From positions 1,550,001 to 1,614,000 of the forward strand of contig JAYKYS010000022.1 of the NCBI GenBank assembly GCA_036924285.1: DNA of 64,000 nucleotides, written 5' to 3'. Shown in pieces: positions 1 to 64,000 of this stretch (positions are counted from its first letter, which is position 1; each line of letters begins with the position of its first letter). This stretch comes from Asterella californica. Taxonomy: Eukaryota > Streptophyta > Marchantiopsida > Marchantiales > Aytoniaceae. The notes under the pieces were generated by a model. That model searched no databases, was not told where the DNA came from, and worked only from the letters and a program-made list of their open reading frames with translations. A program made the position numbers and the translations under genes.

Positions 1-2600
1 TAATAATAGTTGAAGAAACTTAGTGTGCAGTTGCAGCTATGAGAGTTGAGCTTGAAGTAGTGAAAGCTGAAGCACCGGTGGTCATTAAGAAAAAAGTAAA
101 TTAAACAATTAACAATAACCAAAGGGATTGCGCATAGATGTCAACGTGCTCAGAAAAAAAATAATTTCTTGATATATATTCGAATATTTAGTAATCAATT
201 TTGTATATTATTTTGATACATTATAATCAAATTTTATCAAATTTTTTAGAGTAATATTTTTGATGTCAATGATTATTATTCACGAGATGACGTCATGATC
301 TTAGTATTCAAGATCATTTGTATATTGGTGTTTGTTATTTTATTACTTGTTTGAGCAGTTAGAATTATAATGATTTCATGCATTTATGTAGTGTTAGAGC
401 AATAAATTCAGCTCGTTGGTCAAGTTTGAAATATCAAGTATCAGTTACATCCATGTGACAGTTCAATCAAGTGATTAACAAATTTATTATGACGTTAAAA
501 AACTTCATGATGATAATAACTGGAATCGATGTCAAAATTAAATATAACTAAACAAATTAAAATATGTAATCTTATATGATTCAAGAGAGTTCCAAAAAAA
601 AAAATTTTTTGAATAATTATGTTAGATAACACTAACAAGAAGAAGATGGTTTTTGAAACTTCAGAATTTTAGAATTTTTTTGTGTGATTATAACCACTTA
701 TTAACATTAGATCATAAGTATTCATGTTGGAATTGAACATATCAATATCACGTTTTAAATAATGACGAGACAATCGCAACACAATCACCATAGTACATGA
801 AAAGAAATATCATCACATAAAGATAATAATAATAAATAAATCTTTAGAAATACATTAGACACACACACTTTTTTCAAATCAAAATAGATTATAAATACAA
901 ATGATGAACTTGAATATTATAATTATAAGTATATAATTATATAGAATAATATATAGATTATAAATTTTCAATTTATATTAAATAATTTTTACAAATGTCA
1001 TCATATAGTAAAGACCTCTTAAAATCAAAATATATTGATATCGATAAATAAAACTTGTAATTATAACAACAATGTGGACAATCTCCGTACTTCGCTTCTT
1101 CGTCCTCTCGTCGTACTCGTCTTCTGAACACGTTTCAACCTCTCGCAATCTCTCGCTGGTTAGTGAAGGAAGTTTTTGACTACCTGAACCGCCACTACGA
1201 TGCATCACTGCGATGAGTTCAATCTAACGGAGGAAAAAAACTCTTGTTTTCTCGGATTTCAAAAATCAAAAAATCGATAGTAAGCTATGCGAAAACACAT
1301 AGCAAAAATTTTGAATCATAAATTTTCATAAAAAAACAAAGATTAATGATAAGACAATTGCAAAATACTATATACATAACACATGGCAAAAAATTCAAAC
1401 ACATAAAAATTATAGCATATATCGACCGTTGAGACTCAAGAAACAAAATTGTGATGAAAAGATTAATAAAATCTTGATCAAATTGTAATCATGCATGTGA
1501 CTCAGACTTCTAAAAATCTATAGCTAAAGAATACAAAACTTCAAAAAATTAGAGGTAATGAATCCCATGTTTAATTTTTTCACAAATGTGAGACTAAGAA
1601 AATCTACGATATCCAGACTAGCTCAAACATGCACCTGGAACCTCTGCTCACTTCTCCAACGTGAAGATATCTCTCAATACTGACAAGATTTCACTCAGAA
1701 CAAAAGAAAATATCCGTGATCGCGCATGTTTCTTCTAATGCCATTTCACATTTGAGTTAATCGATGAGTGGAAATTTCTCCACTACTTTCATTTTTGCAA
1801 AATCATCCCAGTCGATTATTTAATTACACTTTGGTAAGAATTATGAAAGCAAGAAGTGTGTAAAAATTATGATGATTCAAACTAGAACTTTAAGACGTAA
1901 ACGGCTAGATGGTTATGTGCAATATATTATAAAATATGATCATATATAAAAAAATATATGTATTTATGTCATAACGACAAATGAAATAATGCCCATAACA
2001 AGCTCTCAAAATCAACATGTATTAATTTGTAGAATATGCTATCACGAGTAGATGAGCAAATATGTAAGAGATGACTTTGATATCTGACCTCTTTAGATTA
2101 ACAACTAAATTTGGCATAATAGATTGACCCTTTCGAGAGATATCATCAAATATCGATCGCGACTTATTTGAAAAATATATTATGAATGTAAGATTCTTTT
2201 GTCTACCTTAAGCACAAATGTCGTCAACTAGTGTGGATCCTAGAGTGAAGATTGTCACGAGATCTCATTGTCAAAGTTCTAAAGTAGATCAATTTCTCTC
2301 TGAAGAGTAAAATTAGTAATAAGAATTGATGGTGTGACATATCTTACCCTATAGTAGTAAATGATATCAAAGACGATGTGAAATTGTAATAAAATTTTTA
2401 TTATTTTTACTACGCGTTTACGCATAGTTTATTGCAAGTTTGAAGATTTTCAAAACTTAAAAAAATAAGAAATCTACTCTTCCTTCCATCAGATTAACAC
2501 CCATTGCCTCATACAACATGATATCCATTCAGAGTGCAAGATGGTGTCCGTTCAAGAACTATCTGGCGAGGTAGTTCATCAAGGACTAAAAAGGACCTTG
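1..2600. other. AT-rich intergenic stretch
   Basis: Very AT-rich sequence with runs of A and T and stop codons in all frames. I see no conserved coding frame, RNA gene or clear repeat boundary. The few short open frames lack any recognisable motif. Confidence 0.6.
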
Positions 2601-3540
2601 GGTCGGATCATTTAGTCCTCAAGGACCTTAGTTCAGGTCGACCTCTCTTCATCAATCCTTCATCATGTGCATTGTAGTTTTTCAAGATTAAAAAATTCTC
2701 ACATCTATTGATGGTGAAATTTTCAAAATTAACAAGGTGGAATCTGTTATACACGGATGCGGATCTCATCCTTGTGGAGGTGCGCTTCCCCATGAGGTCA
2801 TGCCTCGAGGAAGAGACGCGGGTCCCCAAGGGACATCAGAGTTCCCGTTGACAGGGAACTCCTTGTCTACGAGGGTCAATAAGGCCTCCCGTGGACTTGG
2901 GGGTCATGTTTGGTTGGCTGGACAATCTTGAAGGGGCTCGAGCCTTTCAAGCGATGCGGAGACAGAATTAAACGTTGTATTTCTCCAGTGAGCGGTCGCC
3001 AATTGACGATCGTTGGCTGCAAGTGGTAGGTCAGTGGGCGCGATCCGTGTGAAGGAGCTGGAGACGTGATCATAGGATGCCGTGCCAATTAAGGAGAGGT
3101 CAATGGACGCGCGTGGAGTGAGAGGCAAGCCTGCTGATGATGTACGCGTTTGGAAAATGCCAAGGGGTGTGTGGGTAAGGAGGATAGAGCTCGCCTGCAT
3201 TGGAATTGACGCTCATTACCCAAGTTTACTATTTTTGTCATTTGTGGAGTAAGGACTTCAGCTGTGGATGTATGCTTCGAAATCAGAGAAGAAAAACTCC
3301 GTGAATCAGTTGTGTGCGTTTCTCCTTGAGTGTGCATATTGTGTGAGACGGGGCTGGGTCTGGATCTGCGCATATTGCGATTGAAGAGAGAGACGTTGGT
3401 CTGCTGGTTTGATTGTGGTCTAGCTTGTAGGCAAGGTCCTGATCTCTGACTGGGAGGTAGACTGTGAACTGTAAGGCTCGACCCGAACCCGAAGGGCCCA
3501 AACCTATCAGAGTCCTTCTAGCTGTAGCAACAAGCGCGGT
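2600..3540. other. Less AT-rich stretch, unidentified
   Basis: Base composition rises here compared with the flanks and several short overlapping open frames occur on the minus strand. None carries a motif I recognise. It lies on the 3' side of the copia remnant at 3540-4450 (minus), so it may be decayed retroelement sequence, but this is only positional inference. Confidence 0.3.
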
Positions 3541-4450
3541 TTGGTTAACGACCAAAATTGAATTTCCGAGCATGTAGAGGTCGTCAACGATGGGACATGG
3601 AGCTAACACTTGTCCAAATCTGTCCTCTAGGTGATAGAGTCTGTTGTCAATTAAACACCAGCGCCATTGACATCAAATTGCCGAGCTGAGAATAAATTCT
3701 TTTGCAAGGCGAGCACATGGAGAACATCACATATGTACACATGCTCGTCGTTGAGGAATCTCACGGGCTGCATCATCCTCCCCGATGTGGAATCCAAACA
3801 GCTCACTCGATCACCGAACCCATACTTCCTCAGAGAACAAAGCTAGCGTCAAACATAAGACAATTCAAATTCAAACGAAGAGAATCCGAAACTCCTGGCT
3901 GTGCTTAGTTAGCAACAAATCAAGAACGTGAAGTCTTGTCTTCCCGCACTATAGAAAGAATGAAGAAAAGGCTACAAACTACGTACTACCAACCAATGTA
4001 ATGGAACGGAGAGAAAAGATGACAATCTAGGTCTAAAGCTCTCCCTTTCTTCTCTTTCCTTTTCGGAAGTGCTACTTCACAATGAGCTCAACTCAAACCG
4101 AAGGAAGCAATCGAACGAGAGGAGGGAGACATACGAAAGCGTCAAAATCCCTGTTTGAAGATTTGCTCCTCGAGATGTCTGCTTCCGAACGCGATGACTA
4201 GGATCCACATGTGGCACAACATGTGACGGGGAGCGGACGATTCAGCGTGACATGACCAGTACCTTCCAAGGAAAGAACGTATAGGTTTTGACAGGTCATA
4301 AGCAAAACATGAGGTTGCCTTGTCATTGGACACTAACGATTGGGATGCAAAAGAGACGGTCTGATCTGCTAGATATGCAACCGTTTTTGTTCTGGCAGTT
4401 GGGTTCCCTCGATTTCCTTGAATCCAAGACTCCAAGTTAATCCTCGACAT
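3540..4450 (-). pseudogene. Decayed Ty1/copia gag-protease fragment
   Basis: Minus-strand translation around 3705-3780 gives a stretch with DVLHVLALQKNLFSARQFD, the classic copia segment between protease and the GAG_pre-integrase domain (family form DVLxVPxLxxNLLSxxQ). Upstream on the same strand, near 4170-4210, a W-I-L...SRHL stretch resembles the copia protease region (WILDSGASxHM) without an intact D-S-G. Near 4270-4320 a C-F...SKPIRSF stretch resembles a decayed zinc knuckle. The order gag knuckle, protease, pre-integrase is right for a minus-strand element. Stops and frame changes separate the parts, so it is a remnant. No LTR was found beside it. Confidence 0.55.
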
Positions 4451-4554
4451 ACAAACCCTCCTTGACTCTTGAGCTGAGTTGAGTTAATGGGTTTTTCTCC
4501 GCTTTCTTCTGGGACCCAAGTCAAACTCTGTTGCATTACAATATCTCCCTTCAA

Positions 4555-5080
4555 TATCTTTTTCGTTCTAATATTCCAAATGTAATTCCTGAGGAAGAAG
4601 AATAAATGTATTGATTGTAAATAAAGAGAATGAAAGAAGAAAGAAGTTTTATCTCTTTTCGTAATTCGTCTTTAAATATTACTTTGTTCCCAAAAGTAAC
4701 TTTGAGGAATACACTGCTTTATTGAAATTTGTAATCATTTCGAAAGATATTGTCACTATTATTGAGTTTTTCACATTTTTGGTAGCCCTGATAAACATGA
4801 CTGCTATGATGTTATTTCCTAACCAATTATCTCTTCGTTGTCACAACCCTATACAAGGGAACACCTCGTGCATAAAATGTGAATGAATTTTCCTTTCACG
4901 GCCAAGCTCTATTTATTTATTTTGATATTTTTAACCTAGTCATATATCTTTAAAAACCTTTAGGTTCAAGTATTTGTGTTACTAACTTGACAGTAGCCGA
5001 GCTGTGAGGATGTGATAAAGAAATATTCCTCTTGATAAAGAGCAAGAATTATATTTTCACATCACCACACTTAAACCACC
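4555..5080. other. Intergenic, no feature seen
   Basis: AT-rich sequence without a supportable open frame or RNA gene. It leads into the TATA motif at 5089. Confidence 0.5.
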
Positions 5081-5088
5081 AGTGCCTC

Positions 5089-5097
5089 TATAAAAGG
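5089..5097 (+). promoter_or_regulatory. Candidate TATA box
   Basis: TATAAAAGG lies about 70 bases upstream of a composition change into a repeat-rich transcribed-looking tract. It could be the core promoter of an LTR or of an unidentified transcript. There is no supporting coding gene immediately downstream. Confidence 0.4.
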
Positions 5098-5157
5098 GGT
5101 GTACTGGCAGTCTGCTGACGTGGCATTCTGCCACATACAGCCAAGCTGCGCGGAGCA

Positions 5158-6290
5158 GTGCCATGCCGTCGCTACCGGAATATTTTTTCAAGGAGGAGCG
5201 CATCGCGAGGTTTAGGATTCTTTGTCATAGCTCGCTCTTTCGCTCGCTTCCTCGCTGCGGCTTTGTCATGCGATATCTTTCGCTTCCTCGTCATCGCTCG
5301 CTCTTTTGCTCGCTTTCTCGCTGCGGTGTCGCCATCGCTCGCTCTTTTGCTTCCTCACTACGGCTTCATCATCGCTCGCTCTTTGCTGCGATGGCGTTCG
5401 ATCGAGGTTCCTTGGACTTGATTCTCGATCGAACTTCATCGCGACGCAGGATTTTTGAGAGATATTTCAGTCGTTTTGTTCGTGGTGGCTGTCAGGCGGG
5501 TGCGTTGCGAGTTCAGGCTCGTCGTTTCTCGTGGTTTTGCAGGGTTTAGCGGGTTGAGGCTCGTCGTTTCTCGTGCGTTGCGGTTTCAAGATTGTCGTTT
5601 CTCGTTTTGCAAGTGCGTTGCGGGTTCAGGCTCCACCTTCGAACCATCGCTGGTTGACATGATCCTCTTGCTCTTCTCCCAGCCATCGTTGCGGCTTCAA
5701 CATTTGTCATCGCTGTCATTTCGTCATTTTCTTTCGGTTCTCAGTTTTCAATTTCAGTCGTTTTGAGCTCGTTGTTGTCTCGGTTCTTTTCGGTTCTCAT
5801 TTCGGGATTACAGTCCCTTTTGATCTTGGTTTGTCTCGGTTCCCAGTTCAGAGGTTTTTCTCGATTCATTTCGTCTCTTTCTCGTTTTTGTCAGGCTGGT
5901 GCGTTCAGGGTTCAGGCTCGTCGTTTCTCGTGCGTTACGATTTCAAGCTCGTCGTTTCTCATTTTGCAGGTGCGTTTCGTTCAAGCTCCACCTTCGAGCC
6001 ATCGCTGGGGTTCACGATCCTCCTGCTCTTCTCCCAGCCATCGCTGCAACTTCGTCATTCGTCATCGCTGTCACTTCGTCATTTCTTTTTGGTTCTCAGT
6101 TTTGAGATTTCAGTCGTTTTGAACTTGGTTTGTCTCGGTTCTTTTTGCTTCTTAGTTTGAGGTTATAGTCGTTTTGATCTTGGTTTGTCTCGGTTCTTTT
6201 TGGTTCTCAGTTCAGTGGTTTTTCTCGATTCATTTCGGTTCAGTTTTTTTCGATTCTCAGTTCAGTTCTCTGGTTAGTTTTTGAGAGATT
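5158..6290 (+). repeat. Degenerate tandem-repeat tract
   Basis: From about 5225 to 5400 the phrase TCGCTCGCTCTTT recurs with variations. From about 5556 a unit of roughly 355 bases is repeated: the stretch 5556-5791 reappears at about 5912-6143. Both contain GGCTCGTCGTTTCTCGTGCG, a CTCCACCTTCGA...CCATCGCTGG block, CTTCTCCCAGCCATCG and a TCGGTTCTTTT ending. Partial extra copies of the TCTCGGTTCTTTT...TTCTCAGTT phrase follow to about 6260. Open frames through it are by-products of the repeat and show no protein family. Confidence 0.7.
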
Positions 6291-6348
6291 GAAAACTCAT
6301 GTTTTTTATTAGGGTGGTGAACACACTCACCACATGAATGTGGTGACC

Positions 6349-6370
6349 ATAAACCCTAAACCCTAAACTC
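6349..6370 (-). repeat. Short interstitial telomere-type repeat
   Basis: About two and a half copies of the plant telomere unit (CCCTAAA on this strand) stand next to the inverted repeat at 6374-6420. Confidence 0.6.
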
Positions 6371-6373
6371 TTC

Positions 6374-6420
6374 AACCATGCTCTCATGTGAACACACTCA
6401 CCTCTCATGAGAGCATGGTT
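6374..6420. repeat. Perfect 15-bp inverted repeat
   Basis: Arms AACCATGCTCTCATG and CATGAGAGCATGGTT are separated by 17 bases. It overlaps the end of the unrecognised minus-strand gene. It is not followed by a T tract, so a terminator role is not suggested. Confidence 0.8.
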
Positions 6421-7406
6421 CAAGTCCAGAAAATGCCATGTGAGTACTTTCGACTGCACCTCCTCTTTCTTGATCGTCCATCGGTCGAGTGTTGCTTGAA
6501 TCCATCCAATCCATCGTCTTCCCGCTCTGAAATCCATAAAAGTGCTTTCGCTCTATAAGCTGTAGGCCGATCTCTCGATAGATTGAATCCAATTGTGTAT
6601 ATCTCAATCTCGCACATAGTGCAGAATGATACATACGACACACAACATCCGGGATCTCATAATACAACTCCATCTCCGTGGACAACCAAACAAATTTGTG
6701 CTGACACTCACAACTAAACTTCAACTTCCAAGTCTGATGGAAAGCCTTGATTGCTGGAGGTAACAAGAGCTTGTCACATCTTGGGTGGGGACACTTCACC
6801 TTGAAGTCCTGAAAGAATTCCCTCAATCGAGACAAAGATACAAATCTGACGATCGGGAGATCCTTGACAAATATGTCGCCTTCTCTCATGTCTCTCTCAT
6901 GTGGTTCACGATCATCCACATCATTAAGGTTCTGAGAATCTACTATCGGATCTAATGAGATTCGAGAGTCCAACATGTCATCAACCACCTGTAGATAAAA
7001 TATGCCAATTCAAATAAGAAAGATATCATGCACACGCTTTCACAGATTTACAAGCATATTTTAGCTTGCTTGAAAAGGGTGAAAAGATGACCATACCTGA
7101 ACACCCAACGCATTCAAAACATCTAGATCGGTCACAAACTCATCATCATCCATCTCTGGCACAAGTAGATCCATATCACCTGCCTCTCTGATCATTTGAT
7201 CAATAACGACCCGAGCAGTGGTAAACAAAAAGTTCATAATGCCCTGCACCAAGTCCCAAAAGTTGCATCCGTTGTACATACTGCGGAAGCAACGACTCTA
7301 GGATCCTAATCAATCCTCCAGGGACCTCCGGACATCCTCTAGGTCTATGTCTATCGTCCGATCGTGGTGGATGTCCCCTAGGAGGTATGAACTTAAAACT
7401 TGACAA
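6398..7406 (-). CDS. Unrecognised spliced gene or transposon gene
   Basis: The downstream exon runs from 6988 to 6398 and encodes up to 196 residues. A 108-base intron (7096-6989) joins it in frame to an upstream exon ending at 7097: the donor reads CAG|GTATGG and the acceptor CTACAG|GTGG. The junction is supported because reading frame and acidic composition continue across it. The protein starts acidic (EMDDDEFVTDLDVLNAL). It then has two close cysteine clusters, CPHPRC and, about 30 residues on, CEC, which could bind zinc, followed by an aromatic, arginine-rich helical part. The 5' end is unclear: an open frame at 7406-7200 overlaps in another frame and may be an earlier exon. I do not recognise the family. 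A cysteine-cluster transposase or a lineage-specific protein are both possible. Downstream lies a hairpin and telomere-like repeat. Confidence 0.4.
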
Positions 7407-7744
7407 GTATAATGAACCTATCTGTCCGGAGGTCCAATCCTCGTCACTTAGATATCCTCAAAATCACCTCAAAAATATAAAAGATATTGAAATAAATTTA
7501 TAATAATCTAGACTAAGTAAAGAACAAAAATATAACCACAAGAATTTTCCAAATCAGAAGAGGAAGAATATAAAACAAAAAGAATCCTAGAAAAAAAACA
7601 CTACAGCTACAATTATTTGAAAATATAACTACAAATATGAAACAAAAAATAGAATGACTAAGACACTTGGAAATAACCAAGTCTTAGAGAGAAGACTTAA
7701 AAAGAAGAAAAAGTATCTTTCCGTGGTATGAGATGGGTGAGAAG

Positions 7745-7845
7745 AAGGGCATAGGAAGGCTGGAAGAAAGGGAGGAGGAAGGACGGAGGAAGACTGGGCG
7801 GAGGAAGGCTGGAAGGAAGGGAGGAGGAAGGTAGGAGAGAAAGGA
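7745..7845. repeat. Purine-rich tandem repeat
   Basis: GGAAGGCTGGAAG(A/G)AAGGGAGGAGGAAGG appears twice in tandem with a unit of about 50 bases, embedded in a GA-rich tract. Confidence 0.65.
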
Positions 7846-7849
7846 AAAA

Positions 7850-8930
7850 AATTACTCTAAGTGAAGGATGGGAAAAACAATGGACGATGACGGGGTGCGT
7901 GAAGGATGACGGGGGTGCAGGAAGGACGGCTGCCGGAAATGAATTTCTGGCTTTTCAAATTCCAAACCGCTGGTGTCCTTGCCTCCGCGTCGCACGTTTT
8001 GTTATCAGTATTTCTCGAGTTTTTACTTTTTATGTAAATATTTTCTTATATCGAATTCACCTCATCACACTAACGAAATATTTTGATATTAGAACATTTC
8101 AGAATTCAAAAAGAGAATATTTCCGATATCCTATCGCAGATGCTGAAATCTTCTCTGTGTCATATTGTCCATGTCAGACATCCGTTTTGAGCAAGGGATG
8201 ATTCAAATTTTAGGTCTTAAGTAGATTAACATTTTGAACCGTAGATGAAGATCACTAAGTAACAAATAAAATCGTGACAGTTGTCCATAGTTCTCGTGGG
8301 TATACCCACATCCGTCTGATTTTTCAAAATCGTGTCTAAAATGATTAGCGGTGGGTTAACCTACCGCTAATATAGGGGCACAGGTGGTTTAACAAAAGAC
8401 CTTAAAGACTGAGTATGACTAGAAGTGCTCCGGGTGACCCAGAAGATTCTATTTTGCACGTTTGGTTTTAGAGTTGAGAAATTAAACCATTATGCAAAAA
8501 ATACTTTTTACTAATATTTTCATCCAAATTAGAAACGGTGAAAGAAAAAATCAACTTAACGCTATTTATCAACTTTATGATTCATCTTGGAAGGAAACAA
8601 ATGAGTATTGAGAGAAAAATGTTAAAATGAAGATTTAGATGTTTCTTGGAACAAAAGAGAATTTTTTCTAGACTCAGAATACACTGGGAGGGAAAAAAGA
8701 AATTTTTTTATACTCATACTCCGGTTTAATTTCTGATATTAGACGCGTATATTCACCCACGCGTGGCACGCTCAGGAATTTACTGAAGGGAACCCGGATT
8801 TATACTTCCCGATGCGCATTTCCTCTTATGGATTATATCAGTGAAATTTGTTACTTTGAACTCAGTTAATATATAATAATTAATATATCAATTATAATAA
8901 ATTTAAATCAATATCTTGTCTAAGATTTTA
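7850..8930. other. Intergenic with small palindromes
   Basis: No supportable gene. Two short palindromes stand out: GTGGGTATACCCAC at 8296-8309 (perfect), and a 26-base near-perfect palindrome at 8345-8370 built on TTAGCGGT...ACCGCTAA around GGTTAACC. The remainder is AT-rich. Confidence 0.5.
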
Positions 8931-9188
8931 AGTTAACATTGAGACATTTCATTATGACACATTTCCATTCTAGTGAAGGTTTTTGTTGTGCTAGAGCAAA
9001 TCTTTCTCTGCAATTCGCTCCTTATTTTATCGCTTGTCTTCTTCTCTCCATCTTGCGAGAGCTCACATTGCATCATATTTGATCCAACTTCACATTTTCT
9101 AGTGGAATAGTAACGTTTTGGATAAAGATGTTCTACATCACTTAACCTTTTACGGCTACAGCCGAGAAGACCACTATGGTCTTCATCG

Positions 9189-9386
9189 AGCATGCATATT
9201 CATTCTCTTCCGAGTTCGGAAGAGGAGAAAATGCATAACCATTTAATTTAATACCTAACCCTTCATGCAGGAAGGGTTAGGTATTAAATTAAATGCCTCA
9301 CTGAAATAATGTAATCGTGAGTACAACTCCCCGGTCTTGTACTTTATGAAGCGCGAGAGCCGGCTCATCACTTATGGGTTTTCTCC
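9189..9386 (+). repeat. Two-hairpin module, copy 1
   Basis: Starts with GCATGCATATTCATT. A small hairpin follows at 9205-9224 (CTCTTCCGA, 2-base loop, TCGGAAGAG). A large perfect hairpin comes next at 9241-9294: 24-base arms beginning ATTTAATTTAATACCTAACC, with the 6-base loop ATGCAG. The module ends near a CACTTATGGGTTTTC phrase at about 9370-9386. Copies 2 and 3, on the minus strand near 54.8 and 55.3 kb, share the same order of parts although the stems differ in sequence. Confidence 0.65.
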
Positions 9387-9470
9387 TGCTCTCCTCGTGT
9401 TTCCAGGCATAAGATAACAAATAACATTTATAAATTTTTTTTAATTTGTATGTTTATTTAATATATATGT

Positions 9471-10341
9471 TTATTTAATACTTATATATTTTCTGGATAA
9501 GCATAAATGAGCAAAAGTTCCCAGAGTTCATCGGGCATGCATCCATATTTGGTAAGCTTCAGTTTTCAGTTTTTTCAGACGAACCTACTTCGTGATGAAG
9601 CGAGGTTTATATTTATATATATAAGGATCCATTAACCTATAATGGATCATGTGTTGAAATCTACAATGATCTACCTATCAATCAGATTGATTGGATATAT
9701 TTCAACATCGAGTAAATTTGATATATAAGGTAGTATAAAGAAAAAATAAATTAATCTGAATCTTTTTTATAACCCATGGTGATCTCACTGTGATGAGTGA
9801 ATAATCACAGTTGATAAAGTATATCATAAGGTATTCTAAGAAATACTCTAGCATTGGGTATGTTTTATATATATATATAGATGTCAAGAGATCTAGGAAA
9901 CATGTGCAATGCGTAGTCAACGTCGGTTGTTTCAAGCGTCGATGTTCTTCTTACAATAGTAAATTTTTGTACAAGGTTCGTTAGAGCATCTCCACCGGAC
10001 TCGCCAAACGTTATGCTATTTCAAATTTCAAATTTTCGCACCGTTTTATAATGTATGGTCATTCCAAAGGGGGAGGTAAACACCACTACAAAGTAGCCGA
10101 TAGCTAAATAATGGGTAATATTTGATCCATCATTTAGATGTGTGACTCGAGATTTAGCCTCGAAACATCATTATTTATGATCATCATTTAGCCTCGGAAC
10201 ATTTGAATGTGTTAGTTTCGGAAAAAGGTCAAAGTTATGAAAAATAGCTCTTAGTGTGCATAGCAGAATATGCATGTTCGATGAACTCTGGGAACTTTTG
10301 CTCGTTTATTGTTATCAAGAAAATATATAAATATTAAATAA
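9471..10341. mobile_element. Inverted-repeat-bounded element, unclassified
   Basis: The stretch at about 9471-9541 is found inverted at about 10269-10341. Shared parts are the AT-rich outer side with TATATATTTTCT and the core GAGCAAAAGTTCCCAGAGTT, followed by CATC and GCATGCAT. About 730 bases lie between, without a coding frame. The core phrase recurs singly near 10,575 and at 63,927-63,965. This could be a non-autonomous DNA transposon (MITE-like) or two inverted copies of one repeat. No target duplication was identified. Confidence 0.5.
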
Positions 10342-10759
10342 AAAATATATATTAAAAAACTTAAAAAACTAATTATAATTTATATCAATTAATATTCTGA
10401 TGGTGCTAGTTTCCTCTACTTGGAGTTTTGGAAACACATGTGTGTGCTTTTGGTATATAGATTTTGTTGGGTCGAACCATAATTCTTGGTTTGGCTGCTA
10501 CTTAATATTTCTTCAGTTTAGAATTTCTATATATTTTATATATTCTGAATAAACGAAAATGAACAAAAGTTCTCCAAGTTGAGTTTCGTATACATTAGGC
10601 TTCTTAGCAAGGTACAATCCACAGCGGAACAAAAATGAGTTTATTCTTCACAAAATGAATTTTCTTTTACTTTCCTCCGTATACCTACGCAATGATAGTC
10701 CACAAACCACATGCCGCTTAGAAATTTTTCACGATTATGTCGTTTTTTTCATTTAATTG

Positions 10760-11217
10760 TCGTGCGCATACACATCTCTACACAACATACATCACTGTCA
10801 AAGATACATCACACATACACATAACACATGGACGATCTCATATACATACACAAGTGTACCACAATGATAAACGAAATGTACTCACTCCATCATGCCAACG
10901 GACACTAAAGAATCACTAAAGTCGAGCTAAATTCACTCTGTGCTCGTAGAGACTCCAGATTGCACTCACAAAGACTATCCATCATAGCTAGGAGCTTGAA
11001 GGCTCAACTTGAAGAACTAAGGCCTCCAAGCCCTACTTGCGAAGTATATCCCTATTGGGTCATCCCAAGAACTCGCCCTAACGGCACTAACGACCATACC
11101 TAGATTCGTCACTCTGCACTCGGTCAACTAATCGAGGAGCCAAACTGACGTGACAGCTGTTGTGCGCATACACATAACACATGGACGATCTCATACAGAT
11201 ACACAAGTGTACTATAA
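10760..11217. repeat. Short direct repeat flanking the 3' LTR
   Basis: CACATAACACATGGACGATC plus about 30 further bases occurs at 10817-10862 and again at 11170-11217, on the two sides of the 291-base LTR. GTGCGCATACACAT occurs just before both. The inner copy is inside element A and the outer one outside it. Confidence 0.65.
10865..11155 (-). repeat. 3' LTR of element A
   Basis: Matches 31701-31992 over its whole length with scattered differences. Begins TGTCACGTCAG and ends CGTTTATCA on the minus strand. It lies about 300 bases beyond the integrase C-terminus, as expected for a 3' LTR. I see no clear polypurine tract next to it. Confidence 0.7.
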
Positions 11218-11461
11218 TCGCCCCCCTAATTGACGGTTAGGTCTCTCTAACTCCAGATAGCTCCATATCTCAACTACGTGATATACACCTTCATGGGCGT
11301 AAGGATCAGGAGGCCAAGTGCTACATCATCTCATCGTTAGTCGTTTGTTTGTAATCCATACCACGCAAAGATCTAATCGATTATTCCTGCTATAAACATC
11401 GAGGACAAACTCACCATCCAGTAGGAACGACACTGAGAGATGGAGTCAAACATGACATGTG

Positions 11462-12800
11462 CTAACCTTTAGAACAACCATCACGCACCAACATACGGAC
11501 TGTCCCACCAGCAGACCCACACAACATACACCTCAAGCTCATACGTACAAATGCTAATCTTGCGTCAGCGGTATCATCGATGTTGAGAAAATGACATGGT
11601 GCGCAATTACGCACATGGTCCTTCCGAACAACACCATCACAGCCCTCTAACATGAGTACTCCAGAAGTAACACCTCAAGCACTGGTAAAATAGTGCGTCA
11701 TGCGATCACGTCTAACGTTGTCGGTGTAGTCTGATGTAGATAGATATAATCGTCAGGATGAAACCTGCAAATCGATGACCGGTAACCTCCTCCTCGAATA
11801 ATCATAGATCGCAACATGTCTCTATGTTGAGCAATTGCTAGATTCTCAAAAGTCATAGACATAACTCTCCGAAATATCTCTGCTCGTTGAGAACATGCTC
11901 TCACCCACATATCGGGTCATCAAGGTTCAGCACCTCAGCAGAATCACGACGAATAACCGAAGGTAGATCTGGATCTCGGTCATACAATAGAAAATACGGT
12001 GAGAAGGAAGCTAAAGACGCTTGTCGGCTAAAACGGTAGCCCATAGCCAACCATGGTAACTGCACATCCTCGTCTCCCAAGTGCCCCTTTTGCAAACCGT
12101 ACTTGCGCTATCCTCTCTTCACCGTCTTAACTACCCTCTCCGTCAAACCATCCGCCTCAGGATGATCTCGAGATGTAGTCCGATGATCAATCAACGTCTG
12201 ATCACACAAGGTCTGAAACTCACCAAGCAACTCTATACCTTGATCTGTCAGCACTTCAGCTGGTGCTCCAAAACGACTCAGCACTCGATCTAAGAACGCA
12301 TACGCCGTCTCTTCACTCGTCTTGTCCGGTAATGCCACCAACTCAATCCACTTGGAGAAGTGCTCCACCATCACCAACACATATCGGTGATGACGTATAG
12401 TCAACGGTAAGGGTCCTGCAAAATCCAAACTCCAACGGTAACCCGAGTGTAACTATGGAGTAGGAGCATTAAACGATGCTTGTACTCGATCACAAACCAC
12501 AAATCGTGCGATAAACTGCTGCACATCGACGTGCATACCACGTCACCAATATTGTCCTTGGAGTAAGCTATGCGTATGCTTCACTCCAAAATGTCTCAAC
12601 TCCTCATGGGCATATAGTACTAACTGTGTCCTTTGAGATGGACGTGGTACTATTCGTACTCTCTCATCATCCCACACTCGAAGTACATATCGTCCTTCTC
12701 GCCGAAATCTTTTCGCTCGTTGAAGGACACGATCTCGTTCTTTGGCACTTACTGTGTCTACCACCACGTCAGTACATAGATAATCCATTATGATCACATC
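11462..12800 (-). pseudogene. Element A integrase remnant
   Basis: Minus-strand pieces in order. 12797-12543: N-terminal zinc-finger region with HEELRHFGVKHT and a link into the core. 12428-12108: catalytic core with MDFAGPLPL (first Asp), VLTDQGIELLGEF (second Asp) and HPEADGLTERVVKTVKR (Glu), the D,D-35-E set. 12095-11901: core end with LPWLAMGYRFSRQASL and FSPYFLLYDRDP. 11910-11698 and 11653-11462: C-terminal tail with RDMLR...GGGY and NCAPCHFL. Neighbouring pieces are in different frames or separated by stops, so the gene is dead. The spacing and motif series fit Ty3/gypsy integrases that end in a long basic tail. Confidence 0.8.
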
Positions 12801-12989
12801 ATCGTGGATATCTCGCTGGTTTGGAACACCATCTCCACCCTCAAGATCTGGAGCTCATCTATTCTATGACCAAAGAAAGATACGACTTGGCCTTCCATAC
12901 TAGATTTCATGATCAACACACAAAGAAAAGCAGATGCATGCCACCTTGACACTATCTCCTCGTCATGTCATCGAGTCTCAGTCTGATCT

Positions 12990-14158
12990 TGCTGACTCGT
13001 GCATGAGTTACAACTCAACCCATCGGCATCTAGGTTTACAACTCAAGGTCTATGTACTACTTGGAAGTCATACTCTTATAAGATAAGAGTCAATCGTACA
13101 AGCTTCCAGTAAGCTTGTCGGACTTCATCAACCACTTAAGTGATCAGTGATGTGAGCGGCTGGTGATCAGTGATGAGAGTAAAGGGGTTCTCAAACAAAT
13201 AACATCAAAAGTGTACAACAGCCCACACTGCAGCTAAACGCTCCTTCTCGTACAAACTGTACCTCGCCTACGACGAATTGTTGGAACTATTGACATACGC
13301 CATCACAAACTCCTTTTTCATCATCATGCTGAGTCAACACTGCTCCAAGTCCCAACATACTCCAATCAGTGTGCAGTTGGAAAGGACGCCCCATAACGGA
13401 TCTCTTCAAGATGGGAGCAGATGTCAACCTATCCTTGAGCTCTACAAAAGCTCGCTCCTGCTCATCTCCCCACTGCCACTCCTGGTCCACCTTCATTAGC
13501 TTGGTCAATGGCTTCGCAATTGCACTAAACCCTTTCACATATCGACAATAGAAGTTCACCAAACCAACAAATGCTCGAACTCGACTCACATCTGTGAGAC
13601 GTGAGATACGTGCAATAGCCTCAACCTTCGTATGTTGAACACCCAACCCATCTGGGTAGATGGTGTGACCTAGATACTCTACCAACTCCTGGAAGAACTT
13701 GCACTTCCTAGGGTGTAACTTCAACCCATGAGCTCTCAACCGCTCGAACACATCTCGTAAGTGTCTCTCGTGCTCCTCCACAATAGCACTATAGACTAAG
13801 ATGTCGTCAATATAACATCTGACAAAATCTAATCTTGCTAGGATCCTGTCGATCACTCTCTGAAACTCAGCATGGACGTTCTTCAACCCAAATGGTAAGA
13901 ATCGTCACTGATACAAGCAATCTTTGCCGTGAGAGTCAATTCCTCAGAATGTTGTCTTGGACTTATCTTCTTCTCTAATTGGCAACTGATGATACCCTGC
14001 TTGAAGATCCAAAGTATTGAAGACCTTCACATGCCCCACTGCATCAAAGATCTCCTCAGGTGTCGACATGACATACTTATTGGACTTCGTCTGCCGATTG
14101 ATAAGACGGTAGTCTCCATCCATCCGTCTATCCGTGTCTTACATATTGTGGTGCCCAC
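12990..14158 (-). pseudogene. Element A reverse transcriptase/RNase H, distal part
   Basis: The uninterrupted piece 13886-13287 (199 residues) holds the YIDD catalytic box (VRCYIDDILVYSA), LGHTIYPDGLGV, FVGLVNFYCRYVKGFS and the start of RNase H (LHTDWSMLGLGAVLTQHDDEKG). Upstream, 14158-13900, are the fingers and palm with KVFNTLDLQAGYHQLPI, followed by stops. Downstream, near 13000-13100, a broken frame contains QEYDFQVVHRP and NLDADGLS, the end of RNase H. The part 5' of 14158 lies across insertion C at 17777-18087. Motif order is typical of Ty3/gypsy. Confidence 0.85.
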
Positions 14159-17100
14159 AAATTACAAGATTCACGAATTTTTGAAATTTTTGAGATTAAT
14201 AACTTATTTGTATAACTGAAGAAGCGTTGTTACTTAAGATTACGGCTTCCTTAGCAGGAAGATAAACTTAAGGGCTGTTTGTAATAATAAGTTGACTTCT
14301 TCGGAAGACGATCGTCTTCCAAAGAGCGTCTTCTCGGTGGTGTCTTCGGAAGATGGAAGACGGCGGAAGACAGAAAACGCTTCGGAAGATTGGAACATCT
14401 TCAGAAGACCGTCTTCGGAAGACTGTCTTCGGAAGTCGATTGTACACAATTCGTATCAAGAGTGGATTTGCTTTGCTTTTGTGTTAAGAGAGGTTTGGTA
14501 CGAATCTTGAGTGGCTTGGTGAGTTGTTTTGTTATTTCGAGAAGTTGGACGTTAGGAACTAGGCCTGTGCCTCCCGGTCTTCCAAGCTTCTCAACTCCAC
14601 ATCTTCCTAGAGAGACTAGAAGACTGAAAGGATGGCAAAATGAGCGAGAAGACGAGAGGGTCTGTTACGGGTCTCTTCTGTCCGACCCATAGCAGCCTAT
14701 TCCTTCTTCTTCCCGAACTTAGAAGAGAGTTGTGAGAAGTCTTGTTGGCAGAATCTGGAGAGAATGGTCGAGGGTCATGTCTTCCAATCATGCAGCAAGC
14801 TTCTTCTGAGTGTGTATGAGAGGTGAGAAGTCAGAAGAACAGAGTGCAAATGTCTTGAGTCTGTTGTGAGGATAGATTGCGCGTAGGAAGAAGAAGACAG
14901 GTGAGACCAGTGAAGGGAAGCCTGCCTTCGGGAGGTCTTCCGAGAAAGACATTGAATCGGAAACTGTCCCGGGAGTCTTCCCAGAGGCCACTGTCACCCC
15001 AGGAGCCCGCAACCATCTTCTGAATCTTTCCTATACTCTACTTCTCGCATATCTTGTATCTTCTGTTAGGAAGTAGGATGTAATGCAAGGTGGGTTGTCT
15101 TCTTAGGAATCCATGCGTGGCCTTGCTTAGTTAGGATTGATTCGATACAGCTCGGAAGACGAGTGCTACTTAGGAAGCATTGTTAGAATCTTAGAAGACG
15201 AAGTAGATGTCTTCTGGAAGACTAGATTCGTCTTCTGAGAGTGGAAGCTATAATGTGAGGACTTAGGGAAGGACTGAGCCTTCGACTCACAACAAGTACG
15301 TCACTTCTTCCAAGGAGTTAGCGCAGCTGAAGAAGAGCAACCAGGAGTTACAAGCGCGCTTACAGCAGCGTGATCAAGAGGTTCTGCGAGTACGGGGTAA
15401 GATCACCGCCCTTGCAGAAGAGAAGACGACGTGGAAGACTCTACGGGAAGCCGCAGAAGCGCAGGTTGCAGCCGAGAAGACGCAAAGAGAAGCAACGGAA
15501 GCTCGTGCACAGGGGTTACTAGCTCACTCGGTGGAAGCGCTTCGGAAGAAGTTCAACTTCATTGCGGGTAGGAAGCTCCTTACCTTAGCTAGGGAGTGGG
15601 ACGATGAGTCCAAAGCAATGTTGGTGGAGTGCAAGGAGAGTATGTTCCGATACTTGGATCGGCAGATAGAGGGAGTGAAGACACTCTATGGTCTTCCCTT
15701 GATCCCGCCACCAGTAAACGCATCTTCCCAAGCACCAGCATCATCAACAGGATCAGACTTGGAGAAGGAGGAGTTCGACCTCGCTGTGCACTTGGTAGTG
15801 ATAGTGTTGGAAGCCGAGAAGACTCCGGAAGACGCCCCGGAAGACAGGAAGACGAGCCGTCTTCCCAGGTATTTTGCGTGGAAGAAGCTACTTCCCCGGA
15901 CTCCTATGAGGTCGTCATGGTCCCTAGTGCCGCACCCGTGCCTCAGAAGACCGAAGACGCACCACTCGACTCTGCTTCCCTGAAGACGCTTCTGTCTTCC
16001 GAAGCAGAAGCCGAAGCCGAGGAAGACGCAGCAGCAGCGACAGCAGGGTCAGCGAAGAACGATGAGGAGGAAGCCACCTCAGTGACACCCGAGGTAACTG
16101 TAGGGATTTCTAGCTTATCAGAAGCCGCGTTATGAGCTCGATAGGAGCAGATCAGGTAGAGATTGTCACCGAGCAATCAGAGTAGATAGTAACTGAAGTG
16201 ACAACTCCAAATTTAGTAGGAACAAACATGCTATCTTAAGGGTGGCAGTTTTCCATGTAAAATTAGTTAGGACACCATGTGGCAGCATACGTAGCGTAGG
16301 CAACAAAGTGGATGGCTAATTAGGAAGGGGAACCGCTTGCATGTGGGGTGGCGACCTCCTGTCAACGCCCCTCTCTCCCTGGTGGTCGCCTCCTCTGATT
16401 CTCACGGCAGCGACATAAGTAGGATTGCAGCGTAGGAATGGAGCTAGCTGCTGCACACACACATCGATTCTATGGTGCAGGCAGACTAGACACATTCGAG
16501 AGAAGACACATGATAGATAGTTCTTCGCACACTACACCCGTCGTTGGAAACATACGAATAGTTTGGGAATACACAGGAGGGGTCTGCATGCTCGTACCAG
16601 CAGTGGTTCGGAGATATAGATAGAGATAGTGGACAGTTTAGGAACAGGGAACGACATCCTCGTGCAGTCCTGTTGACTAGACTGGTGTGTCGAGAGTAGA
16701 CGCAGGAAGTAGAGGGAGTGAGCTTCCCAATGCCATTGTGACTTCTTCTCGGGGAATGGATTGTGGATTTGAGTGCAGAAGCTTTGTTCATGTCTTCTGG
16801 GTGGTGGGTTTCCTTGAATTCGCTCCCAATTGTGCATGAGAAGTGTTCTTCTTGAGTGGCGGTGAATGTCAACAGTTGTGGAAGTGTAGCTTGACTCGTT
16901 CAGTAGAGCACTTGGGATCTACGTACGAACGGTCTTATGGGTAAGGGATCCCAGAAGACAGAGTAGTTAGAGCAGCGAAGTGAAGAAGAAAGAAGTCTTC
17001 TTCCCACAGCAGAAGACGACATCCTCGAGTAAAAGACGGTGCAACAGTACTCACGTTTGTTGTCTTCCTCCCCAAACTATTACAAGCAAGGATGGCTTGT

Positions 17101-17776
17101 TAGTCAGGATCCGGACTAGAAGCCTGTCGGAATCTTAATTTCTTCTTTTCATCTTGTTTTCTCTTGTTTGGATTTTCTCATCTTCCCCATCTTCTCTCAT
17201 CTTCCCCATCTTCTTACCTTCTTCTAGTGAGGTCCGAGACTTCTATTGAGCTTCCGTGAAGATGAATGTCGTTGTAGTGCTGCAGGAAGACCATTTCCGT
17301 AGGCAGAAGCCTGGGAAGGCTACAAGGGGCATACACCCTGTGATTGATCTAACCCGTTGTGATGGGAGTATGAGAGCAAGTTGTAACAGCCGTGCTAGTC
17401 GACTTCTGCGAAGCAGGACAGTCTTCTGGAGGTGTGAGAAGACGAGCTGAATCCCCAGAAGACGAGAATCGCTTCGGGAAGACGGTATCGAGAAGACCGG
17501 AAGAAGTGACCTGGAAGCAGGAAGATCGTCTTCCTGAGCTTCTCTGTGAATAGTTGTGTGATATTTTAGTTAGTAGTTGTTTGTTTAGTTCCAGAGTACC
17601 TTTTGGAGTGTCTAGAAGACGCGTGGTTTTGTGAGAAGACGGGATTCCTAGGCAAAACCCGTGTGTTTGTGTGTTTGAACAGATCTTAGAACTTAGAGCA
17701 GGGTTACTTGTGCAAATCCTCTGTGGAACGATATCTTGTACACTAAATGGGCAAAAGGAGTAATCCTGCGTCACTA
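14159..17776. mobile_element. Insertion C: GAAGAC-rich insert in element A
   Basis: A 3.6-kb stretch unrelated to element A that interrupts A's reverse transcriptase. The A frame stops at the basic KK-D motif near 17780 and resumes at about 14158. CCACA on the left and ACACA on the right may be a mutated target duplication. The insert has a different base composition and carries about 53 copies of GAAGAC or GTCTTC between 14.28 and 17.65 kb, where about two would be expected. It holds one coiled-coil coding remnant on the plus strand. I found no LTRs or terminal inverted repeats, so its class (non-autonomous LTR element or other) is open. Confidence 0.65.
15266..16135 (+). pseudogene. Coiled-coil, gag-like coding remnant in C
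   Basis: Open from about 15266 to 15983 without an early ATG. The first ~90 residues are strongly heptad-like (ELAQLKKSNQELQARLQQRD, then EEKTTWKTLREAAEAQVAAE), predicting a long coiled coil. A conserved-looking block follows (WDDESKAMLVECKESM), then a Pro/Ser-rich linker. Around 15,815-15,870 the sensible frame moves to the frame ending at 16135, which is Ala/Glu-rich and acidic (SEAEAEAEEDAAAAT). This suggests one frameshift in a longer ancestral frame. The acidic repeats come from in-frame GAAGAC-type hexamers. It resembles retroelement gag-like coiled-coil proteins in style only. No family is assigned. Confidence 0.45.
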
Positions 17777-18087
17777 CACATATCTTTCTTTACTGACATA
17801 ATTGTGGCAGATGCATACTCTCCATGCGACATCTCCATCAACCTAGCCTCCAACAAGTCTTGACTCCTACTCTGGATCAAGGCTCTCTCCATGTCACTGT
17901 ACTTGTAAGGACGTCGAAAGATTGGCGTGTCATTAGCCAAGTCGATCTGTATATTGAAAGCAAAACAATTCATGTAGCTCTTCAAGAATCTTTGAACTCT
18001 TCGTCTCTCCTCTCCTATAAGCCTGGGTCCAATCTTTGGCTCCCAAGTATCCTTTGTCACCATGCTAGAGACAGAAGACGAAGTCAT
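17777..18087 (-). pseudogene. Element A reverse transcriptase, proximal part
   Basis: The frame 18087-17743 contains GPRLIGEERRRVQRFLKSY, a typical linker before gypsy reverse transcriptase, then FRRPYKYSDMERALIQ and SATIMSVKKD, matching the start of the polymerase fingers. Family forms continue with a DYR and TPEEIFDA stretch, which here is found at about 14.1 kb, beyond insertion C. The reading order proves that C split this gene. Confidence 0.8.
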
Positions 18088-18310
18088 TGACTGCTATCTT
18101 GCAGCCTCTGGAGCAGTTTCCTTCTACTCACTACCAACAACCTCCACCGCCACTGTGTGAAAAACCCCTACAGTCCTAGCTGCAAGCTCCACATTCTCTC
18201 CTATGACATCCCATGATGTCCAAGGATGACGAACTCCACACGCCTAGCCCCCAATCTTTACCTCCACCGACTCAAGAGACAAAGAGCTCAAAAGTGTCCG
18301 AGCAGTAACA

Positions 18311-18344
18311 CTGAGCAGCGTCGATCACATTCGACGCTGCTCAG
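18311..18344. repeat. Perfect 14-bp inverted repeat
   Basis: Arms CTGAGCAGCGTCGA and TCGACGCTGCTCAG with the 6-base loop TCACAT. It lies between the methyltransferase end and the reverse transcriptase start of element A. Confidence 0.8.
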
Positions 18345-18363
18345 CCAATCTAAGGCTAACAAT

Positions 18364-19006
18364 TCATGTCAAGCAATTCAAGTCCATTGCTTGACCCAGT
18401 ACTTGACGACGTGAAGCCTCCAACATCGAAGCTACTGTCGTCGTATCCGTAGCAAAACCCATTGCTCGCTCTCTCTCATCGGCATTGGGCTCCACCAACT
18501 GCCGTAATTGAGCATCCAACACAAGCTCAAGTCCTCCATCTCTGTAAGCATGTGACCTTGGAAAGCTCGTCAAAGTGGGTAACGTTATCATGGACCGTCC
18601 CACTAGGTTCATCACTGCCATGGATGATCTATCGACAACTCTCATTACTTGAGATCTTCGTCCTGCATCCAAGATGCCATCAACTATGAGGTGTGCTGGT
18701 CGTCTCATTACATCTTCTACGCGCTTGAGCTCCTCCTTCGATAACAAGTTCGTCCACCACAACCATGGACGATGTGCACAAGATCCCACTCTCCCTGCAT
18801 CTAACAACACTGCCGGTCCGACCCAGGACCGCACTTGGTGCACACTCGTCATCATCTGTGTATGAGCATCACCCAACAAAAGAACGGTCTCCAAGATGTA
18901 TGCTGGAGAATCCACCTGATGCATCTGGAGATGTCGTAAGATCCGTAACATCTCTCAAAACATCATAGATCGCGGGTCATGTAAACCCTGATCGCTCCCA
19001 ACACGC
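18364..19006 (-). pseudogene. C5-DNA methyltransferase domain, C-terminal part (element A)
   Basis: Minus-strand frame 18951-18364 with a short lead-in from 19006. Motifs of cytosine-5 methyltransferases are seen in order: PAYILETVLLLGD (motif VI, usual ENV changed to ETV), AHRPWLWWTN (motif VIII, usual R-x-R), ERERAMGFATDTT (motif IX with the E-A-x-x-x-M/L-G-F/Y pattern) and RRQVLGQAMDLNCL (motif X, usual GN-A/S-V). The lead-in contains RSMMF followed by a TGA. The missing N-terminal half is at 27344-27655, beyond element B, in the same orientation. The domain sits between protease and reverse transcriptase of element A. In an active element it would methylate cytosine in DNA; this copy is broken. 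Reports of gypsy elements carrying such enzymes exist (recalled: de Mendoza and colleagues, 2018, dinoflagellate and charophyte). Confidence 0.82.
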
Positions 19007-20878
19007 TGTCGTGTCGTGGACCGGCTCCTACTTGAAATTCAAACTTCGATGCTTGTTGCTCCAAAGACACTCATGAGAAGACAAGCTAGGCCCCAGCTTA
19101 CGTGTTTTTGGCACCACTTCGGATCTTCGTTTTTATCGCGCCAGTGGATAGAGCTCCTTGTCAGCTTTCCATAGGCACTTCATCTACTTCGTTTGGACGC
19201 CTAGTGGAAAAGTTACAAGACTCGAAAGATGGAGAAAACAAGCTAGGCCCAGCTTACGGGCTTTTGGCGCAACTTCGGATCTTCACTTTCATCACATAGA
19301 TGGGTAGAGCCCGCTGTCAGCTTTCCATGGGCATCTTGTTTACTTCATTTGGACATCCATAGAAGAAGTTATGCGATTCGAAAGAAGGTAAAATCAAGCT
19401 AGGCCCCTAGTTACTTGCTGACTGGGTATTTAGGGCTTCAGGCGTTATATCAAAGACGCAAGGGGCCTGCTTCTTATTATTCAAGAGAGAACTGTACATA
19501 CGGAGACTGTTGCAAGGGGGTTGCTTAAGGGGTTTGCTTGTTCTTGCGACCTGTCGATGGATGTTTTGGAGAATTGAGAAGTCCAATACACGCACACAAG
19601 GTGTCATCGGGTTCAGATCTGTGCAGGCTACGCACAGGTTAAGACGGTTCTTGAAGAGACGGATCGGGGGTTGTGTTCTGAGAAAGATTGAGACGCAGGA
19701 AGCAGATTTGAGGTTTTCAGTTACCTGTGAAGGAGAGTTGGACCGTTCGGGCCGTTTCGGGCCGTTTCGGAGTCCAAACTTGCTGTCCTTGGATCCATCG
19801 GGATCAGAACAACGAGTTCTTCAGGAAATTGAAGACGATTCAAAGTTTCATCGGACGGTTTGGGAGTTGTGAGTGAAATTGGCTCGCAGGGAAGCGCTTA
19901 CATCAGATTTTCGTTCGCCTGCGATCTGAGATTGGGTTGTTCTTCGCGATCGGTGAGCCAAGCTCTTCGTTCTTGGTGCCTACGCGATCAGGGAGTCTTC
20001 ATGTACGCATAGGAGAAGACTGTACGTGAATTGGATTGTTGGTTTGGGTGTGGTGAGCAAGTTTGAGCCGCAGGGAGCTGATTTGTGTCAGTTTTTTGCA
20101 ACCTGCGACCAAATTTCTTGCGTGGTTTTGCAAGAGGAACTCCAAACGACTTGTTTGGAGTCTTGTTGGGTTCAGGGTAGCTAGATCTACCTACCAGAGA
20201 AGACGGATATCAGTTTAGGCGATCCGTTTGTGCGTGGTGTGCGGTTTTAAGCCGCAGGGAGCAGTTTTTGAAGGTTCGGTCACCTGCGACCGAAAATCAG
20301 CAATACCTCGGCTATCAGGAGTCGGATCTGAAGGTTTCTTGGGTTAACGGAGTCAGCAGAGGAGACCCTATCGACATCTGAAGTCCGTTCAGCGAAAGGA
20401 AGAAGTCCACAGATAGGTTTTTTTCGATTTCTTCGCTAAGGGTTTTGCTCTTTTGAGTTCGTTAGAGTTCTGGTTGGCTGTATACAGCTTGTGGTAGCTA
20501 GCTTTAGCCAAGAGCTAGTGTGTGGATGTGGTTTGGACTTGGGTTTAAATCGCGTGATACTGTTGTGGCTCTGGTTGTTAGCAAAGAGAAGTTTCTCTTG
20601 CTTTGAGCTACGCTTGGCGATTTCAGGCTAGGGTTGCGATGCAGGGGGTTTGTTTTAGGGCTTCTGAAGTAGGTTACAGACCGCTCTGGTCTGTTCCTCA
20701 GTTTTGTGCTGTTAGGAGAAAGAAACGGCAGTGTACATACATTTGGAGTGGTATATATTGCACGTTCGTTTTCGTGGTTGTTCTTCTCTGTCTTGTCTCT
20801 GTTGGGCACACAACATCTCCACAGCCAGGAACCTCGCGTTTTCCTGGACATCCTTCACGCAAAATATCCGACACGATA
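19007..20878 (+). repeat. 5' LTR of element B
   Basis: 1872 bases. Near its start it has two tandem copies of a 157-base unit (starting at 19081 and 19238 with ACAAGCTAGG) and the beginning of a third at about 19394. A 10-base GGGCCGTTTC duplication at about 19747-19766 is absent from the 3' LTR and accounts for most of the length difference. Confidence 0.9.
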
Positions 20879-20953
20879 CGGTGGTGAACTCGACGTGAAG
20901 GTCTGGGGTGGAGATTCTTCTGTGTGTGAACTTTGAAGAAGAGATTGGCAGTC

Positions 20954-23900
20954 ATGAGTGGGGATGGGAAAGGTGATGGAGATGGAGCTAGTGGTTCAAG
21001 TGGGTTACCGAAGGTGCAGTTGGATTCGGCGACTGCATCGATGTTCTAAGCTTTCACTATGTTCTTACGACAGCAATAGTCTGATGAGCGGAAGGAAGCT
21101 TTGGCAACAAAGGCGCTACAAGCGGTGGTCAACAGGATTGACCAGTTTGATGGAAGAGATGTCTCAAGGTATCTGAGACATTATGTGAAGGAGATGGAGC
21201 TGAACCGGGTCTCAGAAGATGAGATGATTGAGACGTTTGAGTTGGCAGCAGCTCCAGAGATTAGGGATCATGTTAAAATGCTAACGAAGCATTTTAACAA
21301 GGATTGGGAGACTTTTGCTCGTGCCTTGATGGATGAGTACTTCTTGGAGGACTCTGATCGAGTCACCAAGAAGTCATTCTTGGAGTGGGTTGAGCAACCA
21401 AGGAAGGGTTTACAAGCTACTGAGTTGCTCAGAGAGTTTGAGAAGCAGTTTTCACGACTGACCAGGATCGAGAAGTTGACGTTGCAGTCCAACAAGACAG
21501 AGCTATTTCTTCGGGCTGCAGATGAGAAGTTGCAGGAGAAGCTAGAGGTACTTCTGGAAGACCGGGAGGAGGACGATGGATTGACCAGCAGCTGGAAGAA
21601 GGTTGAGGAAGCTGTTGGTCTGCTTACCAAGAGGGAGCGGAGACGAGAGAAAGTTCCTGTTAGGAGACTGGCGCCAACACCTACAGCTGTAACACCTGTT
21701 CCTGTAGTCCGACCAGTTCTTGTTGCTAGACAAGTAGTACCAGTTGCTCCAACTGTTCCTGTTGTTCCAGTTGTTTAGGCACCCATGGTATCTCCGAAGA
21801 AGGATGACTCAAACCTTGAGGAGATATTGCGTGGAATGCGAGATCTGCAGATCAAGCTCATCAGATTGGAAGAGAAGGGATCTACAAGTGGAGTAAGACC
21901 GGTTGAGAAGCAAGGCTGGATCCAGCGGTGTATCTGGTGCGATGGTACTGATCATCCGCGCGGAGATTGCAAGGAGTTCACAGATATTCTGCAGCAAGGA
22001 GTGATCTTCTGGAAGGATGGGAAGGTAGCGCTGAGGGATACTGGTGCACTTCTTCAGACCAACTTTGGTAAGGGAGGGATGAAGAAGTTGGTTGAGGACC
22101 ACCTATCAGCACAAGCAGTTGCAATGGTGGAAGTTGGAACTTATGGCACAAGGGTTGAGGATCAAGCTGAGAGGAGTTTCAACAAGGAGGTTGAGCCAAG
22201 TGGATTGTGGTCATCTGCCATCTCCATGAAACAGAAAGGGAAGATGGCACGTGAAACATTGATGAGGACAGCTGCTACGATCAGAAAGGATACTGGATGG
22301 GAGGATATGGATAAGGTCGTGCAGATTCATTCAAGGGAGGTCTATTCGGTGATCGAATCATTTCGTGCACCGGAGGTTCGAGTTGAGACAAGGTACAAGA
22401 CAGTGGATAGGAAAGTAAAGCCAGTTGCTGGTCCTTTGCCGGAAGACACCAACCAACAGATGGATCGAGCTTCAAAGGAGAAGAGTTTGAGAGATCCTGC
22501 AATGATAGGACACAAGTTCACGAAGAAGACCCTTGAAGAGCTGAAGATTGGATCTGATGGGTCTCTTCTACCAGAAGAGAGGATGTGTTTCAAGGAGATG
22601 CTTTCAAGACATGGGAAAGCATTTGCTTTTGAGCCACATGAGATTGGGTGTGTAGATCCGTACGTTGTTACCCCGATGGTTATCTTCACGGTACCGCATG
22701 TGCCATGGAACCTGAGATCAATTCCAGTACCGCGGGCTCACTTGTCCAAACTAGTGGAGTTGATGAAGGAGAAGATGCGGATGAAGATCTTGGAGCCGTC
22801 GTTTGCACCATATTCAAGCAGATGGTTTACAGTACCGAAGAAGAATGGGTCGTTGCGGTTCATCCAAAACATGCAGCCGGTGAACGCAGTAACAATCAGA
22901 AATGCTGGGGTGGGACCGATTGTGGATGAGTTTGCTGAAGCGTTTGCAGGAAGAGCAATTTACTCAATGGGAGATCTTTACTCAGGGTATGATCAGTTTC
23001 AACTAACAGAGGAGAGCAGAAGCTTCACGACAATGAGGACACCTTTGGGGTTGGTTAGGATGTGTACTTTACCACAGGGAGCTATCAACTCGGTAGCACA
23101 CATGATGAACGGGATGAATCGAGTTCTAAGAGACTTCATTCCTGAAAAGACGATGCCGTTCTTCGATGACATCCCTATTAAAGGATGTGTGGAAGATGAG
23201 AAAGATGAAGCATTAGATCAGAGGGGATGTCGGCGATACGTCACTGATCACATCGCAGACTGTGAGAAGATCTTATCTCGACTTGAGGAAGTTCATCTTA
23301 CGCTGTCAGGTGCGAAGTCTACATTTGGAGTTAGAGAGGTTTTGATCGTTGGTCATTTGTGTGGATCGTTTGGTCGGAAGCCAGATCCGAACAAGGTGGA
23401 TGCGATTGGAAGGATGAAGGAGGTTTGCAACTCGCTGACAAAAGTAAGAAGATTTTTGGGTGCTTGTGTATTCTATCACATTTGGATTCCTCATTATGCG
23501 TATGTGACGGATCCGTTGTATGGATTGTTGCGTAAGGGTCAGAAGTTCAAATGGGAGGAAGAGCATACTGATGCGGTAAGGAAGCTGAAGTCTTTACTAT
23601 CGTCTCCTCCAGTTCTGGGAAGGATTGATTACAAGGGTACTAGGCCGGTGGTTCTTACTGTGGATACAAGTCCAGTTGCAATTGGATGGGCAGTCGGACA
23701 GGATGATGAGGATGGAGACATGTTTGCGGTTAAGTTCGGAGCGAAGGTGTTAAGTGTTCGACAACGTGCTTACCCGCAAGTGAAGAGAGAACTGTGGGGT
23801 ATTGTTTCAGATATGAAAACTGAGAAAAAGTATTTGATTGGAGCAGTAGTGGTGGTTGAAACTGATTGCCTGCCGTTGTTAGGGATGATCATGAATTGTT

Positions 23901-25405
23901 CAACTCCTGATATTGCGATGTTACGATGGATCGCATATATCAAGTCGTTGAACCCGGAGTTTAGACATATCGCAGGGAAAGATAATCCGATAACGGATAT
24001 GTTATCTCGAGCTCGGTATGATGGGGAGGATGAGATGATTGAAGATATTGACGACGTGGGCGCAAAGTTCTATTCAATTGCACAGACAGGAAGGGAAGAT
24101 GAGTTGTTTGTTGAAGGATTGTATGATGGTGATTTGCTTGATATCGGGAAGTACCTTAGTACGATGATTAAGCAGACAGGTTGGACGGATGAGAGGTTTC
24201 GGAGAGTTCGAAGGAAGGCCTACAACTTCATGTTGCAGGATGGGTTTCTTTGGAAATGACCAACGTAGAAAGGTGGGGTACCACTACGGGTGATTTGCAA
24301 CAAGGAAGATCAGCAGAAGTTGCTCAAGGCGTTCCATGAGAATCTTTGGGCTGGACATCGAGGGATTTGGGCCACTTTTACAAAGATGAAAGAGCGGCGT
24401 GACGGATTACACCCGACTTATCCGTTGACGATCCACTTCAAGTGGGTGGTAGACTTGGTGATTATGCCGGTTGGGATGTGGCAGATGAGATACTTGGTAC
24501 TTGCTAGAGAAGATCTTTCAAATCAAGTCGAGGGTAGGGCGCTTCGGACGAAGACAACTGAAGGGGTATGTAGATTTCTCTTGGAAGAGGTTGTTTGTCG
24601 GTATGGATGTGTGGGAAAGATCACTGCAGATCGGGGAGAGCTAGATGCACATGAGGCTCGTGAATTCTTTGCAAGGTGTGGGGTGAGGTTGTCACTGACA
24701 ACTGCTTACAACCCCAAAGGGAATGCCAAGAGTGAACGTGGTCATCCACCCATTGTGAAGACTTTGGTGAAGGCTTGCAACACAAGGGTACGCGAGTGGC
24801 CTCGACTCTTACCATTTGCGTTATGGGCAGATCGAACGACGCACAGCTCGGTGACAGGTTACATGCCGGTGGAACTCATCACAGGTCAGAAGCCTATCAT
24901 GCCGATTGAAGAACATGTTCTGACATGGAGTGTGTTACCTTGGGAAGACAATTTGACTAGAGAAGAGCTTCTTGCTATTCGAATTAGGCAGTTAGAAAGA
25001 AGACCAGAGGATATCCAAACTGCTTTGGATAGGCTGCGAGAAGCACGGTTGAAGAACAAGGTCAGATTTGATCAGCGACATCGTTTGAGACCCAGGGAAA
25101 TCAAAGAAGGTGATTGGGTGTTAGTCTATGACAACAGTCTAGACAACCAGCATAGTGCACTCTGGAAGTTTTCCAGAAGATGGTTTGGTCCGTATGTGGT
25201 GAAGAAGGTTCATGACAACGCAACTTACGCCCTGCAAGAGTTGGATGGAACGAGCTTGAAGGTACCAGTGGCAGGTAAACGTGTCAAGATTTTCAAAAAG
25301 AGAGATGAGGAGGTCGATCTAGCAGATATCTTGACGGAGTTTCAGTTTGAGGATGAGGATTATGCAGAAGATCTTGAAGGTGAGGTTGGTTACGATGAGA
25401 AGTAG
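20954..25405 (+). pseudogene. Element B gag-pol, one frame with nonsense codons
   Basis: A single frame of 1484 codons interrupted by in-frame stops: TAA and TAG near 21047-21079, TAG at 21776, TGA at 24257 and TAG at 24266. Gag (from 20954) contains FELAAAPEIRDHVKML and DRVTKKSFLEWVEQP. The following part has one CCHC-like cluster (CIWCDGTDHPRGDC). Reverse transcriptase spans about 22540-23500 with FAPYSSRWFTVPKKNG, DLYSGYDQFQL and an unusual MPFFDDIPIKG in place of YxDD. RNase H follows with TVDTSPVAIGWAVGQ. The integrase has WVVDLVIMP, ITADRGELDAHEAREFF and NPKGNAKSERGH (D,D-35-E). Its N-terminal zinc finger keeps the two His (AFHENLWAGHRG), but the second half with the Cys pair is deleted. 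Dead but well preserved. Confidence 0.9.
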
Positions 25406-25480
25406 GACGATAAGCCGGTCCACTCCTTGGTTGGTATCTCTGGTGCATATCGGAGGATGCACAAGTTCAGAGGGAGTGGA

Positions 25481-27343
25481 TGTCGTGTCGTGGACCGGCT
25501 CCTACTTGAAATTCAAACTTCGATGCTTGTCGCTCCAAAGACACTCATGAGAAGACAAGCTAGGCCCCAGCTTACGTGTTTTTGGCACCACTTCGGATCT
25601 TCGTTTTTATCGCGCCAGTGGATAGAGCTCCTTGTCAGCTTTCCATAGGCACTTCATCTACTTCATTTGGACGCCTAGTGGAAAAGTTACAAGACTCGAA
25701 AGATGGAGAAAACAAGCTAGGCCCCAGCTTACGGGCTTTTGGCGCAACTTCGGATCTTCACTTTCATCACATAGATGGGTAGAGCTCGTTGTCAGCTTTC
25801 CATGGGCATCTTGTTTACTTCATTTGGACATCCAGAGAAGAAGTTATGCGATTCGAAAGAAGATAAAATCAAGCTAGGCCCCTAGTTACTTGCTGACTGG
25901 GTATTTAGGGCTTCAGGCGTTATATCAAAGACGCAAGGGGCCTGCTTCTTATTATTCAAGAGAGAACTGTACGTACGGAGACTGTTGCAAGGGGGCTGCT
26001 TAAAAGGTTTGCTTGTTCTTGCGACATGTCAGTGGATGTTTTGGAGAATTGAGAAGTCCAATACACGCACGCAAGGTGTCATCGGGTTCAGATCTGTGCA
26101 GGCTACGCACAGGTTAAGACGGTTCTTGAAGAGACGGATCGGGGGTTGTGTTCTGAGAAAGATTGAGACGCAGGAAGCAGATTTGAGGTTTTCAGTTACC
26201 TGTGAAGGAGAGTTGGACCGTTCGGGCCGTTTCGGAGTCCAAACTTGCTGTCCTTGGATCCATCGGGATCAGAACAACGAGTTCTTCAGGAAATTGAAGA
26301 CGATTCAAAGTTTCATCGGACGGTTTGGGAGTTGTGAGTGAAATTGGCTCGCAGGGAAGCGCTTACATCAGATTTTCGTTCGTCTGCGATCTGAGATTGG
26401 GTTGTTCTTCGCGATCGGTGAGCCAAGCTCTTCGTTCTTGGTGCCTACGCGATCAGGGAGTCTTCATGTACGCATAGGAGAAGACTGTACGTGAATTGGA
26501 TTGTTGGTTTGGGTGTGGTGAGCAAGTTTGAGCCGCAGGGAGCTGATTTGTGTCAGTTTTTTGCAACCTGCGACCAAATTTCTTGCGTGGTTTTGCAAGA
26601 GGAACTCCAAACGACTTGTTTGGAGTCTTGTTGGGTTCAGGGTAGCTAGATCTACCTACCAGAGAAGACGGATATCAGTTTAGGCGATCCGTTTGTGCGT
26701 GGTGTGCGGTTTTAAGCCGCAGGGAGCAGTTTTTGAAGGTTCGGTCACCTGCGACCGAAAATCAGCGATACCTCGGCTATCAGGAGTCGGATCTGAAGGT
26801 TTCTTGGGTTAACGGAGTCAGCAGAGGAGACCCTATCGACATCTGAAGTCCGTTCAGCGAAAGGAAGAAGTCCACAGATAGACTTTTTTCGGTTTCTTCG
26901 CTACGGGTTTTGCTCTTTTGAGTTCGTTAGAGTTCTGGTTGGCTGTATACAGCTTGTGGTAGCTAGCTTTAGCCAAGAGCTAGTGTGTGGATGTGGTTTG
27001 GACTTGGGTTTAAATCGCGTGATACTGTTGTGGCTCTGGTTGTTAGCAAAGAGAAGTTTCTCTTGCTTTGAGCTACGCTTGGCGATTTCAAGCTAGGGTT
27101 GCGATTCAGGGGGTTTGTTTTAGGGCTTCTGAAGTAGGTTACAGACCGCTCTGGTCTGTTCCTCAATTTTGTGCTGTTAGGAGAAAGAAACGGCAGTGTA
27201 CATACATTTGGAGTGGTATATATTGCACGTTCGTTTTCGTGGTTGTTCTTCTCTGTCTTGTCTCTGTTTGGCACACAACATCTTCACAGCCAGGAACCTC
27301 GCGTTTTCCTGGACATCCTTCACGCAAAATAACCGACACGATA
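25481..27343 (+). repeat. 3' LTR of element B
   Basis: 1863 bases, nearly identical to 19007-20878 apart from the missing 10-base duplication and scattered substitutions. Both LTRs share the altered end ATA instead of the ACA expected from element D, so this change predates insertion. Confidence 0.9.
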
Positions 27344-27655
27344 ACGCATGTGACCTTAATATGACCACTAGGCTATCACCAAGTGAATGGTGCCAACAAA
27401 CGTGAGATCTTGCGCCCTCAACAGCAAAATATCCGACGGTAATGCTTGCTGGTATCCTCTAATGGCTGATATGAGCAACAACTCAAGATATCTATGCACC
27501 AAACGTGCCACATGACGCAATGAGATGCGTCTCACAACCTCATCTCTCTCCACATACAAGTATCGCTGTACTTGTATGCCTGTCTGCAATATCGTAGCCA
27601 AACTTGTGCTGATCTCTCCAAACAACTCCAACACACATATACCCTCTTCTAAATA
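27344..27655 (-). pseudogene. C5-DNA methyltransferase domain, N-terminal part (element A)
   Basis: The minus-strand frame starts with a VLELFGEISTSLATILQ stretch, the S-adenosylmethionine-binding motif I (usual D/E-L-F-x-G-x-G/S). RRYLYVERDEVVRR-like sequence follows with the motif II acidic residue, then LPSDILLLRAQDL (motif III) and IHLVIA. The catalytic motif IV, normally G-x-PCQ, reads stop-W-S-Y-stop just before the edge of element B: Pro has become Ser, the nucleophile Cys Tyr, and Gln a stop. All three are single transitions. The protease of element A lies upstream. Together with 18364-19006 this makes a complete methyltransferase motif series. No separate host promoter or intron is visible, so it is part of the retroelement polyprotein. 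Confidence 0.82.
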
Positions 27656-28025
27656 CTGTCACACAATGGCAGTCGTATCCAACGGTGATAAGGTTACAGG
27701 ATCAATAGCAGGAACAATCTTTGGTTCCTCTACTGATGATACAAAGGCTTCACTCCAAACCTGCGACACCAACCGATCAGCATACTGCTGCAACTCTCCA
27801 CTCGAACTCCAGAGCAGGACATCCAAAGCAGATGGGCTTCAAAGATCGGAGTATCCTCTGCATGGGCATTATCCTCTAACAACTCGCCCGGTCAAGTGCT
27901 GACCGAACTGAATCTTGCAACAGAGCCATCATCCCTGGTGTAGGCTCCCTTATCTCAACTCTAGCACTGAACCGCACTGGTCTCTCACCGGACTGCCAAT
28001 CTGGTCTGTAAGATGTTGTCTCCGT

Positions 28026-28564
28026 TCAATAGTCGATCACGAACCCCATAGGATATAACACAGCACCTCCAACCAATACATCATAAGACTCCGCGGTCGT
28101 AACGATGATCTTGGCTCTCACCATGGAGTCATCCGTGGGGTGATCTGATCGAACTCTCATCGTCGACATCTCGCGTGTCATGTGTAGAGTTGTACCTCTT
28201 GATCCTCCTAGAGATGTCTGTAGCTGGAATGGACATCTCTCCACCTCGGACTCCTTCAAACTCAAACCAATGCACGTCGTCTTTCTCAACATCAACGGCT
28301 GGGCTTCAGAGTCTAACAAGACTTTTTGCGACTGATACACCTTCCCTGAAGGTGCCACCAAACAGAAGATACCACTTCTGTTGTCCAACAACACCACATC
28401 TGGTGCCAAACCAGCACGGTCAATCTCCTAGCAGCCACCGCTTGCCAAGTACCACTGGTAGCTGTCTTGATCCTCGACTTCATGGACACGTCTATCGTCT
28501 CTCGCTGAACCACCTCAGCACTAGAGATAACAACATCCTCGCTCTCATTGAGCGTGACCGTCAA
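28026..28564 (-). pseudogene. Element A aspartic protease
   Basis: The frame 28409-28026 has KVLLDSEAQPLMLRK, matching the gypsy protease active site (LLDSGAQP) with Gly changed to Glu. PFQLQTSLGGSRGTTLHMT and AESYDVLVGGAVLYPMGF then follow, the flap and C-terminal I/L-L-G-like region. An overlapping frame to 28564 carries the upstream linker. It lies between gag (28.6-30.4 kb) and the methyltransferase part at 27.66 kb, all on the minus strand. The active-site change alone predicts loss of function. Confidence 0.75.
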
Positions 28565-28599
28565 CTAGAACACTAGAGCCAAGCTGACTCCCAATGCTC

Positions 28600-30453
28600 T
28601 CATATCCATGGCTGAAAATAGTCGGGCTTGCAAAATTGATGTAACCACCTCCAACATGGGTATTTCGACGTCGCATCCATAGACGTCAAGGGTTGTCTCG
28701 CATCATCATCACTCTTGGATGTCGATGCCTGTAACTCCACTACATCATCGATAGGTCGTTTAGGCATCACCGACGTGATCCTCAATGTTGTCGATAATGT
28801 GAACGATTGAGGAAGCCTGGTCTGTCTACCAGCCTCCCCGCGTTGTGGGTCCAACTCCACCGACGCATCTCGTGGCTCAGAGACACGTACTGCACCTCGA
28901 GTCACTGCCGCAGATGTCTCAATTTGCACCACACCAACCACGAAGTCGAAGTCATCTCTTTCTCCTTCATAAGAAGTGGAAGCTTCTGTTCCACCAGATC
29001 TCCGCTGAGCCATAACCATACTAGCTATCCTCTGCTCCAACCAACTGCTCAATTCGAGCAGCCATACCTGCTTCTGACGTTCTAGCAAGCGGTGGACCGA
29101 CTGATCCTCTTCCAGGTGTTGGACATCTACCTCCAGCTCGACCACCACGGCCTCCTTTAGCTCCTCCGCCTTTCCTTGTCGTAGCTCAGAATGGAGATCA
29201 AAACAACGATCACTATTGTGACCAGGTCGCTCGCAATGCTCACATTGCCTAGGTACCGCTTGAGACGTCCTTGACGTCTCATAACCACCTCTCCTCTGTA
29301 GACAGTCCTTCTGCTGATGAGGACCATCACACGTCCAGCAAGGACCCGCTTGCTGCTGACTAGAGAAGGAAGGCATGGGCTTCTGTCCACCAGATCCTCC
29401 AACACCTCCGTGGAATCATGACTACTTCGCACGATCCTTACCACCACCACCTCCATGCTGTTGCGTAACCTGTGATCCTTGAGAAGAGGTGGTCGTCCCA
29501 TGTGGTGTCTCCTTGCTGAACCCAGCAACCACCACCCTCTCCTCTTGATTAAATCCGCTCAGTCAAACCAAAGACAACAGCCAACGTCGGAGCGGTGTCT
29601 CCGACATCTCTGACTCTCTTACGCAGCTCCCGATCTAGTATCTCATACCAGAACTGGACTGCCTATGTTTTCGTCACCCCTTAGGTAACATTGATCAACC
29701 GTCTCATGCGAGTAAACGTCTCGCGTAGGCTCTCTCCAGTTTTCCGCTGGAACTTATGCAGACTCCTCAACTTGTCAGTCCGCACACCTTGATAGTTCTT
29801 CCTCAAACACTAGAAGAACTGAACCACATGGTTAAACCCTGGTGGTATCTCGCTCACACTACCACCTGCTCCACTACTAGTGAACGCACCACCGGTAATA
29901 TGTACTCCGTCATCCGTGGATGTACCACTGCTACTGGCATCCGAACTCGTAAGTGCTACGCCTCTTGAAACTACGCCAGTAGTGATAGAAACATAGTTGG
30001 GAGACCAATGTTGTCTCCACAACTCAATCTCCACATTATAGTCTCGCCGGAACTCATGATACTCGTCCATAGGCGGTCCCTCCAAGTGTTGGAACAAACT
30101 CTTCCACGTCATGAAGGGTGTAAACAGCTGTGGGTTCCGCATCTACTGCAGATCGCTCAACTGTCGAACTCTTGGATAAAGTCATCCAGCTCAATGATAT
30201 CCATTGTACCTGAGTAACGTCGAGGTCTCTTCATGGTCTCATAGATCTCGTCCATGTCCCACAACAACGGTGTGGTGACACTAGACTCATTATCAGAAAA
30301 TGCGTTGTCTGCGTCTGACTCGTCCTCTAGAACAACCGACGGCAATGGTGTAGAAAGTCGGTACTTCATCCCACTCCATGTATACCCACTGTCCGAGAAA
30401 TCCTCACCAGAACCTCCCGAGAATTCCGTGATGATAGAATCTCGATAACACAC
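28600..30453 (-). pseudogene. Element A gag
   Basis: N-terminal pieces at 30453-30157 (acidic, ending IIELDDFIQEFDS) and 30142-29810. The conserved gag core at about 29770-29550 reads KFQRKTGESLRETFTRMRRL, with QFWYEILDRELRKRVRD after two stops. The well-kept C-terminal frame 29376-28600 (258 residues) contains CWTCDGPHQQKDC and a canonical zinc knuckle CEHCERPGHNSDRC (CX2CX4HX4C), followed by a long linker with leucine-rich segments. Frameshifts and stops separate the pieces. The plus-strand open frames over this stretch are shadows. Confidence 0.8.
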
Positions 30454-30459
30454 TCTCCA

Positions 30460-31160
30460 ACCAGAATGCCGAAATCTCCGTCATCACAGTAACCACCACT
30501 TGCCTAACCCCGCTCCTACTGAGCTCACCTATCCCTTACTAGGACGGTCAAGGTAAGGCAACTTGTACTTGTCATCATCACAGACAGCCTCTCACGATGT
30601 GATGGTCTTCACTCCAACCGCAACGTGAGAGAAACAAAGATAGTCTGACTGGTCTACAACTCCAATCTCACTATCGACAGCACACTGGAGTGAACTCACT
30701 CCGCAAATCAAGCGCCAACACAAATAAACGCGGCGCACAAACAGAAAGCAGAATATGGAGGGGTTCCAACCACAAGAAGTCCAAATGATAACTCTCCACA
30801 CGTAAACATTCACATAAAGAGAAACCTAGCTCCACCCGGACTGACGTCTCTTTTTCGGTGACCACATGCACAATATATAATCACCAGCCGTCGTAACTGA
30901 CACTTAAGGTCACTAACTAGATGTCCACACCTCTAGTAGCTCCAAAAATACTTATGTGGTAGCTCTACTAGCTCACCCAAGACAACTGCCACCAACTGCC
31001 TCCATACGCATCTCTACAGTATAGGCAAACACTACCACAACTATGGCTTCCCTCTAATACTGGAGGTTCGTCCTACCACCCCTCTAGGAACTTGCGAGAA
31101 GGTTTCCTATTACCTTAAACAAGTCCATAAGTACTTACACGCATTCCTAGAAGACACCCA
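30460..31160 (-). other. Element A leader between 5' LTR and gag
   Basis: Non-coding sequence between the gag start and the 5' LTR. Apart from the 5S-like block at 31164-31260 and short open frames without motifs, I see nothing specific. No clear primer-binding site was found beside the LTR at 31700. Confidence 0.4.
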
Positions 31161-31163
31161 GAG

Positions 31164-31260
31164 CTATTCGTCTAGTGGTAAAACCAAAGCTAAGATTGCA
31201 GAGTTAAATGTACAAGTCCAGAAATAGTGTTAGGATGGGTGACCAACTGGTTTTACACTT
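31164..31260 (+). ncRNA. 5S rRNA-like / Pol III promoter remnant
   Basis: From about 31197 the sequence follows the internal promoter part of plant 5S rRNA: AGTTAA, then a diverged stretch, then TAGTGTTAGGATGGGTGACC, which ends in an exact box C (GGATGGGTGACC). About 30 bases before it, TTCGTCTAGTGGTAA resembles the box A region of tRNA-Glu or tRNA-Asp rather than the 5' half of 5S. It is not a working 5S gene. It may be a remnant of a SINE with a mixed Pol III promoter, or a 5S-carrying LTR fragment of the Cassandra kind. It lies antisense in the leader of element A. Confidence 0.5.
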
Positions 31261-31700
31261 CTCACACAATTGAAACTTGCATATCTCTCTCATGCTCGGA
31301 CTTCGCACTCACGCACCTCTTCTCCTCAAAGCTTCTATTTTTGGTGCATTGGAATCATCTTCCCAGCGCGCACCTACTGCACTCTTGAGCACCACAAATT
31401 GTCGATCCACACCAACTCGACTTCCGCTGACGTACTTCTGCCGATCTCAACTTGATCATAAACCCGTCACAAGAAATTCCAGCAGCGCTTCCGCACTATC
31501 TCACCACCAAATCGGTCAAGAACAAGTTCAAACGACAATAATCCACACAGCCATCGATCACCCAATCAAAAAGAACCACTTCGCGCACGCACGCATCTGC
31601 AAATCGAAGATATCAACGATCTGCCACTCCGGAAATACCACCGGCTAAAATCTACGACCTGAAACCTCTCAATCAGACCTCTCAATCTGAGTTCTTCAAG

Positions 31701-31992
31701 TGATAAACGGTATGTACTCATTCCATCATGCCAACGAGCACTAAACAATCACTAAAGTCGAGCCAAATCTACTCTATGCTCGTAGAGACTTCACATTGCA
31801 TTCACCAAGACTATCCATCATAGCTAGGAGCTTGAAGGCTCAACTTGAAGAACTAAGGCCCCCAAGCTTTACCTGCGAAGTATACCCCTAGTTGGTCATC
31901 CCAAGAACTCACCCTAACGGCACTAACGGTCCTACCGGGATTCACCACTCCGCACTCGATCAACATAGCCGAGGAGCCAAACTGAAGTGACA
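31701..31992 (-). repeat. 5' LTR of element A
   Basis: 292 bases, TGTCACTTCAG...CCGTTTATCA on the minus strand. Matches 10865-11155. Divergence between the two is clearly higher than between the LTRs of element B, which agrees with A being the host of B. Confidence 0.7.
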
Positions 31993-33162
31993 TAATGTTA
32001 TGTAAGCTGTATATTTCGTCCTTCTTCTGAAAGTGCCATTTTGCAACTTATTATTTTTCGGTTTAACGTCTTATTTACAGCGGTGGCCTATAGCGTTCGG
32101 GCTTGGGTGGTTTTGGACGATTGAAATGCCAGCGTGGAGTACCTCGTCTCGGCTCCTCGAAATCGGCCGTTCAGAGAAATAAAAATTATTGCTACACAAG
32201 GGTCTTACGTACTAAGGGAACAGTATGTCTGGTATAACGAGTCAACGTGCGGTGATCTGATACGTGTATTGCAGTTGTAGTGTTGTAAGCGGATCTCTTT
32301 TACTTACTCGGTCGTTATGATCTCTCGTGCAGACGCTTTCAGTTTCTTTCGCAATCGTGGGATCCGCTTTGCTCTTGATCGGCGGCGTCGTGAATGTCGT
32401 GAGAGTAATCCAGTTGCAACAAATTGAAAACTTGGGAGGAACGGCTGAGAAGCTCAGGGGCGGTGCAGAGGAGCGCTTGGTCGAGGAGAGAGAGAGAGAG
32501 AGGAATGGCAGCAACCGCTTCTTGGAGGCAACAGCAAGAACCTTGGCCAACGAGAGTTCGAGATTGAAGGTGGGAGTGAGAACCCCTACAAAGCTAACGT
32601 CGTCGAAGCCGAGCGAAATGTTTAACCTTAACCAGAGTTGCACTTCTGCTTCTAGTTTAGAGATATTCGTGTCATAATGTGTAGACTCTGAGCGGATTGT
32701 GGTGTATTTTACGTTTTATAAGCAATAGGACTGTAGGTTTTCTTTTTCGGTATCCTCCGTGTTGTATAGTTCCAGCGGAATGGCGAAGCTTCATCTGCGG
32801 CGATGAATGAATGCGGCACTTTTGGATAGTATTATCTGACACAGGAGCTCTGAATGGACACGATTATGGAGGAAATCTCGTTGTTTCAACGCCTTAGAAC
32901 ACTTGAATTGCACGAGAGGCTATGCATTGGTCAGGAGGTTTTCACTGCAGAGGAGGACCAGGATTCCCGCTGAAGAAATACAGAAAAAGTTTACAAGTCT
33001 GTCTTAATAGAGGTGGACTTATACTCCGTCCGACTGTCAGAAGATAACTTGCAGAGTTAGAAGTGTAGTCTTCAGTTGCTAGTTTTGAAATGGATGTAGT
33101 TTGTACAGGGATGATAGAATCTGTAGAAATTGGAAGCAGCTTGCGATAGATGGAGCTACACA
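31993..33162 (+). other. Upstream region of the MYB gene
   Basis: Contains a (GA)n tract near 32,486-32,500 and an open frame 32327-32677 without ATG. That frame begins with a hydrophobic stretch (SFAIVGSALLLIGGVVNVV). I take it as the promoter and 5' untranslated region of the downstream gene rather than a separate gene. A TATA box is not obvious. Confidence 0.35.
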
Positions 33163-36100
33163 ATGGCTGCAGAGGACTTTCCGCTGGAAGAAGATCCGAA
33201 ACAAGGCTATCATGCAAAGATGCAGGCACTGACCTGCAACGATCCGATCATGCTTCGCGCCACGAGTCACACTTTGCAGTCCTGTTTCTCGTCCGAACCT
33301 TCTGCATTGCCTGACTCTCCGACAGACTCGCATATGTCCTTGGATCCTCCTGCCACTTTCACCGAACAGGTATGACACAGCTGGTTCCCTCGGTTCGGAG
33401 CGAGACCTGCATAAGTCGATTAAATTTGGACTATGGTCGCGTTGCGTCCCTGTTGGCGAACCTGCAAAAAATCTTGATATTCTAAATGCTCTAACCTCAT
33501 GTCAAAGGGAAGTCCAAATAGTCGTCCACTCGTTAGGCGTGCTTGTTCAAGTATATGTCTTTGCTCTTAGCCCTTTTTCTTACGTCCAAACTCGGCTGCA
33601 TCCTTCAGATACACGTCCTTGCGTGATGTGTTAAGCAGAGTTCCTATTTACCACTGAATTTCACTGGCAGTGACAAGATTCTTCATCCTTCTAGTCATAT
33701 AGAAAATATGAAGCTGACCTGGGTCTCGATACGGAATTCCTTCTGCATTTGGGGAGTTAAAAACACAAGCAACGTATCAAGAGTTTCTTATTTTCTCCCG
33801 ACTATCAAGATTCTCTCGCTCCGGATATCACGTGATCTCCCTTGACGTACCTTGTAATTTGCGTGATATCAGGAGGACGAATTTTTGAGAGAGCTTGTCA
33901 AGCGCCATGGTACCAAGAAGTGAGTACCAGCAGTAAACAAATCACATTCTGCGAACGTTCTACTTGAACAGTTCCTACTAGTTCGTAACGAAAGGGATTT
34001 ACGTACTCGCCGGAATCAAGGGCCTAAATAGTTCAGGAGAATCACTGTTCTCCTGAAGTATCAATATTGCAAGCTTACGCGGTCTCTTGACCATGGACCT
34101 TGCAACGTCTCGATACGATGCGATTCTTACAAACTAACCACTGTCCACTTGTCATTACCCCATTTCAGGTGGCACATTATTTCCGCTAAGATGCATAATA
34201 AGACTCCGCGCGAATGCCGGAAGAGGTAAGACTTTTAGGTGAATACCACGCAAAGTAAACACATAGTAACAAGCGGAAGAGGATGTACTCATGCTGGGAT
34301 TATGTCGGGAAGTCAGACCAAACTTGCCATCTTAAAACAAATTTTTTTTAAGTCTTTCTGTTCTGCCTTGAGATCAGCCTCTACTACTCTACTGCCAAGT
34401 ATCCTGGTTGACTGAGGTTTATACTATCCCGTTTTGCGAGTTGATTCTAAGTAATCGACAGGCGAGAATCATCTCTGGACAAAAGATAATCAGTCACTAG
34501 GACAAGAACCGGTTCTGCTCAGTAATACCATAATCTCTGTGCGTGTTTGACAAATCTTCTACATAGGAAACGTCCTCGCGTCAGGCTGATGTTATAGCTG
34601 CTGTCACTACTCCTCAATATTACGGATCCTCATCTGGGACGTGCTTGGCTCTCATAAATCTGCAGATGGAGGACGTACCTTCACATGTGTATGAACAAAA
34701 GTAGCTGGAGTGAAGAGGAAGACCGTCTTCTGATTGAGGTAATCTCTAGAGAAGATATATGGTAGAAATATTGTAGTTCGTACCTCGTCAGTCAAGTGGT
34801 CTCAGAGGAAGACCATGTGCACTTCTGTGGCAGTCGTTGATGGGTGAACATAGTTGCTGAACACTGCATTGTCTGTGGACAGGGACATAACGCGTATGGT
34901 AATCGGTGGACAGAAATTGCGAAGATGGTTCCAGGCAGGTAATTCAGCGTTACTGTATTCTTGAGCCATGTATGAGTAGTCTCGTGTACGTTCAACACCG
35001 TTTTGCGAAGTCTTCTGAGAGACACCAGTAGCTTCCGTGAGCTTGATCATACCCCTCTTAACGTTTGGTTGCTTGATCGTTATTCACTGTAGAACCAGTC
35101 ATTTTATCTTTTGGTTCATCATTTTAGTACTTTCAACCTTGACAAAATATCACTGTAAATCAAAATATTTAACATCCAAATCAAAATAGTGACAATAGCC
35201 AGTCAGGGGTGTGATCAAGCCATACATCGTTAAGAGGGGTGTGATCAAGCCAATTTCTACTATATATTGTCACTGAGAGAGGGCATATAAGTGATGTTAA
35301 GGCAGATAGTCTGTATCTGGAGTAGAGGAAGAGTAGACTACGGTAGGCAAGAACTCCACCAGACAACTTAGCTGGAGTGCCTTGCACCATTGAGCGAGTT
35401 GATTAGCGTTAAACACGAGCAAGCGGGAAGCTGAGATGTGAGCGGCTAGCACTCAGGTGGGAAAAAGAGCGATGTCAACAGTGGGATTCGAACCCACGCC
35501 CTTTCGGACCAGTACCTGAAACTGGCGCCTTAGACCAACTCGGCCATATTGACTTGTTGTCTGCATACAGAATCAATCTTACTAGTAGGATTTTTGGGGC
35601 TCTTTGCACTGCGCTGCTAGTTCTGGCTTGATGTAATGGTCTTGACTTCCACAGGACAGACAATGCCGTCAAGAATCGGTACAATGCCCTGTGCAAAAAG
35701 CGATCACACCGTTCCAGCAAAGCTGTATCTCTGGGTGGGATGCCTGTCCTGGAAACCTCCGAAGAAACAGACATGTTGATGAGAGACATAGCCAAGAGAG
35801 CCAAGAAGCTAAAGAGCAGGTTACACCGTTAGACCACTCTTCAGTAATGACTGCAACCCGCTTTAATTTAGTAGATCTGTTTAGAGGGGTCATTATTTCA
35901 CGGACACATATAGAACATTGATGGTGGAGGTATTGGGACTGTGTGGACATTGGTAAATGGCGAAATCATAGGAATGCCTAGAATAATTGAGCTGTAGACG
36001 TATGTGCCTAATGATTCTGTGTTCATTTCTTTCAGGGAAGAAGGATACGGAGTGTACATACCCAGCGGAACCAGGAGCTCGGGAGCGAAGCACAACTTAT

Positions 36101-37489
36101 CCATAGAGATCCCAGGGGACAGTGATGTACTTCGTAGGTCTCATCTATCGCCTTGTTTTATACGAACTTTTATCAGTCTTATCAGCTTTGTGACGAGACA
36201 ATGAAACCTTTGCCTTGCGTATCCATATTGTTGTGCTATCACACAGCACGTTCGGTTTCTCCTCCCCGCTCGAATCACGAATCTACAGCTTACGAGTAAG
36301 TCATGCACGGCGATTGTCGACTGTACTGTAGTTCTTCTATCCTCCGTACAGAATTTTCCAAATCCCGTCTAAAAGCTGAACACCTGTTTGACCAGTTGCT
36401 CTCAGATTTGGCTTTACTAGAGGAAACCTTCACTCATTCTTCTTAGGGACTGTCGTGCTGCTATGTATGCTGCTGTCGTGCTACTTTCTCTCATCTTTCG
36501 CTTTTTTCTAGGTCTTCTTTCTGGCCAAGAAAACTAAAGATGGCCCCATAGGAGACCGTACATCAAGTATTGTTGCATTTGTTATGTTACCTTGTTCCCT
36601 TCGGCGTTGGCTTGACACATGTTCACATGGCTTCGTAACTGCTCTTGCTTTTGTCATTATCGTTCTTTAGTAATCCCTGTCTACACCAACCTTTATAATC
36701 AATGGACGCGTCGATTGCTCCATCTGATTTCTTTTGATGTTGACATACGGACCGAATCACGAATACAATTGTTATATACTTCAGGCACAGGCAGTATATT
36801 CAAGATAATATTCTGCATACAGGTGTGGAAGGAACTCGGAAGCCTCCGACTACGCTGAACATGTCTGATTCCGCTTCTGTTCAAGAGGTTTTCGTCTTAT
36901 CTCTGCTTGTGTGCCTGCTTACCTTTATACACTTCTGTAGTCACTAATCGCCAGACGCCAGGAGGCGGGCTTTTCTTCTTAGTTGAAAGTACTCCTCTCC
37001 ACCTCAGAAGACTCTTGCTTAAGACGACTAGGTCCATGTGTTCAAACCAATCTGACGTTGAATATGTAGTTGAAAGAACCTTGTCTGTTAGTCGGTGTGT
37101 GTCTGGAATAATCATATATCTTTGTCGTGGTCTTGAGATGCTGTAAGCAGCGTGTAAATATTGATTCGTAACTGACCAGACTCCCTCGTACGAAACAGCC
37201 CAGAGATGCGGGAGATTCCAACTCTCCTAGGGATGGGCAAGTAGACATGGAGGAAGTGATGGGCTGGCTACTGGCAAGGACACCCACTCCGACATGCAAC
37301 GGAAGTGGAAATTCGAATTCTACCGTCACATCAAGCGCCTCAACCTCCCCTTCCAGGCCCAGTGAACCGATGGACTCGAGCGACCTCGGACATCAAGTGA
37401 CATCAGTACTGAAGGACTCATGCCGGAAACCCAAGCATTTGTTGGCATCCATAACACCTAACGAACCACCAGATGAAGATGATGAATGA
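33163..37489 (+). CDS. FLP: R2R3 MYB transcription factor, FOUR LIPS/MYB88-like
   Basis: Nine exons with GT-AG introns: 33163-33369, 33873-33919, 34169-34225, 34666-34738, 34883-34938, 35655-35819, 36036-36133, 36823-36887, 37199-37489. Total 1059 bases, 352 residues, all phases compatible. R2 begins at about residue 66 with EQEDEFLRELVKRHGTKKW, where the first Trp is Phe, and runs to RECRKRWRTYL. R3 starts SSWSEEEDRLLIE and ends GNRWTEIAKMVPGR, then TDNAVKNRYNALCKKR. The R(E/Q)CRxRWxTYL and NAVKNRxxxLCKKR signatures mark the FLP/MYB88 subgroup, nuclear regulators of the last divisions of the stomatal lineage in Arabidopsis. The tail is Ser/Thr/Pro-rich and ends acidic (EPPDEDDE). The tail exons are the least certain, and exon 7 may end at 36126 instead. 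The start is the ATG giving MAAEDFPLEED. Confidence 0.83.
35040..35250. repeat. Inverted repeat in MYB intron 5
   Basis: GCTTGATCA(T/C)ACCCCTCTTAACG at about 35041-35062 is repeated inverted at about 35229-35250. An extra direct GGGGTGTGATCAAGCC copy lies at about 35204-35219. The size and AT-rich centre fit a small MITE-like insertion. Confidence 0.5.
35473..35553 (-). tRNA. tRNA-Leu (anticodon CAG)
   Basis: An 81-base class II tRNA on the minus strand. The acceptor stem GTCAATA pairs with TGTTGAC (one G-U), followed by discriminator A. The D region is TGGCCGAGTTGGTCTAAGGC (box A). The anticodon arm is CCAGT-TTCAGGT-ACTGG, giving anticodon CAG. A short variable arm follows (TCCGAAAGGGC region), then the T arm with GGTTCGAATCC (box B). 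No intron. It sits inside intron 5 of the MYB gene in the opposite orientation. All stems pair, so it is probably functional. A terminator-like T run directly after its 3' end is not evident. Confidence 0.93.
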
Positions 37490-38168
37490 TGACATCTTTA
37501 CAGGTGCCATTCCCGACGTACTTTTTACTCATGTTTCGAGTCTTGTTTTGAGTCGTCTGGTTTTCCGTCACAGTCTTTTATGTCGGAGAACTTGACCTTT
37601 GATTTGCCAGCACGCTGAATTCGACACTACAAGCAATGAAAGATAATATCCGGCCAGGCATTTGAATGTTAATGATGTCAACTCCATCTTTAACCGGAGT
37701 CCGTCTGATTGCTATCTTTTCCAAATAATGCAGGCGAAAACGCAGGTCGAGTGACTCAAGTCCCAGGACAAGGAGCTCGGGGCGATTCCCAGATCATCAT
37801 CTGTACTCCAGTTTTAGAACAAACCGTAGTATCTTCTTCCACCGGTCGAGTCCTAGAAGCACACTGATATCTCACCGGTGAAAACGTTCCCTTCGTGATC
37901 CTTGAGCTCACCACCACTGTCAGTCTTTCATTGATCACATATCCTGTCATCGCTATCATCTGAGCACCAGGACGGATATATATATATGTTATTAGAGGAT
38001 AGATAGATGTACCTCTGGTGCATACAATTTTGCCTAGCCTGTCTAACGACACGACGAACACTCGTTTCTCTGAAGGGGTGCCGGAGACATCAGAGATAAC
38101 ATGACTGTACGTATTGAACGGATATGAATATATAGGGTTTGTTTTTCACAGCTATGAATAGTACACAG
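37490..38168. other. Region downstream of the MYB stop
   Basis: Probably 3' untranslated and intergenic sequence. A plus-strand frame at about 37,730-37,870 reads QVPGQGARGDSQIIICTP after a possible CAG acceptor. It could be an alternative terminal exon but cannot be joined in frame to the annotated last exon without skipping its stop. Confidence 0.35.
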
Positions 38169-38365
38169 TCCCCTCTGATGACTTAATTCCTGCAATCGAA
38201 CTTGCCTCACAAAACGTAGGTCAGATAAGCCGAGAAATGCAGAGGGTAGAGATGGTGGAGTACTTCAAAGAACTGCTGGGGAGTCCCCTGAAACTCCTCC
38301 GTTCGAAACTAAAAGCCAAACACGATGCTGACGCAAGTACTGATGTCTGCAACCACTGGAGATAA
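38169..38365 (+). CDS. Possible orphan or alternative terminal exon
   Basis: After a good acceptor (GTACACAG) a frame of 65 codons runs to a TAA. It contains QISREMQRVEMVEYFKELL and KLLRSKLKAKHD, a charged amphipathic segment that looks more like protein than noise. It needs one preceding base from an upstream exon. It could belong to an alternative transcript of the MYB gene or to a decayed gene. No family is recognised. Confidence 0.3.
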
Positions 38366-39006
38366 ACGAGATAAATGACCAAGTTCCTGATCTCCCTTAC
38401 AATTCTATCCCAAGTAAAGTCAGTAGATTTCAGAAGCTTGTAAGTAATCCTGGAAGAGGAATACTGTACAACGCGCTTCGATTCCAGACCAGTCGATATA
38501 CTGCGGAGAGTTTGGTATCTGCTTCTCTCTCTGCCTTAATGGTATACATCTGGAAAGCCTTCCAACCAATTTTAAGGAGTTTGACTCTTTACTTTTGCCT
38601 CGGCAATGTTACATGAGGTGTTGGCAAGTATTTGCCAATGCCTCGGGTACCCTACGTTACAATCCAATTCTGCGCTCAACGATCATGACCAAAGAAATTC
38701 TCATCTGCTCCACAGGGAAGCTCCGGCCTTTGCTGGCTGAGATGAAAGCCTTGATTTGATATAAACCTTGATGACGAGATCGGAACTGGATCCAGCGGGT
38801 GAGCAAGGTGAACACAAGAAACACAGTGTGCATCACTCTTGTGCACCCGGTAAGTTTTCAGGATGTAGTCGAAAAAATTTGCGTGCCGTAATCTTTGAAC
38901 CATACACCCGGTGAGTGGTGAGGACCAAACTTACAGGAGATCGTGAAGTTAATGAACCGCCTCGTTTCTAGATACCTCCTTGGAAGATCTGTGGATCCAA
39001 GGAATT

Positions 39007-39058
39007 GTCAGTGTACTGGTTGCTCGCTCAACCTGGTCAGAGCAACCAGTACACTGAC
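39007..39058. repeat. Perfect 19-bp inverted repeat
   Basis: Arms GTCAGTGTACTGGTTGCTC and GAGCAACCAGTACACTGAC, loop of 14 bases, between the convergent MYB and LCAT-like genes. No T tract follows. Confidence 0.85.
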
Positions 39059-39345
39059 TCCTGGAACCTGGAATTACAGGGAAGTCGTGAACCGGATTTC
39101 CTAGCGCCTTGACGAGAAAAGATGTCCTGAACCAGGGTCAAGTGGGATGAGCAAACTACTGTACCTAATCCCGGAGGTGCTGCGACCACTAACAAGTGCG
39201 TATGCAAGAGTGGAAGACGAGGTTCGAGCTGCGCTGGAAACGTTTAAGCTGGCGCACTAGACTGTTAACGAAAGTTCCACCGGGCCTCGTCAACTTGCAG
39301 GAGACCTTTGGTGGAAACTTAATCTGCTCATGAATTTTTGAGCCC

Positions 39346-41415
39346 TCACCTTGCTGAAGTGGTCCAGTCGTGAAGAATCTCTTGAACTATGGCCGTCACA
39401 GAATCCTTCTCCGTTAAGATGGTACTGTGACTCCTCTCGGCGAGCGGAACAAGTCGGATTTTCTGCCCATCTACTTTCTGCCAATCATCCACAACAGCTA
39501 TCAGACTTTTGTAATTCACCGTTCCATCGCCATCTCCACTCATAACCGTGGGCTGTCGGTCGAATCCCAGCCTCGTAATACAAGAGCCTCTCTGGCGTTC
39601 CAACACCATAGCCGCACAGAATAGAAACTGGCACTCCTGGTGCAGTCATGTTGGTTATAAGCGGTGGTATCCTAGTCCTGTAAGCATCCACACCCTCAGG
39701 ATATCCAATGTCTCTCAGAAAATCCTCCATATCATTGGCAGTATACGTCCTCGTGGGAGTGATGACCAGAGGCTGGGTCCCAAACACCTGTGGCACAGGC
39801 AATAGCCATAGGTTGGATTCAGAGCTTCTCTGCTCTTCCCTGAGTGTTAGAGGATCCAGCATTGCGATACCCTCCGTATAGCCTGATGCGAATGTGCGCA
39901 TCTCTTCTACTGAGCCCCCCCATGGAGTAGCCACGGCTACAAAGCTCTTGATGTACTTCCTCCTCCATGACAGCGGTTGCTTGTTAAGCAAGTAGAGAGA
40001 CCACAGACCACCACAACTGTGAGCGACCAGAACCACTGGTTGATTTCCGTTCTCGTTATGTGCTGTCTCTATCAACTGAATCAAATCCTCGCCGAACTGA
40101 ACTGCTACGTCTGCTGCGTGTGGTCCTGGTGCATAACGGAAGTCATAAGGGGCACCGAAAAGGTTTTTCCCAACTTCGTACCCCTCTGCTTTCAAGGCTA
40201 TCACCAGTGGAGCCATGTAGGATGCTAGACTCCTGCAAAGAGTAACACGATGACTGTCAACCAAGCTGAAAGGAGCTCGCAAGAAACACCACACCACCTT
40301 TATCAGCTCCATGCTTATCACAGATCATGAAGAAAACATCAGGTACTTGGAGCAAATATCCTGGCTTTCAGCAACAGTAATGAGCTCGACTTGCAAACAT
40401 CTTAATGGTCGAGTCTTTGAATCAGACTGCAGGTCAACTCCTGCTCCGAATAGTCAAGACACACACACACACACGCACACTCTAAATGATAACGTACGCC
40501 TCAAGCTTACGACAAAGCTAAGACCATAATGCATCATCGCATTTCCCGAAACATATAACCCACAGCATGCGCAAAACACAGTAGATATGGCATATTGTGA
40601 CGATTTGCAGCTGTTTCGTTCGCGGTCGAAGCGTTGTCCGTCGTTCATTTCGCACCTGACGTCGAGGGCAATTTCCCCCAGCAGTTAAGCTCCTCCTTTA
40701 CCAAACTTTGTGTTACAGTGAACAGACGATCTACTCTACTCTCAGACATCTTGTCCAATTTTGTCTACCTATGTTCTTCAAACATATGGAACTGACTTAA
40801 CAGTCAATTTGCCACTGAAAATTTGTTTACCAACTCAAACTCAACACAGTCAACTCCAAGAGGTCGAAAGGCTGGCCCTTCGACAAAACGAGAACTGTAA
40901 TATTGCCATGCTCGATCAGCTACTTATACTTACTTGAAGGTAGGATCCAAATACTCCATGCCCTCGGTGACGCCCCAGTGAGGAACTCTAGTTTCAACGC
41001 CAGGAAGATTTTCAAACCGCTTCGTTTCTTGGTTGTACACCAGCTTCATCCTCTCGGCGAAGCAGCAGGTGAACGGAGGAATTAAAGACAATGCATCGAG
41101 CCATAATCTGAAGTACCTAGACGAGAAAGAGTAGCACCAAAACGACCCGGGCTGGTAATCCTTGGTCAAGCGTGCTTCCAGTTGATTGCCTCCAGTCCCA
41201 GGTACCAACACGACTGGGGCCAGATCTATACCATCCGAAATCTCCGGAGGTCCGCGTCTCAGCTCCGGCCGGGCCTGACTTGCCGTCGTATTCTCCACAG
41301 ATTCACGACCAAGATTCACCCGGCTTGACAGTGGCGTCGATCTCGGCAGCCCGTAGCTCACAACCATCAATGGAGCCACCAGCAAACCAATCCTAAGAAA
41401 GAAAGACCTCATCAT
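39346..41415 (-). CDS. LCAT1: LCAT-like acyltransferase/phospholipase, frameshifted
   Basis: Two exons: 41415-40934 and 40232-39346, with an intron of about 700 bases (donor TTCAA|GTAAGTATA, acceptor TTTGCAG|GAGTC). The protein begins with a signal-peptide-like MMRSFFLRIGLLVAPLMVV. It carries the LCAT features: VVLVPGTGGNQLEARL (oxyanion region), FAERMKLVYN, LDPTF, GAPYDFRYAPG and AHSCGG (nucleophile Ser). SWRRKYIKSFVAVATPWGG and SESNLWLLP follow, then GDGDGTVN (Asp) and ERSHSTIL (His). This matches the Arabidopsis LCAT1 type: plasma-membrane or secretory-pathway enzymes acting on phospholipid or sterol acyl groups. About 455 residues, as usual. One extra base near 39568-39572 shifts the frame between YYEAG and FDRQPT, cutting off the catalytic Asp and His. 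It is either a sequence error or a real lesion. Confidence 0.88.
40459..40481. repeat. (CA)n microsatellite
   Basis: A short CA repeat in the intron of the LCAT-like gene. Confidence 0.9.
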
Positions 41416-43480
41416 CTCTACTCAATTCTCTTCAGACAGTTGCTTCCTTCCTTCCTTCCTCACTCTCTCCTCTCGTCCTCTCCCTCCCGCCAGCTCCTCA
41501 GTGCTCTGTACACTTCCTCTCGCATTGAAAACACCTCAAAAAGGCTAAAATATTCATTCCTCCTCCTCTCGCCCACTCTTTAAGCATTATCAAGATCCCG
41601 ACCACGCTTACTCATCCCCTCTAGCACTAACTCGTTGCTCCTTCATCTGACGATTCTCATTCCGTCAGCTGATCGTCTCGCAAGCACCTATTCATCCATC
41701 AATAAGCGGTTGATCCATTCCTCCAAGCCTTTGAAGTATCCTCCTCTACTGCTGCTCCTCGTCTTCCTCTCCTATTAGTACGCTGATTTATTCTATTTAT
41801 CTATTTATTCGCGTATCTAGAAAACAATCGATGACATAATTCTTGCCGTGATCACTTCCTAAGTTCGTAATAATGTATTACGGAGGACCTTATCCTGATA
41901 AAGAGTACAGGAGAAGTCCTTAAGTGGTCCAGTTACACCGAAGCTCATATTAACGAGAAATCCATGAAATAAGCAAATCAGACATTATGAAGATGAAATT
42001 TTTTTTCGTCTAGAATGGAAAGCCGCAGCTTTCTTAATTTCCCTCAAAGAGCTGTCTACCAGAAAAAAGAGTAAAATTCCAAACATTTTATGGCATTACT
42101 TAAGTAGAACCAGAAATAGTGTATTTGACATGTAGGCAAAGAATTTATCCTTATTAAATATGGAATGATATTAATTATATTTATATGGACCTCCCGGAAT
42201 ATCTTGTAGAATTAATGTCAATGATATTAAATAGAGAAAACGTTGTAGAATATACGTGAGGACTTAGGTAGTTTTCGGAATGATTTTGATCTAATAACTG
42301 ACTGAGTTATATTATAAATATAAATATAAATATATTTGATATATGTATGCTAACCTGTATCTAACCTATATCGAATATCATAATATGTACATACTACCTC
42401 AAGAATCTGTATAAAAAGCGAGGAAAGGAGATGTGGATCAAAGTGAACATGCATTAAGTGCTCTTGTGAGTTGAAACATTCATTCCATAGTGATAGGTCA
42501 AGCAGTCGATTTTTCACAATAGCGATATGGATTTTCTTCCCTAGGTTTTGTTTTGCTTGTGAGTTTCCTCACCTCTAGTTTTTCTATTTGTCCATCACTT
42601 GATGCTTCTCCTCACTCCAATATTCAACAGTCGCCTGCTGAGCTCTAAAGAAAAAGAGTGATTAGAGTAAGGGTCTACTAGTCCTACTCATCACATCTCT
42701 TCTTCTGTCAGTATTTTTGACGCGATCAACTCGAACAAAATCCGTAAACGAAGAATAGTTTTGAAGATTTATAACTGACATCCGCATCTATCACCTTTTA
42801 GACTCGTTGTTTATGGAGTTCTTCAATTCACTCTAGATCCGAAAATGACACGTTGAGACTTTAGATTCATTCTTGGCTTTTCACTTGTCCTTACACACTT
42901 GGCCTTTGGTCAGTTGAAAACATTTCTGAAGTGAGGTTTAGGATCAATGCTTCTAACAATAGAGACGAATTTCCGTGACGTTGGGTTAATCAAGGAGTCA
43001 AACCTTGATGATGCGATCACGCTTAGCCATCAAGGTCCCAATCATTGGACTCAGATTTTAATAAAAGGTTGCAAGAATTGAGAAGCGGAATTCACAAGCA
43101 AAACTAAATTCAAAAAGTTGTAAATGATCAAAAGTCAAAAACTCAGCCAAAGCTGTACGAACTTCAACTCATGAATCATCAAGATGTAAAGTATTCAAAC
43201 CTCTTGCTCGATTTCACTTTCCAAACAGAGTTCCATTTAGATTTCCATACAATATAACTTTCTCACATCCAGAGTGACTTATTTTGTCTACATTTTTACT
43301 TGTCCATGAGACATACAAGATTATTTGTCTCTTACACCTTTCACTCCTCATGGTCTCAAAATGTCAACCAATTTCATATTTGAGTTGTCATCCACTGAGC
43401 ACTTTATTATGACACCAAATACATTGATTATGTTTCCGTCAAGTGACGGATCACTCTATTTTATCGAAACACATCAATTG
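41416..43480. other. Upstream region of LCAT-like gene and intergenic DNA
   Basis: Directly upstream of the start codon, 41,430-41,620 is a strong pyrimidine tract on the plus strand (CTTCCTTCC, CTCTCTCC), i.e. GA-rich on the gene's strand, as in many plant 5' leaders. Beyond that the sequence is AT-rich with a TATAAA(TATAAA)n microsatellite near 42,312-42,342 and no supportable gene. Confidence 0.5.
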
Positions 43481-43489
43481 TGGAGTTCT

Positions 43490-44220
43490 ATTGTTAAGAA
43501 ATACATACTACTAGAAGAAAACTACATGAAAAAAATGAAAAATGATGTTGTCCTCTGTCTTATCTTCTACAAGCAGCTCCAACTCTTTTTGTAGGTCATT
43601 GTTGGATGATTGTAAGAATAGCTCTACTTTGTAGTTCTCAAGTGTGAGCCTCTCTTTCCGTGACAACTGAAGAAATTGTCTCTCGAAATAATTCTGTGGC
43701 AACCAATCCTGTTGGATTTTTTCATCCATTTCATAAATGACTTCTTAGTCATTCTATCCGCATCCTCTATAGAGTACTCTTTTTTCAGTTGAAGAGTAAA
43801 CTCCTCCAAGTAGCTCTATGAGCTCGAATGATCTCTCTCACATGTTCTCATAATTCAACTACAATGACAAACTCAAACGTTTGTATTATTTCTCTTTCTG
43901 ATACTTTGTTTAGCTCCATGTCCCTCGAGTAGTACTTCAAGTATTTGGACACATTTTCATCATCAAACTGATCCAACATCCTCACAACATATTGCAAAGC
44001 TTTGGTAGTCATTTCTCTTCTCGTTCAACAACTTGTTGTTGTTGCATTACCAACGCGAATGCCTTGAGCAATCGCATGTCAGACCTAGTAAGTTTGGTAA
44101 TTTTTAGAGCCTCATCAGAAATAGAAGACTCATCTATGAAATGAGACTACCCTTCAATATCCATGGTTGCAAAACCACACACGTATTTCTCATCCCATAT
44201 GTTTCACGTCGAGTTCATCA
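43490..44220 (-). pseudogene. Gag fragment of the B/D retroelement family
   Basis: Minus-strand pieces EYSIEDADRMTKKSFMKWMK and LSRKERLTLENYKVELFLQ correspond to gag of elements B and D (DRVTKKSFLEWV, VDKLTLESYKTELFLQ). At about 44,205 the leader phrase GAACTCGACGTGAA of that family is recognisable. Strongly decayed and AT-shifted. Confidence 0.7.
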
Positions 44221-44559
44221 ATTATCATATTACGTGTTTTTTGGTCTAGGAATACATTAGGTATATGATTGTGCAGAGGTACGTGGCTTGAATAAGTTGA
44301 CTCTACACAATATGTATCTCCTTCCTATACAATTTGGAGGTTTTCGAGAAATGTCAATACGGTAGCGTTAAGTAGCAACAACTAGTTCGTTTTAACAACA
44401 ACTGGACTATCACATAGCTTATATATGAATCAAATCGGATGCAATCATATCAGATCTTTGTAATAAAGATAAATTTGGATTGTTGATAAAGATTGTTGTT
44501 TTCTTTTTGGACTATTCAGGAAATACAGCTCGGATCATATAAAAATGATGGAGTATAAT

Positions 44560-44950
44560 GTTGGAGACTGAGTCTTGCTATGCAGACACATGCATAATCA
44601 TGAGGTTGATGGATGATGTGGACAATACGATAGCGAAAAGAGATATGCCAAATTTTCCCATGATATGTCTAAACTTTGGATTCAACAATTTGATATACGC
44701 AATCAATTGTAGCATTGCGATATCTGGAGTTGTACAATTTGCGATCATCCCTAATAGTGATAGACAACCCGTCTCGACCAACATCGACTCTTTGATCAGA
44801 TAATCCTTCTTGACTTTCGTCTTCGAGATGATATCTCACAGTTCTCTCTTCACTTGCAGATAATCCGTTGATGGGTGCTTAATACCTTTGCTTCGAATCT
44901 AACCGCAAACATGTCTCCATTTGCATTGTTTTGCTAAACAACTCAACCTA
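44560..44950 (-). pseudogene. RNase H fragment of the B/D family
   Basis: The frame 44784-44578 contains LSLLGMIANCTTPDIAML and AYIKLLNPKFRHIMGK, matching RNase H of element B at about 23,870-23,980. Upstream bases to 44,950 match the preceding part. It stands on the 5' side of the gag fragment on the same strand, the wrong order for one intact element, so these are rearranged or separate fragments. Confidence 0.75.
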
Positions 44951-45384
44951 TCAGGATCGAACTAATGTCTATGATAAGAACCATCGGTCTATCTCTCTTG
45001 TAATCGATCCTTCTCAAAACTAGATCTCATTTCTGCACTCTAATCTCAATCGCTTGATGTCGAAACTCTGATCAATCAGAAAGTTCTCTCTAGTCGTAGC
45101 CTCTGTAAACCTCTCCCCTGGCTCTTCGATTTTCCTACTCGATGATCTTTCTACATGATACGATACACGATAATCGATAGTCGATAATGCTCATGGAATC
45201 TCCTCTCTGGAGTACACCTCCTTTTGGAGTTTCCTCCTCCTTACACGACCTTCATCATCACATGATAGGTGTAAAAATAATGCTAAGACAAGTGGCAATA
45301 GAAATAAAACACTGGTAAAAATTCAACACATAAGAAAACTAGTTCACAAGTCTTTGTAGATTCTTATGTACGGACAGCTGCCGT

Positions 45385-47414
45385 TGTCGCGTCGGACGTT
45401 TTGCGTGAAGGATGTCCAGGAAAACACGAGGTTCATGGCTGTGGAGATCTTGTGTGTTGAAACAGAGACAAGACAGAGAAAAACAACCACGAAAACGAAT
45501 GCTGCGATATATACACTCCCAAATGTATGTACACTGCCGTTTCTTTCTCCTAACAGTAAAGAACTGATAATCAGACCTGAGCGATCCGTAACCTACTTCA
45601 GAAGCCCTAAAACAAATCCCTGAATCACAACCCCGACCCAAAACCACCGAAGCGTAGCTCAAAGCAAGAGAAACTTCTCTTTGCTAACAAACAGAGCCAC
45701 AGCAGTATCACAAGATCCAAACCCAAGTCTAAACCACATCCATGTATAAGCTCTTAGCTAAAGCTAGCTACCACAAGCTGTATACAACCAACCAGAATTC
45801 TAACGAACTCAAAAGAGCAAAACCCGTAGCGAAGAAACCGAAAAAGGCCTATCTGTGGACTTCTTCTTTTCGCTGAACGGACTTCAGATGTCGATAGGGT
45901 CTCCTCCGCTGACTCCGTTAACCCAAGAAACCTTCAGATCCGACTCCCAACAGCCGAGATATCGTCGATTTTTTATCGCAGGTGACCAAACCTCCAAAAA
46001 CTCCTCCCTGCGGCTTAAAACCGCTCACACCGCACAAACGGATCGTCCAAACTGATATCCGTCTTCGCTGGTAGGTAGATCTGGCTACCCTAAACCCAAC
46101 AAGACTCCAAACAAGCCGTTTGGAGTTCCCCTTGCAAAACTACTCGAGAAATTTGGTCGCAGGCTACAAAAAACTGACGTAAATCGGCTCCCTGCGGCTC
46201 AAATTTGCTCACCACACCCAAACCAACAATCCAATTCACTTACAGTCTTCTCCTATGCGTACATGAGGACTCCCTGGTCGCGTAGGCACCAAGAACGAAG
46301 AACTTGGCTCACCGATCGCGAAGAACAATCCAATCTCAGGTCGCAGGCGATGAAAATCTGACGCAAACGTTTCCCTGCGAGCCAATTTCTCTCACAACTC
46401 CCAAACCGCCCGATGAAACTTTGTATCGTCTTCAATTTCCTGAAGAACTCGTTGTTCTGATCCCGATGGATCCAAGGACAGCAAGTTTGGACTCCGGAAC
46501 GGCCCGAACGGTCCAACTCTCCTTCACAGGTAACTGAAAACTTCAAATCTGCTTCCTGCGTCTCAATTTCTCCCAGAACACAACCCTCGATCCGTCTCTT
46601 CCCAAACCGTTTGAACCAGTGCGTAGCCTGCACAGATCTGAACCCAACGACGCCTTGCGCGCTTGCATTGGACTCCTAAATCTCCCGAACCGTCCATTGA
46701 CAGGTCGCAGGTGCAAGCTAGCCCCTTAAGCACCCCCCTTGCAACAGTCTCTGTACGTACAGTTCTCTCTTGAATCCCTGAATCATAAGAAGCAGGCCCC
46801 TTGCGTCTTTGATATAACGCCTGAAGCCCTGAATACCCAATCAGCAAGTAACTAGGGGCCTAGCTTGATTTTACCTTCTTTCGAATCGCATAACTTCTTC
46901 CGTGGATGTACAAACGAAGTAAACAAGATGCTCATGGAAAGCTGACAGCGAGCTCTACCCATCTATGTGATGAAAGTGAAGATCCGAAGTTGCGCCAAAA
47001 GCCCGTAAGCTGGGGCCTAGCTTGTTTTCTCCATATTTCGAGTCCTGTAACTTCTCCACTAGGCGTCCAAACGAAGTAGATGAAGTGCCTATGGAAAGTT
47101 GACAAGGAGCTCTATCCACTGGTACGATAAAAACGAAGATCCGAAGTGGTGCCAAAAACCCGTAAGCTGGGGCCTAGCTTATTTTCTCCATCTTTCGAGT
47201 CATGTAACTTCTCCACTAGGCGTCCAAACGAAGTAGACAAAGTGCCTATGGAAAGCTGACAAGGAGCTCTACCCATCTATGCGATGGAAATGGAGATCTG
47301 AAATTGTGCCAAAAACTCGTAAGCTAGGGCCTAACTTGTCTTACCCATAAGTGCCTTTGGAGCGACAAAAGTCAAAATTTGATTTTCATGTAGGAGCCGG
47401 TCCACGACACGACA
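45385..47414 (-). repeat. 3' LTR of element D
   Basis: 2030 bases, begins TGTCGTGTCGTGGACC and ends CCGACGCGACA on the minus strand. Contains three tandem copies of the ~156-base unit (AAGCTAGG...CCCAGCTTACG) that occurs twice in element B, which explains the greater length. Confidence 0.88.
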
Positions 47415-48089
47415 TCCACCCCCTCCAAACCTGTGCATCCTCCGGTATGCACCAGAGATACCAACCAAGGAGTGGACCGGCACGCACACTCATTCTCATC
47501 TTGTTATCCTCCCTCCCATTTCAACCTCATCCTCAAGTCCGCAACTCGATCGTGATCTTGAAGTTGCTACCCTGCCATGATCCTCCTTAGATCCATGCTC
47601 ATCGATCTTCATCTCGAACCTCCCATCCAATCACCCCCTCTAAATCTACACATCTTCAATATGCGAAGACATAGAAAGAATAGCCCATCATACCATAGAA
47701 ATATCTTCCATCCGCCCTGTAGAACCTCACCGTCGAGATTTGTGACCCAAGTGTCGTAGTAGACATCCCTCATCCTGTCAATCATCACCCGTATCCTGAA
47801 TGTAACCCTCAACCTCAAGTCTGTACATGTCATCGTATGTATCCTCTCTTCTTTTTTGTTTTTCTGAAAAAAAAGAACCACACCGCTGCAACCAAAATCC
47901 TCAAACGCAACCACAATGATATCTTCCTCAACCATCATCCTCCCTGATCCATCTTCTTCTGAAAATCTCCACAACCTCCCAAGCATCATCCTCTCAACCT
48001 TCTTGAAAATATTTACAATCCCAAGCATCATCCTCCCAACACAAATCACCTTCAGCAATGACTTCTCCCATGTAAGCCATCTTTACCCA

Positions 48090-49709
48090 TCATCTTATAC
48101 CCGTAGCCTCGAAAGCATCCGTCCACTCTCGTTCACCCTCAGCATGTCCGTCCTTGATGATGTCAATATAGACATCATGAACTTCTCTTGTAGTCGCATC
48201 CAAGATCTCTCGTGAAATGAATTCGACCTTGACATCTTGAATGCGCTCCTCCCAACCTCCTTTCACATCCTTCACTGTATCAATATCCGGTTGTTGTATG
48301 TTTGCAACCAGATTAACCGTGTCTGCTATCTGCACCTCAACCATCTCCTCCGGTTGTGAAGGATCGCCCTCCATGGTCAGTTCAGGAAGATTAGTTTCCT
48401 GTTGAACCTTATCTTCCCCAGCTTGCTTCTCCGAAGAAGTCTCTTCTTGTCCCTTCTTCTCGCTCTGCATCGTGGATGTAGTATCCAACCTGAGCTCGTT
48501 TAGATCCTCGTGCTCACCCAAACCATCTCTATGGAGATCATGCTCAATGTCCTCCACCCTAGCACCATAACTTGTAGCTTCGATAGCTACAACTGCATGT
48601 GTCGCAAGATAATCATCCACAAACTTCTTCATCCCTCCTTTACCAACGTTGGCTTGAAGGAGAGTACCCGTACTTGTGAATGCAACCTTTCCATCCTCCC
48701 AAGAAATAACCTCACGTTGCAAAGACTCTGCAAAGTCGATGCAATCGTCCCGTTGATGATCAGTACCATCACACCACACGCAGTGATGTACCCAAGCTGG
48801 TTTGGGTACAAGCTCCATCTTGATCGACGATCCTTTATCCTCCAACCTAGTAACCTTAGCTTGCAGATCTCGCATCTTTTGCTGTAGGTCCTCGATGGTT
48901 GGATCCTTCTCCTCTACAACCACAACTGGAGGTTGAACCTCAGATACTACCTGAACTGGTGTGGTAGTCAACGCTGCAGGTGTCAACCTTGTAACCCTTT
49001 CCCTTATCTGTCTCCGGACAAGAAGCTCAACAGCTTCATGCACAACCTCCCAATTTCGTGTCAACCCTTCTTCTTCCTCATTGTCCTCAAGAAGTAGCTC
49101 CAACTGTTCCTACCATGGTTCATCCGCAGCTTGAAGAAACAGCTCCGTCTTGTAGCTCTCCAAGGTTAGCTTGTCCACCCGAGGTAGTTGAGAGAATTGT
49201 CTCTCAAACTCCTTTAACAGCTCTGTAGGCTGTAAACCTTTGTTGGATCCGTTGACCCATTCCAGAAATGATTTCTTGGTTACTCGATCTGAGTTTCCCA
49301 AGAAATACTCCTCCATCAACGCTTGTGAAAACATATCCCAGTTCCTCCCAAAACGCTTTGTCAGATCCTTCACATGCTCCCTTATCTCAAGCACCGCAGC
49401 GAGTTCGAATGTCTCAATCATCTCCTTCTCCGGTACCTGATCCAAATCCATCTCCATCTTGTAACATCTCAAGTACTCAGAGATGTCCCTCCCACCAAAA
49501 AGATCAAACTTGTCGATCACTCTTCGAAGCGCCTTCTTCCCCAAAGCCTCCTTTTGTTGGTTTCCTTGCTCTTGCTGCATAAACAAAGTGAAGGCTTGAA
49601 ACAATCGTGCAGTTGCTGCATCCAACTGCATCCCTGGTATATCCTCTGAACCGTCCATTCCGTCCATAGTCATGGCTCGTCCCATCCTCCCATCCTCCCA
49701 TGATCCCAA
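48090..49709 (-). pseudogene. Element D gag with one nonsense codon
   Basis: The real start is the ATG giving MGRAMTMDGMDGSED. The gag domain includes LFQAFTLFMQQEQGNQQKE, FELAAVLEIREHVKDL and DRVTKKSFLEWVNGSNKG. It runs to 49110, where a TAG stands at a Gln position (compare the same region of element B). The frame then continues unchanged from 49103 to 48090. It includes MELLLEDNEEEEGL, a CCHC-like cluster CVWCDGTDHQRDDC and NVGKGGMKKFVDDYLATH, and ends in a long acidic tail. It would form the capsid protein. Because the rest of pol is gone, this gag is all that is left. Confidence 0.85.
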
Positions 49710-49856
49710 CCGTCTAGAAATCCATCATCCCAGGTCCGCAGCATCCTCCCGAACAACCAAATCCATCTTCATCCTCGTTCATGATTGTTGATCTCCTCTT
49801 CCAAGTTCTAACACACAAATCTCCACCCCGGACCTTCACGTCGAGTTCACCACCTA

Positions 49857-51377
49857 TGTCGCGTCGGACGTTTTGCGTGAAGGATGTCCAAGAAAACACG
49901 AGGTTCCTGGCTGTGGAGATCTTGTGTGTTGAAACAGAGACAAGACAGAGAAAAACAACCACGAAAACGAATGCTGCGATATATACACTCCCAAATGTAT
50001 GTACACTGCCGTTTCTTTCTCCTAACAGTAAAGAACTGATAATCAGACCTGAGCGGTCCGTAACCTACTTCAGAAGCCCTAAAACAAATCCCTGAATCAC
50101 AACCCCGACCCAAAACCACCGAAGCGTAGCTCAAAGCAAGAGAAACTTCTCTTTGCTAACAAACAGAGCCACAGTAGTATCACAAGATCCAAACCCAAGT
50201 CCAAACCACATCCATGTATAAGCTCTTAGCTAAAGCTAGCTACCACAAGCTGTATACAACCAACCAGAATTCTAACGAACTCAAAAGAGCAAAACCCGTA
50301 GCGAAGAAACCGAAAAAGGCCTATCTGTGGACTTCCTCTTTTCGCTGAACGGACTTCAGATGTCGATAGGGTCTCCTCCGCTGACTCCGTTAACCCAAGA
50401 AACCTTCAGATCCGACTCCCAACAGCCGAGATATCGTCGATTTTTGATCGCAGGTGACCGCACCTCCAAAAACTCCTCCCTGCGGCTTAAAACCGCTCAC
50501 ACCGCACAAACGGATCGTCCAAACTGATATCCGTCTTCGCTGGTAGGTAGATCTGGCTACCCTGAACCCAACAAGACTCCAAACAAGCCGTTTGGAGTTC
50601 CCCTTGCAAAACTACTCGAGAAATTTGGTCGCAGGCTACAAAAAACTGACGTAAATCGGCTCCCTGCGGCTCAAATTTGCTCACCACACCCAAACCAACA
50701 ATCCAATTCACTTACAGTCTTCTCCTATGCGTACATGAGGACTCCCTGGTCGCGTAGGCACCAAGAACGAAGAACTTGGCTCACCGATCGCGAAGAACAA
50801 TCCAATCTCAGGTCGCAGGCGATGAAAATCTGACGCAAACGTTTCCCTGCGAGCCAATTTCTCTCACAACTCCCAAACCGCCCGATGAAACTTTGTATCG
50901 TCTTCAATTTCCTGAAGAACTCGTTGTTCTGATCCCGATGGATCCAAGGACAGCAAGTTTGGACTCCGGAACGGCCCGAACGGTCCAACTCTCCTTCACA
51001 GGTAACTGAAAACTTCAAATCTGCTTCCTGCGTCTCAATTTCTCCCAGAACACAACCCTCGATCCGTCTCTTCCCAAACCGTTTGAACCAGTGCGTAGCC
51101 TGCACAGATCTGAACCCAACGACGCCTTGCGCGCTTGCATTGGACTCCTAAATCTCCCGAACCGTCCATTGACAGGTCGCAGGTGCAAGCTAGCCCCTTA
51201 AGCACCCCCCTTGCAACAGTCTCTGTACGTACAGTTCTCTCTTGAATCCCTGAATCATAAGAAGCAGGCCCCTTGCGTCTTTGATATAACGCCTGAAGCC
51301 CTGAATACCCAATCAGCAAGTAACTAGGGGCCTAGCTTGATTTTACCTTCTTTCGAATCGCATAACTTCTTCCCTGG
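49857..51377 (-). repeat. 5' LTR of element D, truncated
   Basis: Matches 45385-46905 of the 3' LTR base for base in length. It breaks off at TTCCCTGGA (51377), so the U3 start with the tandem repeats is missing. The foreign sequence beyond starts with AAATTGATGC. Confidence 0.88.
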
Positions 51378-52006
51378 AAAATTGATGCAATGATCGAGTT
51401 AACGTTGGAAACTCACCTCGCTCTTCCTTCAATTCGTTCTCTGGACGTAGTGGGTACGTAGGCTAGGGGTTTGCGTTTGGGATCTATCCACTTGAGCATC
51501 AAACTGTGTGATCATGGAGAAAATTGTGACTTTATTATACTCGAGAGAAACTTTGAGTTGTAACTTCGTGTGATCATGGTCGTTCGTTGGATGGCATGTA
51601 GGACGGGTTGTCATGACACACGTTTTCGTTATCATCTGCATACAGTATAATATTACACTATGGTAGCATGAATTCGGACTTTTGTCTTCAAAGTGCAATG
51701 AGATCCTTCGGGTCTGAGTCTCGGTCTGAGTCTCTGATATATCCTTCACACGTGCGATCTTGCTGCGATTCTTAAGCTTGTCTCTCAAGTCCGTTATCAT
51801 CTCTTGCTTCGAATTCTTTGATTGCATTGTTTGAATTAAGGGGTTGATTCCATCGAGGCCCACGGAGCTCGTATGTCTCAAACTCATTAGCATAAGATGC
51901 TTACGTATGAACGGACGTACTTTGGCACCAAAGCGCTCATAAATCACCGTATTGCTTGTCGATGCAGTAGTTTCCAGTGGGTCAGCCAAATTCCTTATCC
52001 CAAGGT
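51378..52006 (-). other. Unidentified sequence with open frame
   Basis: An open minus-strand frame (51989-51429) without ATG at its start encodes up to 186 residues, including MQSKNSKQEMITDLRDKL, then a TQTETQTR repeat. It has a charged helical part but no recognised family. It lies between the truncated LTR of element D and the telomere-like palindrome. It could be captured gene sequence or noise. Confidence 0.25.
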
Positions 52007-52040
52007 AAGGGTTTAGGGTTAGCCTAAACCCTAAACCCTT
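52007..52040. repeat. Head-to-head telomere-type palindrome
   Basis: AAGGGTTTAGGGTT is followed at once by AGCCTAAACCCTAAACCCTT. G-rich telomere units run into C-rich units, forming a 34-base near-perfect palindrome. It marks the edge between the sequence next to element D and the copia element. Confidence 0.85.
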
Positions 52041-52097
52041 AAGGTCAGAGGAGTTTCCTTCCTTGCCACTTTCACTTCTAGAAAGTGGATGTGCTGT

Positions 52098-53280
52098 TCA
52101 AAATTCAAATGCGCTTGAATCGTTTTTCGTTCGGATTAAAATATTAAAATTCAATTTTAATTTGCGTACTTCTACCATAGCAGAACCAGCAACGTGGATG
52201 ATAGTGTTATCACCGAGTAGAATCACATCATTCTCGATGTTCTCACTATTCAACGAACTGTCGTCGATTTTGTGCCATGCGATCTTTGGCACCTGTGTCC
52301 ACATACCAATGGGGATCAGCTGTTTGCACGATTGCAGATGAGCATTGTGTCACCAGAACTCGACGAGTGTTGTTATTGTTGTTTTGAGAACGACGATTTT
52401 TGTTTTTGTTCTTATTTTGGTGCCAGCATTCGAGTTTTCGTTGCTGCTGCTGGGTTTGTCTGGACACTCGGCGATGCGATGTCGGGGCTTGTTACACTAG
52501 AAACATTTATTGTTAGGATCTGATGGTCTTTTCGGGAGGCTGATTACCACCTTGTCGGTTGTCATTGTTGCGCCGGTTGTTGCTATTGCATCCTCCTTGC
52601 CGGCGCCTTGCAAAAAAGCAGTAGATTGTTCGACCGATAGCTTGCATCCTATCGTTTCCTCTTGGATGAGGAAGGTGATAAGATCATGCAGCGAGAGATT
52701 TGAGCTTGTTCTCGTCGTCTGCAAGAATAGGTGGTAGTTGTTGGGCATGCTGCCCATCAATGCGAGGACTTGCTCCTCGTTGTCAACTACTAATCCAGCT
52801 GAAGTCATCTGCCGAAGAAGAGACTTGAAGTTGTTCACGTGTTGGATGATCGTCTCTTTGGGTTTCATCTTTAAAATCCGCAACTTCTCTCTTAAATGCA
52901 TCTTGGTCATCATATCTTGACCAACGAAGTGTCTGGTCAAGGTGGACCATGCATCGTTCGACGTAGTGCAGGATATTATATGTCCTATCACATTGTTCTC
53001 GCAACATTCGTTGATTACTGCGAGCGCATTAACGTCACGCTGATCTCATTTCGTGATGCTGTCGGGTCCAGTAGCAGGGAGAAGGGTGTCGTGGCGCACA
53101 AGTGTCGTGGCGTGCGATCTTCGTGCATTCTCTTCCACGATGTCAAGCACACCATGAGTCCTGAGCCGCAAGGTTGTCTTGTGTTTCCAAAAGATGAAGT
53201 ACATGCCGTCGAATTTGGCCCAGCCTTTGGTGTCAAAGGGGGCAGATATTTTGTATCAGATTGATCGTTTAAACGGTGAA
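52098..53280 (-). pseudogene. Ty1/copia gag and protease start
   Basis: Minus strand. The first part (about 53,280-53,000) contains KFDGMYFIFW, the copia gag start, interrupted by a stop. The frame 52991-52497 has GHIISCTTSNDAWSTLTRHF, LREKLRILKMKPKETI, VLALMGSMPNNYHLF and LHDLITFLIQEE, the UBN2/gag-polypeptide pattern. The zinc knuckle follows as CF-stop-CNKPRHRIAEC, with a stop in the second X position. Then come an Asn/Lys-rich linker, protease WYVDTGAKDRMAQNR (active-site DTG) and a GDNTIIHVAGSAMVEV stretch in another frame. It ends near 52,098, and integrase and polymerase are absent. The 5' LTR and primer site are at 53421-53684. Confidence 0.85.
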
Positions 53281-53420
53281 GTTCTATTAGCGAGGGTACA
53301 GAATCTCAGTGCTAAAGCGTCCTTCTCGCAGCAGTTGAAGCGTCCTCCAACTGCTCTCACCTAAGGACCGAAGGCTTACCTAGTACTTATGCTATTGTGC
53401 TAGTGCATCAACAAAGCAAA

Positions 53421-53432
53421 GCTCTTATACCA
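53421..53432 (-). promoter_or_regulatory. Copia primer-binding site
   Basis: TGGTATAAGAGC on the minus strand directly after the LTR end matches the initiator tRNA-Met complement TGGTATCAGAGC at 11 of 12 positions. Confidence 0.85.
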
Positions 53433-53684
53433 TGTTGGAAATGAATTACTGGTAGAATAGACTAAGATAAAACTCTAAGTCACGACATAAGGACATTGTG
53501 AGTGTGAGAGAGCTCCTGGAGAGAGTGTAGACAGAACCAAACAAACTAAATTACTCAATAATGTACAATGACCTTGGGCCTGGATAATATAGTCTTGGTC
53601 TTGGCATTGGTGATCTTACGAAAGGTCACCACCTAATAACCTGAACCTGTTTACTGGAAAATGTATTCATATTGTGTTCTAACA
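53433..53684 (-). repeat. 5' LTR of the copia element
   Basis: 252 bases starting TGTTAGAACACAATATG and ending TTTCCAACA on the minus strand. Ends are TG...CA with imperfect inverted termini (TGTTAGAA/TTCCAACA). It is followed by the primer site and gag, so it is the 5' LTR. The 3' LTR is not in the window. Confidence 0.85.
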
Positions 53685-54715
53685 GAATCATCAAGAATCA
53701 TCAACAAAGTGGAAAACATCTTCATGATTTCACGATAAGCGTAGTCCGAGACAACTAGCTTGATTCGTCTTGAGATCCGACGGTGAAGATAGACCAGACG
53801 CTTTGACCAAGTTTTTGGATTGAGAAGAGATTTCACAAAACAAAGAATGTTCTTTCACGATTGGTCTCATCACCTGATAGATCGACGGATTGAAAAAAAT
53901 CTCTATATTTATATGTCTCTTAGTTGTAGGGTGGGGTTGATAACGAAAGGACAAAAGAAATAAGAGAATTGGGTTTAATTTACCGGATGGAAAACCAACG
54001 AGAGATGTTTTATTGCTCTTGGTAATAGATGTAGCGTTTGAAGTCTTTCACTCTTGATTATGCGTTCTGATACGGCACCGTGAGTCGGTTCCGGGTGATG
54101 AAGATAGCACGTCAATGAGATTGATAAAGGTCGTCCATTCGCTATTTACACCGGAGTTCGAGCAACGTTCTAACATCTTCTCTCGCGGTTGTTCATTTTT
54201 TATACAAATATCTTTAACAAGGAATTTGAATACAAGATCGTAGCTAATATCTTTTATTTGGTGTCATTATAAAAAAACTAATATTATATCCCATAAACAT
54301 ATTAGAATGTTCTTCATTTTTCTGATATTCTTTAACTGTTCTACTCCATTTGTCTGCTTTCATACACATACTACTCTTATCTTTCTCTCTTATCTTATCT
54401 TTCTTAGAATGTTATTTTCAACATTTTTCCAATGACTCTACATATTCTAATATGTAGAGGCAAAAAATATTATAATGAGAGTTGCGAAAATAAGTTCGAT
54501 CAGCTAGGGAACATACGACTAGAAACTCCTGGTGGCACAAGATAGTCTTACCCACACTACTTAGACTAATATCTTTCCCCACGGCCTTGTACAATGAATT
54601 TTTTTCTTAGCAGAAAATATGAAAATATATAAAAATCAAATATTATTAAAAATTAAATTAATTTGTAAATAATATATATTAACCAGTCTTGGAGTAACCA
54701 ACTGATCCAGATATA
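53685..54715. other. AT-rich intergenic stretch
   Basis: No supportable gene. Short minus-strand open frames at 53,651-53,954 show no motif. Confidence 0.5.
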
Positions 54716-54719
54716 AACC

Positions 54720-54895
54720 ATAAGTGAATACTTAACTTATGCATTGCTGTGATATAGATCAGAGTCTATAATTCTCAAAACACATCATTCTCTGAATACA
54801 TTAATTTATATTCTAACCCTTCCCACCGGAAGGGCTAGAATACAAATTAATGTACACATTGTGTACACTTCTAGGTGTACATGAGATGAATATGC
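54720..54895 (-). repeat. Two-hairpin module, copy 2
   Basis: Minus orientation. Starts GCATATTCATCTC. The small hairpin at 54862-54881 is TGTACAC-CTAGAA-GTGTACA, overlapping a further TGTACAC. The large hairpin at 54798-54853 has 26-base arms (first arm on the plus strand starts ACATTAATTTATATTCTAAC) with two mismatches that would be G-U pairs in RNA of the minus strand. It ends near a CACTTATGGTTT phrase. Confidence 0.6.
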
Positions 54896-55189
54896 ATAGC
54901 AGTGGCCATTCCGGCCAGGGAGCAGAAACGGACAAAAGTTAATATAATTACTGAAAATAACGGAAGATAATTGGTTTGGAGGTGGTTAGAGGTGACAGTT
55001 TAATTCTAAAACACTGTAAAACATGCGATGGAACACTGTTTACTTCAGATCCAACCGTAAGTGCCGTGTACATGAGGTTTAAAAAGACTAAATATAAACT
55101 GATGCCATAGCTAAATTTAACATTCTATTTAAATATTAAAGTTAAAATCTATAAATAAAATAGATTTTCTATCGTACACATGGTCACTG

Positions 55190-55378
55190 CTAGAATCAAA
55201 AACCCATAAGTAGTGGATGGCAAAACATCTCCTTCCTCGTACAAAAGGACTGGCTCAAACTCAATAAAAGCATTATTTTTTATTACTGTTAATTTATACA
55301 CTAACCCATCCAAGAGGAAGGGTTAGTGAATAAATTAACACATTTGCATCACCTCTTCCGAACTCGGAAGAGATGAAT
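55190..55378 (-). repeat. Two-hairpin module, copy 3
   Basis: Minus orientation. ATATTCATCTCTTCCG opens into the small hairpin CTCTTCCGA-GT-TCGGAAGAG (55353-55372). The large hairpin follows at 55287-55340, with 21-base arms starting TGTTAATTTAT on both strands (one mismatch) and a 12-base loop. The end phrase is CTACTTATGGGTTTTTG. Confidence 0.6.
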
Positions 55379-55886
55379 ATCCTCCCTTAACACATAAAAG
55401 ACTTGGTTTAACGTAATGCAAAGTTTGCTCATGTTTGTCTTGAACAATTAGGGAGGATAGAATCAGGTGGCAGAAGGAGAGAATCCTGCCCTTTGCTTTC
55501 TGTACCTGGCAGGCGGTTCCTTCTGACACAAACGGAATTTCCAAGATCAGAACTGCGAGGAGGAAATGAATATATTTTCAGAAGGGAACGAAGAATAGAC
55601 AGATTCCCAAAGTGGGGGAAGACAGGAAAGAGCGGAAGGACGAAAGGAAGTCCCCCATTTCACGACCGGGAATGCTTTCAGGTCCTCTGGAGGCTCTGGA
55701 GTCCCTGAACTTGCTCTGCACATGAATATCGTAGGCGAGAGTAGGAGCAGCAGGAGGAGGATGATGAGAGAAGGTTCCGAAGCAGACAATGTGGGCCGGG
55801 CTGGGCTGTCCTGGCGCCTTGGCTGGGAGGAGATACGTGGCTGCCTGCGCCCAGTCCTGAAGGGCCACCCTGACGACGAGCTCCGC
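55379..55886 (+). other. Upstream region of the MIPS gene
   Basis: Mixed composition, with open frames on both strands that carry no motif. Likely promoter sequence of the inositol-3-phosphate synthase gene. Confidence 0.4.
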
Positions 55887-55894
55887 TATATTTA
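55887..55894 (+). promoter_or_regulatory. TATA box of the MIPS gene
   Basis: TATATTTA, about 200 bases upstream of the MIPS start codon, followed by GTGCATGC (RY-like CATGC core). It implies a 5' leader of roughly 170 bases. Confidence 0.6.
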
Positions 55895-55911
55895 TATGCA
55901 ACGTGCATGCT

Positions 55912-55936
55912 CCAAGATGCGATACTTGCATCTTGG
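55912..55936 (+). promoter_or_regulatory. Stem-loop near the MIPS transcription start
   Basis: CCAAGATGC, 7-base loop GATACTT, GCATCTTGG. A perfect 9-base stem that would lie at the very start of the 5' leader if the TATA box above is used. Confidence 0.5.
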
Positions 55937-56092
55937 TGGTGCTGCAGCAGCGATACGCAGTAGCTCGCTACTGCCGCATCAATCCGTCGACCTCCTCCTC
56001 GTGCTCACTTCCTTCACTGCTTACTCTCGTCTCCTCTTGTTCTGCGGTCCTGCGTCGTCCTTTGGGACTTAGCATTTGATTGTTCCGTCAAA

Positions 56093-58937
<2,845 letters not shown>

Positions 58938-59660
58938 AGCTTGTAACATACGCTTAGTATTTTCTCGATTTCTGTCTGTTTATTCCTTGGAGTTGCACTC
59001 GTGAGTGCAAGTTACACAGAAAGATAGATTGGACTGACAGCTTTTGTACATAGATACGATACGCAACCGTGTGGTGGCGGCTCAAATAGAATATATAACT
59101 ATTAAGGCACCTTTGGTTCCAATGAAATTTATCTCAATCTGGAATACAAAGGTTTGCAGGAAGAGAACTGTGGAACTTGTGATCTCGTCAGTGTAACTTC
59201 CCAAGAGTTTGATGGAAGATGAGCAACTCGCAAACTCTCTCCTTGTCAGCATAAACTTAGTCCCATATGTCTTGTCGAAGTTGATCTCAATGTGGCTTAT
59301 TTGGAAACACGTCGTCTACGTTTAATTTGTGTGTTTGACTATTTAGCTAACAGCCTGTTGGAGAGTTGGATTCTGAGTAAAATTGCCCCAATTATTCGTA
59401 TGCCAGTACACTATTTCGTCGTTACAACTCGCTAAAGAAAGACGGTTCTGAGAAAGACGGTTCTGTTCTTACATGCGAGGGGCCCGAGGGTACAGAGTGT
59501 GATGAGCGTTATTGCTACCGAGTACTCTTGTTTTGTTGAAGAAAACGGAGGACAATTAAAGAACAAAAGTGAAGAGAATCAAAATTGTATCTACCTGGAT
59601 GGAGAAGATGTTTCGAACATTGGACTAGAATTTTGAATATTCTTTCTGCATGTGTATAAG
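58938..59660. other. 3' flank of the MIPS gene
   Basis: Presumably 3' untranslated and intergenic sequence. A short direct repeat AGAAAGACGGTTCTG occurs twice near 59,437-59,468. No gene seen. Confidence 0.5.
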
Positions 59661-59663
59661 AGG

Positions 59664-60585
59664 ATATGGACTTTTCTTCGCACACCAGTGCATATGTATG
59701 TCTGTATCTGTTCACCTTCAGCTCATTCCATTCGTCGTTTTCCTGGCACAGATATCTCTCCTTTTAGTTTCGAACTTTCAGTTACTAGTCTGTGTATTGC
59801 GTCATAATCTCTTGCGTACGTCGTGAGTTGACTTTGCCACCTCTTGTTGCGACAACTCGCGACTGAATACTAGAATGTCGATTTTCTGCACTGTTAGAAG
59901 AAGTTGGATATCTTCTGTTGGCCACGTCATTGTTCTTCGACTCGGAGAGAAGAGGCTACGGGAGTCTTATCCAAGTGTAAACAATAGTCTCGTTAGATGT
60001 TTGTATATGTTTCTAAGCAATCGATTTAAAAAAAAATAGAAACAGGCTACCTATGACTCTTCTCGTCTGTTATAATAATGAGCCATGATGTTTGAATGAA
60101 ATAAAAGTATTGGAATTAGCCTTTCTAATTGTTAACTTCTGTAAAGCAACTACTTCAGAATATTTGGGTTCGTGGTCTTTGGTAGGCCTAGTCTGCTTTT
60201 GTACCAAAGTATTAATTTCTGGATTATGAACCTCTTAGTTCATTATTCAGTAAATGATTAGTTCTTCTGCAAGTGTTCCGATGGATACGGACTAGTTATT
60301 CTTCACCAGTGTATATATGTATATGCTCACATTCAGCTCGTTCTCGTCTCTTTTGTCGAACCTGATTTTAGATGTTTCACATTATAGTTTCGAAATTATC
60401 AGCTACCAGACTATGTATTATGTCCGAATCTGTTGCATATGTACATAGTGAGTTAATTCCGCCGTTACTTATACCCCTTGTTGCGATAACTTGCGACTGA
60501 GTACTCTGTCAGTCGATTTTCTGCACTGTTCGTAGTTATTTCTTTTGCTGGCTCATCTTTGTTCTCAGTAGTGAAGGAGAGAAGA
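59664..60585. repeat. Diverged direct repeat of about 300 bases
   Basis: 59664-59955 and 60281-60585 share, in order, GGATA(T/C)GGACT, TTCTTC...CACCAGTG, TTCAGCTC, the GTTGCGA(C/T)AACT(C/T)GCGACTGA stretch, GTCGATTTTCTGCACTGTT and GAGAGAAGAG. The 325-base spacer has no gene. It could be a tandem duplication or LTRs of a very small element. Confidence 0.6.
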
Positions 60586-60589
60586 GACG

Positions 60590-61090
60590 ACGAAACCCAA
60601 ACCTTTTACAGGGAGAACGCGACCCAATGAATAGCAAACGGATGGGAAGACCCTATCAAGGGAAAGAAGGATCCGAAGGTCCAAGCAACAACCACCCCGA
60701 AGGGAAGAACACCGGGGCTAAGTCCTGCTATCAGTAGTTCTAAAATCGCCTGTTGCATCTATAATGTCGGAGATCAGAAAGTCAGTATCTCTACAAACAA
60801 CTGGCGCACCTGAAGAGACATCACCTACTGCGATTGCCCTCCTGTGAACGGCTCCTGCTAAAGCTCTCTGTAGAGCAATGAAAACTCGCTGCCTAAAAAA
60901 AGTGGTGCAGAAAGAAAGAGAAAGTGGTACCCCTGGCGCCTCTCATGATAGGCTCTAGCACAGTCTCTCAGAAAGATGTCGAACTCCAAGCTTGTCGATC
61001 CGTATATCTACAAAGCTAAGGGGATGAAGCGATGTCTCACTTGCATACTCTTATACTTGGTCACTTTCGCTGCTGCCGTCACGCCTGCAG
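60590..61090. other. Unidentified stretch downstream of the LINE remnant
   Basis: Richer in GC and A than its surroundings, no coding frame of note. On the minus strand it lies just 3' of the non-LTR element remnant and may be its 3' untranslated region. Confidence 0.3.
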
Positions 61091-61094
61091 CCCA

Positions 61095-62382
61095 TCATGG
61101 GGGATGGATGATCACATGTGCCGCCACTGAGTCTCGTGTCGGATCCGTGACAATCACATCAGCCACTGAGACCTGATTCTCTCTCATCATATACAAGTCA
61201 GCTCTCATTGATCCTCCTGTCTGAAAGACATACCAACGCTCTTTCCACGTCATGTGACCGCTCTCCCGTGCTAAGACAAACACGACGTCTCTGATGACAT
61301 CGTGGGTAGCTATCCGCTCTCCACCATGAGGACATCGAGCAAGATGGCGATCCGATGTGTCAGCGAGACACCGCACTCGCAAATGGATAGTGCCGAAGCA
61401 ACAGGCCGGACCAAGCCTAGGCGAACCTCATAGCTGTAGAGAAGATAGTCGGTGCGAGTCGGAACGCTCTAATGCAAGGTCGAGCTATGAGTCAAGAGCC
61501 TGCACCCTTGTCCGAACAAGAGCGAGTCGAGCTCTAGCACGTGGAGCTGTACACAAGGCCTAGGCAAACAAGGATCTATCGAGACATAATGGTTCCTCAA
61601 GCTGATAGTCCTGAACCTCAGGTGGTGAGTGATCACCCGGTGAAGGATGAAGGAGACGCAACGTAATGATCGTCTCCTCAGTAGGACATGTCAATGACAA
61701 AGGATTGCAGTGCTCTAGCAGCTCTACTGTACTATCCAACCTGACCTAACAGCCTACAGCGTCGTATGCGGACAGAAGATGAGATATCACGTGTAGAGAC
61801 AGACTCACTCTTACCTCGTACCGCACGGACTGATTCCTCCTGTAAGGCCGTCCAATCACCTGCACGGAATCTCCGAAGACGGGCCGCCACCTCCCGATGT
61901 CCTCCTCTGCCACCTTGAGTATAACGGAGGCACCAATGAAGAAGTAAGAAGAATAGTAACCACGCCGCCTCGTCCTTGGTGTTTCGTGCCAACATGTCGA
62001 GAGGTAGACAAAATGTCTTTCTCACCTCGTCATGAAGAGCACGAGGTAACCGATGGAACAAACGCAGACAAGGGAAACTCGTATCGAACAAACTTAGAAT
62101 AGTGCCAGAGTGGACTCTCAACCACTCCCACGACTCTGGAGGAACTCCAGGAAGAAGGACTAATGGTGCCATAATGACTGCACGTGTAGACCTCCGATCT
62201 CGGCTAACTTTGGCATCCCATGTGGTCTTATCATAGCTCTTGTGCATCTTTCCCACATGAGATTTTACCCCTTGCGAGGTAAATAACTGATTGCACATCG
62301 GACATGATGTGTCTCGAATCAGTCTCGATCTCATGAGAGAGAGAGAGTACCCATAGCTAAAGAAGAGACGATATCCGATCAA
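61095..62382 (-). pseudogene. Non-LTR retrotransposon remnant lacking its RT
   Basis: Two minus-strand pieces in correct order. The frame 62382-61732 (216 residues) starts with a C2H2 zinc finger CPMCNQLFTSQGVKSHVGKMH-like (two Cys, two His). It continues with FPCLRLFHRLPRALHDEVRK, a Leu/Trp-rich helix and EVAARLRRFRAGDWTALQEE, the segment that precedes reverse transcriptase in several plant and algal LINE proteins. The frame 61382-61095 has ARCPHGGERIATHDVIRDVV, an E-rich link, RADLYMMRE and VADVIVTDPTRDSV, which resembles the C-terminal restriction-like endonuclease end of such proteins (H-D-x-x-R-D ... D-V-x-V-x-D-P). The polymerase that should lie between (over 500 residues) is absent, so this is an internal deletion derivative. 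Family assignment is by motif only. Confidence 0.6.
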
Positions 62383-62417
62383 ACGGTACTCGTAACAGAA
62401 ACATGTCCAAAAGAAAA

Positions 62418-62510
62418 GAGAAAATTAAAAAAAAATTAAAAAGATAAAAAAGATAAAAAGAAGAAAAAGAAAAAGAAAAAGAAAAAAGGAGATGAAAGAA
62501 AAAGAAGAAC
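62418..62510. repeat. A/G-rich low-complexity tract
   Basis: AAATTAAAAA and (GAAAAA)n runs upstream (minus sense) of the non-LTR element remnant. Confidence 0.8.
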
Positions 62511-62519
62511 CCTGAACCC

Positions 62520-63420
62520 TGATTTGTAAAGTCTCTCAAAAAATCCTGAAAAGAACACTCTGTAACCCTAAAATCTTAGAAAATCTAAAACTATTTAATA
62601 CTCACTCATCTGTTCATCAAATGTGTCAAATCTAAGCTCAAAAGAAACAAAAAAAGAAGGTGGAGAAGAATATGTGAGAAAATCACTCTAGCACACTCTA
62701 ACACCCTCTAACACCTTCCCTCTCTCACTCTCATCCTCCCGTAATCCCCCTCCGCCGCAGTCCGTCTCTGTCCGCCTCTGCCCCCTCTCCGCACCCTCCC
62801 GATCCCCCACCTGCTGGTCATAAACCATAAAACCTAAACCTTTTACATAGCCGGGCATTTAAAGTTTGTAGAGAAGAAATGATGAGAGTTATCCAGCAAG
62901 GACCGCCGGTGTTGAAATGATACATCGTCGATGCTGTAATTACTGCATGCATCGTCGATGTTGAGTAATCATTAGATTTAACTTTCTCGGGTTTTGAGTC
63001 TAAATTGGAGAAAGCTATTTGTTTCACAGTTTGCGGTTGTTCCTATTTATTTCCCAAGTTTATGACAATTTTCTGTCGCACTGTAGCACATTGTCAAGCA
63101 TGTGGACTGCTTACCAGAACGTCATGAGGTGTGTGCGAGTTCGGTGACCCTTTTTGGTTGTTTATTCATGTCTTGTAGAGTATCATTTTCCCAGAAGAAG
63201 GAACCAGAGGTCATTCAAAGGGATCTGATCGTATAGGAGAATTAAAATTTCATTATCTCTTTTGACACTTCTAGGTCTGATGCAAGCTGATGTGCTGATT
63301 GTAAACTGGGCTCGGGTTATGTTTTCGAGCTGGGTTTGATGTTATCGAGTGTCTCATCATTCTGGTAATCGTAATTTGCCATGAGAATTGGTTTGCCAAA
63401 CCACAACATTTCCATGTTTC
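62520..63420. other. Intergenic, no gene seen
   Basis: Contains a pyrimidine-rich patch at about 62,690-62,815 (CTCTAACACC twice, CCCTCTCCGC) and otherwise mixed non-coding sequence. Confidence 0.5.
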
Positions 63421-63429
63421 CGCTCTGAT

Positions 63430-63480
63430 ATAGCTCATGCAATCTAGATTACAAAGAGTAATCTAGATTGCATGAGCTAT
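63430..63480. repeat. Perfect 22-bp inverted repeat
   Basis: Arms start ATAGCTCATGCAATCTAGAT and are exact reverse complements over 22 bases with a 7-base loop CAAAGAG. No coding context. Confidence 0.88.
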
Positions 63481-64000
63481 CGAGCTGACGCATTTATTGT
63501 TTTAAGAACGATCATATATCATACACTCTCTCTCTCGACACGTGAGTCCTTGTACTTGTTAGATGGTAAGACACGTGGGATAAGTATAATAATATATTCT
63601 TCCGAAACTTCTGAAGTTCATTAAAGTTCTCAACTTATCCTACTTTCCTATGCTCGGTGAATATCTGCAGCGAGAGTGTCTGTTTGGCACTTTCTATGTA
63701 GAACGGGGTGTAGCTTCGCTTCACTTACATTTCTAGGGAGGTTTTTGTGCAAAGCTTCCAATTCTCCACTCCAAGTGAAGAAGAAATTGGCCATCACTCT
63801 CGGGTGATAGAGATAGAGACAGATCGGTGAGGAAATACGTGTAAAAACACTTAGCAACCAAGATTTGCTAACGAAGGTATGCTTGGTACTGGATAAGAAC
63901 AAAAAATATCACCATCTCCACATAAAAGAGCAAAAGTTCCTCAAAAGTTCATCGAGCATGCATATTTGGCTGTGGTAGAAAAAAAGACCCCTAGGACCGT
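63481..64000. other. Intergenic with repeat edge motif
   Basis: At about 63,927-63,970 the phrase GAGCAAAAGTTC...AGTTCATCGAGCATGCATATTT occurs, matching the terminal motif of the inverted-repeat element at 9471-10341. Otherwise no feature seen. Confidence 0.5.

What the first reader, a model, noticed from the sequence alone, without database searches (positions are those of the whole stretch)
18364..27655. A cytosine-5 DNA methyltransferase domain inside a Ty3/gypsy polyprotein
Seen in sequence: between protease and reverse transcriptase of element A the minus strand carries motif I (LELFGEIST), motif II (YVERDE), a ruined motif IV, motif VI (YILETV), motif VIII (RPWLWW), motif IX (RERAMGFATD) and motif X (RRQVLGQAMD). 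They are in the correct order, split only by the later insertion of element B. Known: retroelements with captured C5-methyltransferases were described in a dinoflagellate and a charophyte alga (from memory, de Mendoza and colleagues 2018). Inference: the element once methylated DNA, perhaps its own copies, to soften or exploit host silencing. A land-plant case would extend the range of this gene capture.
Basis: partly seen in the sequence, partly recalled or inferred. Interest (0 to 1): 0.92.

Follow-up and report, generated by a model that had tools for sequence, protein, structure and literature searches.

The report
Jumping gene carrying a DNA methyltransferase
The window holds a dead copy of a plant jumping gene that had captured a DNA-methylating enzyme; better-kept copies lie elsewhere in the same genome, and relatives occur in liverworts, peat moss and green algae, so one can ask why a jumping gene would carry the mark used to silence it.

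Summary

The family combines four features: the MT ends the Gag-protease frame; one conserved UAG in the leaky context CAG UCA follows; in-frame RT-RNaseH-integrase ends in a PHD finger; the repeats are DIRS-like. At least 1,683 junction sites occur genome-wide. Species-named relatives of this layout are bryophytes; another group, with two green-algal labels, has the MT between RNaseH and integrase.

A charophyte gypsy-Dnmt3 was known (2018). My searches found no report of land-plant members, Gag-side placement or the PHD tail. Catalysis, readthrough and self-methylation are inferred, not shown.

The parts
31701..31992 (-). A1, the 5' terminal repeat of element A; ATTA duplication at 31993-31996
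   Evidence: pairs with A2 at 88.0%, K2P 0.129; ends and flanks
29552..30444 (-). Gag region remnant of frame 1, 4 stops
   Evidence: tblastn of a genome copy's frame 1, residues 1-301, 81-82%
28427..29544 (-). zinc-knuckle and linker region of frame 1, 3 stops
   Evidence: tblastn residues 307-684; CCHC motifs read
27924..28424 (-). protease region of frame 1, 1 stop; DSGA of other copies reads DSEA here
   Evidence: tblastn residues 694-865, 80%; motif read
27344..27658 (-). methyltransferase, N-terminal half (motifs I, II and a ruined IV), 2 stops
   Evidence: MT residues 1-105, 82%, E 1.2e-50
19007..27343 (+). element B, a gypsy element without Pfam methyltransferase or PHD match, nested in the MT; LTR K2P 0.014, flanks ACGC
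18337..19005 (-). methyltransferase, C-terminal half (motifs VI, VIII, IX, X), 2 stops
   Evidence: MT residues 105-327, 82%, E 2.1e-114
18088..18096 (-). frame-1 stop UAG followed by CAG UCA
   Evidence: read; same site in 33 of 34 distinct genome copies
17779..18054 (-). start of frame 2 (RT N-terminal part)
   Evidence: tblastn frame 2 residues 14-116, 74%
14138..17777 (.). insertion C, unclassified, interrupts the RT; edges from nucleotide alignment
   Evidence: gap between element positions 6222 and 6232
12854..14137 (-). rest of RT and RNase H, with stops
   Evidence: RVT_1 7e-19 and RT_RNaseH_2 3.5e-14 on 13287-13904
11913..12854 (-). integrase region, 3 stops
   Evidence: tblastn frame 2 residues 548-867, 86%
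11393..11665 (-). C-terminal tail with PHD finger, 2 stops
   Evidence: tblastn residues 951-1041; read
11158..11218 (-). B1 remnant
10865..11155 (-). A2
10758..10865 (-). B2, 3' end of element A; ATTA duplication at 10754-10757
   Evidence: 93% to B of a genome copy

Best explanation
Element A is a dead copy of a Ty3/gypsy-type retroelement that carries a DNMT3-class cytosine-5 DNA methyltransferase. SHOWN by sequence in other copies of the same genome: frame 1 holds Gag, zinc knuckles, a protease motif and the methyltransferase; one in-frame UAG in a leaky context follows; frame 2 holds RT, RNase H, integrase and a PHD finger; repeats are A-coding-B-A-B; outer ends are TGTC...GACA with 4-bp duplications. 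INFERRED: most ribosomes stop at the UAG, so the methyltransferase is made at Gag level and packaged, while the minority that read through make Pol. In the particle or on nuclear entry the enzyme methylates the element's own new DNA before integration, so that the new copy arrives already marked and provokes or costs the host less. The PHD finger steers integrase to chromatin with unmodified H3K4. The window copy decayed after insertion and was then split by element B.
For: PF00145 on frame 1 and RT, RNase H, integrase and PHD on frame 2 of a genome copy. DNMT3 is the nearest solved relative by sequence and fold. Motifs I, IV, VI and IX intact in 20 of 20 copies, VIII and X in 19 of 20; MT dN/dS 0.22 pooled, 0.18 median, near the protease's 0.21, against 0.47 and 0.61 for the two halves of the dead window copy. 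UAG CAG UCA in 32 and UAG CAG CCA in 1 of 34 distinct copies, and UAG in 96 of 100 listed of 1,683 sites. A1-A2 repeats identical in 4 of 15 measurable copies. Matching 4-bp flanks in 12 of 16 readable copies and in the window. A DIRS-type retroelement DNMT3 did methylate CG in yeast (PMC5890265).
Against: No activity, readthrough or packaging was measured. The 20 copies were picked for long open frames, and dN/dS pairs are not independent. CpG obs/exp of the copies is 0.71-0.74 in 19 and 0.63 in 1, against 0.77-0.80 in element B and the rest of the window: at most a weak mark of self-methylation. The charophyte relative KnitGypsy-Dnmt3 gave no methylation in yeast, which its authors call inconclusive. 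Only 76 of 112 near-full element MTs have PCQ and 77 ENV; 15 have PCN.
Confidence: 0.5

Rival explanations
1. The enzyme acts in trans on the host genome or on rival elements rather than on its own cDNA.
For: Gag-level expression from many copies could free enzyme into the nucleus; the 2018 authors raise effects on the host methylome for dinoflagellates (PMC5890265).
Against: Selection acts on copies that transpose, which favours effects in cis; no host effect was tested here.
Confidence: 0.2
2. The domain methylates RNA, or serves as a nucleic-acid-binding or Gag-stabilising part without methylation.
For: DNMT2-type C5 enzymes methylate tRNA (recalled); some wider-family domains lack PCQ or ENV.
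Against: DNMT3 affinity and catalytic motifs kept in 20 of 20 copies here.
Confidence: 0.15
3. The UAG is a true end: frame 2 is made by reinitiation at a nearby ATG or from a spliced RNA, not by readthrough.
For: Frame 2 has an ATG at its 11th codon. Some Marchantia models run from MT into Pol sequence (P0128, P0132, P0135), as splicing or gene-model artefacts would.
Against: Same frame, UAG kept in 96 of 100 listed sites, and a CAR YYA context expected about once in 512 by equal base frequencies (my arithmetic), described as essential for TMV readthrough in plants (PMC2754532).
Confidence: 0.15
4. Chance motifs in an unrelated gypsy linker.
For: Neither half has a Pfam hit alone.
Confidence: 0.01

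Closest known systems
KnitGypsy-Dnmt3 of the charophyte Klebsormidium nitens (PMC5890265; parts 1-3 of 7 and passages read)
   Same: Gypsy domains, Dnmt3-related methyltransferase, DIRS-like repeat arrangement (figure legend), purifying selection
   Different: There the MT is described as part of the Pol ORF; here it ends the Gag-protease frame before a UAG. That paper's text mentions no PHD or readthrough. Its sequences were not retrieved, so common descent is untested.
RT-RNaseH-MT-integrase-PHD elements seen here, incl. Monoraphidium P0246 and Chrzof1 P0192
   Same: Related MT, PHD finger after integrase
   Different: MT lies between RNase H and integrase: RT before MT in 30 of 32 proteins with both near-full domains
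SymbioDIRS-Dnmt3 and SymbioLINE-Dnmt of dinoflagellates (PMC5890265)
   Same: Retroelement-borne C5 methyltransferase; DIRS-like repeats in the first
   Different: Tyrosine recombinase or LINE machinery, not a DDE integrase
DNMT3A/DNMT3B
   Same: Motif order, sequence and predicted fold
   Different: PCQ instead of PCN in motif IV; no PWWP or ADD domain beside it
Rice gypsy element RIRE2 and TMV-type leaky stops (PMC2754532, passages)
   Same: Readthrough proposed in plant gypsy elements; UAG CAR YYA signal of TMV
   Different: The passages mention no methyltransferase

Membership tests
C5 cytosine methyltransferase (PF00145) | Pfam profile over its cut-off | tested here: met
   Genome copy 36.5 bits, cut-off 22; the window halves alone give no hit
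C5 cytosine methyltransferase (PF00145) | Catalytic Cys in motif IV and ENV in motif VI | tested here: met
   20 of 20 genome copies; NOT met in the window copy, where PCQ is gone and ENV reads ETV
DNMT3 | Closest by sequence and fold, unrearranged motif order | tested here: met
DNMT3 | Falls inside the DNMT3 clade in a rooted tree | tested here: inconclusive
   37 element MTs form one side of a branch (100/99) against 4 host DNMT3/DRM rows; no root and long host branches
Ty3/gypsy | RT-RNaseH-integrase order with a DDE integrase | tested here: met
   Ty3 Gag-Pol is the top PDB match, 8.8e-99
Ty3/gypsy | Two equal long terminal repeats | tested here: not met
   A1 ... B1-A2-B2 split repeats instead
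DIRS/PAT elements | Tyrosine recombinase | tested here: not met
   Integrase rve and H2C2 found, no recombinase match in Pfam
KnitGypsy-Dnmt3 | MT inside the Pol ORF | tested here: not met
   MT is in the frame upstream of the UAG
KnitGypsy-Dnmt3 | DIRS-like repeats with gypsy domains | tested here: met
KnitGypsy-Dnmt3 | Common descent of the MT and RT | not testable with these tools
   No Klebsormidium row was named or 53
Chromovirus | Chromodomain after integrase | tested here: not met
   PHD finger there (8.1e-11), no chromodomain match
TMV-type (UAG CAR YYA) readthrough | Signal sequence | tested here: met
TMV-type (UAG CAR YYA) readthrough | Measured readthrough product | not testable with these tools
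   Needs a reporter assay or mass spectrometry

The most novel reading that the evidence does not exclude
An old lineage of green-plant retroelements joins a DNMT3-class de novo methyltransferase to a histone-reading PHD finger on integrase. In bryophytes the enzyme sits on the Gag side of a leaky stop, so each particle carries many copies of it and delivers a self-methylated insert to inactive chromatin. Retroelements would thus write their own epigenetic state on arrival, in a family with over 1,600 junction sites in one genome.
Probability: 0.4. Interest if true: 0.88.

Novelty: new variant of a known kind. Interest (0 to 1): 0.78.

Why it matters
Why a transposon should encode the mark that silences it has been open since 2018. 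Here the same kind of capture lies in Marchantia polymorpha, a tractable model plant, with a layout that predicts Gag-level enzyme and a PHD-guided integrase, so the question becomes directly testable. A 2019 opinion paper argues that transposon methylases are absent from 'land plants, such as tracheophytes' and builds on that loss (PMC6338049, passages); liverworts and Sphagnum contradict the land-plant part, while tracheophytes were not tested here. Element ORFs are also named as DNA (cytosine-5-)-methyltransferase in UniRef (P0004, P0136), which can mislead counts of host enzymes.

Tried and rejected
Chance or an unrelated gypsy linker: rejected.

Bacterial-type origin: HaeIII and HhaI match more weakly than DNMT3. 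DNMT1 is not among the rows listed, which excludes nothing.

Strong CpG loss as a mark of self-methylation: not seen.

Viral contigs as a source of whole elements: 2 stretches matched a pattern, none was confirmed.

RT tree to test single ancestry: element B dropped out of the rows, and Ty3 was the only row without MT, so it shows bryophyte (4 rows) and RT-MT-integrase (34 rows) RTs as separate clades but not whether they are sisters. In the first MT tree I mislabelled P0165 as bryophyte by number range; it falls with the RT-MT-integrase group and makes both groups read as 2 changes there; that tree took 34 of 65 rows of that label. The second tree used 41 rows chosen by hand.

My CCHC pattern was wrong by one residue and tagged nothing; the zinc knuckles are read directly.

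Klebsormidium sequences: no row named so in the three protein searches; the last two scored only the 7,990 and 7,996 candidates sharing most words, and one search lists 120 of 194. The host species was not identified.

Paper searches: ten, open-licence library only. PMC5890265: parts 1-3 of 7 plus passages. PMC12344493, PMC6338049, PMC6317226, PMC5784723, PMC2754532: passages only. All others: search listing.
Full report
WHAT WAS CHECKED. The motifs are there. Alone, neither half reaches any Pfam family even at E<=10. The C-terminal half nevertheless finds 194 proteins at E<=1 among 404 candidates, the best at 4.6e-76. Of the 120 rows listed, 17 carry PF00145 and 13 name a species, all 13 liverworts or Sphagnum. 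In a joint alignment the N-terminal half is 66% identical to a Calypogeia MT. Against another copy in the same genome the halves cover MT residues 1-105 and 105-327, each 82% identical with two stops. They meet at the edges of element B, 19007-27343.

THE WHOLE ELEMENT. Element A spans 10758-31992 with the 4-bp duplication ATTA on both sides. A genome copy matches it in three main stretches, 31298-27344, 19006-17778 and 14137-10758, at 86-87%. It is interrupted by element B and by an unclassified insertion at about 14138-17777. Its two A repeats differ by K2P 0.129, against 0.014 for the LTRs of element B, in keeping with the order of insertion. The window copy is dead: motif IV is stopped twice and has no PCQ, ENV reads ETV, and stops lie in the Gag, protease, MT, RT, integrase and PHD stretches. 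dN/dS to the other copies is 0.47 and 0.61 in the two halves.

OTHER COPIES IN THE SAME GENOME. The window's assembly (516.7 Mb, 773 contigs) gave 123 PF00145 places, 123 of 1,250 candidates being scored; a few of these are host genes. I fetched 20 element places, chosen for long open frames, so they are a biased set. Frame 1 is 1,367-1,381 residues in 16 of 20 and shorter in 4; frame 2 is 1,038-1,041 residues in 12 of 20; 10 of 20 have both. In 17 of 20 the long frame 1 ends in the same UAG, with frame 2 in the same reading frame after it; in L025, L027 and L028 it ends earlier at another stop. Pfam finds DNA_methylase in frame 1, and RVT_1, RNase H, H2C2, rve and PHD in frame 2. It finds no Gag or protease family in frame 1 of that copy; those are assigned from the CCHC and DSGA motifs in the sequence and from a weak, below-cut-off protease match in a relative (P0141). 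Motifs I, IV, VI and IX are intact in 20 of 20 copies, VIII and X in 19 of 20. Pooled dN/dS: MT 0.22, protease 0.21, gag 0.26, PHD 0.24, integrase 0.12, RT 0.08, over 18-20 copies each. A1-A2 pairs could be measured in 15 of 20 copies: K2P 0-0.023, 4 of 15 identical.

THE STOP CODON. I looked for the site in 36 element stretches, which are 34 distinct copies because L004/L009 and L011/L057 are the same places. It was found in 33 of 34 (L055 gave no match): UAG CAG UCA in 32, UAG CAG CCA in 1. The window keeps UAG CAG UCA at 18096-18088. A pattern search with the stop codon left open and 3 mismatches allowed found 1,683 places genome-wide, against 0 for the reversed pattern; of the 100 places listed, all with perfect flanks, 96 have TAG, 3 TAA and 1 AAG. 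These are junctions, not proven full elements. CAR YYA after UAG is described as essential for TMV readthrough in plants (PMC2754532, passages). Of 34 related proteins with the MT in a Gag-protease-type frame, 31 end 0-143 residues after the MT; P0128, P0132 and P0135, all Marchantia models, run on into Pol sequence.

REPEATS. Copies have A1 (294 bp) at the 5' end and B1-GC-A2-B2 (108, 294, 108 bp) at the 3' end, with outer ends TGTC and GACA. The 4-bp flanks match in 12 of the 16 copies where both could be read; they do not in L012, L015, L024 and L025. This is a DIRS-like arrangement in an element with a DDE integrase. The 2018 paper says the same of KnitGypsy-Dnmt3 in a figure legend.

RELATIVES. 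Frame-1-type proteins occur in Marchantia polymorpha, Calypogeia fissa and Sphagnum. In the MT tree the bryophyte rows are a clade (100/100), and a second Gag-protease-MT group from contigs without species names lies beside them with moderate support (88/86). A third group has the order RT-RNaseH-MT-integrase, often with a PHD finger: RT precedes MT in 30 of 32 proteins with both near-full domains. It includes rows labelled Monoraphidium neglectum, a chlorophyte, and Chrzof1, which I recall as Chromochloris zofingiensis. A PHD pattern occurs in 46 of the 251 proteins held. The PHD of the genome copy is most like KDM5B, KDM5A, CHD4 and PHF21A fingers, with UHRF1 and BAZ2 below; that several of these read unmodified H3K4 is recalled. 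In the wider family 76 of 112 near-full domains have PCQ, 15 PCN and 77 ENV.

HOW IT LIKELY WORKS. Shown: anatomy, conservation, number of junctions, recent insertions. Inferred: readthrough, packaging, catalysis, methylation of the element's own DNA, PHD targeting. My odds: DNMT3-class domain in a gypsy element 0.97; active DNA methyltransferase in intact family members 0.85; readthrough 0.8; self-methylation as main role 0.4. Against self-methylation: CpG obs/exp is 0.71-0.74 in 19 copies and 0.63 in one, against 0.77-0.80 in element B and the rest of the window, and the charophyte relative was inactive in yeast, judged inconclusive by its authors.

NOVELTY. Known: gypsy with Dnmt3 in one charophyte, and MTs in dinoflagellate LINE and DIRS elements (PMC5890265). 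A 2025 DNMT survey mentions retrotransposon DNMT3s, citing that work (PMC12344493, passages). A 2019 survey of plant LTR elements lists Gag, protease, RT, RNase H, aRH, integrase and chromodomains, and its text has no methyltransferase or PHD (PMC6317226, passages). A 2019 opinion says that land plants, such as tracheophytes, lack transposon methylases (PMC6338049). My ten searches found no report of bryophyte members, Gag-side placement before a leaky stop, or the PHD tail; the library is open-licence only. I rate it a new variant of a known kind.

Noticed in passing
window 14138-17777: A second, unclassified insertion interrupts the RT of element A.
   Followed up: no
window 45385-51378: Two inverted, mutually near-identical stretches resemble the LTR of element B at about 90-96%, perhaps a further copy of that family.
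   Followed up: no
window 39485-41415 (-): Two pieces of an LCAT-family acyltransferase gene, probably a host gene (PF02450, 4.4e-35 and 1.8e-6).
   Followed up: no
window 52497-52991 (-): A copia-type gag remnant (PF14223, 2.2e-24).
   Followed up: no
L001/L050 and L002/L049: Host methyltransferases: a DNMT3-like gene with PCQ rather than PCN in motif IV, and a DRM with rearranged motif order.
   Followed up: partly
P0240 and P0249: Unnamed proteins where the MT matches lie before the RT in one frame; P0240 branches outside all other element MTs, so it may show an early stage.
   Followed up: partly
genome copies, between B1 and A2: Two bases (GC) separate B1 and A2 in most copies and in the window, as if the inner junction copies an end-to-end joined form that could serve to rebuild the ends.
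   Followed up: no
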